Assembly (NCBI GenBank): GCA_028293765.1
Contig: JAQGOG010000098.1
Location: 1-50,181 of the forward strand
Reading direction: 5' to 3'
Length of the DNA stretch: 50,181 bases
From: Gammaproteobacteria bacterium
Lineage (GTDB): Bacteria > Pseudomonadota > Gammaproteobacteria > Steroidobacterales > Steroidobacteraceae
The notes under the pieces are model-generated. The model was given only the letters and a program-made list of their open reading frames with translations. It was not told the DNA's origin and did no database searches. This document shows, piece by piece, positions 1-50,181 of this stretch (position 1 is the stretch's first letter; every line of letters starts with the position of its first letter). A program made the translations under genes and the position numbers.

Positions 1-293
1 TCGAGCAGAAAGCCATATACCGGGCCGTTGTGCCCACCGGTGAAGCGCTGGCGAAAGCGTTCGCAGTAGAGGCGGCGCAGTCCCGCCTTGCCCTTGAAAG
101 CGCCGCCCATGAAGCGTACTTCGCCGCTGTCCGAGAACAGTTCCACGACCTCGTCGTACAAACATTTGTCGAGGTAGTACCCGTACGCGTGCTGCAGCCT
201 GCGCACCGTGTGCACGTCGTTGAGCGTCCCGACCTCGTTGGAAAGCTGCTCGACCTGCCTGGCCAAGGCGTTCAAATCGACTGTGCCGGTCAT
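1..293 (-). CDS. NTF2/SnoaL-like family protein (N-terminal part, runs off the window)
   Basis: The first 97 residues of a minus-strand protein starting at ATG 293. The reading begins MTGTVDLNALARQVEQLS and continues through a helical stretch (RLQHAYGYYLDKCLYDEVVEL) into FSDSGEVRFMGGAFKG and GHNGPVYGFLL. This pattern, an alpha helix with a YxxxxD core followed by the F.D.G.v.f.G.. strand, is typical of the SnoaL/nuclear transport factor 2 cone fold. Members are small hydrolases, dehydratases or isomerases and are often found in aromatic or steroid catabolic clusters. The C-terminal half is outside the window, so no catalytic residues can be assigned. It is divergent from the amidohydrolase at 499, with 205 bp between the starts. 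Family is fairly secure; function is unknown. Confidence 0.72.
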   Translation of the reverse strand, partial: MTGTVDLNALARQVEQLSNEVGTLNDVHTVRRLQHAYGYYLDKCLYDEVVELFSDSGEVRFMGGAFKGKAGLRRLYCERFRQRFTGGHNGPVYGFLL

Positions 294-498
294 GGAGCGA
301 CCTCGGGTAGAGGTGATATGGATGAAGCGATCTATCTGGCACGAAAGTCCCACTCTCGGGCTCGACTCATACGGCAACGAAACTCGATTCTGCGTGCACT
401 CCTGTGTGCCTGCTCGCAAGCCCTTGAGCATGCAAACCGCAGTGCCATACTGCGCCACCCCTGGCGCATGTGCGCCGCATTAGGCAAAAGGCGAAGCG

Positions 499-1578
499 AT
501 GGCATCCAGTGAAACGAACAGCGGACGCGCTACCCCTCCCGCGGGCAGCCGGCCGGACCACCTGCGGATCGCGACCGAGGAGGCCTGGGCGACGCGCGAC
601 ATGTTGAACCTCTATCGCCAGATGCTGGCGCAGGGCACGATCGACGATCCGGGATTCAAGAGCCTGTGGGGCTTCTATCTCAGCAGCCCCAGCCCGCGTG
701 CGACGTTCATCATCGACCGACTGCAGGAAATGGGCGCGCCGCGCATTCAGGACATGGACGCGAGCGGCATCGACAAGCAGATCCTGATGTTGACCTCGCC
801 CGGTGTGCAGGTTTTTGACGCCCCCACCGCGGTCGCGGTCGCGAAATCAAGCAACGACGAGCTGGCGGACGCCGTCAGGAAGTACCCCACCCGCTACGTC
901 GGCATGGCCGCCGTCGCCCCGCAAAATCCGCAAGAAGCCGCGAAGGAGCTCGAGCGAGGCGTGCACCAGCTCGGCTTCAAAGGCGCGATCCTCAACTCAC
1001 ACACCCTCGGTGAGTACCTCGATGACCCGAAGTTCTGGGACATCTTCGCCGCGGCCGAAGCGCTCGACGTGCCGATCTACCTGCATCCCAACAGCCCCTC
1101 GAAGGGCCTGATCGAGCCGCTGCTCGCCCGCGGCCTCGACGGCGCCATCTATGGATTCGGCGTCGACACCGGGATGCATCTCCTGGCCATCATCACGAGT
1201 GGCGCATTCGATCGCTTTCCGAAGCTGAAGATCGTCGTTGGCCATCTGGGCGAGGCGCTGCCGTTCTGGCTCTTCCGCCTCGACTACATGCACCGCGCGA
1301 CCGTGAGCTCCAAGCGCTACGACTTCATGAAGCCGCTCAAGAAAAAGGTGAGCGACTACATGAGGGAAAACGTCTTCATCACGAACAGCGGCATGGCGTG
1401 GGCGCCGGCAATCATGTTCTGCCAGCAGGTGCTGGGCATGGATCGCGTGCTGTACGCGATGGACTACCCGTACCAGTACGCGCCTGAAGAAGTGCAGGAA
1501 ATGGAGAACTCGCCGCTGTCCGTCGCGGACCAGAAGAAGTTCTACCAGACCAACGCGGAGCAGGTGTTCAAGCTATAA
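499..1578 (+). CDS. Amidohydrolase family protein, LigW/gamma-resorcylate decarboxylase-like
   Basis: A 359-residue metal-dependent TIM-barrel protein of the amidohydrolase-2 (ACMSD) family. Visible metal and active-site positions are the IATEEAWAT motif (Glu27), His196 in YLHPNSPS, His249 in VVGHLGE and Asp322 in YAMDYPYQ. The Glu-x-Ala start in place of a His-x-His motif is characteristic of the gamma-resorcylate and 5-carboxyvanillate decarboxylase branch. Members remove CO2 non-oxidatively from hydroxylated benzoates. The length is close to the family norm plus about 20 extra N-terminal residues, so the start could lie further in. It is convergent with the aldehyde dehydrogenase at 1665. 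The neighbouring tannase and dehydrogenases fit an aromatic acid pathway, but the substrate is not readable from the sequence. Confidence 0.8.
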   Translation: MASSETNSGRATPPAGSRPDHLRIATEEAWATRDMLNLYRQMLAQGTIDDPGFKSLWGFYLSSPSPRATFIIDRLQEMGAPRIQDMDASGIDKQILMLTSPGVQVFDAPTAVAVAKSSNDELADAVRKYPTRYVGMAAVAPQNPQEAAKELERGVHQLGFKGAILNSHTLGEYLDDPKFWDIFAAAEALDVPIYLHPNSPSKGLIEPLLARGLDGAIYGFGVDTGMHLLAIITSGAFDRFPKLKIVVGHLGEALPFWLFRLDYMHRATVSSKRYDFMKPLKKKVSDYMRENVFITNSGMAWAPAIMFCQQVLGMDRVLYAMDYPYQYAPEEVQEMENSPLSVADQKKFYQTNAEQVFKL

Positions 1579-1661
1579 GTCGCCGCAAGCGCCGCCGGCG
1601 AGTCGCGAACCTCCTCCGAGGCGCGCTCGCCGCAAGCGCCGCTGGCGACTTTCGGCCAATA
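1579..1661. repeat. Diverged copy of the dispersed palindromic repeat (copy E)
   Basis: The stretch starts immediately after the amidohydrolase stop. It contains a near-perfect 23-nt direct repeat (1581-1603 and 1628-1650, two mismatches). Its ends form an inverted repeat, AGTCGCC at 1578 and GGCGACT ending at 1650. The segment GTCGCGAACCTC followed by GCGCGCTCGC, and the tail ACTTTCGGCCAAT, match copies at 38833 and 36269. It therefore looks like an old member of that family rather than a unique terminator. Confidence 0.5.
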
Positions 1662-1664
1662 AAA

Positions 1665-3161
1665 CTACAACGCGACGGAAACCGACTTGATCTCCGTATA
1701 CGCCTCGACGCCTTCACGCGCATTCTCCCGACCCCATCCCGACTGCTTATAGCCGCCGAACGGGAGCGCGTAGTCGAGGCCCACGCCGCCATTGACCCGC
1801 ACGGTACCCGCCTTGATCCGGCGGGCGAGCTTGTGAGCGAGGCTGATGTCGCGGGTCCAGATGTTGGACGACAGGCCATAGTCGGTGTCATTCGCCAGCT
1901 TCACGATGCGGTCCAGATCGTCATCGTCGATCGGCATGGCGCAGACGACGGGCCCGAAGATCTCCTCACGGACCACCTTCATGTCGCGATTGGTCTGCGC
2001 GAGCACCGTGGGCTGCATGAAGTAGCCCTTGCCCTCGACGCGCTTGCCGCCAACCACGACCTCGGCGCCCTCTTCCGAACCCGACTGGATGTAGCCCGAG
2101 ACACGCTCCAGCTGCTTCTGCGAGACGAGCGGTCCCATCTGCGTGTCCGGCTCCATGCCGGAACCGACCTTCAGCTTCTTCGCCCGCTCCACGACTCCGT
2201 CGACAACCTTATCGAACACGCTCTGGTGCACGAACAGACGCGAGCCGGCGACGCACACCTGGCCCGAGTTCCGGAAGATGCCATCCGCGGCACCGCCGAT
2301 GGCCCGCTCGAGATCGGCATCGGGGAACACGATGACCGGCGACTTGCCGCCGAGCTCGAGAGCGACCCGCTTGAGGTTGCCGGCGGCGGCAGCCACGATG
2401 GACTTACCCACCGCGGTCGAGCCGGTGAAGGAGATCTTGTCGACGTCGGGATGCAGAGCCAGCGCTTTGCCGGCAGGGTCGCCGAAGCCCGTGACGATGT
2501 TGACGACACCGGCCGGAAAACCCACTTCCGCGATCAGTTGGCCAAGGCGGATCGCCGTCAGCGGTGTTAGCTCCGCAGGCTTGAGCACGACCGTGCAGCC
2601 CGCAGCGAGTGCGGACGCGAGCTTGGCGACTTCCATCGCAAGCGGGAAGTTCCAAGGTGTGATCGCACCGACGACGCCGATCGGTTCGCGCAATGTGTAC
2701 ACGTGGTGGTTTGGGGCGGAGATGGTGGGCGTCTCGCCGTTGATCTTGCCCGCCCAGCCCGCGTTATAACGCAGGCACTCGGCGGAGCCGGCGACGGCGA
2801 AGCGCGCCATCATGAGCGGCATGCCGTTATCCATGCTCTCGAGCGTCGCGAATTCCTCGGCGTTCTTTTCGATGGCGTCCGCGAGCTTCCACAACAGATT
2901 GCGGCGCCCCGGGGCATTCAGGGTCGACCACGGACCGCTGTCGAATGCCTTGCGTGCGGCCTTCACCGCGAGATCGATGTCGGCCGCGCCACCCGCGGCG
3001 GCCTTTGCGAACACCTCGCCGGTGGCGGGATTGATGACGTCGAAGGTCTGTCCCGACTGCGCGGGGACAAACTTGCCATCGATGAAAAGCTCATGTGTCC
3101 TGGCCAGAAAGCCGCCGACGAGGGCGTGCGGGTCGGGCCGTGGTGAAATCTGTGCGTTCAT
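1665..3161 (-). CDS. NAD(P)-dependent aldehyde dehydrogenase
   Basis: A 498-residue class 1/2-type aldehyde dehydrogenase, oxidising an aldehyde to the acid with NAD(P)+. The catalytic set is complete: Asn171 in PWNFPLA, Glu269 in LELGGKSP and Cys303 in SGQVCVAGSR. FTGSTAVGK (residues 245-253) is the cofactor-binding segment, and the C-terminal PFGGYKQSGWGRE motif is present. Sequence style is that of the betaine/phenylacetaldehyde dehydrogenase group, but substrate cannot be assigned. It lies 18 bp downstream of the tannase gene on the same strand, so the two are probably cotranscribed. An aldehyde released from an ester or alcohol precursor is a plausible substrate. A second enzyme of the same group is encoded at 10756. 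Confidence 0.92.
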   Translation of the reverse strand: MNAQISPRPDPHALVGGFLARTHELFIDGKFVPAQSGQTFDVINPATGEVFAKAAAGGAADIDLAVKAARKAFDSGPWSTLNAPGRRNLLWKLADAIEKNAEEFATLESMDNGMPLMMARFAVAGSAECLRYNAGWAGKINGETPTISAPNHHVYTLREPIGVVGAITPWNFPLAMEVAKLASALAAGCTVVLKPAELTPLTAIRLGQLIAEVGFPAGVVNIVTGFGDPAGKALALHPDVDKISFTGSTAVGKSIVAAAAGNLKRVALELGGKSPVIVFPDADLERAIGGAADGIFRNSGQVCVAGSRLFVHQSVFDKVVDGVVERAKKLKVGSGMEPDTQMGPLVSQKQLERVSGYIQSGSEEGAEVVVGGKRVEGKGYFMQPTVLAQTNRDMKVVREEIFGPVVCAMPIDDDDLDRIVKLANDTDYGLSSNIWTRDISLAHKLARRIKAGTVRVNGGVGLDYALPFGGYKQSGWGRENAREGVEAYTEIKSVSVAL

Positions 3162-3179
3162 GAAATCTCCTGCGTCGAG

Positions 3180-4733
3180 TCAGAGCGTCTGGCAGTTGAA
3201 GCTCGCGGCTTCGTCGATGCTGCCGGAACCTTTATAGCGGGCGACCTGCGGGTACCGGCACAGCGGCCGGCTACGATCGGCCTGCTTGCCCTGCGCCCCT
3301 TTGTGGGTCGCGATGATCCGCTCCGGGGGGACGCCATGCTCGACCCAATCGTCGAGGGACGCAACTGCGTCGAACGTGTTCGGGCCGGAACCGCCGCGGC
3401 AATGCTCCATGCCGGGCACCATGAACAGGCGCACAAAGCCGTCGGTCGGCTGCTGGCCGCCCATGGTTTGCACCACGTTGCCGTAATACTCGAGGGTGTT
3501 GTACGGCGAGAGCAGTGGATCCGCCCAGCCGTGATACATGATCAGCTTGCCGCCGTGAGCCTGGAACCGGTGCAGATCAGGATTGGCCGCATCCAAGGTC
3601 GCTCCGAGCTGCTTCTCGAGCACCGGAATATCCCGATCGGGGCTGAAAGTCGTGACGGTCCAAGCGGGTTTCTGCGGCAGCATGAGGGTAATCGCCGCGT
3701 GGCCCACCGGCTCGGGCTTGGAGGACGGCGGGAGCTCGGCGAGGGGCGAGGCTCCGAGCGCGGCACCCGGGTACAGCTTCATGCCACCGCTGCTCTTCAG
3801 GGGACCGTAGAGGGCGCGCGCCATCTGCACCTGCGGCGCAGTCAGGCAGTCCTTCGAATCTGCACTCTTGCACTGCAGTTCCGCGGGATCGAAATCGCAG
3901 TGACGGGGATCGTCTATCACACCGTCCTTGAGTCCGTCTTTGGCGTCACACTTCGCAACCGCCGCGGCGGCGAGCCGCGATGCCAGCTCACGAGTCAGAT
4001 TGCCCGCGGGGTTCTTGAGCGACAGCTGCGCGACGAGGATGCCGCGTGACTGGACTTGCACCAGGTTGATCGCAGGCGCGCCGGCCACGATGCCGTCGTA
4101 ATCGTCGGGGTATCTTTCGGCCTCGCTCAATCCTTCCCAGCCGCCCGAAGAGCAGCCGCTGTAATAAGCGCGCCCTGCCGGCTTTCCGTAGTACGCAGCG
4201 ACGATCTGTTTGCCCGTCTGGGCCATGAGGTGATGGGCGCGATAGGCAAAGTTGACGAGCCGTTCGGGATGACCCTCGAGCCACTCATCTTCGAAAAAGC
4301 CCTGCTCCGTGCGGTGGCCCGTGTCGGTCGAGGCACTGGCGTAACCCTGCTCGAGAGCAGGACCCATCGACGGATAGTTGATCGCCCCGGTGAGTCCTCC
4401 GTTGCCAACGCCCTGGAATTTGCCATTCCATTGCCGGGGGAGCCACACCTCGAAATTGATCTCCTTCTCGATCACGCCGACCACACGGCAGAACGGCTTT
4501 TGCACGCCGGTCGGGCCGTTGGCGAGCTTCTCGGCCATCGCCGTAAAGAGCGAGGGCGGATAGATCCACACCGGATTGGGCGCAACCGATTCCGCAATCG
4601 TGATGCGTGTGTTGGGAAGTTTCAGGTCCTTGAGCTGTGCGCATTCCATGGGCGCCGCCACGCTCGCCCCCGCGGCGGCCAGCGCCAACAGACCTGCAAC
4701 GAGGCGAACAGCGCCCTTTTTCTTATGAATCAT
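3180..4733 (-). CDS. Tannase/feruloyl esterase family secreted hydrolase
   Basis: A 517-residue alpha/beta hydrolase with an N-terminal signal peptide (MIHKKKG, then a hydrophobic stretch to about residue 27), so exported to the periplasm or beyond. The family's CS-D-HC signature is complete: Cys194-Ser195 in YSGCSSGGWE, Asp405 in GWADPLLSP and His444-Cys445 in PGMEHCRGG. The two cysteines are expected to form the disulfide joining the nucleophile and the catalytic histidine. Paired cysteines in the lid region (residues about 262-296) are also typical. The enzyme should cleave esters of aromatic acids such as gallate, ferulate or hydroxyalkyl benzoates. It is followed after 18 bp by an aldehyde dehydrogenase. 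Family assignment is strong; the exact ester is unknown. Confidence 0.9.
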   Translation of the reverse strand: MIHKKKGAVRLVAGLLALAAAGASVAAPMECAQLKDLKLPNTRITIAESVAPNPVWIYPPSLFTAMAEKLANGPTGVQKPFCRVVGVIEKEINFEVWLPRQWNGKFQGVGNGGLTGAINYPSMGPALEQGYASASTDTGHRTEQGFFEDEWLEGHPERLVNFAYRAHHLMAQTGKQIVAAYYGKPAGRAYYSGCSSGGWEGLSEAERYPDDYDGIVAGAPAINLVQVQSRGILVAQLSLKNPAGNLTRELASRLAAAAVAKCDAKDGLKDGVIDDPRHCDFDPAELQCKSADSKDCLTAPQVQMARALYGPLKSSGGMKLYPGAALGASPLAELPPSSKPEPVGHAAITLMLPQKPAWTVTTFSPDRDIPVLEKQLGATLDAANPDLHRFQAHGGKLIMYHGWADPLLSPYNTLEYYGNVVQTMGGQQPTDGFVRLFMVPGMEHCRGGSGPNTFDAVASLDDWVEHGVPPERIIATHKGAQGKQADRSRPLCRYPQVARYKGSGSIDEAASFNCQTL

Positions 4734-4803
4734 GCCCCACTCCGTGCGCGGTTGACGCGCTCCCCTTGAGAATCAATTCGAGACTGGACAAACGCGTCCG
4801 TGG

Positions 4804-5019
4804 TCAAGCCGGCGCGCTCGCCTCATCGAGAACGCGGACCGCATCGCGAGACGACTCCAGAGTGGCGCCACGTGTGAGCTCACTTAGTTGTTCAACGCTA
4901 GTCGCGCTGGCAATCAGCTTGAACGACGTCGACTCATCGGCTGTCCAGCCGAACACGTTGCCGCCGAAGGTGACCGGCGCGACCTCGAGTCCCGATTTCC
5001 CGGGCTTACGTTTGCTCAT
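4804..5019 (-). pseudogene. Aldo/keto reductase remnant with a large in-frame internal deletion
   Basis: A 71-residue reading frame that joins the two ends of an aldo/keto reductase. Residues 1-34 (GKSGLEVAPVTFGGNVFGW) are the typical N-terminal strand of a full-length AKR. From residue 35 on, IASATSVEQLSELT is the typical C-terminal motif that normally lies about 240 residues later. The catalytic Asp, Tyr, Lys and His region is entirely missing, so no reductase activity is possible. The frame is kept across the junction, near 'FKL|IASATS'. It sits on the same strand as, and between, the dioxygenase and the tannase. It could still be translated as a small protein, but I read it as a decaying gene. 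Confidence 0.75.
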
Positions 5020-5077
5020 GGTTACTCACTTGGAGGGCGGGGATTTCCGCATTGAATTGCCCGCTTCACTGGGCCGG

Positions 5078-6196
5078 TCACGCTGGCCCGTTCGAGCGAA
5101 TCGCCCTGGCACGCTGCTGCTGCCTGAAGCCGAGCAGTTTGGGATCCACCTCGCGGAACAGCTTCTGGAAGTCGTAACTGCAGGAGCGGCCCTCCTGGTA
5201 CGGGATGCCGTTCTGCGTGCCCATCTGGTTGAACTCCGCGGGCACGTCGCGCAGGTTCCGGGCATCGAGCCAGATTCGCAGCAGACGGCGCTTGCGTTCC
5301 GGCTCGGCGTGATCCTCGAACGCCTTGCGAGCATGCATGACCGCGTAGTTGTTCACGACGACCAGGTCGCCGGGCTCGAGCTGGAAGGTGATGCTGTTGC
5401 CGGGCTCGCGGCAGATCTCATCGAACCGATCGATGGCCTCGATTTCCTGGTCCGAGATCGGGATGTGCATCTCGTGATGACCGGCGACATAACCGGCCCG
5501 CGCACTGCGCACACTCACCTTGCCGTTGCGGACGGCGAAGACGGGAATGCGGTACGGCGTCACTGGCTCTTGATGAGCACCCTCCTCTCCGAGACGGTGA
5601 TAGTGGAATCCGCGATAGAGAGCCTCGAGAAGCTGCGGAGCGCGCCTTGCGATCTCGTTGTGCACGGTAACGCCGCTCGCGAGTACGCTCTCGCCACCGG
5701 ACTTGGCCGCGTTCCAGCAGGCTAAACATAACATCGCGGTCGGATCGGTATGCAGCCCGAGTTCGAGCGCACTACGGTACATGCGCGGCGTTGCCTCGAC
5801 TGCGGTTGCATCGACCACGTCGCTCAGCAACTCACCCTTCGCGTTCTGTGACAGAGGAAAGCCGAAGAAGGTATTGACGCCCCAGACGATCGCGGCGAAT
5901 TGATCGAACGTCAGCCCTTCGCGCGGCAGCCCGCTGATGACCACGAAGCCGTAGCCGGAACGCACCTGCTCGAACGCGCGCTTCAGCCGTTCCCCTAATG
6001 CACCCAATGGGAAATCGGAGTTCGTCAACTGCGTCGGGGGCGTGAGCCGGCCCTGGCACTCGATGTCGCGCATCGTCACCAGCAACTGCCGGCGATCCGC
6101 GTCGGACAGCGTGACGGTGTAGTCGGCCGGACTCTTGAACGTGGCGGTGGTCCATGCAGCCGGGTCGGGGGCGATCTGAATTGCGTTGGCAGCCAT
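5078..6196 (-). CDS. TauD/TfdA-family Fe(II)/2-oxoglutarate dioxygenase
   Basis: A 372-residue non-haem iron oxygenase. The metal triad is visible as His149-x-Asp151 (LGLHTDPTAM) and His288 (YAVMHARKAFED), with Arg307 (RRLLRIWLD) as the expected 2-oxoglutarate ligand. Such enzymes hydroxylate an unactivated carbon or cleave ethers and sulfonates while decarboxylating 2-oxoglutarate. I chose ATG 6196 over the longer 6274 frame because GGAG lies seven bases upstream and the extra 26 residues look non-conserved. The protein is longer than TauD (about 280 residues) and resembles the uncharacterised subgroup with an N-terminal helical extension. It lies in the minus-strand catabolic block. Substrate unknown. 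Confidence 0.87.
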   Translation of the reverse strand: MAANAIQIAPDPAAWTTATFKSPADYTVTLSDADRRQLLVTMRDIECQGRLTPPTQLTNSDFPLGALGERLKRAFEQVRSGYGFVVISGLPREGLTFDQFAAIVWGVNTFFGFPLSQNAKGELLSDVVDATAVEATPRMYRSALELGLHTDPTAMLCLACWNAAKSGGESVLASGVTVHNEIARRAPQLLEALYRGFHYHRLGEEGAHQEPVTPYRIPVFAVRNGKVSVRSARAGYVAGHHEMHIPISDQEIEAIDRFDEICREPGNSITFQLEPGDLVVVNNYAVMHARKAFEDHAEPERKRRLLRIWLDARNLRDVPAEFNQMGTQNGIPYQEGRSCSYDFQKLFREVDPKLLGFRQQQRARAIRSNGPA

Positions 6197-6430
6197 TGCC
6201 GTACTCCAGCCCGCTGCGCGGGCGGCGGAAAGACATCTGTCATTGTGACGCTCAGACAGGCACAGGGTTTCCACCGAGGGGGAAGTAAAACTCTACCAAA
6301 ACGGCCGAAGCCTACGGGCGCGGTCAGTTCCCTGACGAGGTAGTGTGCACGGCATCGGACCCACGACGCGACCGGGCTCTCCCGGTGCGACCGCGATGTG
6401 GACACACAGGCCGCGTGAGGCGACAGGGGC

Positions 6431-7399
6431 TTAAGCCACCCTGTCGCGGGGTTCCAGGCCTGCGAAGAACCGCTCGAGGTTTTCGGCGACTCTCATTCCC
6501 ATCGCGACCCGCGTTTCCAAGGTCGCGCTGCCGAGGTGCGGCAGAAGGACCACGTTCTCCAAGCCCAGGAACGCTTCAGGGACGCGTGGCTCATGCTCGT
6601 ATACGTCGAGGCCCGCTCCCGCGATCACGCGGTTGCGCAGCGCTTCGGCCAGAGCCGCCTCGTCGACGACTTCGCCGCGGGCGGTGTTGATGAGGCAGGC
6701 CGAGCGCTTCATGCGATCCAGGCGCTTTGCATCCAACAGGTGCCGGTTTGCGGCTCCCCCCGGGCAGTGCAGGGAGACAAAATCCGACGTCTCCAGAAGC
6801 TCATCGAGGGACTGGCAGTAGGTTCCGCCGGTGAGTGCCTCGACTTCGGGAGTAGCCCGGTTACGGGAGTGGTAGAGGATGCGCATTCCAAAGCCATGAT
6901 GTGCTTTTTGCGCCGTAGCCTGCCCGATGCGGCCGAAGCCGATCAGACCGAGCGTCCGTCCGGTGACATTGGCCCCGATGAGGCGCGTCGGCGCCCAGCC
7001 GTCCCACTGGTTGCCCCGCACTTGTCGCTCGCCTTCCCCGGCGCGACGTGCGGCCATCAACATCAACATGACTGCGATTTCCGCCGTGGCGTCGGTAAGG
7101 ACATCCGGGGTGTTGGTTACCACTATGCCAAGGCGCTTGCACGCCTGCACGTCGATATGGCTTACGCCTACTCCGTAGTTGCCGAGGACTTTGACCCTGG
7201 TGCCGGCTTGCAGGACTTCAGCAGGCAGTTTGTCGGTTACAGTCGGGCACACGGCGTCGTAGGAGCGCAGTGCGGCCTTGAGGACTTGCGCGTCCGGCGG
7301 CGTGTCGTGCTCGTTGACGGTCACGTCGTAGCGCTGGGACAGGTAGTGCTCGACTTCGGTGGGCCAGCGGCGAGTGAGGAAAACTTTCGGGGTTGGCAT
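6431..7399 (-). CDS. D-isomer-specific 2-hydroxyacid dehydrogenase (glyoxylate/hydroxypyruvate reductase type)
   Basis: A 322-residue NAD(P)-dependent reductase of 2-oxo acids. The Rossmann motif GFGRIGQ sits at residues 154-160. The catalytic triad is Arg241 (NTARGEVVDE), Glu270 (DVYEHEP) and His288 (LLPHLGSAT). The strand after the glycine motif ends HSRN rather than in an acidic residue, which suggests NADPH preference. The protein has normal family length. It is followed in transcription order, after a 234-bp gap, by the dioxygenase gene, and is preceded 40 bp upstream by an AraC regulator on the same strand. It may clear glyoxylate or hydroxypyruvate, or reduce a pathway-specific 2-oxo acid. 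Confidence 0.9.
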   Translation of the reverse strand: MPTPKVFLTRRWPTEVEHYLSQRYDVTVNEHDTPPDAQVLKAALRSYDAVCPTVTDKLPAEVLQAGTRVKVLGNYGVGVSHIDVQACKRLGIVVTNTPDVLTDATAEIAVMLMLMAARRAGEGERQVRGNQWDGWAPTRLIGANVTGRTLGLIGFGRIGQATAQKAHHGFGMRILYHSRNRATPEVEALTGGTYCQSLDELLETSDFVSLHCPGGAANRHLLDAKRLDRMKRSACLINTARGEVVDEAALAEALRNRVIAGAGLDVYEHEPRVPEAFLGLENVVLLPHLGSATLETRVAMGMRVAENLERFFAGLEPRDRVA

Positions 7400-7439
7400 C
7401 GTAGCGTGATTTTACCGCGTCGCCCGCTCTTCCAGGGAG

Positions 7440-8399
7440 CTAGTTTTTCGCAGCGCGGCGGTACTCGCTTGGGGTAAGGCCGTACTGATTGCGGAACACG
7501 CGGCCGAAGTGTGTGAGGCTGTTGAAGCCGAAGTCGAAAGCGATCTCAGTAACCAGGCGACCGCGAACGGGCGCCGCGATCAAGGCGCGGGCGCACTCCT
7601 CCAGGCGACGCCGCTGGATGTACTGCGTAACCGTTTCGGATTCGGCGGTGAAGAGGTGGTGCAGGTAGCGCGCGGTGATTTTGCAGGCCTGCGCGACGCT
7701 CGTCGGGTTGAGGTCTGCATCGCGAAGGTGCGCTTCGATGTAGCTGATGATGCGCACCCTGTGCGCAGCGACGAGCGACGATTGCTCATGGCGCGCGTGC
7801 GGCGTTACTGAGTAAGCGGCTGCGATGAGGTCGAGCAGCGTGTACGACATGCGCAGCGCTACCGCCCGATCGACAGCATGGCTACGGCAGGCCCAGAAGC
7901 TCTTTATGAAATTCGACAGCAACCCGGTCATGCCGCGGGTGCCGGACATTCGCACGGCCACGATGTCATCCGGGCACGCGAGGTGGCGGCGCATGAGGCC
8001 GTCCGGGATACCGATTAGCAGCCGGCGGTTCGGGACCGGCAGCGTCATCTCGTACGGACGGGCGGTGGCACAGATCGTGAAGTCGCCCGGCGAGAGCTTG
8101 GCGTCACGATCGTCCTGGCGAGTGATGCTGGTGCCTTCGAGTTGCAGCAGCAGGAAGAACAGCGCGTCGCGCCTATCACCCACCTGCGCCAGGGTGTGGC
8201 GCACGACGTTTGGCTCCGAGCTCACTTCGGCCATGCGCAGGCCGCCGACCTGCGTACGCGTGAGGCTTCCGGAAAACGTAGCCGCATCGACGGGATCTGA
8301 GACGGCAGGCGCGAACGTCTCGCCCGCTATCTCGTTCCAGTAATCGAGCTTCCTGCGCTGTTCCAGGCCGTCCGTGGAAAAGGTTTCGAACGAAGCCAT
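7440..8399 (-). CDS. AraC-family transcriptional regulator (AraC_binding_2 type)
   Basis: A 319-residue regulator. The N-terminal two thirds (LETFST-like start, LDYWNEIAGETFAP, SLTRTQVGGLRMAEVSSEP) match the cupin-like ligand domain found in NahR/XylS-like AraC proteins of aromatic catabolism. The C-terminal 100 residues carry the double helix-turn-helix, ending in IAFDFGFNSLTHFGRVFRNQ and the YGLTPSEYRR signature. It is closely similar along its whole length to the regulator at 12733, so the two are paralogues. It lies between the PQQ dehydrogenase and the hydroxyacid dehydrogenase on the same strand and probably controls this block. The inducer is unknown. Confidence 0.92.
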   Translation of the reverse strand: MASFETFSTDGLEQRRKLDYWNEIAGETFAPAVSDPVDAATFSGSLTRTQVGGLRMAEVSSEPNVVRHTLAQVGDRRDALFFLLLQLEGTSITRQDDRDAKLSPGDFTICATARPYEMTLPVPNRRLLIGIPDGLMRRHLACPDDIVAVRMSGTRGMTGLLSNFIKSFWACRSHAVDRAVALRMSYTLLDLIAAAYSVTPHARHEQSSLVAAHRVRIISYIEAHLRDADLNPTSVAQACKITARYLHHLFTAESETVTQYIQRRRLEECARALIAAPVRGRLVTEIAFDFGFNSLTHFGRVFRNQYGLTPSEYRRAAKN

Positions 8400-8522
8400 C
8401 TGGAGCCCGCGTCCCCTTCCGCAATATGCGGCACGACAGTATCATCTCCGGCCGCCCTGCGGAACAGATCCCGCCCGCCAAAGCGCACCCAAACAGGGCG
8501 TGGGGTGCGCTGGCAACCGCTT

Positions 8523-10679
8523 CTAGTTGGCCTGACTCTTCGTCTGCGTCGCGCGGTGAATGACGTAGGTACGAATCGTCTCGATCTCTTCCTTACTCAT
8601 CTGGCTGCCGAACGACACCATGCCGTTAGCCGAGCGGACGCCGTCGTGGACGATGCTCTGCCAGGTATTCGGAGCGCTCATTGCCGCTGAATAACGCAAG
8701 TCAGGCAGAACTCCACCGCTCACAGCACTATCGCCGTGACAAGTACTGCAAAACGTGTGGTAGTGCGACTTGCCCGCGGCGACAACTTTGGCGCTCGCCT
8801 CATCCGGAGGCGGCGCCAGCTTCAGGTCCGAGGGCGGCGGCGGTGCCGGCATCGTGTCCGTGCCATTCAACTTGAAGGCCAGCACCCGGGGAATGTTGCC
8901 CTGGTTCGCCTGAGCATCGCGCGCGAGCTGACCGGCGGCGAGGCCGAAAGCACCACCCCAACCCACCTCTACAACGACGTACTGCTCGCCGTTGGCTTCG
9001 TAGGTAATGGGTGGGGCGAGGATGCCGGTATGCGTCTGAGCCGACCACAGACGCTTGCCGTCGTCTGCCTGGAAAGCCGCGAACTCGCCCATGCTGGTGC
9101 CCTGGAAAATCAGGTTGCCCGCGGTCGACACCACACCACCATTCCACGACGTGTCATAGGGCACCGACCAGACCTGCTTCTGTGCGACCGGATCCCAGGC
9201 GGACAGATGCCCTTTCAACGTCGTTTGGATCTGGGCAATGACCTTCGGGTCTTCGGGCAAGCTGCCGGCGTTGAAGTCCACGCCGGTGTTCCAACCCAGG
9301 GTCTTCGCCTTGAAGTTCTTCTCACCGACGAACACGAACCCCCCATCGATGACCGGGAGATACACGAGATGCGTGAGCGGGTCATACGACATCGCCTGCC
9401 AGGCATGCGCGCCGGCCGGGCCCGGCATGGCGCTCCAGGGTTTGCCCGTCTCGCCGTAACGCGACCGCGGATTCTCGATCGGACGCCCGGTCTGCGGATC
9501 GAGGCCGGTCGCCCAGTTGACGGCCGTGATGGGCTGCGCCGAGATGAATTCGCCCGTCGCACGGTCGAGGACGTAGAAAAAGCCGTTCTTCGGCGCCTGC
9601 ATGATGACCTGACGCAGTTTGCCGTCGATCGTCAGGTCGGCCAGGATCATCTGTTGGACCGCGGAGTAATCCCAACTCTCGCCGGGCGTGTTCTGGAAAT
9701 GCCAGACGTACTCGCCCGTATCCGGGCGCACCGCGATGATCGATGCGGTGAACAGGTTGTCACCCCCGCCGGGGCTGCGGACCGCGTGATTCCAGGGTTC
9801 GCCGTTATCGGTGCCGAAATACAGGAGGTCGAGCTTGGGATCGTAGGCCATCCCGTCCCAGGTGGTTCCACCGCCGCCTAACTTCCAGAATTCACCCGTC
9901 CAGGTCGAGCGCGCCTTGCTCTCGAGAACGTCGTCGGACGCGGCGCCGTCCTTTTTGCCCGGCTCGCCAGGTACCGTGTAGAAGCGCCAGACCTTCTTGC
10001 CGCTCTCGGCGTCGTAAGCCGTGACATACCCGCGAGCTTTATATTCGCCGCCCGCATTGCCGATGATGACTTTGCCTCTGACGATGCGCGGCGCGCCGGT
10101 GATCGAGTAGTTATCGGCGTCATCGACGGTCGACACGGACCAGGCCTGTTTGCCGCTCGAGGCATCGATCGCGATGAGCCGGCCGTCGAATGCACCGACG
10201 TACACCTTGCCGTTCCACACCGCGACTCCGCGGTTGGGGACGTCACAACAGCCTTTTATTCCCGCTGCGCCGGGAACCTCCGGGTCGAAAACCCAAAGCT
10301 GCTTGCCAGTAGCCGCATCGAGCGCGAATACCTTGCTCCAGGCGGACGTCACATACATGACCCCGTCTACGACGATCGGCGTCGATTCCTGAACGCGATG
10401 AGCCGCAGCCAGATCGTAGTGCCAGGCGAGCTGCAGCTGGCCGACGTTCTGCGCATTGATCTGCTTCAACGGGCTGAAGCGCTGTTCGTCGTAGGTACGC
10501 CCGTAAGTCATCCACGTGCCGGGTTCGCTGTCCGCCGCAGTGAGGCGGGCCGCATCCACAGCGGTTTTGGCCGCAGCGGATGCTTTCGGCTCTGACGCCG
10601 CAGGTGCCGGGCTCTGTTTCGAGCCGCAGGCGGCCAGCAGCGCTACGAGGCTCAGCGCCCCGAAGCGTGATACGTACAT
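8523..10679 (-). CDS. PQQ-dependent alcohol dehydrogenase with C-terminal cytochrome c domain (quinohaemoprotein), lipoprotein
   Basis: A 718-residue quinohaemoprotein of the methanol/ethanol dehydrogenase family that oxidises alcohols in the periplasm. The start is a lipoprotein signal with lipobox LAAC (Cys18). The eight-bladed propeller includes the vicinal disulfide Cys144-Cys145 (GCCDVPNRG) that stacks on PQQ, and the catalytic Asp337 in ESWDYSA. The residue two after that Asp is Ser, not the extra Asp of lanthanide enzymes, so calcium is expected. A haem-binding CSTCH is at 644-648, with Met687 as a likely axial ligand. It lies 76 bp downstream of an aldehyde dehydrogenase gene, so together they would convert an alcohol to the acid. 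Substrate is not predictable. Confidence 0.92.
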   Translation of the reverse strand: MYVSRFGALSLVALLAACGSKQSPAPAASEPKASAAAKTAVDAARLTAADSEPGTWMTYGRTYDEQRFSPLKQINAQNVGQLQLAWHYDLAAAHRVQESTPIVVDGVMYVTSAWSKVFALDAATGKQLWVFDPEVPGAAGIKGCCDVPNRGVAVWNGKVYVGAFDGRLIAIDASSGKQAWSVSTVDDADNYSITGAPRIVRGKVIIGNAGGEYKARGYVTAYDAESGKKVWRFYTVPGEPGKKDGAASDDVLESKARSTWTGEFWKLGGGGTTWDGMAYDPKLDLLYFGTDNGEPWNHAVRSPGGGDNLFTASIIAVRPDTGEYVWHFQNTPGESWDYSAVQQMILADLTIDGKLRQVIMQAPKNGFFYVLDRATGEFISAQPITAVNWATGLDPQTGRPIENPRSRYGETGKPWSAMPGPAGAHAWQAMSYDPLTHLVYLPVIDGGFVFVGEKNFKAKTLGWNTGVDFNAGSLPEDPKVIAQIQTTLKGHLSAWDPVAQKQVWSVPYDTSWNGGVVSTAGNLIFQGTSMGEFAAFQADDGKRLWSAQTHTGILAPPITYEANGEQYVVVEVGWGGAFGLAAGQLARDAQANQGNIPRVLAFKLNGTDTMPAPPPPSDLKLAPPPDEASAKVVAAGKSHYHTFCSTCHGDSAVSGGVLPDLRYSAAMSAPNTWQSIVHDGVRSANGMVSFGSQMSKEEIETIRTYVIHRATQTKSQAN

Positions 10680-10755
10680 AGACCCCCTCGTTTTTTTGTC
10701 GCCTTGGACCGGTCAGCTCATTAGTGTAATTGCTGGCGGATACCTGCCGCCGTGA

Positions 10756-12279
10756 TCAATACGCCATGCAAACGGACTTCAGCTCCGTGTACAGATCCAG
10801 AACGGCCCGGCCGTGCTCGCGTCCGAAGCCGGACTGCTTGAAGCCGCCGAACGGCATGTTCGGGTCCACGAAGTTGTGGCAATTGACCCAAACCGTACCA
10901 GCGCGGATCTTCGGTACGAGGCGCTGGACGGCGCGCAGGTCATTCGACCAGATGCTGGCGCCAAGACCGAACGGCGTGTCGTTGGCGAGGGCAGCGATGT
11001 CGTCGCTATCGTCGAAGCGCTGTGCAACGAGCACAGGCCCGAAGATCTCTTCGCGAACCACCTTCATCTCGGGGCGTACGTTGGCGAGCACCGTGGGCTT
11101 CACATAGAAGCCCGGCGAGGCGGGCGCCTCGCCGCCGGTCATGACCTGTGCGCCCTCTTTGCGTCCCGACTCGATATAACCGAGCACGCGCTCCTGTTGC
11201 TCGCGGGAAACCAGCGGACCCATCACGGTTTTCGGATCGAGGCCCGGCCCGAGTCGGATCGATGCGGCCGCCGCGCTCACACCGTCGACGACCTGGTCGA
11301 AGACCTTCTTGTGCGCGAACAGACGGGTTCCGGCGCAGCACACCTGACCCGCATTGAAAAAGATGGCATTGGCGGCGCCGCCAATCACCGTGTTGATATC
11401 CGCATCGGGCAGCACGATCACCGGAGACTTCCCACCGAGCTCGAGGGAAACTCGCTTCAACGTATCCGTGGCCGACTTGTTGATGAGCTTGCCGACTGAA
11501 GTCGACCCTGTGAAAGCGACCTTATCCACGCCCGGATGAGCGACGAGCGCGGCTCCGGTTGTCTCCCCGAGCCCGGTGAGAACGTTGACGACGCCCGGGG
11601 GGAAACCCGCCTCAGCGACGAGCTCGGCAAGTCGCAGCGCCGTGAGGGGCGTCTGCTCCGCAGGCTTCAGAATGCATACGCAGCCGGTCGCGAGGGCGGG
11701 GCCGAGCTTCCAAGCGGCCATCGCCAGCGGGAAATTCCAGGGCACGATCTGCGCAACGACACCCACCGGCTCGCGCGCCGTGTAGGTCTGAAACTTCATG
11801 CCCGGGGGCCCGTGGATCGAAGTCTCGAACGTCGAGCCTTCGAGCTTGGTGGCCCAGCCGGCCATGTAACGGAAATAGTCCCGCGTACCGGCGACGTCCA
11901 CGACGGTGGCCATGAACTTGGTCTTGCCGTTGTTGATGCTTTCGAGCTCCGCGAGCTCGTCCGTGTGCTTCTCGATCAGATCGGACAGCTTCCACAGGAG
12001 CGCCTGGCGATCGGAGGGCAGCATGTCGCGCCAAGGACCCTTGTCGAACGCCGCGCGGGCCGCTGCCACCGCGCGGTCTACATCGGCGGCACTCGCGTCC
12101 ACGACGGACGCTATCTCACGTCCGGTTGCCGGATCGACTACGGAGATCCGCTCTTTCGATTTCGCTTCGACCCACTCACCGCCGATAAACAGCCGCGGCG
12201 CGCGCTTCAGGAACTGGGCCACCGCTGCCGACGGCTCGGGTTGAGTGGCGATCTGTGACTGGGCAATCAAGGCATTCAC
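10756..12279 (-). CDS. NAD(P)-dependent aldehyde dehydrogenase
   Basis: A 507-residue class 1/2 aldehyde dehydrogenase with Asn182 (PWNFPLA), Glu280 (LELGGKSP) and Cys314 (AGQVCCAGTR; note the adjacent second Cys, common in this group). FTGSTSVGK and the C-terminal PFGGFKQSGFGRE are intact. It is the first gene of the minus-strand run that continues with the PQQ alcohol dehydrogenase, an arrangement suggesting stepwise oxidation of alcohol to acid. It is related to but clearly distinct from the enzyme at 1665. Its start is divergent from the AraC regulator at 12733, with 453 bp between them that hold a 16-bp palindrome. Confidence 0.93.
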   Translation of the reverse strand: MNALIAQSQIATQPEPSAAVAQFLKRAPRLFIGGEWVEAKSKERISVVDPATGREIASVVDASAADVDRAVAAARAAFDKGPWRDMLPSDRQALLWKLSDLIEKHTDELAELESINNGKTKFMATVVDVAGTRDYFRYMAGWATKLEGSTFETSIHGPPGMKFQTYTAREPVGVVAQIVPWNFPLAMAAWKLGPALATGCVCILKPAEQTPLTALRLAELVAEAGFPPGVVNVLTGLGETTGAALVAHPGVDKVAFTGSTSVGKLINKSATDTLKRVSLELGGKSPVIVLPDADINTVIGGAANAIFFNAGQVCCAGTRLFAHKKVFDQVVDGVSAAAASIRLGPGLDPKTVMGPLVSREQQERVLGYIESGRKEGAQVMTGGEAPASPGFYVKPTVLANVRPEMKVVREEIFGPVLVAQRFDDSDDIAALANDTPFGLGASIWSNDLRAVQRLVPKIRAGTVWVNCHNFVDPNMPFGGFKQSGFGREHGRAVLDLYTELKSVCMAY

Positions 12280-12732
12280 TCGGGGACCTCCGGAAACTGA
12301 GGGAACGCACTCTCCCTCTATCGGTGCACGGGCGCGGGTGCGGACTTTTCGATCACCAATGTAGCGCTCCAGCGTGCTCGCCCGGCTCTACCAATGGGGA
12401 GATTAGATTCGACCCTGAGTGAAGGGGAGGACGGCGGCAATCGCGGGGGACGCTCCAGGGGCTTCGCATTCAATGACTTGCACTAGGAGAATTGTGGCTG
12501 GTAGTCCAGACGCCATGGCGTCTCGCGCTGCCGCGTCGGCCCGACAGCTCGAAGTGGCGTGCCGCTGCCCGCCGTTCGGCATGGCACGGGGCCTGTGGAA
12601 CGTCGGTTGGCCTCAGAGGCAGCACGAGCGCTATCTGGGCGAAATGGCCGGCCACCGCGTCGCCCCTTGCGCGGCGCCAGGTATTCCGATTGACTAGAAG
12701 CGACCATGCCCAGCGATTCGAGGGGTGAGGCA
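12280..12732. other. Intergenic region between divergent aldehyde dehydrogenase and AraC genes
   Basis: 453 bp with no convincing gene: the short frames here have no family resemblance and no good ribosome-binding sites. It must carry the promoters of both flanking genes. It contains a perfect 16-bp palindrome at 12508-12523 (listed separately). It also contains CTCTACCAA at 12386-12394, a 9-mer also present at 6291-6299 upstream of the dioxygenase gene. Confidence 0.6.
12508..12523. promoter_or_regulatory. Perfect 16-bp palindrome, candidate operator
   Basis: AGACGCCATGGCGTCT is its own reverse complement, with no spacer. It lies 210-225 bp upstream of the AraC gene start (12733) and about 230 bp upstream of the divergent aldehyde dehydrogenase start (12279). 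A dimeric regulator site is possible. AraC proteins more often bind direct repeats, so another regulator, or no function, is equally possible. Confidence 0.3.
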
Positions 12733-13695
12733 ATGCCTCAGCTGGAAACATTTTCGACTGCTGAATTACCGCCGCATCGGCGGCTCGAGTTTTGGAACGA
12801 TCTCGCCGGAAGTGCCTTCACTCCGCTCGTGACCGATCCCGTGGACCGGCGCGCGTTCGTAGGGCGACTCACTCGTACGCAGGTCGGCGAGATCCGCCTC
12901 GCGGAAGCCCGGTCAGAGCCCGCCATTGTTCGTCATTCCCGGCAGCACGTGGCTCGCACACGCGAAGCGCTGTTCATGCTTTGCCTGCAGCTCGACGGAG
13001 TCAGCGTCAACCGGCAGCAGGGCCGGGAAGCGGTGCTTCGCTTTGGTGACTTCCACCTCCTCGACAGCTCCCGTCCCTACGAGGTCTCCTTCCAGCAACC
13101 TAACCGGATGCTGGTGCTCAGCATTCCGCACCCCGAGCTGGCGCGGCGGATGCCGAATCCTGAGAGCGTCGTCGGAATAGCGGTGTCCGGCAGAAGCGGT
13201 GTCGCCGGCCTCCTCTCCTCTCTATTGTGTAACTTCTGGCAGCAACGCCGCTCGGGCGACGAAACGTTCCTGTCCCCCCGTTTCAGCGAGGCGATTCTTG
13301 ATCTGATCGCAAGCGCGTATGCCTCAATCACCTCGATAGCGCCCGAAGGCTCCTCGATCGCCATCGCGCGACGCCAACAGATCCGCAGCTACATCGAAAC
13401 CCACCTTCACGACCCCGCTTTAACCCCCGGCAGCGTCGCCGCGGCAGTCCATCTCTCGCCGCGCCGACTCCACCAACTTTTCGAAGCCGACGGCGAAACA
13501 GTAGGCGCCTACATCCTCCGCCGCCGCCTGGAAGAATGCGCTCGAGCTATGGCCGACGCTTCCCAACGCAGCCGCACCGTCACGGAAATCGCCTTCCTTC
13601 ACGGCTTCAACAACGCCTCGCACTTCGGACGCGTCTTCCGCGAGCGCTACAAATCGACCCCCAGCGACTACCGCCGCCGCACCACTGCCGCGTAG
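12733..13695 (+). CDS. AraC-family transcriptional regulator (paralogue of the one at 7440)
   Basis: A 320-residue regulator with the same architecture as the 7440 protein: an N-terminal ligand domain (LETFSTAELPPHRRLEFWND, LTRTQVGEIRLAEARSEP) and a C-terminal double helix-turn-helix (TEIAFLHGFNNASHFGRVF, STPSDYRRR). I place the start at ATG 12733 because a strong GAGGGGTGAGG ribosome-binding sequence precedes it and this start aligns with the paralogue; an ATG at 12706 is possible. Its stop is 121 bp upstream of the dikinase/carboxylase operon on the same strand, making it the natural candidate regulator for that operon. It may also act on the divergent aldehyde dehydrogenase. Confidence 0.92.
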   Translation: MPQLETFSTAELPPHRRLEFWNDLAGSAFTPLVTDPVDRRAFVGRLTRTQVGEIRLAEARSEPAIVRHSRQHVARTREALFMLCLQLDGVSVNRQQGREAVLRFGDFHLLDSSRPYEVSFQQPNRMLVLSIPHPELARRMPNPESVVGIAVSGRSGVAGLLSSLLCNFWQQRRSGDETFLSPRFSEAILDLIASAYASITSIAPEGSSIAIARRQQIRSYIETHLHDPALTPGSVAAAVHLSPRRLHQLFEADGETVGAYILRRRLEECARAMADASQRSRTVTEIAFLHGFNNASHFGRVFRERYKSTPSDYRRRTTAA

Positions 13696-13816
13696 ACTGC
13701 CGGGACAGGGCCTGCTGCTTTCCCCCACAGAGCAGCCTTTCAGCGCGGACAGAGCAGTGTCCGCGCGGTCGGTATCCGTACGCTGCGTGCACCCATCCGG
13801 TGCAGGCAACCTTACG

Positions 13817-15652
13817 ATGAACGGTCAGAAGCGCCAGAATCCTTTCCCACTGCCTTCCGAGATCGAAAGCGCTCCCGGGGCTGAAGGTTGGGAGGCGATG
13901 TATCCCTACTACACGCGTTTCCGGCCGGAGGACGACCAGAGGTTCTGGTTCTACAACTCCATGCACTTCCCGGAGCCGATGCCGGCTTTCGACGTCATCA
14001 CTGCGGAAGTGCCGTACTCCGGCATGGGCGCGTATACGACGCGGGTGTTTGCGTTTCCGACCGCGCTTGGCATCGATCACCGCATTCTGAACGGTCGCGT
14101 CTACATCACCGCGAACACGGTCACGGACCCGAAGCAGGTTGAAAGCCGGCTCGCGATCTTTCAGGAGCGTGCCGGTTATTACTATGAAAACTGGAACAGG
14201 CTCTATGGCCAGTGGCGCGAGCGGCTCAACCAGCTGATCGTCGAGGTCGACGCGATCAAGGTACCGCAGCTGCCCGAGTTCGACGACCCGGAGGTCGTCT
14301 CCGAGGCCCGTGGCATAGCGCAAAATCACTATGTGCGCGCGTCCTTCCATCGTTGCATCGAAAGCTACTCGAAGATGTGGCATCACCACTTCGAGTTCCT
14401 GATGCTCGGCTACGGCGCCTATCTGGTGTTCTTCCAGTTCTGCAAGCAAGCGTTCCCCGAGATCGCGGATCAGACCGTCGCTCGCATGGTGGCGGGCATC
14501 GATGTGCTGATGTTCCGCCCGGACGATGAGATCAAGAAGCTCGCGCGTCTTGCGGTCGAGTTGGGTGTCGACGCCCCATTCGCCAGCAACGGCGTGGACA
14601 ATGGCGATCCGGCAGCAATGCTTGCTGCGGTAGGCAGCCTCGGCGAGGCCGGGAAGCGCTGGATCGCGGCGCTCGATAAGGCGCGTGATCCCTGGTTCAA
14701 CACTTCGACGGGCGATGGGTTCTATCATCACCACCGAAGCTGGAACGACGATCTCACCGTCCCGTTCTCGGCGCTCCCCCGTTACATCGCGCAGATCAAG
14801 GCCGGGAAGAACATCGATCGTCCCACTGAGGCTCTGAAGAAGGAGCGCGCACGGATCATCGAGGAATACCGGAGCCTGCTTGCCACCGAGCAGGACCGCG
14901 GCGCCTTCGATCAAATGCTCGGGTTGTGTCATGTCGTATTTCCCTACGTGGAGGACCACAAGTTCTACTGCGAGCACTGGTTCACCACACGGTTCTATAG
15001 CAAGGTGCGCGAGTTCGGATCACTGCTCGTGCGCAAAGGCGTGCTGCAGGACGTCGAGGACGTCTTTCACCTGCACCACACTGAAGTGGATCTCGCGCTC
15101 ATCGACGTGCTGCTCGCGTGGGCGGCAGGCTCGGAGCCCGCCGGCGCCAGTCACTGGCAGCCGATCGTCGAAAAGCGCAAAACGCTCGTCGAAAAGCTCA
15201 AAAGTTGGGACGCACCGCCAGCGCTGGGACCGATGCCGGAGAGGCTCGAAGACCCCGCGGTGCAAATGCTTTGGGGCATCACGTCCGAGACGCTGGATTC
15301 CTGGTCGCGCGTACCCGACGCGAAGGATGCGAATGAGATCCGCGGATTCGCTGCTTCAGCGGGTGTCGTAGAAGGGATAGCCCGCGTACTCACGAGCGTG
15401 AACGACATCGGACAAATGATGGAGGGTGAGATCCTCGTTTGCCCCGTGACGGCCCCGAGCTGGGCGCCGCTGTTCAGCAAGATCAAGGCGGCGGTGTCCG
15501 ACATCGGCGGCACGATGTCGCATGCAGCGATCGTAGCGCGCGAGTACGGAATGCCCGCCGTGGTGGGCACAGGACAGGGTACGAAGCGGATCCGGTCCGG
15601 ACAACGATTGCGCGTTGACGGGGACCGCGGCATCGTCACCATCCTGGAATAA
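13817..15652 (+). CDS. PEP-utilising (swivelling His) subunit, phenylphosphate synthase protein 1-like
   Basis: A 611-residue protein ending in a PEP-synthase-type mobile phosphohistidine domain (residues about 505-611). The motif GGTMSHAAIVAREYGMPAVV places the phospho-carrier His at residue 569. The first 490 residues (MYPYYTRFRPEDDQRFWFYN, GIDHRILNGRVYIT, WHHHFEFLMLGYGAYLVFFQ) do not resemble the pyruvate-binding barrel of PEP synthase. They match what I recall of the 70-kDa protein 1 of phenylphosphate synthase, which carries the phosphoryl acceptor site. The ATP-binding half is the next gene. I prefer ATG 13817 over GTG 13757; neither has a strong ribosome-binding site. Expected role: transfer the beta-phosphate of ATP from His569 to a hydroxyl or enol substrate. 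Substrate unknown. Confidence 0.82.
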   Translation: MNGQKRQNPFPLPSEIESAPGAEGWEAMYPYYTRFRPEDDQRFWFYNSMHFPEPMPAFDVITAEVPYSGMGAYTTRVFAFPTALGIDHRILNGRVYITANTVTDPKQVESRLAIFQERAGYYYENWNRLYGQWRERLNQLIVEVDAIKVPQLPEFDDPEVVSEARGIAQNHYVRASFHRCIESYSKMWHHHFEFLMLGYGAYLVFFQFCKQAFPEIADQTVARMVAGIDVLMFRPDDEIKKLARLAVELGVDAPFASNGVDNGDPAAMLAAVGSLGEAGKRWIAALDKARDPWFNTSTGDGFYHHHRSWNDDLTVPFSALPRYIAQIKAGKNIDRPTEALKKERARIIEEYRSLLATEQDRGAFDQMLGLCHVVFPYVEDHKFYCEHWFTTRFYSKVREFGSLLVRKGVLQDVEDVFHLHHTEVDLALIDVLLAWAAGSEPAGASHWQPIVEKRKTLVEKLKSWDAPPALGPMPERLEDPAVQMLWGITSETLDSWSRVPDAKDANEIRGFAASAGVVEGIARVLTSVNDIGQMMEGEILVCPVTAPSWAPLFSKIKAAVSDIGGTMSHAAIVAREYGMPAVVGTGQGTKRIRSGQRLRVDGDRGIVTILE

Positions 15653-15677
15653 TCGCAACGCCTTGAGTGAGCGAGCT

Positions 15678-16763
15678 GTGCCGGCAGATTCAAACGACTC
15701 CGATACCACCTACGTGCGCCACTTCGGGGAGCTCTCCTTGAAGGATCGCCCGACTGTGGGCGGCAAAGGAGCCAGCCTCGGGGAACTGACCCAGGCGGGT
15801 ATCAACGTTCCCCCAGGGTTCGTCGTGACAACCGCGGCGTTCGAGCGATTCATTGCGGCGCTTGATGCCGATGAGTCGATTCGGAAAATCATCGCGGCAC
15901 TCGATCCCAGCGACTTGCCCGCGATCTCGGTCGCCACCGCGACTGTGCGTGAACGGATTGAGACTGTGCCACTTCCTGACGATCTGCGCGAAATGGTCTC
16001 CACCGCCTACCGCGGGCTGGCTGGTGATGAGCGACGCGCTCCCGTTGCCGTCCGGTCGAGCGCTACAAGCGAAGACAGCGCGGCTGCCAGCTTCGCCGGG
16101 TTGCAGGACACTTATCTATGGGTTCGCGGTGAAGAGGCCGTGCTGCACTCGGTCCGGTCGTGCTGGGCCAGCCTTTACAGCACGGAGTCTGTGAGCTATC
16201 GCCTGCGGCTCAAGCTTCCGGAGCAGAACGTTGCAATGGGGGTAGTTGTCCAGCGCATGGTGGAATCCCTGTGCTCTGGAGTGATGTTTACGCGCAGCCC
16301 TGTTACCGGAGACCGCTCCGTCATTGCGATCGAGGGAAGTTGGGGGTTGGGGTCGTGCATCGTCAGCGGCGAGGTCACCCCGGATAAGTTCGTCGTCAGC
16401 AAGGTGACGGGTGATATCTCTAAACGAACGTTGTCGGAGAAATCGGTCCAGCATGTACCGCAGGCGGAGTCGGGCGGCGTAAAAGTCGCGACCGTGCCGG
16501 CGGAAAAACAAATGGCGCCCTGCCTCGCCGATGAAGAGATCATCGCGCTGGCCGACATTGGCAAGCGCGTCGAGAAACACTACGGCTCACCGCAGGACAT
16601 CGAGTGGGCTGTCGGACAAGGACGGACCTCTGGCAAGGACATCTACATTTTACAGAGCCGACCGGAAACGGTGTGGGCCAGCCGCGAGGCGCAGCCCGTC
16701 GCGGCACCCAGGGCGAGAGCGTTCGACCACGTCCTGGCGCTCCTGAGCGGGCGGGATCGCTGA
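15678..16763 (+). CDS. PEP/pyruvate-binding (PPDK_N) ATP-grasp subunit, phenylphosphate synthase protein 2-like
   Basis: About 361 residues (roughly 39 kDa) covering only the N-terminal nucleotide-binding part of PEP synthase. VGGKGASLGEL is at residue 27 onward, followed by VPPGFVVTTAAFERF, AVRSSATSEDS, the SGVMFTRSP segment, SWGLGSCIVSGEV and the terminal DIEWAVGQG / IYILQSRPETVW. There is no His domain and no pyruvate barrel; the His domain is supplied by the upstream gene. This division matches the 70 + 40 kDa organisation of phenylphosphate synthase. It should bind ATP and phosphorylate His569 of its partner, releasing AMP and phosphate overall. The start is uncertain: GTG 15678 is chosen, while TTG 15663 or TTG 15615 (overlapping the upstream gene) are alternatives. 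Confidence 0.85.
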   Translation: MPADSNDSDTTYVRHFGELSLKDRPTVGGKGASLGELTQAGINVPPGFVVTTAAFERFIAALDADESIRKIIAALDPSDLPAISVATATVRERIETVPLPDDLREMVSTAYRGLAGDERRAPVAVRSSATSEDSAAASFAGLQDTYLWVRGEEAVLHSVRSCWASLYSTESVSYRLRLKLPEQNVAMGVVVQRMVESLCSGVMFTRSPVTGDRSVIAIEGSWGLGSCIVSGEVTPDKFVVSKVTGDISKRTLSEKSVQHVPQAESGGVKVATVPAEKQMAPCLADEEIIALADIGKRVEKHYGSPQDIEWAVGQGRTSGKDIYILQSRPETVWASREAQPVAAPRARAFDHVLALLSGRDR

Positions 16764-16766
16764 ACC

Positions 16767-17279
16767 GTGAACCTCACCCATGACGACGTGCAGGAGATCC
16801 TGCGCCTTCTCGACACCTCGCCATTCGACGAACTGCACCTCGAGACCGATCGTTTCAAACTGACTTTGCGCAGAAGCGGCGTCGGTGGGTGGACGCAAGA
16901 GACGCGAACCTCGTCGACCCCGCGCCTGACACGGCCCGACGGGGGTGCCGCTGCGATGGTGGCAACCTCAACTGAAAATAGCGGCGCCAGCTCGATAAAG
17001 GATGCGGGCAGCGCACAGCCCTCCGCAGAGGGAATCAGCGCAGTTCGCAGTCCGATCATTGGCACTTTCTATCGTGCACCCAAGCCAGGCGCCCCGCCCT
17101 TCGTCGAAGTCGGCTCGGAGGTAACACCGCAGACCGTCATCGGGATCATCGAGACCATGAAGCTGATGAATTCGGTATACGCGGGCGCAGGCGGAAAGAT
17201 CGTTGCGATCTGCATCGGGGACGGCGAGTTCGTCGAGCAAGATCAGGTGTTGATGCGGCTCCAGCAGGGACGGGTATGA
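16767..17279 (+). CDS. Biotin carboxyl carrier protein (AccB-like)
   Basis: A 170-residue carrier. The N-terminus (LTHDDVQEILRLLDTSPFDEL, then HLETDRFKLTLRR) resembles the AccB N-terminal domain. A Pro/Ala/Ser linker follows (about 45-85), then the biotinyl domain beginning VRSPIIGTFYRAPKPGAPPF. The biotinylation motif is ETMKLMNS with Lys132, and the thumb-like TFYRAP segment of acetyl-CoA carboxylase carriers is present. GTG start, three bases after the upstream stop, so translationally coupled. It shuttles carboxybiotin between the biotin carboxylase and the carboxyltransferase encoded next. A second, housekeeping AccB would be expected elsewhere in the genome; this copy looks dedicated to the operon. 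Confidence 0.9.
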   Translation: MNLTHDDVQEILRLLDTSPFDELHLETDRFKLTLRRSGVGGWTQETRTSSTPRLTRPDGGAAAMVATSTENSGASSIKDAGSAQPSAEGISAVRSPIIGTFYRAPKPGAPPFVEVGSEVTPQTVIGIIETMKLMNSVYAGAGGKIVAICIGDGEFVEQDQVLMRLQQGRV

Positions 17280-17352
17280 CGGTGGAGGGAGTAAAGTCCG
17301 GGATGATCAACCCGCGCCGCCTTGCGGCCAGGTATCTGCCGATGATGACACA

Positions 17353-18705
17353 ATGATTTTTCGGCGCATTTTGATCGCCAACCGCGGTGAGATCGCGGTC
17401 AGGATCATCCGCACCTGCCAGCGGCTTGGCATCGAGAGCGTGCTCGCGGCATCTGCAGCGGATCTCGAGTCGACTGCCGCGAAGCTCGCAGACCGCACCA
17501 TTTGCATCGGCCCGCCTCGTTCCTCGGAGAGCTATCTCAAGATCGAGGCCGTCGTGAACGCGGCGCTCGCCACGCGCGCCGCTGCGATCCATCCGGGATA
17601 CGGCTTTTTGTCCGAAAATGCGGCGCTGGCTCGGAAGTGTCGCGCCGCCAACCTCGTTTTCATCGGCCCGGCCGAAGAGCAACTCGAGGCGATCGGCGAC
17701 AAGCTCAAAGCCCGACGCCACGCAATCGACGCAGGCTTGCCGGTCGTACCCGGCGGGCCGATCGCATCGCTGGAAGAGGCACTGTCCCTCGCCGACCAAA
17801 TCGGCTGGCCCGTCCTCATCAAGGCCGTGGGCGGCGGCGGCGGCCGCGGCATGAAGCAGGTTCACCAGAGCTCCCAGATGGCCGAGGCCCTGGAACTGGC
17901 AAGGGCCGAAGCCAACACGGCCTTCGCAGATGCCCGCGTCTACCTGGAACGATTCGTTGCATCCGGACGCCATGTCGAAGTGCAGCTGCTAGGAGACGGT
18001 GACCACATCGTTCACCTCGGAACGCGGGATTGCTCGATCCAGCGGCGTTACCAGAAGCTTGTTGAGGAAGCGCCTGCTCCGGGACTGTCTGACGGATTGC
18101 GTACAGCGATACATGATGCCGCGGTGGCATTTGGGACGCATCTGCGGTATCGCAGCGCCGGCACCGTAGAGTTTCTCGTGGACCGGGTGCGCGAAGAGTT
18201 CTATTTTCTGGAAATGAACGCGCGAATTCAGGTTGAGCATCCAGTCACCGAGGAAGTGACCGGTCTCGATCTCGTGGCGGAGCAAATTGCCATAGCCCAA
18301 GGTCAGCCTTTGCGATTGCGTCAGGCCGATATCGCGATCGAAGGTCACGCCATCGAATGCCGCATCAATGCCGAGGACAGCACGAAGGACTTCCGCCCAA
18401 GCCCAGGCACGATCACCTCCGCAGTATTCCCCGCCGGAACGGACATCCGCGTAGACACCCACATCGAGTCAGGTTCCCTTGTACCGCCCTTCTACGACTC
18501 CTTGTTAGCTAAGATCATCGTGAGCGGCACCGACCGTCGAGAAGCGCTGCGAAACATGGAAGCCGCTCTGGCGAACTGCCACATCGAAGGCGTGCATACG
18601 AATTTGGACCTGCACACCGCGCTGCTGGCGGATCCAACCTTCGCACGCGGTGGAGTAGACACATCCTTCCTGGCGCACTTTCTGGAAGAACGCGCCAATG
18701 GTTGA
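17353..18705 (+). CDS. Biotin carboxylase subunit (AccC-like)
   Basis: A 450-residue ATP-grasp enzyme that carboxylates biotin with bicarbonate and ATP. It begins FRRILIANRGEIAVRIIRTC. It has the ATP-binding loop Lys157 in KAVGGGGGRGMK, and the active-site set Glu287, Asn289 and Arg291 in EMNARIQVEHPVTEE. The C-terminal domain includes GHAIECRINAED and FRPSPGTI. Length matches E. coli AccC (449). It lies 73 bp after the carrier gene and 44 bp before the carboxyltransferase. In this context it loads the operon's own carrier rather than serving fatty acid synthesis. The family call is secure, the physiological role inferred. Confidence 0.92.
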   Translation: MIFRRILIANRGEIAVRIIRTCQRLGIESVLAASAADLESTAAKLADRTICIGPPRSSESYLKIEAVVNAALATRAAAIHPGYGFLSENAALARKCRAANLVFIGPAEEQLEAIGDKLKARRHAIDAGLPVVPGGPIASLEEALSLADQIGWPVLIKAVGGGGGRGMKQVHQSSQMAEALELARAEANTAFADARVYLERFVASGRHVEVQLLGDGDHIVHLGTRDCSIQRRYQKLVEEAPAPGLSDGLRTAIHDAAVAFGTHLRYRSAGTVEFLVDRVREEFYFLEMNARIQVEHPVTEEVTGLDLVAEQIAIAQGQPLRLRQADIAIEGHAIECRINAEDSTKDFRPSPGTITSAVFPAGTDIRVDTHIESGSLVPPFYDSLLAKIIVSGTDRREALRNMEAALANCHIEGVHTNLDLHTALLADPTFARGGVDTSFLAHFLEERANG

Positions 18706-18749
18706 AGTCGAAGGCGTCGACTTGGAATCTTTCCTGAACGGGAACCGTC

Positions 18750-20246
18750 ATGGCTGACATGAAACTCGTCGACGTCTCTATTCGCGACGGCAACCAGAGC
18801 CTTTGGGGCGCAACCGGCCTGAACACCGCGCAGATCCTGCAGATCGCGCCCATCCTCGACCGCGTGGGATTTCACGCCCTCGATTTCACGTCCAGCACTC
18901 ACATGGGAGTGGCTGTCCGCACGAGCAAGGAAGATCCCTGGGAGCGGATCCGCCTCATGCGCGAGGCGGCGCCCAACACGCCGCTGCAGCTCATCACCAC
19001 CGGATTTCGGTTCATTTCATGGGAGACGGCGGACCCGGATTTCATGCGGCTCGTGTATCGGCGGCTCGTTGCGAACGGGGTCTCGCGCTTCGCGGTCATC
19101 GACCCCATGCACGACATGTCCGCACTGCTCGAATCCGCCCGCCTCATCCACGAGGAAGGCGGCGACGAAGTCGTCGCAGGCCTGACTTACACGATAAGCG
19201 CCATTCACGACGACGCGTTCTACGCCACCCTGGCTGCGCAGATCGCGCGATCTCCAAACGTCGATCGTCTATATATAAAGGACCCGGCCGGCCTGCTGAC
19301 CCCGGAACGCGCGCGCACCCTGATTCCCGCCGTGCGTGCACGCATTGGAGAGCTGCCGCTAGAACTCCACTCTCATTGCACGATCGGTCTCGGTCCCTTC
19401 ACGTCCTTGGCTGCGGCAGACATGACCGTCGGCACGCTGCACGTGGCAATCGGCCCCCTCGCGAACGGCACTTCGCTGCCGTCGGCAACGCGCCTCGTCG
19501 CGAACCTGCGCGAAGCCGGACACACGATCGACATCGATGATCGCGCGCTCGCTTTGGCATCGGATTACTTCACGCGGCTCGCTAACGCGGAAGGGCTACC
19601 ATCCGGCACGCCACAGGAGTACGACGCGACGTTCCTGCGCCACCAAGTCCCGGGCGGCGTCATGACGACCATGCGGCGGCAGCTCGAAGAGCTGAAATTG
19701 AAGGACAAGTTGCCGGCAGTGATAGAAGAAGTCGAACGCGTACGCGCGGAGCTCGGCTATCCAATCATGGTCACGCCGTTCCCGCAGATCGTTTGCACGC
19801 AGGCGTTGTTCAACGTGATCGGACCGGAACGTTACGGCAACGTGCCAGACCAGGTGATTCGTTACGTCATCGGTCGATTCGGGCGTCCCACTACGCCCGT
19901 CAATGAGACTGTCATGGATCGCATTCTCGAGCGCCCACGCGCAAAGGAACTCATGGCGGAGCCGGCGACCCTCTCGCTGGCCGAACTCCGTAAGAAATTC
20001 GACGCCTCGATATCGGATGACGAGTTCCTGCTACGCGCCGTAATGCCCGCGGAACAAGTGGACGCGATGATTGCAGCCGGGCCGGCCAAGCGCCATTACA
20101 ACCCGGACACGCGCCCGCTCCTCGAGCTCATCCGCGGATTGACTCAGCGTCCGCGCACGGAGCGGATCGTAGTTGAAAAGCCCAATTTTCGCCTCGAGCT
20201 GCGTGGCGGGATGACCAAAGAGAGTGAGCGTGGACATAGCGCGTGA
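18750..20246 (+). CDS. OadA/PycB-like biotin-dependent carboxyltransferase subunit
   Basis: A 498-residue HMG-lyase-fold carboxyltransferase. The metal site is recognisable: Asp13 in VSIRDGNQS, Lys177 in YIKDPAGLLTP (the lysine that is carbamylated in pyruvate carboxylase) and His207-x-His209 in ELHSHCTIG. The ANGTSLPS segment corresponds to the AGGTSQP loop carrying the catalytic Thr. Oxaloacetate decarboxylase and pyruvate carboxylase have RDAHQS, but here it is RDGNQS, so the substrate side of the pocket is altered. There is no C-terminal biotinyl domain, which is encoded separately upstream. It should move CO2 from carboxybiotin to an enolisable acceptor. Pyruvate is possible, but the context (dikinase, phosphatase) points to another substrate. 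Confidence 0.85.
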   Translation: MADMKLVDVSIRDGNQSLWGATGLNTAQILQIAPILDRVGFHALDFTSSTHMGVAVRTSKEDPWERIRLMREAAPNTPLQLITTGFRFISWETADPDFMRLVYRRLVANGVSRFAVIDPMHDMSALLESARLIHEEGGDEVVAGLTYTISAIHDDAFYATLAAQIARSPNVDRLYIKDPAGLLTPERARTLIPAVRARIGELPLELHSHCTIGLGPFTSLAAADMTVGTLHVAIGPLANGTSLPSATRLVANLREAGHTIDIDDRALALASDYFTRLANAEGLPSGTPQEYDATFLRHQVPGGVMTTMRRQLEELKLKDKLPAVIEEVERVRAELGYPIMVTPFPQIVCTQALFNVIGPERYGNVPDQVIRYVIGRFGRPTTPVNETVMDRILERPRAKELMAEPATLSLAELRKKFDASISDDEFLLRAVMPAEQVDAMIAAGPAKRHYNPDTRPLLELIRGLTQRPRTERIVVEKPNFRLELRGGMTKESERGHSA

Positions 20247-21102
20247 GGTAACCGAACGGCTGCGCACGACGCGCGCCTTCGTGTTCGACATGGATGGCAC
20301 CCTCGTACTGGGCGACAGGAACAACAAGGGGCTGGTGCCTCTGCCGGGAGCTGTGGCATTCACGCAGCATCTGCATGAGCGCGGCGTACCGTTCGTTATC
20401 CTCACGAACGGAACGACCCGAACGCCGGCAGAGTATGCCGACATGCTGCGTAAGATGGGATTCCCGGTGCCCGATGAGAGGATGCTCACGCCAAGCGCCG
20501 TCGCCGCCGAGTACCTCGCGCGCCGCAAGTTCAAGCGCGTGATGGTGTTGGGCGGTGAAGGCGTCTGGCGCCCGCTAGAAGCCCTCGGCATCGAAGTCGT
20601 CAGCCCCTCGAACAAACACGTCGCCAACGACGCTGCCTCTCAAGGCCCCATCGACGCTATCTTCGTCGGCTGGTATCGCGAATTCACCATGGACGACCTC
20701 GAAGCCGCGTGTAACGCTGTATGGGCGGGCGCGAAACTGTTCACGAGTTCCATGGCCCCTTTCTTCGCCACCGCGAATGGCAGAGCCCTCGGCACCTCAC
20801 GCGCGATTTGCGCCGTGATCACCAGCATCACGGGACAGCGGCCAACAGTCCTCGGGAAGCCCTCGCTGGAAGCACTGCGGTGTTCCGCTCGGCGGCTCAG
20901 TGTGGACCCCACCGAGATTGCCGTGGTCGGTGACGATCCTGCGCTGGAAGTCCCCATGGCCCACCGTGGCGGCTCCTTAGCAATCGCCGTTCACACGGGT
21001 ATCGGCGATGAGTCCGCATTTAGCGGCCTACCTCTCAACGAGCAGCCGCACCTCATCGTCCAGAATGTTGAAGAGTTGCTGACGCACTACAGGCGCACCT
21101 AG
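20224..21102 (+). CDS. HAD-superfamily (IIA, NagD/PGP-like) phosphatase
   Basis: A 292-residue HAD hydrolase. Motif I is FDMDGTL (Asp22 nucleophile, Asp24), motif II LTNGT, the motif III Lys is in LGKPSLEAL, and motif IV is VVGDDPALEVPMA. The inserted cap (about 90-200) is of the C2A type, as in NagD, PNPase and phosphoglycolate phosphatases. It starts by GTG within the end of the carboxyltransferase gene (23-bp overlap; GTG 20230 is an alternative), so coupling is tight. The position suggests it hydrolyses a phosphorylated intermediate made by the dikinase, or repairs a dead-end phosphoester. In phenylphosphate carboxylase one subunit is also a HAD protein, which is a suggestive parallel. 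Confidence 0.87.
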   Translation: MSVDIAREVTERLRTTRAFVFDMDGTLVLGDRNNKGLVPLPGAVAFTQHLHERGVPFVILTNGTTRTPAEYADMLRKMGFPVPDERMLTPSAVAAEYLARRKFKRVMVLGGEGVWRPLEALGIEVVSPSNKHVANDAASQGPIDAIFVGWYREFTMDDLEAACNAVWAGAKLFTSSMAPFFATANGRALGTSRAICAVITSITGQRPTVLGKPSLEALRCSARRLSVDPTEIAVVGDDPALEVPMAHRGGSLAIAVHTGIGDESAFSGLPLNEQPHLIVQNVEELLTHYRRT

Positions 21103-21360
21103 CGCATCGCCGTAGCGAAGGAACCGCTCTGCGAGCGCCCCTTGTTGCGAGCCCGTCTTGGGACGCGCTACAGCGGCACGCAATGGCCAGTCCGTGCTCG
21201 TGCTGCAAAGCACTCCCAGGGCGGAAGCCCCTGGCCCCTCCTCCGCCCACCCCGCCCTTGTCCAAATCGCGCCAGGAACACAGTCTCCAGCCGATTGGCT
21301 TTACACTTCCCGGCGCTGCCACGCAGCAGCCAGAAACACGCATCCGTTCCCGAGGGCACA

Positions 21361-22116
21361 GTGGTTCATTCGCGCCGCTCCAAACCGTCTCACGCCGGAC
21401 TTTTCTGTGCATGGATCGCGCTCTGCGTCGCTCCCGCTCACACCACGCTGGCGGCTTCCGCGGGCGGCTCCATCTCGGTCACGAATAACTATATCTACCG
21501 AGGATTCTCGGAAAGCGACGGGCACGGCGCCGTGCAGCTGGACCTGCACGCCAGCACGAATGCCGGCACATTCGTCGGCGCGTGGGGCTCCACCCGCGAC
21601 CACGATTTCGCCCCGAGAGCCAATTACGACGTCGATCTCTACCTCGGCCAGCGGTTCGCCCTCAGCGCCGCCTGGAACGCCACCGTCACTGCGATCGATC
21701 ACTTTTATGTTGCCGGACCACAGCGCCATTCGAATGGCTACCAGGAACTGTCCGCGGCAGTCTCGTACCTGGATCGCTGGACCTTCTCGGTAGCCGCCAT
21801 ACCGAACGTCGTCCGCTACTCGGACTACCATCGGGCCGGCCGCTACCCAGCGTATGTCGCAGACACCTCGGGACAGTGGCTCATCGCAAATGGGTTCTTT
21901 CTCACCGGCGGCATCGGCTACTACTACTTCACCGGTTCGTCCGCCCATCAGCAGGCGAACACGGGCTATGCCTACGGGAACGTGGGTCTCGCCCATGAAT
22001 GGCGCGCGTGGCGCCTCGACGTGGGCTTCTTCATGACCCAGTACAGAGCGGAGCGCCTGGTCCCCTACCGCCTCGCGGACGATCGCGTCGCCGGCACCCT
22101 CAGCTGGCGCTTTTGA
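21361..22116 (+). CDS. TorF-family putative outer-membrane porin (Gcw_chp-like)
   Basis: About 251 residues. I use GTG 21361, preceded by a CGAGGGC ribosome-binding sequence, because it gives a normal signal peptide (SRRSKPSHAGLF then CAWIALCVAPAHTTLAAS). The longer frame from 21142 would put a Pro/Arg-rich stretch ahead of it. The mature part begins ISVTNNYIYRGFSESDGHGA and GTFVGAWGS, the hallmark of the TorF/Gcw_chp family. It continues with alternating amphipathic strands and ends in a C-terminal Phe (LSWRF), as outer-membrane beta-barrels do. It probably forms a small barrel; the transported solute is unknown. It is not clearly linked to the upstream operon (258-bp gap). Confidence 0.8.
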   Translation: MVHSRRSKPSHAGLFCAWIALCVAPAHTTLAASAGGSISVTNNYIYRGFSESDGHGAVQLDLHASTNAGTFVGAWGSTRDHDFAPRANYDVDLYLGQRFALSAAWNATVTAIDHFYVAGPQRHSNGYQELSAAVSYLDRWTFSVAAIPNVVRYSDYHRAGRYPAYVADTSGQWLIANGFFLTGGIGYYYFTGSSAHQQANTGYAYGNVGLAHEWRAWRLDVGFFMTQYRAERLVPYRLADDRVAGTLSWRF

Positions 22117-22208
22117 CCGCGCCTCCGCCGCACGCGGATAGTCGAAAGGGGGAGACCCCTTGAACCGTGCCGCATTGACGCGACACTCACCGGAAGAGGA
22201 TGCCGGAT

Positions 22209-22856
22209 ATGAAACGTACAAATCACAACGATTCGCAGAGCCCGGCGGAACCGAATTACCGCGCTGGCTCGTCCGTCGCACGCGAAGTCGAACTCATAGC
22301 AAGGATCGCCGAGGGCGACCGTAAGGCGTTTGAGGAGCTCTATGGCCTCTACCACAGGCGCCTGGCGCGCTTCCTGACCCGGCTCACGAAGCGGTACGAC
22401 GTGGCGGAAGAGGTCATCAACGACACGTTCTACATCGTCTGGCGCAAGGCGGGTGCGTTCCGGGGGGATTCGCAGCCCTCTACGTGGATCCTGGGCATTG
22501 CGTACCGAAAAGCGAGAAATGCGTTCCGGACCTCGTCTCGCATCCTCGCTCTGGAGAACCCGGATGCGCCCCTTCCACCACTCACTAGCGACGAATCGCT
22601 ACGAACCGAAGAGCTGCGCGACTGGCTCGTGCACGCCCTCGTGCAACTGCCGGTGGAGCAGCGGCTCGCGGTGGAGCTCTGCTACGAGCTCGGTTATTCA
22701 TGCGAGGAAATAGCTACGATTATGGGCTGTCCGGTGAACACTGTTAAAACGAGACTCTTCCACGCGCGCGCCAAGCTGCAGAAGCTGCTGCCGGCGCTGG
22801 GAGGCGCTACATCTGCGGATGAACACAGCCGCAAGAGCTCACGGGATAAAGGGTAA
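22209..22856 (+). CDS. ECF-type RNA polymerase sigma factor
   Basis: A 215-residue sigma-70 family factor with regions 2 and 4 only. Region 2 runs from FEELYGLYHRRLARFLTRL through YDVAEEVINDTFYIVWRKAG and STWILGIAYRKARNAFR. Region 4 is LPVEQRLAVELCYELGYSCE, then IATIMGCPVNTVKTRLFHAR. I prefer ATG 22209 over 22200 because AGAGG lies nine bases upstream. The next gene, three bases downstream, is a zinc-motif anti-sigma factor, so this is a classic sigma/anti-sigma operon, here with a third gene for a subtilisin-like protease. The target promoters are unknown; autoregulation is likely by family habit. Confidence 0.93.
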   Translation: MKRTNHNDSQSPAEPNYRAGSSVAREVELIARIAEGDRKAFEELYGLYHRRLARFLTRLTKRYDVAEEVINDTFYIVWRKAGAFRGDSQPSTWILGIAYRKARNAFRTSSRILALENPDAPLPPLTSDESLRTEELRDWLVHALVQLPVEQRLAVELCYELGYSCEEIATIMGCPVNTVKTRLFHARAKLQKLLPALGGATSADEHSRKSSRDKG

Positions 22857-22859
22857 CTC

Positions 22860-23579
22860 ATGATTGCGACCGGTGATTTTGCGCGTCACGAAGAGGCCTG
22901 GCTGTCGTTGCCGTGGCTTGCGAGCGGACGGCTGTCGCAGGCAGAACGCGACAAGATCGAGCCCCACGTGCGGCAATGCTCCGTGTGCCGAGAGGAGCTC
23001 GCATTCCAACGCCTCTTGTGCAACGCCCTGACGGAACCGGATCGCGTGACGTACGCCCCCGGGCCGTCGTTCCGCAAGCTGATGGGTCGCATCGACGGCA
23101 CTGCACCGCAGCCTCAAAAAACACGGGAGCGCAAGGCACCCGTGCCTCCGAGCCGGGGCAACATCTCCCTGTGGCGCCCGCCAGGACTGGCCTGGGCCGC
23201 CGGCTTCGTTCTGGTCCTCGGGCTCGGGGGAATCCTGACGACGGTGTATAGATCGTCGGAGCCGCGCTACGCGACCCATACCGACACCGCGCGCGTCACG
23301 CCGAATGTGCTCCACATCGCCTTCGACCGATCTTTGACAGTCGGTGAAGCGGCAGAGGCTTTGCGGTCGACCGGCGCCCGGATCGTCGAAGGTCCGGACA
23401 ATACCGGCGTCTTTGGCATCAGACCCGTCACGACTGATGCCGGCCATCTAACGTCCAGCCACGCACTGCAGGTTCTCTCCGCGCGTTTGCGTGCCGACCC
23501 TCGTGTTCGTTGGGTCGAGCCTATCGCAACGGGCGACTCACCTGGCGAATCGCAGGCACCCCTCCCCAGAGGGCCGTGA
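22860..23579 (+). CDS. Membrane anti-sigma factor with a propeptide-like outer domain
   Basis: A 239-residue protein. The N-terminal cytoplasmic part carries the zinc anti-sigma motif His36-x3-Cys40-x2-Cys43 (HVRQCSVCRE). One membrane segment spans about 110-130 (LAWAAGFVLVLGLGGILTTVY). The outer part (about 145-225) reads LHIAFDRSLTVGEAAEALRS and ends with ARLRADPRVRWVEPIA, the pattern with which subtilisin inhibitor-like propeptides end. Its reading frame overlaps the start of the protease gene (stop and start share bases at 23579). I infer that it holds the upstream sigma factor at the membrane. Its outer domain could interact with the protease, which would make the protease part of the release signal. 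Confidence 0.85.
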   Translation: MIATGDFARHEEAWLSLPWLASGRLSQAERDKIEPHVRQCSVCREELAFQRLLCNALTEPDRVTYAPGPSFRKLMGRIDGTAPQPQKTRERKAPVPPSRGNISLWRPPGLAWAAGFVLVLGLGGILTTVYRSSEPRYATHTDTARVTPNVLHIAFDRSLTVGEAAEALRSTGARIVEGPDNTGVFGIRPVTTDAGHLTSSHALQVLSARLRADPRVRWVEPIATGDSPGESQAPLPRGP

Positions 23580-24889
23580 TGCGCGCCATTGCGCATGCCT
23601 GCCTTCTGAGTCTGGTGATTGTCGGCGCGGGTACGGAAAACAGCAGCGCTTCGTCGCCGCCCTCCGTTTCGTCCGCGCAGAGTGAGTCGCAACATCCACG
23701 GGTCGTAGTCACGTTCACCAATGAGCCGCGGCAGGCGCCCGGCCCTGCCGGCACCACGGGGCGGCGTTACGCCGGTGATGGTTACCTGCTCGCGCAGAGC
23801 GCGCACCGGCAGGCCAAGCGTGTGGCCGCCCGTTACTCCCTGCGGGAGGTGGCCAGTTGGCCGATCAAGACGCTGGCCGTCCATTGTGTCGTGTTCGAGA
23901 TTCCCGATGACCGCTCGGTTGCGGTGGTGCTGGCGGCACTGTCAAAAGACTCGAGCGTCACCCTGGCGGAGCCACTCGCGGAGTTCCATACACTGTCGGA
24001 CGCCAAACCGCCGGGCCCCGCTGCCTACAACGATCCGCTCTACGACCTGCAAACGAGCCTCACCGCCCTCGACATCGCCGCTGCGCATACACGCTCACAA
24101 GGAGCTGGCGTTCGAATCGGCCTCATCGATACAGGCGTCGACGCGCAGCACCCTGACTTACGCGGCCGAATCGGCCATACGCAATCGTTCGTAGACGGGC
24201 ACGCGACCGCCGCCGGCGCTTACCGGCATGGCACGGCAATGGCCGGACTCATCGTTGCCGTCGCGAACAATCACATCGGAATCGTTGGCATTGCGCCGCT
24301 TGCGCAGGTCGAGGTCTTCGAAGCCTGCTGGCAACTGAAGCCAGACAGTGACGCGGCCGTGTGCAACACCTTCACACTCGCTAAAGCACTCGCCGCCGCG
24401 CTCGACTCGGGCGTGCAGCTTGTCAATCTAAGCATTGCGGGGCCGGCCGATCCGTTGTTGTCGGCCCTGGTGACGGCAGCCGTGAAGCGCGGGGTGACCT
24501 TCGTCGGCGCGGCCGCGGATCCCGTCGATGCGTTCCCCACGTCCATCCCGGGAGTGATCGCGGTACAAGCCCTCGACCACGCATTCAACTCTGACGCCCT
24601 CTCCATGCCGGCAACCCACGTACTCACCCTTCGCCCCGACAATCAATACGACTTTGAGTCGGGCACGTCCGTAGCGGCGGCGGAAATGACGGGAGTGATC
24701 GCTCTTCTGACTTCCTCCACAGACAGTCATCTGACAACGAGCGCCATCGTCGCCCTGCTGAAAGAAACCTCCGACACGCACTCGTCCGCGTCGACGACCA
24801 CCCTGTCATCGATCAATGTGAACGCGGCACTCGCAAAGCTCGAAGGCGAGCAACACCGCGGACGCACGGCATCCCGCGCAGCGCACTGA
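23579..24889 (+). CDS. Secreted S8-family (subtilisin-like) serine protease
   Basis: A 436-residue protease. A signal peptide (MRAIAHACLLSLVIVGAGTE) is followed by a propeptide-like domain to about residue 140, ending VTLAEPLAEF. The catalytic domain has Asp184 (GLIDTGVDAQHP), His217 (YRHGTAMAGL) and Ser364 (ESGTSVAAAEMTG); the triad is complete. It is short for a subtilase and lacks extra C-terminal domains. The start is ATG 23579, overlapping the anti-sigma stop in a TGATG arrangement, so the three genes form one operon. Localisation should be periplasmic or extracellular. Whether it cleaves the anti-sigma factor or is merely an effector of the response is open. Confidence 0.9.
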   Translation: MRAIAHACLLSLVIVGAGTENSSASSPPSVSSAQSESQHPRVVVTFTNEPRQAPGPAGTTGRRYAGDGYLLAQSAHRQAKRVAARYSLREVASWPIKTLAVHCVVFEIPDDRSVAVVLAALSKDSSVTLAEPLAEFHTLSDAKPPGPAAYNDPLYDLQTSLTALDIAAAHTRSQGAGVRIGLIDTGVDAQHPDLRGRIGHTQSFVDGHATAAGAYRHGTAMAGLIVAVANNHIGIVGIAPLAQVEVFEACWQLKPDSDAAVCNTFTLAKALAAALDSGVQLVNLSIAGPADPLLSALVTAAVKRGVTFVGAAADPVDAFPTSIPGVIAVQALDHAFNSDALSMPATHVLTLRPDNQYDFESGTSVAAAEMTGVIALLTSSTDSHLTTSAIVALLKETSDTHSSASTTTLSSINVNAALAKLEGEQHRGRTASRAAH

Positions 24890-25003
24890 CGAGCGCCATC
24901 CCGCCTCGCTCGCACCAGGAGCGGCAGGCACGATTCGCACTACGAAGATAGGGAGTATTGAAGCTGGACTGGGGTGCCGGGACCGGCCTCGCGTCCGCAA
25001 ACC

Positions 25004-25035
25004 TACGGGGTCCGCGGTATCCCGCGAACCCCGTA
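25004..25035. terminator. Strong GC-rich hairpin between convergent genes
   Basis: Arms 25004-25017 and 25022-25035 pair over 14 positions with a single G-T/C-A type mismatch and a four-base loop. It lies between the protease stop (24889, plus strand) and the oxidoreductase stop (25128, minus strand). It is therefore well placed as a bidirectional transcription end. There is no T-run on either side, so intrinsic termination is not certain; it could act as an RNA 3'-end stabiliser. Confidence 0.45.
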
Positions 25036-25127
25036 TGTCCCGCGCACCGCGCGTTAAAAATGCCAGACCGGGCTCGAAGCCCGACCTGACACCCCCTCAA
25101 TCCGGTCCATGAATCCTGACGTAGAAA

Positions 25128-26135
25128 TCAAATTGTGACAACTACTTTACCGAAGGCGCCGCCCTTCTGGTAGCGGTACGCGTCGTGAGCCGCCTCGAAG
25201 GGGAACACCTTGTCGATCACCGGCCTGATCCCATTCACCCGGATCGCGGCGGCCAGCTCCTCCAACATAGCCCGGTTACCGACGAAAATGCCATGCATGC
25301 TGGCCCCCTTGACCATGATCGGATGGGGATTGGTATCGCCCTCGAAGCCCGCGAGCACCCCGATGAGTGCGATGTGCCCGGCGTACGCCACGGACCGCAT
25401 GGAGCGCGCCAGGGTCCCGGCTCCCCCGACCTCGATCACATGATCGACCCCCCGTCCGCCCGTGACCTTGAGCACTTCCTGATCCCATTCCTGGGTGCGC
25501 AGGTAATTGATACCGGTTTCCGCGCCCAGCAGCCGGCCGCGTTCCAGCTTCGCGTCACTCGAGGAGATCATGATGATCCGTGCGCCCGCCGCCTTGGCGA
25601 TCTGGAGCGCGCTGATCGACACCCCACCCGTACCCTGCACCAGGACCGAATCGCCGGGCTTCACCCGGCAGCTCCGGACCACCGCATGCCACGCCGTCAC
25701 CCCGGCGCAGGTCAGGGTGGCCCCCTCTTCAAAGGTGAGGTTCTCGGGAATCCTCACGGCGTCGTTCTGATCGAACACCACGTACTCGGCCAGTACCCCG
25801 TCCGCGGGGGCACCGAGCGCCACCAGGCGTCCCGGCGGCGGACCGTCCACCCAACCCTGGAAGAACGTGCCGGACACCCGGTCGCCGACCGCGAACCGCG
25901 CCACCCCGGCCCCAACGGCGACAACTTCACCCGCCCCATCGGACAAAGGAACCGTGTTACGGGTTACCGCCCCACCGAAGTAGCCGCCCGCAACGATGAG
26001 CTGGTCCCGGTAGTTGAGTGACGCTGCGCGCATGCGCACGAGGATCTGCCCTGGACCTGCCTTCGGCTGCGGACGCTCCACGAGCCGGAGTCCGTCGAGG
26101 CTCGTGCTGCCCTGTTGAATCTCATATGCCTTCAT
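25128..26135 (-). CDS. Zinc-lacking quinone-oxidoreductase-like medium-chain dehydrogenase
   Basis: A 335-residue medium-chain dehydrogenase/reductase. The N-terminal GroES-like domain has SLNYRDQLIVAGGYFGG; the Asn-Tyr-Arg-Asp motif is that of quinone oxidoreductases, where the catalytic-zinc Cys of alcohol dehydrogenases is missing. The four-Cys structural zinc loop is also missing. The nucleotide motif is VLVQGTGGVSISALQIAK. It is therefore an NAD(P)H-dependent oxidoreductase of enones, quinones or alcohols with no metal. It stands alone, convergent with the protease and divergent from the TonB receptor. Substrate unknown; databases often label such proteins NAD(P)-dependent alcohol dehydrogenase. 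Confidence 0.87.
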   Translation of the reverse strand: MKAYEIQQGSTSLDGLRLVERPQPKAGPGQILVRMRAASLNYRDQLIVAGGYFGGAVTRNTVPLSDGAGEVVAVGAGVARFAVGDRVSGTFFQGWVDGPPPGRLVALGAPADGVLAEYVVFDQNDAVRIPENLTFEEGATLTCAGVTAWHAVVRSCRVKPGDSVLVQGTGGVSISALQIAKAAGARIIMISSSDAKLERGRLLGAETGINYLRTQEWDQEVLKVTGGRGVDHVIEVGGAGTLARSMRSVAYAGHIALIGVLAGFEGDTNPHPIMVKGASMHGIFVGNRAMLEELAAAIRVNGIRPVIDKVFPFEAAHDAYRYQKGGAFGKVVVTI

Positions 26136-26467
26136 CGAGTTGTGTTCCTGTTACGAAGTTCGCCGCTCAAACGCCCGCAGATCCAGCGTTGGAAATGCGC
26201 GGGCCCGACATCATTCGCCGCACCTTAGGAGGCCGTCAACAGCACCGCCACAATCCGTTGCTTCGGTGACACAGAGAACGACAGTGTTCTCTCTGGGACG
26301 ACTACAATCTCCCTCATAGGAGAGCCCGCCACACACTGGAAGGCGCCTTATTCTGCCAACGATGGCACGTGCGCCTGCAGGGTTGACCGAGGCAGCGACA
26401 GCACGTTGTAAAAATTCGACGTCGGTTTGAGTTTGGCTCGGTGACTGATTCCTGAGGGGGAATAACA
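26136..26467. other. Promoter region between divergent oxidoreductase and TonB receptor genes
   Basis: 332 bp without a gene. Apart from the inverted repeat at 26273-26292 I see no clear -35/-10 pair that I would call with confidence. A TGAGGGGGAAT stretch just before the receptor start serves as its ribosome-binding site. Confidence 0.55.
26273..26292. promoter_or_regulatory. Inverted repeat AGAGAAC-n6-GTTCTCT, candidate operator
   Basis: Perfect 7-bp arms (26273-26279 and 26286-26292) around a six-base spacer. It is about 175 bp upstream of the TonB receptor start and about 140 bp upstream of the divergent oxidoreductase start. The geometry, half-sites about 13 bp apart centre to centre, fits a dimeric helix-turn-helix repressor such as LacI, GntR or TetR types. 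No such regulator gene is adjacent. Confidence 0.35.
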
Positions 26468-29203
26468 ATGAAGATTCGCGCGGGCAACGCTTGCAGGCCG
26501 TTATTGGCGCTCGTACCGGGGTTTCTGGCTGCACTGGCCGCCCTTGCGGCGCACGCGCAGGCGCCGGAGCAGATTCAAGAGGTCGTCGTCACGGCGCAGA
26601 AGCGCAGCGAGAACATCCAGGATGTGCCGATCGCGGTCACAGCGATCAGCTCGGCGCAGCTCGAGCAGAAAGGCATCAGCAGCGTCTCACAGCTCAGCAA
26701 CCTCGCGCCGAATGTGAATCTCGACGCCGGGACGCCGTTCTCCGGCTCGGACACCGTGCTGTCCGCGTACATCCGCGGCATCGGCCAGAACGACTTCGCC
26801 TTCAACCTCGACCCGGGCGTCGGAGTCTACGTTGACGGCGTCTATCTCGCCCGCAGCGTCGGCGCCAACACGACCATGCTGGATGTCGATCGCGTCGAGA
26901 TTCTCAAAGGCCCGCAGGGTACTCTGTTCGGCCGCAATTCGATCGGCGGCGCCATCTCCATCGTGACGCGCGACCCGGGTCACGAGTTCACCGCCAAGGG
27001 CGATGTGACGGTAGGCTCCCGGCAGCGCATAGACACCAAAGTCTCGTTCGACGTCCCATTCACCGACTGGATATTGAGCACGATCTCGTTCTCGTCGCAG
27101 AAGCAGACGGGCTACCAGCACCGCATCCGGTACGTTCAAACCAACGTCAACGGTTCCGCCGGCATCCCCGACTGCACCACGGCGACGTGTCCCTATGCCG
27201 TCGATCCGGCGCAGGCTTTTCCCGCGGCGGGCTATCAAACCGCCTCCGATGAGGGCGGCACGAACAAGTGGAGCGGCCGCGCCAAGCTCGTATTCCTGGT
27301 CAACGACGCCGTGAGGATCACGGCGGCGGGCGATTACCTGAACGTCGACCAGGCGGCTTCGGCCAACACTGCGATCGGCATCAACAGCCCGCAACTGGCC
27401 GCCGGGGGGTTGTCGGGGATTTCGAACCTGTGCCTGCTGGGGCCCGCAGGCCCGCAGGTCGGACCGCCGGGTAACCAGGTACCCCTTGCGCTGGCCGCGT
27501 TCAACAAGCTGTGCACACTGCCGCGCGGAGGACTGAGCCCGACACCGACTCCGATGGCAGTTTCGCCTCCGCTCTATGGCGTCAATGCCGACGGCAATCC
27601 GTACAACAATTACCTCCCCTACGACAGCCGCTTCCAGACGGGCAACATCGACACGAGCTACGCCACTGGCAACAGCTTTTCGAAGCTGAAGAGCTGGGGT
27701 ATCGGCACGACCGTCGACTGGTCCATCGGTCACGGAATGAATCTGAAGTGGATCAATGCCTACCGCGACCTGCATTGGGACACCGGCATGGACCTCGACG
27801 GCTCGCCCGAGGCGGTCCTGCAGACGTCCTTCGACATGATTCAACACCAGACGTCCGAGGAGCTGCAGTTGAACGGCGTCGCTGTGGACGACCGGCTCAA
27901 CTACGCGGTCGGCGCCTACTACTTCAAGGAAGCGGGACATCTGCATGACTTCGTGACCTTTCCGATGGGCATCCTGATGATCGACGGGCCCAACGATCTG
28001 AGCACGCAAGCCGCAGCGCTGTACGCGCATTTGAACTTCAAGCTGACCGAGCAGTGGGGGTTGACACTCGGCGGGCGCGAAACCCACGAGCACAAGACGT
28101 TCCAGGGCTACCAGACGGACGACAACGGCCTCTCGTACAAGATTTCGGGCTGCTACCCGCCGGGCGCACCGAACACCCTGGGGGCGCCCGCCAATCTGAC
28201 CTGTCAGCAGGTCCTGGGCTTCCCCGTCGCCGGCAGCCCATACACCTACTACCCCACCGGACCGTTCACACAGAACTACAATAACTTCTCTCCGACGGCG
28301 GGTGTGGAGTTCCACATCAACTCCGATCAGATGCTGTACGCGTCGTTCTCGAAGGGCTACAAGACCGGCAGCTGGACGACGCGCCTGTCCAACCCGCATC
28401 CGACGTACGACTCGAGCCTGCACTTCAACCCGGAGTTTGCGAGGTCCGAAGAGCTGGGTTTCAAGTCGGAGCTGGTCGATCACCGGCTGCGCCTCAACCT
28501 GGCGGCTTTTCACACGAAGTACGACAACATCCAGCTGAACTCGCAGCAGGGCATTTCCCCGACCATCGTCAACGCCGGGGATGCGACGATCTACGGGTTC
28601 GAGGCAGAGGCGCAGGCGCTCATGGGCGGCGGTTTCTCAATCAACGCCTCCGCAGGTTACACGCACGCCAAATACAACAGGTTGAATAACGTCATCGACA
28701 ACGGGTACCTGCTGACCAATTATTCCTGTCCGGAAAGCAATTCGAATGCACCCGCGCCGTATTCGGTGCCGACGGGAGCTTCCAACGCAGTCGCATTGGC
28801 GGGCCAGACGGCCGTGGCGCAAACGTTCCGCAACGGCCAGTGCGAGCTGCCCAAGACGCCCAAGTTCAAGAGCTACTTCGGCCCGCAGTACCGGTTCAGT
28901 CTCCCGAATCGGGCCGGAGTGCTGCTGAACGCCGATTGGACCTACATCGCGAAGGAGTACAACGATATCGGCAATACGTGGCAGCTCGCACGCCCCGCCA
29001 TGAGTCTGGTAAATGCGTCGGCCACGTACCAGGCGCCGGACGGGCAATGGGAATTTGCCGTCGGCGGCTTGAATGTCACCGACAAACGCTACATCGTCAG
29101 CGGCCAGAACCAGGGCGGCGTGGCCGTAATCGATGCATCGTATAATGCGCCGCGTGAGTGGTATGCCACGTTCCGGTTCCGACCCTCGTTTGGCGGAAGG
29201 TAA
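26468..29203 (+). CDS. TonB-dependent outer-membrane receptor
   Basis: A 911-residue receptor. The signal peptide runs to about residue 30 (LLALVPGFLAALAALAAHAQ). It is followed by a TonB-box-like EVVVTAQKRSENIQDVPIAV, typical of the sphingomonad/Steroidobacter-type catabolic receptors. The plug (about 50-160) includes LNVAP-like SQLSNLAPNVNLD, YIRGIGQNDF and VEILKGPQGTLFGRNSIGGA. The rest is a 22-strand barrel that ends with ...REWYATFRFRPSFGGR. The last residue is not the usual Phe, though FRFRPSF supplies the terminal aromatic strand. It is followed after nine bases by a TIM-barrel gene, so uptake and processing of one ligand are probably coupled. The ligand is unknown; these receptors often take up plant- or steroid-derived compounds. 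Confidence 0.93.
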   Translation: MKIRAGNACRPLLALVPGFLAALAALAAHAQAPEQIQEVVVTAQKRSENIQDVPIAVTAISSAQLEQKGISSVSQLSNLAPNVNLDAGTPFSGSDTVLSAYIRGIGQNDFAFNLDPGVGVYVDGVYLARSVGANTTMLDVDRVEILKGPQGTLFGRNSIGGAISIVTRDPGHEFTAKGDVTVGSRQRIDTKVSFDVPFTDWILSTISFSSQKQTGYQHRIRYVQTNVNGSAGIPDCTTATCPYAVDPAQAFPAAGYQTASDEGGTNKWSGRAKLVFLVNDAVRITAAGDYLNVDQAASANTAIGINSPQLAAGGLSGISNLCLLGPAGPQVGPPGNQVPLALAAFNKLCTLPRGGLSPTPTPMAVSPPLYGVNADGNPYNNYLPYDSRFQTGNIDTSYATGNSFSKLKSWGIGTTVDWSIGHGMNLKWINAYRDLHWDTGMDLDGSPEAVLQTSFDMIQHQTSEELQLNGVAVDDRLNYAVGAYYFKEAGHLHDFVTFPMGILMIDGPNDLSTQAAALYAHLNFKLTEQWGLTLGGRETHEHKTFQGYQTDDNGLSYKISGCYPPGAPNTLGAPANLTCQQVLGFPVAGSPYTYYPTGPFTQNYNNFSPTAGVEFHINSDQMLYASFSKGYKTGSWTTRLSNPHPTYDSSLHFNPEFARSEELGFKSELVDHRLRLNLAAFHTKYDNIQLNSQQGISPTIVNAGDATIYGFEAEAQALMGGGFSINASAGYTHAKYNRLNNVIDNGYLLTNYSCPESNSNAPAPYSVPTGASNAVALAGQTAVAQTFRNGQCELPKTPKFKSYFGPQYRFSLPNRAGVLLNADWTYIAKEYNDIGNTWQLARPAMSLVNASATYQAPDGQWEFAVGGLNVTDKRYIVSGQNQGGVAVIDASYNAPREWYATFRFRPSFGGR

Positions 29204-29212
29204 GTGATCTGG

Positions 29213-30073
29213 ATGAGTAACGTCGAGCTGATCGCTTCGTACTGGACCCTGGCGGGCGGGGCCATTCCCCACGGCGACAAGGAAGCCAGTACCTTCGACT
29301 TCAGGGATCGCGTCGAGCAGGCCGCCAGGGCCGGCTTCAAGGGCTTAGGGCTGTGGCACTCCGATCTCGATCACATCCTGAAGACCCGGACCCTGAAGGA
29401 GATGAAGCAGATCCTCGACGACAACGACATGAAGCACATCGAGATCGAGTTCCTCGTGGACTGGTTTCTCGAGCCCGGCGAGCGTCGGATCGCCTCCGAC
29501 GCCCGCCGGGAGATGTTACTCACCGCCGCCGAAGTCCTCGGCGGCCGTCACATCAAGGTCGGCGATTTCTGGCGCACACCCTGCGACAAGGACACGATGA
29601 TCGAGGAGTTCGCCCTCCTGTGCCAGGACGCACAGGAGCGGGGGACGAAGATTGCGTTCGAGATGATGCCGTTTTCGACCATTGACTCGCTGGGCAGCGC
29701 GCTCGAGTTGGTCAAGGGCGCGGGCGCGAAGAACGGCGGCGTCATCTTCGATCTGTGGCACATCGTGAAGCTCGGGATTGCCTACGAAAAAGTATGGGAA
29801 TTTCCGCAGGAGTACTTCCTGGGCGTTGAAATCAACGACGGTTACATCAGGAATCTGCCGACCGCGGACCTCGTTGAAGAGACCACGCAGTACCGCCGGC
29901 TGTGCGGGGACGGCGAGTTCGATATCAAGGGATTCATGAAGTATCTCCCGGCGTCGCACTACAAGGGCAGCCCGGTGGGGATCGAAGTCCTGAGCAAGGA
30001 CCTCCGAGACTGGCCGCTGGAGAAAGTCGCGCAAGCGGCTTACGACACTACGCTGGCGCAGATTCCCGGCTGA
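29213..30073 (+). CDS. Sugar phosphate isomerase/epimerase-like TIM-barrel protein (AP endonuclease 2 family)
   Basis: About 286 residues. The barrel pattern is clear: DRVEQAARAGFKGLGLWHSD, HIEIEFLVDW, GGRHIKVGDFW, KIAFEMMPFST, GGVIFDLWHIVK and FLGVEINDGY. The Glu, Asp and His residues in these strand ends are the expected divalent-metal ligands. Family members isomerise sugars, dehydrate inosose or cleave small cyclic substrates. I use ATG 29213; GTG 29204 directly after the receptor stop is an alternative. Being co-oriented and nine bases from the receptor stop, it likely acts on the imported compound. Exact chemistry cannot be stated. Confidence 0.85.
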   Translation: MSNVELIASYWTLAGGAIPHGDKEASTFDFRDRVEQAARAGFKGLGLWHSDLDHILKTRTLKEMKQILDDNDMKHIEIEFLVDWFLEPGERRIASDARREMLLTAAEVLGGRHIKVGDFWRTPCDKDTMIEEFALLCQDAQERGTKIAFEMMPFSTIDSLGSALELVKGAGAKNGGVIFDLWHIVKLGIAYEKVWEFPQEYFLGVEINDGYIRNLPTADLVEETTQYRRLCGDGEFDIKGFMKYLPASHYKGSPVGIEVLSKDLRDWPLEKVAQAAYDTTLAQIPG

Positions 30074-30110
30074 CTCCCGGCGGCGCAGCCGACACCGCAC
30101 CTGCCATGGC

Positions 30111-30761
30111 TTAACGGATGTTGAGCCATTTGTGCGTCTGCAGACTCAAGCGCCACTGGGGATGGTCCAGGCAGTACTGCAGCGCCGCCTGCGTGTGCCG
30201 CGCCGCTTCGGGACCATCGAGGGGTTGCAGGAAGAAGTGTTGGAAATCCAGCTCTGCAAAGCGCTCCGGCTCCGCCCCAGCCTGGGGAAACACGAGCTTC
30301 AATTCATTGCCGCGCAGCACGCGCAACGGCGCGTTCGCTTTGGGGCTCACTGTCAGCCACAGTGATCCCTGCGGCGGCTCGAGCGTGCCGTTCGTCTCCA
30401 CCGAAACGGCAAACCCCGCCGCTTCGAAAGCACTCAACAGCGCGCTGTCCAGTTGCAGCAGCGGCTCACCGCCCGTGCACACGACAAATGGCGTCACGTG
30501 TTTGGCAGCCTCTCGGGGCCAATGGCGCGCGACCGCCTCCACGAGCTCTGCCGCCGTGCGGAACTTGCCTCCGCCGGTCCCGTCCGTCCCCACGAAATCC
30601 GTGTCGCACCAGCGCGAGCAACCGCCCGGTCCCTTGTCACGATCACGCTCGAGGCCCGTCCACAGATTACAGCCGGAAAAACGCAGGAACACCGCGGGGC
30701 GGCCGGAATTCGCGCCCTCGCCTTGCAGGGTGTAAAAAATTTCCTTGACGGCGTAAGTCAT
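30111..30761 (-). CDS. queE: 7-carboxy-7-deazaguanine synthase
   Basis: A 216-residue radical-SAM enzyme that converts 6-carboxytetrahydropterin to 7-carboxy-7-deazaguanine in queuosine synthesis. It begins VKEIFYTLQGEGANSGRPAV, with FSGCNLWTG, CDTDFVGTDG and VVCTGGEPLLQLD, all QueE hallmarks. The three cluster cysteines are spaced C-x16-C-x3-C (CNLW ... GGCSRWC), not the C-x14-C-x2-C I know from Burkholderia-type QueE, so the cluster loop is three residues longer. The start overlaps the queD stop by four bases, and it is the last gene of queC-queD-queE. Confidence 0.94.
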   Translation of the reverse strand: MTYAVKEIFYTLQGEGANSGRPAVFLRFSGCNLWTGLERDRDKGPGGCSRWCDTDFVGTDGTGGGKFRTAAELVEAVARHWPREAAKHVTPFVVCTGGEPLLQLDSALLSAFEAAGFAVSVETNGTLEPPQGSLWLTVSPKANAPLRVLRGNELKLVFPQAGAEPERFAELDFQHFFLQPLDGPEAARHTQAALQYCLDHPQWRLSLQTHKWLNIR

Positions 30762-31867
30762 AGCGGCAGGGCAATGTCGGCGTCGGCTGACGAAAGAATG
30801 ACACCGCAGCCGCGACGCTCATACAAGTCGATCCGATCCACTTGCGGCAACACACGCTGCGTGTCCGCCCAGATCCAGCGCGCGACTGAGGCAGCATCCG
30901 CCTGAGCCAGGCCGGGAAGCTCATGCAGCGGATGATGATCGATGCGCTTGAAGATGGGCGCGAACAGATCCTTCACATCCCCGAAGTCCATCGTCCATCC
31001 CATTACCGTATCCAGTGGCGCGTTGATGTGCAGTCTCAGGGTGTATGTGTGACCGTGAATGCGTCTGCGTGGATCGCCCTCGGGTGCGCGATGTAACACC
31101 AGCGAGCTGTCGAGCGTCATCTCCTTCCAGATTCGGTAGCTCCGACCGTCGAAATTCGCGCCACTCTGCGCGGTCTCGTAGACGGTGACCCACGACAATT
31201 CAGGTAATTGCGGCTTCAACCGGACCCAGATCCAGGCACAGATCATCTCGCTCGTGGGGTTTTCCAACCCCGGAATGTCGTTCAGGCACGCATGATCGAG
31301 TTCCGTGTGGAACGGCGCCCAGAGCGCATCCAGCGCGTCGTAGTCGATACCCATGGCGGCGGCGCCCAGATCCCGATCGGCATGGAGAATGATCTGGAAA
31401 CCATGGCCGTGCATCCGGCCGCACTTATGCTCGCGCGAGACGTTCGGCAGCCGATGTGCGGACTCCAAAGCATAGCGTCGCCAGACATGCGCGTGCTGCC
31501 CGCTGTCCAGATCGGCACCCCCGTCCGCGGTGCTCTGGATGCCGACCGTGTCGAGGCCGGAGATATCGATCCGCTCGCGAAGCCACCGCGCCAGATTTTC
31601 GTCCGTAGGCTCGGCAACGAGCTCGTTTAGCAATCGATAGTCGAGGGGCGCCACGGCTTGCTCCAGCCGCAACCGCAAGTCGTCGACTTCGCCTCCCACA
31701 AAAGATGCCCCGCCGGCTGGCAGCCTGGCACGGACCTTAGCGATGAAACTATGCCCGTGCAGCCGGCGCGAGCGATGCTGCTCCGGCAGGCTCATGACCC
31801 GGCAGGCCGCCTCGAACGGTACGGCAGCGGCGAACAGCAGCTTTTCATTCGAGCTCACGGACGCCAT
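30758..31867 (-). CDS. queD: 6-carboxytetrahydropterin synthase with three tandem PTPS domains
   Basis: QueD makes 6-carboxytetrahydropterin from dihydroneopterin triphosphate. QueD is normally about 120 residues; this protein has 369. Three PTPS-fold units are visible, with His-Gly-His zinc motifs at 37-39, 153-155 and 271-273, a period of about 117. Only the middle unit is canonical: zinc ligand His138 (SAHRLPN), nucleophile Cys149 (EHKCGRMHGH), LDHACLNDIPGLENPTSE, and Glu231 (VYETAQSG). In unit 1 the first zinc His is replaced by Cys22 and the nucleophile by Ser33. In unit 3 they are Leu and Pro. The outer units are thus probably structural. ATG 31867 is used; GTG 31870 abuts the queC stop. 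Confidence 0.92.
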   Translation of the reverse strand: MASVSSNEKLLFAAAVPFEAACRVMSLPEQHRSRRLHGHSFIAKVRARLPAGGASFVGGEVDDLRLRLEQAVAPLDYRLLNELVAEPTDENLARWLRERIDISGLDTVGIQSTADGGADLDSGQHAHVWRRYALESAHRLPNVSREHKCGRMHGHGFQIILHADRDLGAAAMGIDYDALDALWAPFHTELDHACLNDIPGLENPTSEMICAWIWVRLKPQLPELSWVTVYETAQSGANFDGRSYRIWKEMTLDSSLVLHRAPEGDPRRRIHGHTYTLRLHINAPLDTVMGWTMDFGDVKDLFAPIFKRIDHHPLHELPGLAQADAASVARWIWADTQRVLPQVDRIDLYERRGCGVILSSADADIALPL

Positions 31868-31870
31868 CAC

Positions 31871-32572
31871 CTAAGCCTTGAATCGTTGTATGAGCGGGTC
31901 GACGGCACCGATCTCCTGGAATCCCGCAGCGCGCAGCAGACAGGAGTCACACCCGCCGCAAGGCCTGCCATCGGGGGTCGGGTCATAGCAGCTGCTCGTG
32001 CAGGAGTAGTCCACCCCCAGCTCGAGGCCCCGGGCCACGATCTGGGCTTTGCTGAGCCGAATGAGCGGCGTATGGATCTTGAGCCGCTGGCTTCCCTCGA
32101 CACCCGCCCGGGTCGCAAGGTTCGCCATTCGTTCGTAGGCCTCGATGTATTCCGGTCGGCAGTCGGGATAGCCGCTGTAGTCCAGGACGTTCACGCCGAT
32201 GAAGATATCCTGCGAGCCGAGCGTTTCGGCCCACGCCAGCGCGAAGGACAGAAACACAGTGTTCCGCGCCGGTACGTAGGTAATGGGTATTCCCTCGGAC
32301 ATCGACTCGATCGCCCGCCCTTTGGGCACCTCGATGTCAGCTGTCAGCGCCGAACCTCCGAACTGCCGCAAATCGACGTCCACGATGACGTGCTTGCGCA
32401 CCCCGATCGCGGCAGCGACCTGTGCCGCGGCCTTGAGCTCCACCACGTGCCGCTGCCCGTAGCGGAACGACATCGCGTAAAGCTCAAAACCCTCGGCTTT
32501 TGCGATGGCCGCAACGGTGGTCGAATCGAGGCCGCCGCTCAGCAATACGACCGCGTTGCGCGGTGGCGTCAT
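31871..32572 (-). CDS. queC: 7-cyano-7-deazaguanine synthase
   Basis: A 233-residue ATP-dependent enzyme that converts 7-carboxy-7-deazaguanine to preQ0 with ammonia. The PP-loop SGGLDSTT is at residues 12-19, followed by [35 protein letters not shown] and [18 protein letters not shown], all diagnostic. The C-terminal zinc site is present ([20 protein letters not shown]). It is the first gene of the queC-queD-queE run, whose genes touch or overlap, so the three steps are co-expressed. It is divergent from the dehydratase at 32747. I see no obvious preQ1 riboswitch in the 174-bp gap, although a weak one could be missed by eye. Confidence 0.96.
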
Positions 32573-32746
32573 CTTCGTGCTCTCGTTGCCTCATCCATCA
32601 CGCTCGATTTTACCTCCTCAACCCGGATGGCGTGGGGTGGACCGACCACACCGCGTTCGATTTCGCGAGACCGCCATGACACCGCACCTGCCCGCGCGGC
32701 TCGACGTAGTATGATTATGAAACCTAAGGAGATTTCAGCAGGTCAC

Positions 32747-33736
32747 ATGAGCAGTCACAACACAGGTCTTACCTGGGAGCTCATCCAGGAGGCTCGCGCC
32801 CGCATCCTGGGCAAGGTCCATCGAACGCCGCTGATGACGAGCGCAACGCTCGACACCCAGGCGAACGCGAAGCTCTATTTCAAGTGCGAGAACTTCCAGA
32901 AAGTCGGCGCATTCAAGGCTCGCGGAGCGACGAATGCCGTCTTCAGCCTGTCCGACGCCGAAGCCCGTAACGGAGTCGCGACGCACTCCTCTGGCAATCA
33001 TGCCGCCGCCCTCGCCCGTGCCGCGAAGCTGCGCGGCATCCCGGCGCACATCGTCATGCCGAACAATGCGCCCAAGTCGAAGCAGGCATCGGTAAGCCGG
33101 TACGGCGGGAAGATCATTTTGTGCGAGCCGACGCTGCAAGCTCGGGAAAGCACCGTGGAGCGTGTGATCGCCGAAACGGGGGCGACTCTCATTCATCCCT
33201 ACAACGATCTGCGCGTCATGGCCGGCCAGGCCACGACAGCCGTGGAGCTCCTGGAAGACGTTCCGGATCTGGACGTCATTCTGTGCCCGGTAGGCGGCGG
33301 TGGACAACTGAGCGGAATAGCCGTAGCGGCGAAGACCATCAAGCCATCGATCCGTGTGATCGGAGTCGAACCGGCGGGCGCCGACGATGCCGCCCGCTCT
33401 TTCAGAAGCGGGCAGATCGTCCAGATGATCAACCCCAGGACAATTGCCGACGGGCTGCGCACCTCGCTGGGCGAGAAACCCTTCGCCGAGATCCGTCGTT
33501 ACGTCGACGACATCGTCACCGTCTCCGAAGAGTCGATCATCGGAAGCATGCGACAGATCTGGGAAGTCCTGAAGATCATCGTCGAGCCGTCGGGTGCCGT
33601 GCCCTACGCCTCCCTCATCGAGAATAAGCTCGACGTGCAGCAGCAGCGCGTTGGATTGGTCCTGAGCGGCGGCAATCTGGATCTCGACAGCCTGCCCTGG
33701 ATGCACCCGCAGTCAATGCCTCCTCCGGTCCGCTGA
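32747..33736 (+). CDS. PLP-dependent threonine/serine dehydratase (serine racemase-like)
   Basis: A 329-residue fold-type II PLP enzyme. The Schiff-base lysine is Lys57 in FQKVGAFKARGA. The serine-binding loop is HSSGNHAAALA and the phosphate-binding glycine loop is CPVGGGGQLSG. There is no C-terminal ACT regulatory domain, so it is the catabolic or short type. It deaminates threonine or serine, or racemises serine. The plus-strand frame stays open far upstream (to 31658) only because it runs antisense to queC/queD. I place the start at ATG 32747 (AGGT four bases upstream), with ATG 32711 as an alternative that adds twelve residues. Neighbouring genes give no clue to the role. Confidence 0.9.
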   Translation: MSSHNTGLTWELIQEARARILGKVHRTPLMTSATLDTQANAKLYFKCENFQKVGAFKARGATNAVFSLSDAEARNGVATHSSGNHAAALARAAKLRGIPAHIVMPNNAPKSKQASVSRYGGKIILCEPTLQARESTVERVIAETGATLIHPYNDLRVMAGQATTAVELLEDVPDLDVILCPVGGGGQLSGIAVAAKTIKPSIRVIGVEPAGADDAARSFRSGQIVQMINPRTIADGLRTSLGEKPFAEIRRYVDDIVTVSEESIIGSMRQIWEVLKIIVEPSGAVPYASLIENKLDVQQQRVGLVLSGGNLDLDSLPWMHPQSMPPPVR

Positions 33737-33756
33737 TCCCGCGTCCGGCCGACCGG

Positions 33757-33993
33757 TCAGATGGCTTCGATTCTGCCGATGACGGTTCCCTTGCGCACCA
33801 CCGTTTCCGCGGGCGCCAGAATCTTCAGTCGCCCGCTGGCGGGAGCGGCGAGCTCCAGTTGTGCCTTCTCGACCGTCAGCTCAGCAATGAGCTTGCCTTT
33901 CTCGACGACGGCCCCGTCCGAATAAATCCAGGCGAAAATGACGCCCTCATCTTCTGTATCCCACAGGTCTTCCGGAACGGTGATATCGGTCAT
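33757..33993 (-). CDS. Stand-alone lipoyl-domain protein
   Basis: A 78-residue single lipoyl domain. The lipoylation lysine is Lys43 in LTVEKAQLEL, in the hairpin turn; VVEKGKLIAEL and VRKGTVIGRIE give the flanking symmetric strands. In normal 2-oxoacid dehydrogenase complexes this domain is fused to the E2 acyltransferase; here it ends after 78 residues with a stop. It is the third gene of an operon after E1 alpha and E1 beta. It should accept the acyl group from E1 on its lipoamide. No acyltransferase core or E3 is encoded in the window, so the complex must borrow these from elsewhere or work differently. Confidence 0.88.
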   Translation of the reverse strand: MTDITVPEDLWDTEDEGVIFAWIYSDGAVVEKGKLIAELTVEKAQLELAAPASGRLKILAPAETVVRKGTVIGRIEAI

Positions 33994-34028
33994 GTCAGCT
34001 TCAGGATTCTCTCGAGATGCGTTCGATG

Positions 34029-35072
34029 CTACGACGCTTTCAGCGTGGCCTTTGCGGCGGCTACGATCTTATCGGCATCCGGCAGAGCGAAGTTCTCCAT
34101 TGGACGCGAGAACGGCACCGGGATGTCCGGATTGGCAACACGTACGGCGGGAGCCTTGAGGATCTTCGGGTTCCGTTCCGCGATGGTCGCGAGAACTTCC
34201 GCCGTGACGCCACAGTTCATATAGTCCTCATCCGCGACGACGAGGCGTCCGGTCTTCGCGACCGATTTCATGATCGCGTCGCGATCCATCGGCACGATGG
34301 TGCGCAGATCGAGGACTTCCGCGGAAATGCCTTCCGCGGCGAGCTTCTCTGCCGCCTGCAGCGAGTGATGCACGGTAATCCCGTACCCGACGAGAGTCAC
34401 ATCGGTGCCCTCACGCCAGATGCGCGCCTGGCCGAAGGGGATGGCGTACTCCTCTTCCGGAACGGTCGCCATGGCGGTTTTGATCGCCGTGCCGAGCCAG
34501 CCCAGACCCCAGATGGCCTTGTGCACCATCCAGATCGTCAGGTTGTCGTCACGCAGACAGGTGTGCATCAAACCCTTGGCATCGTATGCGTCGGCCGGCG
34601 TCACGATGCGAATACCCGGTACGTGAGCCAGAGTCCCGATCAGGCATTGCGAGTGCTGCGCCGCGTCGTTATAGCCGCCCCCGTAACCGATCATCATGGT
34701 CAGCGGCACTTTGAACTGGCCACCCGACATGTAATGCGTCTTGGCGGCGAAGTTGAAAATCTGGTTGAAGCAGACACCGATGAAATCCACGAAGGCGATC
34801 TCGACTATCGGACGCATGCCCGCCATGGCCGCGCCCGTGGCGATGCCGATGAAGCCGGTCTCGGAGATCGGCGTGTCGATCACGCGCTCCGCACCGAACT
34901 CTGCCGCCATGCCAACGGTCGTGCCGAAAACACCGCCGAGCTTGGCGACATCCTCGCCGATGACGAAGATGTTGGGGTCTTTACGCATCTCCGCGATAAC
35001 GGCCTCGCGTCCGGCGCGAGCCATCGTGAGAGTGCGTGATGAGCCGCCGGTGCTGGGTGCTTCTTGTGCCAT
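34029..35072 (-). CDS. 2-oxoacid dehydrogenase E1 component, beta subunit (pyruvate/acetoin type)
   Basis: A 347-residue transketolase-fold subunit: TLTMARAGREAVIAEMRKDP, FVIGEDVAKLGGVFG, RVIDTPISETGFIGIATGAA, MSGGQFKVPLTMMIGYGGGY and the C-terminal VADEDYMNCGVTAEV are typical of PdhB/AcoB. Together with the alpha subunit it binds thiamine diphosphate and decarboxylates a 2-oxo acid or acetoin. ATG 35072 is used, with AAGG eight bases upstream; the open frame continues to 35159 without merit. It begins 13 bases after the alpha stop and is followed by the lipoyl-domain gene after 35 bases. Confidence 0.92.
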   Translation of the reverse strand: MAQEAPSTGGSSRTLTMARAGREAVIAEMRKDPNIFVIGEDVAKLGGVFGTTVGMAAEFGAERVIDTPISETGFIGIATGAAMAGMRPIVEIAFVDFIGVCFNQIFNFAAKTHYMSGGQFKVPLTMMIGYGGGYNDAAQHSQCLIGTLAHVPGIRIVTPADAYDAKGLMHTCLRDDNLTIWMVHKAIWGLGWLGTAIKTAMATVPEEEYAIPFGQARIWREGTDVTLVGYGITVHHSLQAAEKLAAEGISAEVLDLRTIVPMDRDAIMKSVAKTGRLVVADEDYMNCGVTAEVLATIAERNPKILKAPAVRVANPDIPVPFSRPMENFALPDADKIVAAAKATLKAS

Positions 35073-35085
35073 GTCGTGAACCTTC

Positions 35086-36063
35086 TTACGCGTAGACCCG
35101 ATCGAGCGCTTCAGTCGGAGCCGGATATTCGCTATCGCGGGCGAACTTGAGCGCCGCATCGACTTCCTCCTTCACGTTCGCCTCGAGAGTTTCCATGTCG
35201 GCCGCCGTAAGTGCCTTCTCGTCCAGCAGGCGCTTGCGGTACACAGGGATGGGATCCTTCTGTCCGGCGACTTCGTCCTTCGAACGATAACCCGCCGAGT
35301 CGCCGATGAAGTGCCCGTGCAGACGCTCCGTCTCGATCTCCAGGATGCTCGGACCTTTACCTTCGCGTGCATGCTGTACCGCTCGCGCGGCAGCCTCGAA
35401 AATCAGATCCGGGTCGTTACCCTTTACGTACTCACCCGGGCAGTCGTAGCCGGCCGCGCGCTTCCAGGCTGGCACGACCGTCGATTCCTTCGTCGTCACC
35501 GACACGGCGTAGTTGTTGTCTTCGATCACGCAGACGAACGGCAACTTCCACAGAGCTGCCATGTTCATGACTTCGTGGAAGGCACCCTGGTTCACGGCCC
35601 CGTCGCCGTTGTAGGCCACGGCGATACCCGGCTTTTTCTGCATCTTGCGCGCGAGCGCGATGCCGGCGCCCGGGCCCATTCCCTCTGCGATGATGCCGCT
35701 GCAGAAGAAATTCACGTTGTTGTCGTAAAGATGCATGTGGCCGCCGCGGCCGCCCGACAGCCCGGTCTTCTTGCCGAAAACCTCCGCCGCCATGCGCTTC
35801 AGATTTACGCCTCGGGCAATGGCGACGTGATGAGGGCGGTGTCCCGCTCCAACGGCATCATCCGGCCCCAAGTGCGCGCACACCCCTACGGCGGTGGGCT
35901 CCTGGCCGAACGACTGGTGCATTTCGCCCGGCAGCGGGCCCTTCCCCATGTGAAAGACCGGCTTCTTTCCTTCCCAATAGGCTTCGAAGAGGGCGTCGTC
36001 GAAGAGCCGGCTCTTCAACATCGACTCGTACATCCAGATCCGCTGCTTCGGGGTCGGTTTCAT
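35086..36063 (-). CDS. 2-oxoacid dehydrogenase E1 component, alpha subunit (pyruvate/acetoin type)
   Basis: A 325-residue subunit. The thiamine-diphosphate motif runs from NGDGAVNQGAFHE (Gly-Asp-Gly at 153-155) to Asn183-Asn184 in VIEDNNYAVS. LSGGRGGHMHLYD and GIIAEGMGPGAGIALA are family signatures, and the phosphorylation-loop region GHFIGDSAGYRSKDE resembles the AcoA/PdhA group. ATG 36063 is preceded by AAAGAG. It is the first gene of the operon E1 alpha, E1 beta, lipoyl domain. Substrate could be pyruvate, acetoin or a branched or aromatic 2-oxo acid; the sequence alone does not decide. Confidence 0.92.
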   Translation of the reverse strand: MKPTPKQRIWMYESMLKSRLFDDALFEAYWEGKKPVFHMGKGPLPGEMHQSFGQEPTAVGVCAHLGPDDAVGAGHRPHHVAIARGVNLKRMAAEVFGKKTGLSGGRGGHMHLYDNNVNFFCSGIIAEGMGPGAGIALARKMQKKPGIAVAYNGDGAVNQGAFHEVMNMAALWKLPFVCVIEDNNYAVSVTTKESTVVPAWKRAAGYDCPGEYVKGNDPDLIFEAAARAVQHAREGKGPSILEIETERLHGHFIGDSAGYRSKDEVAGQKDPIPVYRKRLLDEKALTAADMETLEANVKEEVDAALKFARDSEYPAPTEALDRVYA

Positions 36064-36187
36064 AACGGTCTCTTTGTGCCTGTACGCCGGTCGCACTGGG
36101 GAAGCCAAAAATCGGTGCCTAGAATACGCCGACCTGGACCTGCAACGCGTGCGCTCGCGGAGCATTTCTATTGCGCTCATGGTGCAT

Positions 36188-36200
36188 CACCATAATGGTG
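36188..36200. promoter_or_regulatory. 13-bp palindrome CACCAT-A-ATGGTG, candidate operator
   Basis: Perfect 6-bp arms around one base. It lies 125-137 bp upstream of the E1 alpha start. A GGTG...CACC half-site pair directly precedes it, so the stretch holds three GGTG/CACC elements. The spacing is plausible for a repressor site of the E1/lipoyl operon. Confidence 0.3.
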
Positions 36201-36268
36201 TATGGCGAGGCGGCCGGGTGGCGCTGTAGCCTTACGCTATCAGAGGTGCAACCGGCACGTTATCTGGC

Positions 36269-36361
36269 GAGCAAAAGCCACGCCTTGCGCTCACGTGCCA
36301 GACACTGCTTCGCGCCTGGCCCGCTGAAAGCGCCGGGGCGACTTTCAGCCAATTGCAAAAG
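36269..36361. repeat. Dispersed palindromic repeat, copy D
   Basis: Contains GCAAAAGCCACGCCTT at the left, then the inverted pair GCTGAAAG (36323-36330) and CTTTCAGC (36342-36349) around 11 bases, followed by CAATTGCAAAAGG. The copy has a shortened inner part compared with the copies at 38833 and 44755. It ends just before the aldo/keto reductase start, so any mRNA hairpin would sit next to the ribosome-binding site. Confidence 0.6.
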
Positions 36362-36372
36362 GGGATTTTCAC

Positions 36373-37404
36373 GTGCGCATGAAGAAGCTCGGCAATACGG
36401 GTCTGCTCGTCTCGGAGATCTGCCTCGGAACGATGACCTTCGGCAATAAAGGCGGTGTCTTCGCTGCCATCGGACAACTGCAGCAGAACGAAGTCGATGC
36501 CATCGTGCGCACCGCATTCGATCGCGGCATCAATTTTCTGGATACCGCGGACGTCTATCACGGCGGCCAAGCGGAAACGATGACCGGGCAGGCCCTCAAA
36601 AGTCTCGGCCTGGCGCGCGATCAGTTCGTACTCGCTACGAAAGTTTTCGGCCGCATGGCGCCCGGCCCGAACCAGAGCGGACTATCACGCGCGCGGATTC
36701 TCCACGCGGTCGATGAGAGCCTGAAGCGGCTGCAGCTGGATTACATCGACCTCTACCAGATCCACGGCCACGATCCGCTGACGCCGTTCGAAGAAACACT
36801 GGAGGCAATGGACACCTGCGTGCGAGCGGGCAAGGTGCGCTACATCGGGCTGTGTAACCTTGCGGCGTGGATGATCGCCAAGACACTGTGGATCTCGGAC
36901 AAGCGGCACCTGGCTCGCTTCGAGAGCGTGCAGGCGTACTACTCCATCGCGGGCCGGGAGCTCGAACGCGAAATCGTGCCGCTCGCAGACGATCAGCGGC
37001 TCGCGATCCTGCCCTGGAGTCCGCTCGCTGGCGGATTTCTCTCGGGCAAATTCACTCGCGAAGGCCAAGGGCCGCAGGGCTCACGGCGCACCACTTTCGA
37101 CTTTCCTCCTATCGATCGGGAACGCGCGTTCAACATCATCGACGCAATGCGTCCGATCGCGGAAGCGCACAACGCCTCGGTGGCGAGAGTTGCGCTGTCG
37201 TGGCTCGTACACCAGCCGCATGTGACGTCGGTGATCATTGGCGCGAAGACGAAGGAGCATGTCGTGGACAACGCCGCGGCGACGGAGTTGAAACTGAGTG
37301 CCGACGAGCTGGCGACCCTGGCGAAAGTCTCAGCGCTGCCACCGGAATACCCCGGCTGGATGTTGGAATTTCAGGGGAAGGATCGGCGTGAGGCGCTCAA
37401 GTAA
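36373..37404 (+). CDS. Aldo/keto reductase
   Basis: A 343-residue NADPH-dependent TIM-barrel reductase. The catalytic tetrad is Asp57 and Tyr62 (NFLDTADVYHGG), Lys90 (LATKVFG) and His131 (YQIHGHDPL). The C-terminal cofactor motif VTSVIIGAKTKEHVVDN is intact. It belongs to the YajO/AKR14-like group that reduces aldehydes, methylglyoxal or ketosteroid-like carbonyls. GTG 36373 lies eight bases after GGGG; ATG 36379 is the alternative. A repeat-family palindrome sits immediately upstream. It is the intact counterpart of the gutted reductase gene at 4804, though not closely similar at the N-terminus. Confidence 0.92.
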   Translation: MRMKKLGNTGLLVSEICLGTMTFGNKGGVFAAIGQLQQNEVDAIVRTAFDRGINFLDTADVYHGGQAETMTGQALKSLGLARDQFVLATKVFGRMAPGPNQSGLSRARILHAVDESLKRLQLDYIDLYQIHGHDPLTPFEETLEAMDTCVRAGKVRYIGLCNLAAWMIAKTLWISDKRHLARFESVQAYYSIAGRELEREIVPLADDQRLAILPWSPLAGGFLSGKFTREGQGPQGSRRTTFDFPPIDRERAFNIIDAMRPIAEAHNASVARVALSWLVHQPHVTSVIIGAKTKEHVVDNAAATELKLSADELATLAKVSALPPEYPGWMLEFQGKDRREALK

Positions 37405-37513
37405 CCGCCGCAGCGCGCTGCTTAGTCAGTGTCACGGTCAAGGTCGCAACTGAAACGCACTGAATCCTGGAGGTAATGATAACGTCACTAAGTAGGCGTA
37501 GTCTTCACGCCGG

Positions 37514-37527
37514 CCGTCGGCCGACGG
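37514..37527. repeat. 14-bp perfect palindrome in the gap before ddl
   Basis: CCGTCGGCCGACGG is self-complementary. It lies in the 268-bp gap between the convergent aldo/keto reductase (stop 37404) and D-Ala-D-Ala ligase (stop 37673). It has no T-run, and a role in transcription termination is only a guess. I see no gene in this gap. Confidence 0.3.
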
Positions 37528-37672
37528 AACCCAGGGACGCGAGGAAACGTATATAGCGGCCGTGACCATGGATGTCTAGTTGGACGATTGGTCCCGACGC
37601 GTGGACGCTGAAGAACCAGTCGTTCGGATCTTCCCCAGCACGCTCCTAAGGATGGGCGCGTGCTGGACGGCG

Positions 37673-38935
<1,263 letters not shown>

Positions 38936-38941
<6 letters not shown>

Positions 38942-40387
38942 AGGATACTGCCGCGGCGTCGTCTGGATCGTGATCCAGCGCAGCTCCGTGAACTCAGCGA
39001 CTCCCGCCTTGCCGCCGAAGCGGCCATATCCGGAGGCCTTTACGCCGCCGAAAGGCATCTGCGCCTCGTCATGCACGGTCGGGCCGTTGATATGGCAAAT
39101 CCCCGATTCGATCCGCTTCGCGAGCTCGATGCCGCGCGCGATGTCGCGGGTGAACAGCGCCGCCGAAAGGCCATATTCCGTATCGTTCGCCACCTTCACG
39201 GCCTCTTCGGCGGACTTTACGCGCGTGATCGAGACCTGCGGACCGAACGACTCTTCGCGGAAAATCGACATGTCCTGCGTGACCTTATCGACTACTACAC
39301 CCTTCATGATGGTGCCGTCGCTCTCGCCACCGCAAAGCACCTTCGCGCCCTTGGCCACGGCCTCACTGACCAGCTTCTGCACCCGGTCGACCGTCGGCTT
39401 CCCCACTACGGCCCCCAGCACAAAGTCTCCCTTGCGCGGGTCGCCGCTCGGCAGAGCGGCGACCCGCATCGCCAGCTTGGTCGCGAATTCATCCGCAACC
39501 TTCTCGTCGATGATGACGCGCTCCGTCGACATGCAGATCTGACCGGAGTTAGCGAAGGCGCCGAACACAGTCGCGTTCACGGCGGCATCGATGTCAGCGT
39601 CATCAAGAACGATGAGCGGCGCCTTGCCTCCGAGCTCGAGCACTACGGGCTTGAGGTACTTCGCACACAACGCCGCGACGATCTTGCCGACGCGTGTCGA
39701 ACCCGTGAAGTTGACGCGCTTGATGGCGGGATGAGAGATGAGCGCCTCGGTGACCGCTTCCGCGTCCTTCGGCTCATGAGTGATGACGTTGACGACGCCG
39801 TCTCCGAGCCCCGCCTCAGTCAAGACCGCACCGATCAACCGGTGCGTAGCCGGGCAAATCTCGGACGCCTTCAGGATCACGGTGTTACCACAGGCAAGCG
39901 GCATGGCAACCGCACGAACGCCGAGAATGATTGGTGCGTTCCACGGCGCGATGCCGAGCACCACGCCCGCCGGTTGCCGTATCCCCATCGCCAGACTTCC
40001 AGGCACATCCGAAGGGATGACCTCGCCGGAAATCTGCGTCGTCATGGCAGCCGCTTCACGCAACATGCCGGCGGCGAGATGCACGTTGAAGTGTCCCCAC
40101 CCTCCCGTTGCACCGGTCTCAGTCGACAGGATCGACGCGAACTGCGCGGCGCGCGATTCGAGCAGGTCGGCAGCTTTATTCAGCAACGCGCGACGAGCGC
40201 TGGGACCGATGGCCGACCACTTCGGAAAAGCAGCCGCGGCAGCGTCGGCAGCGGCTTTGGCGTCGGCCGCGGTCGCCGCGGAGGCTCGCGTCGCGACTTC
40301 GCCGGAAATGGGGTTCAAACGGTCGAACGTCGCCGACTTGGCGGCCGGGGCATCGCGCCCCGCGATGAGCAACTTGATATCTTCCAT
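38936..40387 (-). CDS. Aldehyde dehydrogenase (vanillin/salicylaldehyde dehydrogenase-like)
   Basis: A 483-residue aldehyde dehydrogenase with Asn150 (APWNAPII), Glu251 (LELGGKAP) and Cys285 (NSGQICMSTER). The Gln-Ile-Cys-Met-Ser-Thr-Glu motif and the C-terminal HDEAQMPFGGVKASGYGRFG are characteristic of the vanillin, benzaldehyde and salicylaldehyde dehydrogenase group. It therefore probably yields an aromatic acid. ATG 40387 is used; 16 bases separate it from the CoA ligase stop, so it is third in the thiolase, ligase, aldehyde dehydrogenase operon. Together with a PcaF-like thiolase and a PcaR-like regulator this suggests peripheral aromatic degradation. Confidence 0.92.
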
Positions 40388-40403
40388 AGTCGACTCCGGA
40401 TCT

Positions 40404-42401
40404 TCAGGCAGTGAGTGAGTAGTCCGTCTGATTTTTAGTGTAGGCAATGAAATAGTCCAACGCATGAGGGTTGGCCACCGCGTCGCGGTTGGCCGCCTTC
40501 TCCGGCGCCAGCCCCATGAGGATCTTCCTGACCGGCACTTCCATCTTCTTGCCGGTGAGGGTGAACGGAATGGCGTCCACCTGATACATCTTGTCCGGCA
40601 CATGCCGCGGTGAGTACTCCCTGCGCAGCGTCGCCCGGATCTTCTCCGTGATCGGCTCGTCGAGCTTGAAACCCTCCTTGAGCTTCACGAACAGCGGCAT
40701 GAAGAACTTCCCATGCGGAAGATCGAGGTTGACGATCAGCGAGTCATCGATCTCCGGCAGCGTCGCCAGCGACCGGTAGATCTCGGCGGTTCCGATGCGA
40801 ATTCCGTGGCGGTTGAGCGTAGCGTCCGAGCGGCCGAGCACGAAGCAGCCGCCCCGTTCGTTGAGCTTGAAGAAGTCGCCGTGCCGCCAGATGCCCGGGT
40901 AGTCCCCGAAATAAGCATCGAGGTAGCGCTTGTTGTCCACGTCGTTCCAGAAACACACCGGCATGGACGGCATCGGCTTCGTGACGACGAGCTCCCCGAC
41001 CTGGCCGACGATCTTCGCGCCACGCTCGTTGAATGCGTAGATGGCGCAGCCGAGCGCTCTCGACTGGATCTCTCCCGCGTACACCGGCATGGTCGGCGCG
41101 CCCATGACGAACCCCGTGCAGATGTCGGTGCCGCCGCTTCCCGAAGCCACCCACAGGTCCTTCTTCACATTGTTGTAGATCCACTCCATGCACTCGGGAG
41201 TGACGGGCGAGCCGGCGAGCGCAACCGTCTCCAGCGATGCGAGTCCGGCGCCATTCTTCGGGACGATAGCGCCCTTTTCGAGCCCTGAGATGTAAGTCGG
41301 GCTGGTCCCGAACACCTTGGTCCCCGTGTCGTCGACCATCTTCCACAGCACATCGGGCGTCGGCCAGGCCGGATTGCCGTCATAGAGCACCGGCACGACA
41401 TCCGACAACAGCGAGCTGACGAGGAAATTCCACATCATCCAGCCGGTGGTGGTGAAGAAGAACAACCGGTCGCCGTCGTTCACGTCGTAGTTGAGCTGCA
41501 TGTGCTTCAACTGCTCGAGGATGATGCCGCCGTGCCCGTGGCAGATCGGCTTCGGCAGACCCGTCGTCCCCGACGAGAACAGGATCCACAATGGATGATC
41601 GAACGGAACCTGCTCGAAGTGGAACTCGCTCGCCGGCACCTTGGGGTTGTTCAGCAGATCGTCCCAGAGCACGGTGTGCTCGTGGAACGTCTGCTTGTCG
41701 TCGCGGTTCAGGTAAGGCAGGTAGATGACGCGCTCGAGCGAGCCGAGCTGGTCGATGATCTTGTGGACCTCTTCCTTGCGATTGAACGGCTTACCACCGT
41801 ACTGGTAGCCGTCGACGTAGAACATCACTTTCGGCGCCAGCTGCGTGAACCGATCCAACACGCCGCGCGTGCCGAAGTCGGGGCCACAGCTCGTCCAGAT
41901 CGCGCCGATGCTCGTCGTGGCGAGCATGGCGATGACGGTTTCCGGGATGTTCGGCATGTAGGCGACCACGCGGTCGCCGGGCTTTACATTCAGTCTGCGC
42001 AACTGTGTCGCGAGGATCCGAACCTTGGCGCCGAGCTCTTCCCACGACATGCTGGCGAGAGTGGTTCGCTCGTTGAGGTACAACAGAGCCGTTGCGTTGG
42101 GACGCTCGTGCCGCAGGGCGTGCTGTGCGTAATTGAGCCGCGCGCCGGGGAACCACCTGGCTCCGGGCATGCGCGCATCGGCGAGCACGCGCTCATGAGG
42201 AGCGGACGACTGCACCTTGAAGTAGTCCCAGATCGCCTGCCAGAAGCCTTCGAGATCATCGACGGACCACTGCCACAGATCCTGGTAAGTCGCGAAGCTC
42301 TTGCCGCGCTCCGCACCCAGCCAGCGCGTGAACGCCGTGAGCTTGGCCTTCGCAACCCGCTCCTGGCTCGGCGTCCACAGCAGATCACCCTCGTTCAACA
42401 T
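40404..42401 (-). CDS. Acetoacetyl-CoA synthetase-like 3-oxoacid--CoA ligase
   Basis: A 665-residue adenylate-forming ligase with the acetoacetyl-CoA synthetase layout. The N-terminus is LLWTPSQERVAKAKLTAFTR, with FPGARLNYAQHALRHER, P-loop FSSGTTGLPK (SGTTGLPK at 277-284), TTTGWMMWNFLVSSLL and DATLNRHGIRIGTAEIYR, and the C-terminal catalytic-lysine region FTLTGKKMEVPVRKIL. It activates acetoacetate or a related 3-oxo acid with ATP and CoA. It lies between a PcaF-like thiolase and an aldehyde dehydrogenase. There is no PcaIJ-type CoA transferase nearby, so it may supply the CoA thioester that the thiolase cleaves. Its natural acid is not proven by sequence. Confidence 0.9.
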   Translation of the reverse strand: MLNEGDLLWTPSQERVAKAKLTAFTRWLGAERGKSFATYQDLWQWSVDDLEGFWQAIWDYFKVQSSAPHERVLADARMPGARWFPGARLNYAQHALRHERPNATALLYLNERTTLASMSWEELGAKVRILATQLRRLNVKPGDRVVAYMPNIPETVIAMLATTSIGAIWTSCGPDFGTRGVLDRFTQLAPKVMFYVDGYQYGGKPFNRKEEVHKIIDQLGSLERVIYLPYLNRDDKQTFHEHTVLWDDLLNNPKVPASEFHFEQVPFDHPLWILFSSGTTGLPKPICHGHGGIILEQLKHMQLNYDVNDGDRLFFFTTTGWMMWNFLVSSLLSDVVPVLYDGNPAWPTPDVLWKMVDDTGTKVFGTSPTYISGLEKGAIVPKNGAGLASLETVALAGSPVTPECMEWIYNNVKKDLWVASGSGGTDICTGFVMGAPTMPVYAGEIQSRALGCAIYAFNERGAKIVGQVGELVVTKPMPSMPVCFWNDVDNKRYLDAYFGDYPGIWRHGDFFKLNERGGCFVLGRSDATLNRHGIRIGTAEIYRSLATLPEIDDSLIVNLDLPHGKFFMPLFVKLKEGFKLDEPITEKIRATLRREYSPRHVPDKMYQVDAIPFTLTGKKMEVPVRKILMGLAPEKAANRDAVANPHALDYFIAYTKNQTDYSLTA

Positions 42402-42476
42402 CGAGATCTCCGTCTTTCATGAAGCAACAGCGCGGCCCCTCGCCGCTCCCGCGGGCTGCCTATCCCCGTAGAAGGG

Positions 42477-43682
42477 TCAAACCCGCTCGATGATCAGTGC
42501 GATACCTTGGCCGACGCCGATGCACATCGCGCACAGCGCGTAGCGGCCTTTGGCGGCCATGAGTTGATAAGTGGCCGTCGTTGCGAGCCGTGCGCCGGAC
42601 ATGCCCAGCGGATGGCCGAGCGCGATCGCGCCCCCGTTGGCGTTGACGTGCTCCGCATCGTCGGGGAGGCCGAGTTCACGCAACACGGCGAGCGCTTGGG
42701 ACGCGAATGCTTCATTCAACTCGACCACATCCAACTGTTTGATTTCTAACTTCGCCAGCGCCAGCGCCTTGCGCGTCGCCGGTACCGGGCCCATGCCCAT
42801 TATTCTCGGCTCGACGCCCGCCGTTGCACCGGCAACGATGCGTGCGCGGGGAGTGAGCCCAAAACGGCGCACCGCCGCTTCGGACGCTATCACCAGCGCA
42901 CAGGCGCCATCGTTCACCCCCGATGCGTTTCCGGCGGTCACCGTGCCGTTCGCACGGAAGGGTGTAGGGAGTTTCGCGAGTTGCTCGAGAGTTGTTTCAG
43001 CGCGCGGGTGCTCGTCGCGCGATATGACGAGCGGCTTACCCTTGCGCTGGGGAATCTCGACCGGAATGAGCTCGGAGTCGAAGAAGCCGCGCGCGTACGC
43101 CGCAGCCGTGCGCTGCTGACTGCGCAGCGCGAACTTGTCTTGATCCGCGCGGGAGACGTTGTAGTCCGCCGCGACGTTCTCGCCGGTCTCCGGCATCGAA
43201 TCAATGCCGTACTTCTGCTTCATGGCCGGATTGACGAAGCGCCACCCGATCGTGGTGTCAAAGACCTCGGCATTGCGGCTGTATGGGGAATCCGCCTTCG
43301 GCATGACGAATGGCGCACGCGACATGGACTCCACGCCGCCCGCCACGATGAGCCCGGCCTCTCCGGCCTTGATGGCGCGCGCAGCCATCATTACCGCATC
43401 GAGACCCGAGCCGCACAGGCGGTTGATGGTTGCGCCGGGTACCGAAACGGGTAGTCCCGCCAGCAAGGCGGCCATACGCGCCACGTTACGGTTGTCCTCT
43501 CCGGCCTGGTTTGCGCAGCCGAGCAGCACTTCGTCAATAGCGGCGAGGTCGAGGGAAGGGTTACGCGCGACCAGCGCCGCAATGGGCAACGCGGCGAGGT
43601 CATCGGCTCGCACCGGGGCGAGCGCGCCACCGTAGCGCCCGATCGGCGTTCTTACGGCGTCGCAAATGAATGCGTGGGTCAT
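42477..43682 (-). CDS. Thiolase, 3-oxoadipyl-CoA thiolase (PcaF/PaaJ)-like
   Basis: A 401-residue thiolase with all catalytic residues: Cys90 ([11 protein letters not shown]), His357 ([12 protein letters not shown]) and Cys387 ([10 protein letters not shown]). [20 protein letters not shown] is the sequence I associate with 3-oxoadipyl-CoA thiolases, and [20 protein letters not shown] supports it. It would split a 3-oxoacyl-CoA, classically to succinyl-CoA and acetyl-CoA. It is the first gene of the operon with the CoA ligase (75-bp gap) and aldehyde dehydrogenase. It is divergent from a PcaR-like regulator, as in beta-ketoadipate pathway clusters. The other pca genes are not in the window, so I leave the symbol blank. 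Confidence 0.9.
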
Positions 43683-43890
43683 CGGTCCTCCTCAGTGACG
43701 GTGGAGTGACCCGGGACGGCGCAGGCGGCGGTCCAAACGGGTGCACACCGGGCTGGTAATGATACCGCCCCGCGCCCGCCCTGCGGTTCCCCGGTAGGGC
43801 GTCTCAGCTTCGACCTGCGGCCGCAGATGACACCGGCGCCAGCGTCGGGTACGATTACCGTACCGTCATCCGAACCTATAAGATACAGCT

Positions 43891-44748
43891 GTGTTGCACT
43901 CTAAAGCATTTCCAAAGAATTCGGGTTCGTTTATCGCTCAACGTGTATTGAGCTCTACCGATCCGGATAACCACCTTTTCCGTGGGGGCGATCCGGACTT
44001 CATGACCTCGCTTGCGCGCGGGCTGCATGTCATCCGCGCCTTCGCCGGGGTCGACCGGCGCCTCACGATCGCGGACGTGAGCCGCGCCACCGGCCTCACT
44101 CGTGCGGTCGTGCGGCGCTGCCTCTACACGCTGCGCGAGCTCGGGTACGCGGCGACGGATGGGCGCACCTACTTTCTGCAGCCGAGAATCCTGAATCTCG
44201 GCTACGCCTACCTGTCCACCGCGGCGGTGCCTATTGCGGCGCAACCGGTCCTCGAGGAAATGAGCGAGCTGCTTGGTGAAGCCTCCTCCGTTGCCGTGCT
44301 GGATGACGGTGCGGTCGTCTACGTAGCTCGCGCAGCCACGAAGCGGATCATGTCGGTCACGCTCGGCGTCGGCAGCCGGCTGCCGGCTTACTGCACGGCA
44401 CTAGGGCGGGTACTGCTCTCTTACCTCGCCGAAGAACAGGTAGCGGCGGAGCTGGGCAAGGTCGAGTTCGTCACGCACACCAAACACACGGTGACGTCCC
44501 GCAAGAAGCTCGAAGAGATCCTCCTTCAGGTGCGCACCGACGGGTACGCGCTGAACGATCAGGAGCTCGAGATCGGGCTGCGCTCGATCGCTGTACCGGT
44601 GCGGAATGTCGTCGGGGCAGTAGTGGCGGCGATGAACGTCAGTGCCCAGGCTTCACGCGTGTCGCGGCGCGAGTTGATAGAACGGTGCCTGCCAGTTCTG
44701 CAGGCTGCTGCGGACAGGCTCGGAAGCCAGCTCCCTCCATCGCGTTAG
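43891..44748 (+). CDS. IclR-family regulator, PcaR/PobR-like
   Basis: A 285-residue regulator. The winged helix-turn-helix covers about 38-100 (FMTSLARGLHVIRAFAGVDR, ATGLTRAVVRRCLYTLRELG). The IclR ligand domain follows with VPIAAQPVLEEMSELLGEAS and SVTLGVGSRLPAYCTALGRV. The start DPDFMTSLARGL and the RIMSVTLGVGSRLPA stretch are typical of PcaR, PcaU and PobR. It is divergent from the thiolase operon (208-bp gap) and probably activates it in response to an aromatic ring-cleavage product such as beta-ketoadipate. GTG 43891 is assumed; ATG 44004 at the start of MTSLARG would drop 38 residues. Confidence 0.9.
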   Translation: MLHSKAFPKNSGSFIAQRVLSSTDPDNHLFRGGDPDFMTSLARGLHVIRAFAGVDRRLTIADVSRATGLTRAVVRRCLYTLRELGYAATDGRTYFLQPRILNLGYAYLSTAAVPIAAQPVLEEMSELLGEASSVAVLDDGAVVYVARAATKRIMSVTLGVGSRLPAYCTALGRVLLSYLAEEQVAAELGKVEFVTHTKHTVTSRKKLEEILLQVRTDGYALNDQELEIGLRSIAVPVRNVVGAVVAAMNVSAQASRVSRRELIERCLPVLQAAADRLGSQLPPSR

Positions 44749-44754
44749 TTAATT

Positions 44755-44903
44755 GGCTGAAAGACGCCCGGGGCGCGCAGCCTGTGGCCCGGGATGGGCC
44801 AGCGCTTTCAGCGAGCGCTCCGACTGGCCATATTCTGCCCGCGCGCTGGGCGCCCCGGGCTACGCGCCCCGGGCAAAAGGCGCGGCTTTTGCCGGGGCGC
44901 CCA
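44755..44903. repeat. Dispersed palindromic repeat, copy C (inverted orientation)
   Basis: GCTGAAAG (44756-44763) and CTTTCAGC (44805-44812) enclose CCCGGGATGGGCCAG, the reverse complement of the core seen in copies B and A. Further right, GCAAAAG and CTTTTGC (about 44873-44892) form the second palindrome, here within a longer GC-rich stretch with repeated CGCCCCGGG. It starts seven bases after the IclR stop. The 308-bp gap up to the LysE gene is largely this element. Confidence 0.7.
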
Positions 44904-45056
44904 GTCCGCTAGGTAACAGGCCGGTTCGGGAGGCTTGGGTGCGTTGGGGCGTATAGGCCGCGCGCCGGTACAGTAAACGGCGCGTTGCCCTCTCGCGTAT
45001 CTGCCCCCGACGTCCGTTAGCGTCGAACCTTGAGCGCCCTTATTCGAGCGCTCATC

Positions 45057-45644
45057 ATGATCGATCCCCTCCCGTACGCGCTGTATTCCTTCGTGATGTC
45101 GATCACCCCTGGACCCAACAACGTCATGTTGACGGCGGCGGGTGCGACCTTCGGGTTCCGGCGTACCGTGCCGCATATGCTCGGGGTCTGTGTCGGATTT
45201 AGCATTGAGCTGCTGGCGGTCTGCGCCGGCCTGGGCGCGATCTTCACCCGATGGCCGGATCTGCAGACCGTGCTGCGCTGGGTGGGTGCCGCATACCTCC
45301 TCTACCTGGGCGTGCGGATGTTAGGCGGAGGGGAGGCGCGTACCGGAGGAACGACCCGGCCGGTTACCTTTCTCGAAGCGGCGCTCTTCCAGTTTTTGAA
45401 TCCTAAGGCGTGGGTCATGACGCTGACGGCCGCGACTGTCTTCCTGCCCCGTGAGCTGGGGGTGATCGCAGCCGACGCATACATGGTTGCGGTAATGGTG
45501 CTGATCAATCTGCCCTGCATCGCCATCTGGGCCCTGTTCGGGAGCTCGCTCAGAAGCTTCCTGGCCCGCCCAGCGAGCCGCAGGGGCTTCAACGCGGCGA
45601 TGGCAGTTGCTCTGGCCGCCACAGGCGTCATCATGGTCATATAG
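45057..45644 (+). CDS. LysE-family amino-acid/metabolite exporter
   Basis: A 195-residue inner-membrane protein with five to six hydrophobic segments. The family signature SITPGPNNVMLTAAGATFGF is at the N-terminus, followed by VPHMLGVCVGFSIELLAVCA, LRWVGAAYLLYLGVRML, FQFLNPKAWVMTLTAATVFL and a final AMAVALAATGVIMVI. LysE/RhtB proteins export amino acids or related small molecules by proton exchange. ATG 45057 is used; a TTG at 45030 would extend it by nine residues. It is followed after 89 bp by a MocR-type regulator on the same strand, which may control it. Confidence 0.9.
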   Translation: MIDPLPYALYSFVMSITPGPNNVMLTAAGATFGFRRTVPHMLGVCVGFSIELLAVCAGLGAIFTRWPDLQTVLRWVGAAYLLYLGVRMLGGGEARTGGTTRPVTFLEAALFQFLNPKAWVMTLTAATVFLPRELGVIAADAYMVAVMVLINLPCIAIWALFGSSLRSFLARPASRRGFNAAMAVALAATGVIMVI

Positions 45645-45733
45645 CAACCTGTCGGACTCATGGGGCCATCTTCGCCACGACCCCTATGAGCCGGGCAGGC
45701 GCCCAGCGCTGAGCCCTTCTTTGGAGCGCCGTC

Positions 45734-47137
45734 ATGTTCGAGCTAGCGCGCGAATCCGCAGTCCCACTGGTCGACCAGATCGCCGAGCGCATCACGAAGC
45801 TGGTCCATCATGGCCAACTGTCGGCCGGCGCCCGACTGCCCTCGATACGCAAGCTCGCGAAGCTCGTGGGTGCCAGCCCGTTCACTGTGGTCGATGCCTA
45901 CGATCGCCTCGTCGCCCGGGGCCTCATCGAATCCCGCGCCGGCCGCGGATTCTTCGTCACACGACGACGCTTGGCCGCGCCGCTCGCCGCCATTGAGGCC
46001 CTGCCGGACCCGGGGTCGGATGCGTTGGCGCTGGCACGCATGTCGATGTCGCAATCGACGGAGTTCATCGCCGCCGGATCGGGATTTCTGCCGGAAAACT
46101 GGCTGCTCGAAGCGGCGCCGGGTAGCGTCCTGACACGCCTCTCGCGCGGCCGGCGTCCGCAGGCGTGGCTGCCCTGCCCGCCCCAGGGTCTGCTGGAACT
46201 GCGGGAGCAGATTGCGGAACGCCTGGTTCAACACGGCATCGCGGCCAGCGCCCCTAACATCGTCACCACTTATGGTGCGTCACAGGCCTTTGATCTCATT
46301 GCCAGGATGCTGCTCACGCCCGGTGACGCTGTGCTCGTCGAGGATCCCGGGTACTTCGTGCTGTTCGAGCAACTGCGGGCGCATCACGTGCGGCTCATCC
46401 CAATTCCGAGACGCGCCGACGGCCCCGATCTCGAAGCACTCGAAGCGGCGTGCCGCGTGCACCGGCCGCGTGCGTTCTTCACGCAGACGCTGCTCCACAA
46501 CCCTACCGGCACCAACGCCGATCCCGCCAATTGCCACCGTGTTCTCTCGCTGGCGGAGCAGTTCGGATTTGCAGTTGTAGAGGACGACGTCTACGGGGAT
46601 CTCTACGAAGGGCCGGCCGTGCGACTCGCGCAGATCGACGGCCTGCGCCACGTGATTTACGTCGGCAGCTTCACGAAGCTCATCGGATCAGCGTTACGTG
46701 TCGGCTTCGTGGCGGCCGACACGGCCCTCATCTCCCGACTCGTGGAGCGCAAGGTCCTGTCCGTGCTGTCGGGTTCGGCGCTGCTCGAGTGCTTCGTGTC
46801 GGAAGTGCTCGATAGCGGCCGGTACAAGCGGCATGTGGATCAGGTTCGCTCGCGACTCGCACGCATGCGGCGGGACTCACGCCAGGCGCTCGAATCCGCC
46901 GGCATCGTCTTCGACAGTGTCGGTGGCGAAGGCATCTTCCTCTGGGGCCGGGTACCCGATGCCACTGCGGTGGACGACCTCGTCAGGCGTGCGCGCGACA
47001 AATCGATCCTGCTGGCGAGAGGCTCATTGTTTTCTCCGTCTCAAGGCTGCGGCCAGTGCCTGCGGTTCAACGTCGCTCACAGTGCATCTGCACCACTGGT
47101 GCGGTTCCTGAGTGATTCGCTGCGCATCGCGGCGTGA
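45734..47137 (+). CDS. MocR-type regulator (GntR helix-turn-helix fused to a PLP aminotransferase-like domain)
   Basis: A 467-residue fusion. The N-terminal winged helix is VPLVDQIAERITKLVHHGQL, then SIRKLAKLVGASPFTVVDAY and ARGLIESRAGRGFFVTRR. A fold-type I aminotransferase-like domain follows from about residue 110, with TYGASQAFDLIARMLLTPGD, FFTQTLLHNPTGTNAD and the PLP lysine Lys315 in VGSFTKLIGSALRVGF. MocR proteins sense PLP or an amino-compound adduct and regulate a neighbouring gene. The LysE exporter upstream and the GNAT gene 72 bp downstream are the obvious candidates. The effector is unknown. Confidence 0.93.
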   Translation: MFELARESAVPLVDQIAERITKLVHHGQLSAGARLPSIRKLAKLVGASPFTVVDAYDRLVARGLIESRAGRGFFVTRRRLAAPLAAIEALPDPGSDALALARMSMSQSTEFIAAGSGFLPENWLLEAAPGSVLTRLSRGRRPQAWLPCPPQGLLELREQIAERLVQHGIAASAPNIVTTYGASQAFDLIARMLLTPGDAVLVEDPGYFVLFEQLRAHHVRLIPIPRRADGPDLEALEAACRVHRPRAFFTQTLLHNPTGTNADPANCHRVLSLAEQFGFAVVEDDVYGDLYEGPAVRLAQIDGLRHVIYVGSFTKLIGSALRVGFVAADTALISRLVERKVLSVLSGSALLECFVSEVLDSGRYKRHVDQVRSRLARMRRDSRQALESAGIVFDSVGGEGIFLWGRVPDATAVDDLVRRARDKSILLARGSLFSPSQGCGQCLRFNVAHSASAPLVRFLSDSLRIAA

Positions 47138-47209
47138 CGACGTTGAATTCCTGACGCGATCTGCCGATAGTTGAGCGTCCCAGCCAAGGTATGCCCGAAG
47201 GAACGCTCG

Positions 47210-47707
47210 ATGGACATCCGGGATGCCGAGGAATCCGATCTCCCCGGCCTGCTCGCCATCTACAACGACGTGATTGCCACCTCGACGGCGATCTACTCCT
47301 ATGTTCCAGTCACCCTCGAAGACCGCACCCAGTGGTGGCGCGCCCGGATCGCATTGGGCTACCCGGTGCTCGTAGCGGTCGATGGCGCTGGCGTTCTTGG
47401 GTTCTCCACGTTCGGCGACTTCCGCACATGGCCGGGCTACCGGTTTACCGTGGAGCACTCCGTGCATGTGCGCTCCGATTGCCGTGGTCACGGTATCGGG
47501 AAGCAATTGGTTACTGCGCTTTTTCCGCGCGCCAGCGCGCTGGGCAAGCACGTGATGATCGCGGGGGTCGACGCGGCTAACGCTGCGTCGATCCGGTTTC
47601 ACGAGCGACTGGGCTTCGAGAAGACGGGCCATTTACGCGAGGTGGGGCACAAGTTCGATCGCTGGCTCGATCTGGTCTTCCTGCAGCGGTCGATTGCGGC
47701 GCGGTAG
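47210..47707 (+). CDS. GNAT-family N-acetyltransferase, phosphinothricin acetyltransferase-like
   Basis: A 165-residue acetyltransferase. MDIRDAEESDLPGLLAIYND and TAIYSYVPVTLEDRTQWW match the PAT/Bar group. The acetyl-CoA loop is VRSDCRGHGIGKQLV, followed by NAASIRFHERLGFEKTGHLR and KFDRWLDLVFLQR. Proteins of this group acetylate amino groups of methionine sulfoximine-, phosphinothricin- or amino-acid-like compounds. ATG 47210 is preceded by AAGGA at seven bases, which decides the start over the longer frame from 47171. It may share a function with the upstream MocR regulator and exporter in handling an amino compound. Confidence 0.92.
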   Translation: MDIRDAEESDLPGLLAIYNDVIATSTAIYSYVPVTLEDRTQWWRARIALGYPVLVAVDGAGVLGFSTFGDFRTWPGYRFTVEHSVHVRSDCRGHGIGKQLVTALFPRASALGKHVMIAGVDAANAASIRFHERLGFEKTGHLREVGHKFDRWLDLVFLQRSIAAR

Positions 47708-47789
47708 AACCGCACACGGCTCAGCCTGGCGGCGGAAGAATCGCATTAAAGTAGCGGCCCGATTACGCCGCTCCCGGTAAACTGGCTCG

Positions 47790-48386
47790 ATGTTCTCCTC
47801 CCTGCCGCCCGTCACACGGGCCATCCTGCTCGCCAATATCGCGGTCTTCCTGCTGCAGCAAGTGGCGGCGGATAAGCTGCTCGAGCTCTTTGCGCTGTGG
47901 CCGCTCGCCCATCCCCTCTTCAAACCGTGGCAGCTGCTGACCTACGCCTTCCTGCATGAGGGCATCACGCACATCTTCTTCAATATGTTCGCGTTGTACA
48001 TGTTCGGCAGCACGCTGGAGCAGTTCTGGGGAGGCCGGCGCTTCGCGATTTATTACCTCGTGAGCGTGCTGGCGGCCGGCGCAACGGAGCTCGCCGTCCA
48101 GGACGCCTCCGGTGTCGGCGGTCCGGTCATCGGCGCATCGGGCGGTGTGTTTGGCTTGCTGCTGGCCTTCGCCTGGTATTTCCCCAGGCAGAGACTGATG
48201 CTCCTGTTCCCCCCGATTCCAATGCCCGCATGGCTATTCGTCACGCTCTATGGAGTTCTCGAACTGGTGCTGGGAGTCACGGGATCACAGGAAGGCGTCG
48301 CGCACTTCGCCCACCTCGGCGGAATGCTGGGCGGCGCGCTCATCATCCTGTACTGGCGGACGCGCGGCCGCTTCGAAGGCCGTTGA
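47790..48386 (+). CDS. Rhomboid-family intramembrane serine protease
   Basis: A 198-residue six-helix membrane protease. The catalytic Ser117 lies in VIGASGGVFGLL and the catalytic His175 in HFAHLGGMLGG. His61 and Asn65 in HIFFNMFALY form the oxyanion-side HxxxN motif, and the L1 loop has the typical WQLLTYAFLHEG. It is of the short bacterial type without an extra cytoplasmic domain. It cleaves membrane-anchored substrates within or near the bilayer. No dedicated substrate gene is evident next to it. Confidence 0.94.
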   Translation: MFSSLPPVTRAILLANIAVFLLQQVAADKLLELFALWPLAHPLFKPWQLLTYAFLHEGITHIFFNMFALYMFGSTLEQFWGGRRFAIYYLVSVLAAGATELAVQDASGVGGPVIGASGGVFGLLLAFAWYFPRQRLMLLFPPIPMPAWLFVTLYGVLELVLGVTGSQEGVAHFAHLGGMLGGALIILYWRTRGRFEGR

Positions 48387-48396
48387 CGCTATTGCC

Positions 48397-48696
48397 TCAG
48401 CGGACGCTGCGCAGGTGTCGGGGCTCGAGCCGCACGGGGCCGCGTTGCGTTCCACACGCATCGCAGAGCATGCGGTTACCAAACCAGCCGCGGCCGAAGA
48501 TGCGGCCATCGGGCAGGGACACCCAGTTCCCGCCACCCTCGACTTGGGAATCGACTAGTCTGACGTGCAGGTCGCACGACGGATTGCCGCAGAATGGTGC
48601 GCCGCGTTCGAGCTCATTGTGGGCGGCCAAGGCATCCTCCGAGTTCCAGGACGGACGTCGGACGTCGGCAGCGGCATTGAAGCTCATCGACTGCAT
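48397..48696 (-). CDS. Small Cys-rich hypothetical protein with a probable zinc-binding site
   Basis: A 99-residue protein. The start at ATG 48696 follows GAGGG by seven bases. Its middle and end read APFCGNPSCDLHVRLVDSQV, GGGNWVSLPDGRIFGRGWFG and MLCDACGTQRG. The two Cys pairs, C-x4-C and C-x2-C, separated by about 40 residues look like a zinc ribbon. I recall similar uncharacterised proteobacterial proteins, but know no function. It is convergent with the rhomboid gene, their stops 10 bases apart. Codon-position pattern is consistent with coding. Confidence 0.6.
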   Translation of the reverse strand: MQSMSFNAAADVRRPSWNSEDALAAHNELERGAPFCGNPSCDLHVRLVDSQVEGGGNWVSLPDGRIFGRGWFGNRMLCDACGTQRGPVRLEPRHLRSVR

Positions 48697-49063
48697 TCGC
48701 GCACCCTCGAGCCTTTGGCTCAATGACCCGGTTAAGAGCCAGGTAGCACGCAGTGTGCCGCTTACGTTTGACGCGAATGTGACGTTCCCATGGCGGATGT
48801 ATGACGCTCGCCGCAGCATCTTTCCTGCCAACTTCAGGTATACACCTTAACAGCCGGATATGACGAAGGAATTTCACCGCCCCCTTTACCAGGCCAGCGC
48901 GCCACCGACTGACCCGGCGAATTCCACGCCAGCGTCCGTGGAAAATCACGGCCACTAAGATGCCTGCCCGCTTGAATTCCGTTATGGGCCACGTCCACAA
49001 TCCGGCGCCCGAAAAAAACGGCCAGGGAACTTTTGTACGGACCATTTATCTGACGCCATTCTT
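48697..49063. other. Intergenic region before the ABC operon
   Basis: 367 bp with no convincing gene. It contains an inverted repeat TTCCACG (48922-48928) and CGTGGAA (48937-48943) with an eight-base spacer, about 120 bp upstream of the ABC ATPase start. This could be an operator or a hairpin. I see nothing else of note. Confidence 0.45.
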
Positions 49064-49987
49064 ATGATTAAGACCGAACACCTGACCAAGCGATACGAGT
49101 CGCTCACGGCTGTCGACGATGTGAGTTTCGAAGTGGGCCCGGGCGAGGTGCTCGGATTCCTGGGGCCGAACGGCGCCGGCAAGACGACGACGATGCGCAT
49201 GCTCGCCGGCTTTGTGACCCCCACGTCCGGCAAGGCGAGCATCTGCGGCCACGACATCGAGACGGATCCGCTGGGCGCCAAGGCGAGCCTCGGGTACCTG
49301 CCGGAAGGCGCGCCGACCTACGGCGAGATGACGGTCCGCCGCTTCCTCGAGTTCATCGCGGACCTGCGGCACCTGGATGGCGACAGGCGCAAGACCCGCC
49401 TGAACCACGTCATCGACCGTCTGCAGCTCGGCAAAGTCCTCGAGCAAAGCATCGAAACCCTCTCCAAAGGCTTTCGCCGCCGCGTGGGGCTCGCGCAGGC
49501 GATTGTGCATGACCCGCCGGTCCTGATCCTCGACGAGCCCACCGACGGCCTCGACCCGAACCAGAAGCATGAAGTGCGCACGCTCATCAACGACATGGCG
49601 CGCGACAAAATCATCGTGATCTCGACGCACATCCTCGAAGAAGTCGATGCGGTTTGCTCTCGGGCCATCATCATCGCCCGCGGACAGATCGTTGCCGACG
49701 ACACTCCGGCCAAACTGGCCGGCAGATCCCGCTATCACAACGCGGTGTCCCTGCAGCTGGAACAGCTCGACCAACTCACCGCGGCCCGCACGGCAGTCGC
49801 GGCTCTGCCGTCGGTGGCGGAAGTCGAGATGAGCGAGCGCGACGGGCGGCTCACTGCGCTACCCCGTGCGGGGGCAACCATTCTGCCCGCGGTCTCGGAG
49901 CTCGCCGTGCGCCAGGGGTTCAAGCTCAAGGAGCTGCACCTGGAGTCGGGACGGCTCGATGAAGTGTTCCGCACCATCACGAACTGA
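49064..49987 (+). CDS. ABC transporter ATP-binding protein, GldA/CcmA-like
   Basis: A 307-residue ATPase of an ABC-2 type exporter. Walker A is FLGPNGAGKTTTMRML, the signature is ETLSKGFRRRVGLAQAI, Walker B is VLILDEPTDGLDPNQK, and the switch His is in VISTHILEEVDAVCSRA. The order of motifs, GYLPEGAPTYGEMTVRRFLEF, and a C-terminal regulatory domain of about 80 residues match GldA-like proteins. These pair with GldF and GldG-type membrane proteins. The next gene begins at 50144 on the same strand and would be the permease. The exported substrate is unknown; this does not imply gliding in a proteobacterium. Confidence 0.92.
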   Translation: MIKTEHLTKRYESLTAVDDVSFEVGPGEVLGFLGPNGAGKTTTMRMLAGFVTPTSGKASICGHDIETDPLGAKASLGYLPEGAPTYGEMTVRRFLEFIADLRHLDGDRRKTRLNHVIDRLQLGKVLEQSIETLSKGFRRRVGLAQAIVHDPPVLILDEPTDGLDPNQKHEVRTLINDMARDKIIVISTHILEEVDAVCSRAIIIARGQIVADDTPAKLAGRSRYHNAVSLQLEQLDQLTAARTAVAALPSVAEVEMSERDGRLTALPRAGATILPAVSELAVRQGFKLKELHLESGRLDEVFRTITN

Positions 49988-50079
49988 TGGCAATCACCTC
50001 GACAAGCCAGTTGGCCGTAAATGAGTAGCACAGACTCCGGGGAACCGGCACGCAGATTAAAACAGCCACCAGGTTGGCT

Positions 50080-50122
50080 GCTGAAAGGGCTGGCCCATCC
50101 CGGGTCGCAGGCCACTTTCAGC
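50080..50122. repeat. Dispersed palindromic repeat, copy A
   Basis: GCTGAAAG (50080-50087) and CTTTCAGC (50115-50122) enclose CTGGCCCATCCCGGG, the same 15-nt core as copies B and C. It lies between the ABC ATPase and its permease partner, ending 21 bases before the permease start codon. The GCAAAAG/CTTTTGC palindrome of the longer copies is absent here. Confidence 0.7.
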
Positions 50123-50143
50123 CTATAAACAAAGAGGGACGCC

Positions 50144-50181
50144 ATGCGTAACGTGGGCATCATCATGCGCCGCGAGCTCGC
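50144..50181 (+). CDS. ABC transporter permease (first residues only, runs off the window)
   Basis: ATG 50144 follows AGAGGGAC at a good distance and opens MRNVGIIMRREL, the usual start of an ABC-2 membrane subunit (a short cytoplasmic helix ending in Arg-Arg-Glu-Leu). Together with the upstream GldA-like ATPase it would form an exporter. Only 12 residues are visible, so the call rests mainly on context. Confidence 0.6.
   Translation, partial: MRNVGIIMRREL

Follow-up and report, generated by a model that had tools for sequence, protein, structure and literature searches.

The window, bases 1-50181 of a contig (C9) of a 6.6 Mb genome in 211 contigs, has six collinear open genes on the plus strand between positions 13817 and 21102, in the order kinase, carboxylase and phosphatase. 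Open reading frames and Pfam matches agree with the first-pass annotation, which had described six consecutive plus-strand genes with these identities:

13817..15652, plus strand: HpeH/AcvA-like dikinase subunit, consisting of the substrate-binding part and the swivel domain (PF00391, PEP-utilizers swivel domain)
15615..16763 (longest ORF), plus strand: HpeI/AcvB-like ATP-grasp subunit (PF01326, PPDK_N)
16767..17279, plus strand: biotin carboxyl carrier protein, BCCP (PF00364, Biotin_lipoyl)
17353..18705, plus strand: biotin carboxylase subunit (PF00289/PF02786/PF02785, N/D2/C)
18750..20246, plus strand: carboxyltransferase subunit with OadA/PycB fold, aryl-ketone type (PF02436, PYC_OADA, and PF00682, HMGL-like)
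20224..21102, plus strand: HpeD/AcvF-like HAD-IIA phosphatase (PF13344/TIGR01460; motif I DMDGT)

The frame of the first gene is open upstream as far as a GTG at 13757, and the ATG at 13817 is a plausible start. In its longest reading, from TTG 15615, the second gene would overlap the first by 38 bp; it probably starts at TTG 15663 or GTG 15678, leaving a gap of 10 or 25 bp after the end of the first gene at 15652. The later spacings are gaps of 3, 73 and 44 bp followed by a 23 bp overlap, as expected from the earlier description (gaps of 3-73 bp and one overlap). In comparison with the nearest relative, L012, amino acid identities are 72-95% and dN/dS ranges from 0.03 to 0.14 across the six genes (for the first gene the L012 contig covers only 254 codons); this purifying selection indicates that the six genes are not there by chance. 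Scans for promoters and terminators returned fewer matches than shuffled sequences did. Several of the closer protein matches that bear names are from Steroidobacteraceae MAGs.

The swivel subunit has the motif SDIGGTMSH with the catalytic His569, which fits the consensus T/SxxGGxxxH that surrounds His581 of HpeH according to PMC12167813; the HpeHI mechanism described there involves the ATP-grasp subunit, the swivel His581 and a phosphohistidine. The top PDB match of the ATP-grasp subunit is HpeI itself (9GOJ, E 4.5e-81). In the BCCP, the biotinyl lysine is Lys132 within ETMKL, and the protein scores 110 bits against TIGR00531, slightly under the cut-off of 115.2.

The same six enzyme types, with the two kinase subunits first, make up the Hpe pathway of Rhodococcus rhodochrous GD02 (hpeHICBADEF). 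In the work of Dexter et al. (PMC9618137), HpeHI phosphorylates 4-hydroxyacetophenone and acetovanillone, the biotin-dependent HpeCBA carboxylates the phosphorylated ketones with no detectable conversion of the free ones and with about one ATP turned into ADP per turnover, and the HAD enzyme HpeD takes the phosphate off the carboxylated product. The same source describes the acvABCDEF genes of Sphingobium lignivorans SYK-6 as homologous to and syntenous with the hpe genes, and the XccBCA genes of Aromatoleum aromaticum EbN1 as clustered with hpeHI homologues. The first-pass annotation had stated that no characterised enzyme of such composition was known; this is corrected by the Hpe and Acv enzymes, which are characterised in PMC9618137, PMC12167813 and PMC13101465. 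It had also proposed that a phenol is activated, or an enolisable ketone trapped as an enol phosphate, before carboxyl transfer. In essence this chemistry is correct: priming by a dikinase, a biotin carboxylase acting on a phospho-ketone and a HAD phosphatase all fit the homologues, but the accessible text on these does not mention an enol phosphate and places the phosphate on the phenolic OH.

As yardstick for the GD02 hpe cluster we used L007, a plasmid locus of Rhodococcus sp. JS3073, whose ATP-grasp subunit is a near-identical match to HpeI of known structure (9GOJ, E 1.3e-234). Its gene order is swivel kinase, ATP-grasp subunit, BCCP, biotin carboxylase, carboxyltransferase, HAD phosphatase and ligase, and the first six are in the order of the window. 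Identities between window and L007 for genes 1 to 6 are 49, 44, 56 (over 80 residues only), 52, 46 and 36%. The likeness to the GD02 system also covers the catalytic residues and the roles of the AcsA-like ligase and the CouO-like hydrolase; it differs in that ligase and hydrolase of the window genome are outside the operon, in the AraC-type regulator upstream and in the 36-56% identity (to the JS3073 stand-in). The Acv pathway of SYK-6, compared by description (PMC9618137 and PMC13101465), likewise has a six-gene kinase-carboxylase-phosphatase operon with downstream enzymes elsewhere. EbN1, also compared by description, uses a biotin carboxylase in 4-hydroxyacetophenone breakdown (HacABC/XccABC, with AcsA1 and TioL1); its AcsA1 is acetoacetate-CoA-ligase-like and its carboxylase is clustered with the hpeHI homologues, but, unlike the window system, it belongs to an anaerobic p-ethylphenol degrader.

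Five further genes in the window are relevant to regulation, substrate supply or downstream steps:

8523-10679, opposite strand, just upstream of the operon: PQQ quinohaemoprotein (alcohol) dehydrogenase
10756-12279, opposite strand, just upstream of the operon: StyD-like aldehyde dehydrogenase
12706..13695, plus strand, directly upstream of the operon: AraC-family regulator, FeaR-like (PF14525 and HTH_18)
40404..42401, minus strand: acetoacetate--CoA-ligase-type enzyme, probable AcsA1/HpeE role (TIGR01217)
42477..43682, minus strand, adjoining the ligase: thiolase (TIGR02430 pcaF, above cut-off)

The AraC-family gene is a possible operon regulator; in one other locus (L036), a counterpart with 54% identity occupies the same place immediately before the operon. 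The ligase, about 19 kb from the operon on the opposite strand, is probably the CoA ligase for a 4-hydroxybenzoylacetate-type product, judged by its similarities: it is 54-63% identical to the ligases of 15 carboxylase loci (two of which, those of L003 and L016, are identical to each other), 50% to the ligase of R. leguminosarum (L006) and 43% to the L007 ligase, against 43% for the closest paralogue within the window genome. The subfamily is not confined to carboxylase loci: Phyllobacterium has a ligase with 54.5% identity and no carboxylase genes listed within the 18 kb examined, and five genomes have one in the absence of the carboxyltransferase.

Homologues of both the ligase and the beta-ketoacyl-CoA hydrolase of GD02 are present in the genome, with functions predicted from sequence. 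HpeF and CouO presumably belong to one CouO-like amidohydrolase group, as a match downstream of the L007 ligase suggests. The member of this group in the window genome is on another contig (G000 C82:71049-71906) and is 62% identical to the gene of the P. putida cluster. It is tied to the operon by phylogenetic profile, not by position; in a genome of the same genus (G066, locus L126) a CouO-like gene immediately precedes the operon, in the same orientation. An amidohydrolase within the window (499-1578) was rejected as HpeF: it has only about 20% identity to the CouO-like group, which the C82 gene matches at 62%. The thiolase next to the ligase is a possible but less likely candidate for a TioL-type role and was ranked below the hydrolase: it scores as PcaF, and the carboxylase loci searched contained no relative at E 1e-30 except one of 41% identity in L010. 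VceA-type cleavage, considered as SYK-6 uses VceA/VceB, was also rejected. The only BKACE-family gene of the window genome is just 35% identical to the cluster-linked gene of S. bisphenolicum, which we suspect to be VceA-like.

To see how the genes are distributed, 296 genomes of the order were searched with a carboxyltransferase threshold of E 1e-100. Nineteen had a match, 18 of them at 54-100% identity and one (G269) at 42%; the latter was set apart after inspection of the result and has no H, MarK, AcsA or CouO type at the thresholds used. HpeH-like kinases are present in 15 of the 18 genomes and MarK-like kinases in two, and in the remaining genome (G164) a fragment of H was found where a contig ends; only one of the 278 other genomes has either kinase. 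The AcsA-type ligase (at least 58% identity) is found in 18/18 genomes with the carboxyltransferase versus 5/278 without (four further genomes with ligase matches of 47-48% were not counted), and the CouO-like hydrolase in 16/18 versus 18/278. With G269 included, the numbers are 15 HpeH-like, 2 MarK-like, 18 AcsA-like and 16 CouO-like of 19. Some of the genes are imperfect: the carboxyltransferase of G213 has one in-frame TGA, the match in G257 is cut at residue 327 and the ligase of that genome has one TAA, and kinase and ligase matches of G152 are partial. Fisher tests on these counts are indicative only, as they take no account of kinship, use thresholds chosen by inspection and include some matches that are partial or interrupted by stops.

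Linkage was examined in the best 80 of the 371 relatives from a contig scan, a sample that overlaps with the genomes of the order (G201 and L036, for example, are the same contig). We counted the 64 loci whose contig extends 4.6 kb or more beyond the carboxyltransferase on the upstream side and left out the other 16. Pseudomonadota, Actinomycetota and Acidobacteriota all have examples of the block: among these loci from the best 80 of 371 relatives, 64/64 have the BCCP, 63/64 the biotin carboxylase and 63/64 a kinase gene beside the carboxylase (including two with the ATP-grasp subunit alone). The co-conservation that the first-pass annotation had asked about is thus present, and the homologues are linked in other genomes; the scattering that it had named as evidence against its reading is not what we see. 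Where the flank was long enough on both sides (59 loci), the HAD gene adjoins the block in 44 and not in 15.

The kinase slot itself is variable. In the 64 loci (from the best 80 of 371), it is occupied by the two-subunit dikinase 32 times and by a MarK-like UPF0261 protein 29 times, and HpeHI-type and MarK-like kinases are never found together (0/64); two loci have only the ATP-grasp subunit (L032, L063) and one has neither kinase (L029). MarK is described in PMC13101465. The UPF0261 gene of S. bisphenolicum matches 9MPY ('UPF0261 domain-containing protein') with E 9e-173, and through this match is probably MarK. In the MarK-type clusters of Novosphingobium and relatives, genes for the same carboxylase, and mostly also the phosphatase, are in the same order, and one UPF0261/Tm-1-like gene (probably MarK) replaces the two-subunit dikinase. 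Searched with the S. bisphenolicum gene at E 1e-60, the window genome (G000) gave no match, and a MarK-type kinase was rejected for it.

When a phylogenetic tree was constructed from 93 carboxyltransferases and one distant outgroup (89 different rows, several near-copies), the kinase label required five changes, with incomplete support: the method was quick and without bootstrap, 20 of 86 inner branches are poorly supported and some branches are long. The well-supported branches alone force at least four changes for the MarK label versus all other rows. Such repeated exchange of one kinase for an unrelated one, with the carboxylase kept, supports independently that phosphorylation is the priming step. 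In a literature search that did not cover the 836-case MarK survey itself, no paper on such repeated replacement was found. According to PMC13101465, the genes for kinase and carboxylase form a cluster in only 52/836 cases of that survey, far below our 63/64; the two figures are not comparable, as ours is for loci nearest to the window carboxyltransferase and counts two kinase types.

Taken together, the six genes very likely encode the first three steps of an Hpe/Acv-type catabolism of hydroxyphenylethanones, with ligase and hydrolase finishing the route. The ATP-grasp subunit would take the beta-phosphate from ATP and hand it to His569 on the swivel subunit; the swivel subunit would then phosphorylate a 4-hydroxyphenyl ketone, for example 4-hydroxyacetophenone or acetovanillone, on its phenolic OH. 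The biotin carboxylase would then charge the biotin on the BCCP and the carboxyltransferase would put the carboxyl group on the alpha carbon of the ketone, yielding a phosphorylated aroylacetate from which the HAD enzyme would remove the phosphate. Finally, the AcsA-type ligase (40404-42401) would form the CoA thioester and the CouO/HpeF-like hydrolase (C82), or less likely the adjoining thiolase, would release acetyl-CoA and the aromatic acid. Biochemical proof of steps 1 to 3 is from homologues only; for this genome we infer them from sequence, linkage and phylogenetic profile, and the substrate, the regulation and the direction in which the pathway runs are predictions as well.

Among solved structures, the carboxyltransferase is nearest to PycB, OadA and transcarboxylase 5S, which speaks for ordinary pyruvate carboxylase or oxaloacetate decarboxylase genes that are by chance beside a PEP-synthase-like kinase. 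Its metal and catalytic residues are kept: R12, D13, Q16, K177, H207 and H209 line up with positions conserved in the pyruvate-type enzymes. However, the LLR(G/S)xN segment of the pyruvate enzymes (LLRGQN in 5KS8, 2NX9 and 1S3H) is replaced by ITTGFRF in the window protein. The arginine of this segment, which we take to be the pyruvate-binding residue, is a threonine in 8/8 Hpe-type rows of the alignment and is kept in the four other rows (L002, L008, L009 and L010). The genome has a separate relative of the carboxyltransferase elsewhere (27% identical, open frame of 1177 codons) that reads LLRSAN. With the kinase linkage in 63/64 loci also against it, a chance neighbourhood is hardly credible, and the ordinary carboxyltransferase that the first-pass annotation had named as a refuting case is not what the active-site segment suggests. 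No more credible is the anaerobic phenol route, a phenylphosphate synthase and carboxylase with phosphate as leaving group. Phenylphosphate carboxylase is a UbiD-type enzyme; among the six operon genes Pfam finds no UbiD-type gene, and the carboxylase is biotin-dependent. The two-subunit dikinase of Thauera is homologous, but its carboxylase is from another family and phosphate is lost on carboxylation, unlike in the Hpe type. In PMC9618137 and PMC12167813 the dikinase subunits are indeed homologous to phenylphosphate synthase, but phenylphosphate carboxylase is not homologous to HpeCBA (PMC9618137). Furthermore, in the characterised homologue the phosphate is on the phenolic OH while the acetyl side chain gains the carbon; the phosphate is therefore not a leaving group.

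A more serious alternative, although still rather unlikely, is that the same machinery acts on another hydroxyaryl ketone, for example one with a longer chain or different substitution, which the PQQ alcohol dehydrogenase and the StyD-like aldehyde dehydrogenase nearby would supply. The moderate identity to the yardstick set makes a different aryl ketone possible, the two dehydrogenase genes are just upstream on the other strand, and a relative of the PQQ enzyme with 54% identity is within the L015 carboxylase locus. On the other hand, the PQQ association is found in few loci (L015 with 54%, L042 with 38% and L128 with 32%), and the segment ITTGxRFxSW is common to the window and the near-HpeI yardstick L007 (there ITTGMRFMSW). 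A wider proposal, which we regard as speculative and improbable, is that the pair of biotin carboxylase and HAD phosphatase is a general phosphate-tag module with the priming kinase swapped repeatedly between the unrelated HpeHI and MarK-like types, and that the clade of the window uses this module for a hydroxyaryl ketone so far unrecognised as a substrate, which the adjacent PQQ dehydrogenase would produce from an alcohol.

With hydroxyphenylethanone catabolism as the preferred reading, the composition of the operon is already known and the window system is a further, well conserved example of the Hpe/Acv type, from a soil bacterium. It extends a recently described pathway for lignin monomers to what is probably a Steroidobacteraceae-like lineage, and the kinase swapping supports phosphorylation as an obligatory priming step for the carboxylase. 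The analysis also names a probable ligase and hydrolase for the final steps, a help in engineering bacteria for oxidised lignin streams.

The kinase slot preceding the same carboxylase genes was examined in 64 genome_contigs loci, which are those with at least 4.6 kb upstream of the carboxyltransferase gene among the best 80 of 371 carboxyltransferase relatives. A Tm-1-like/UPF0261 gene is found there instead of the two-subunit kinase in 29 of the 64 loci; two such replacements are:
L003, 5883-7130, Tm-1-like/UPF0261 gene
L004, 5972-7204, Tm-1-like/UPF0261 gene
Among the carriers of this type are plasmids from the bisphenol degraders Pseudomonas putida YC-AE1 and Sphingomonas bisphenolicum AO1. 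At these carboxylase loci the gene is probably MarK, the kinase initiating the variant pathway. Three Geobacteraceae/Desulfuromonadaceae loci and one Telmatospirillum locus (L017, L018, L019, L021) have an additional UPF0261 gene 3' of the carboxyltransferase, with about 30% identity to the first type.

A distantly related cluster is present on plasmid pRB98 of Rhodococcus oxybenzonivorans (L009, 1020-13175) and contains:
small swivel-domain protein
525-aa protein without Pfam match
AMP-ligase
PPDK_N+swivel protein
biotin carboxylase set (carboxyltransferase 38%), with Glu at the position expected for the active-site Lys of the carboxyltransferase
thiolase
tyrosine-phosphatase-family protein, occupying the HAD position
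Its logic resembles that of the window operon, with different parts.

Table 1 of PMC9618137 gives HpeB (49.3 kDa according to the text) as the carboxyltransferase and HpeA (57.4 kDa) as the biotin carboxylase; judging from the protein sizes and the gene order in the Rhodococcus sp. JS3073 plasmid locus (L007), these two labels look interchanged.

Further genes are encoded upstream of the operon in the window:
499-1578, plus strand, Amidohydrolase_2 protein
3180-4733, minus strand, tannase/feruloyl-esterase family gene
7440-12279, minus strand, genes for an AraC regulator, a PQQ quinohaemoprotein alcohol dehydrogenase and a StyD-like aldehyde dehydrogenase, a short distance upstream of the operon
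Relatives of the Amidohydrolase_2 protein (63-64%) are close to the operon in L028 and L036, in the latter with only 111 residues on the locus. The genes at 7440-12279 could serve in the oxidation of an aryl alcohol to the ketone.
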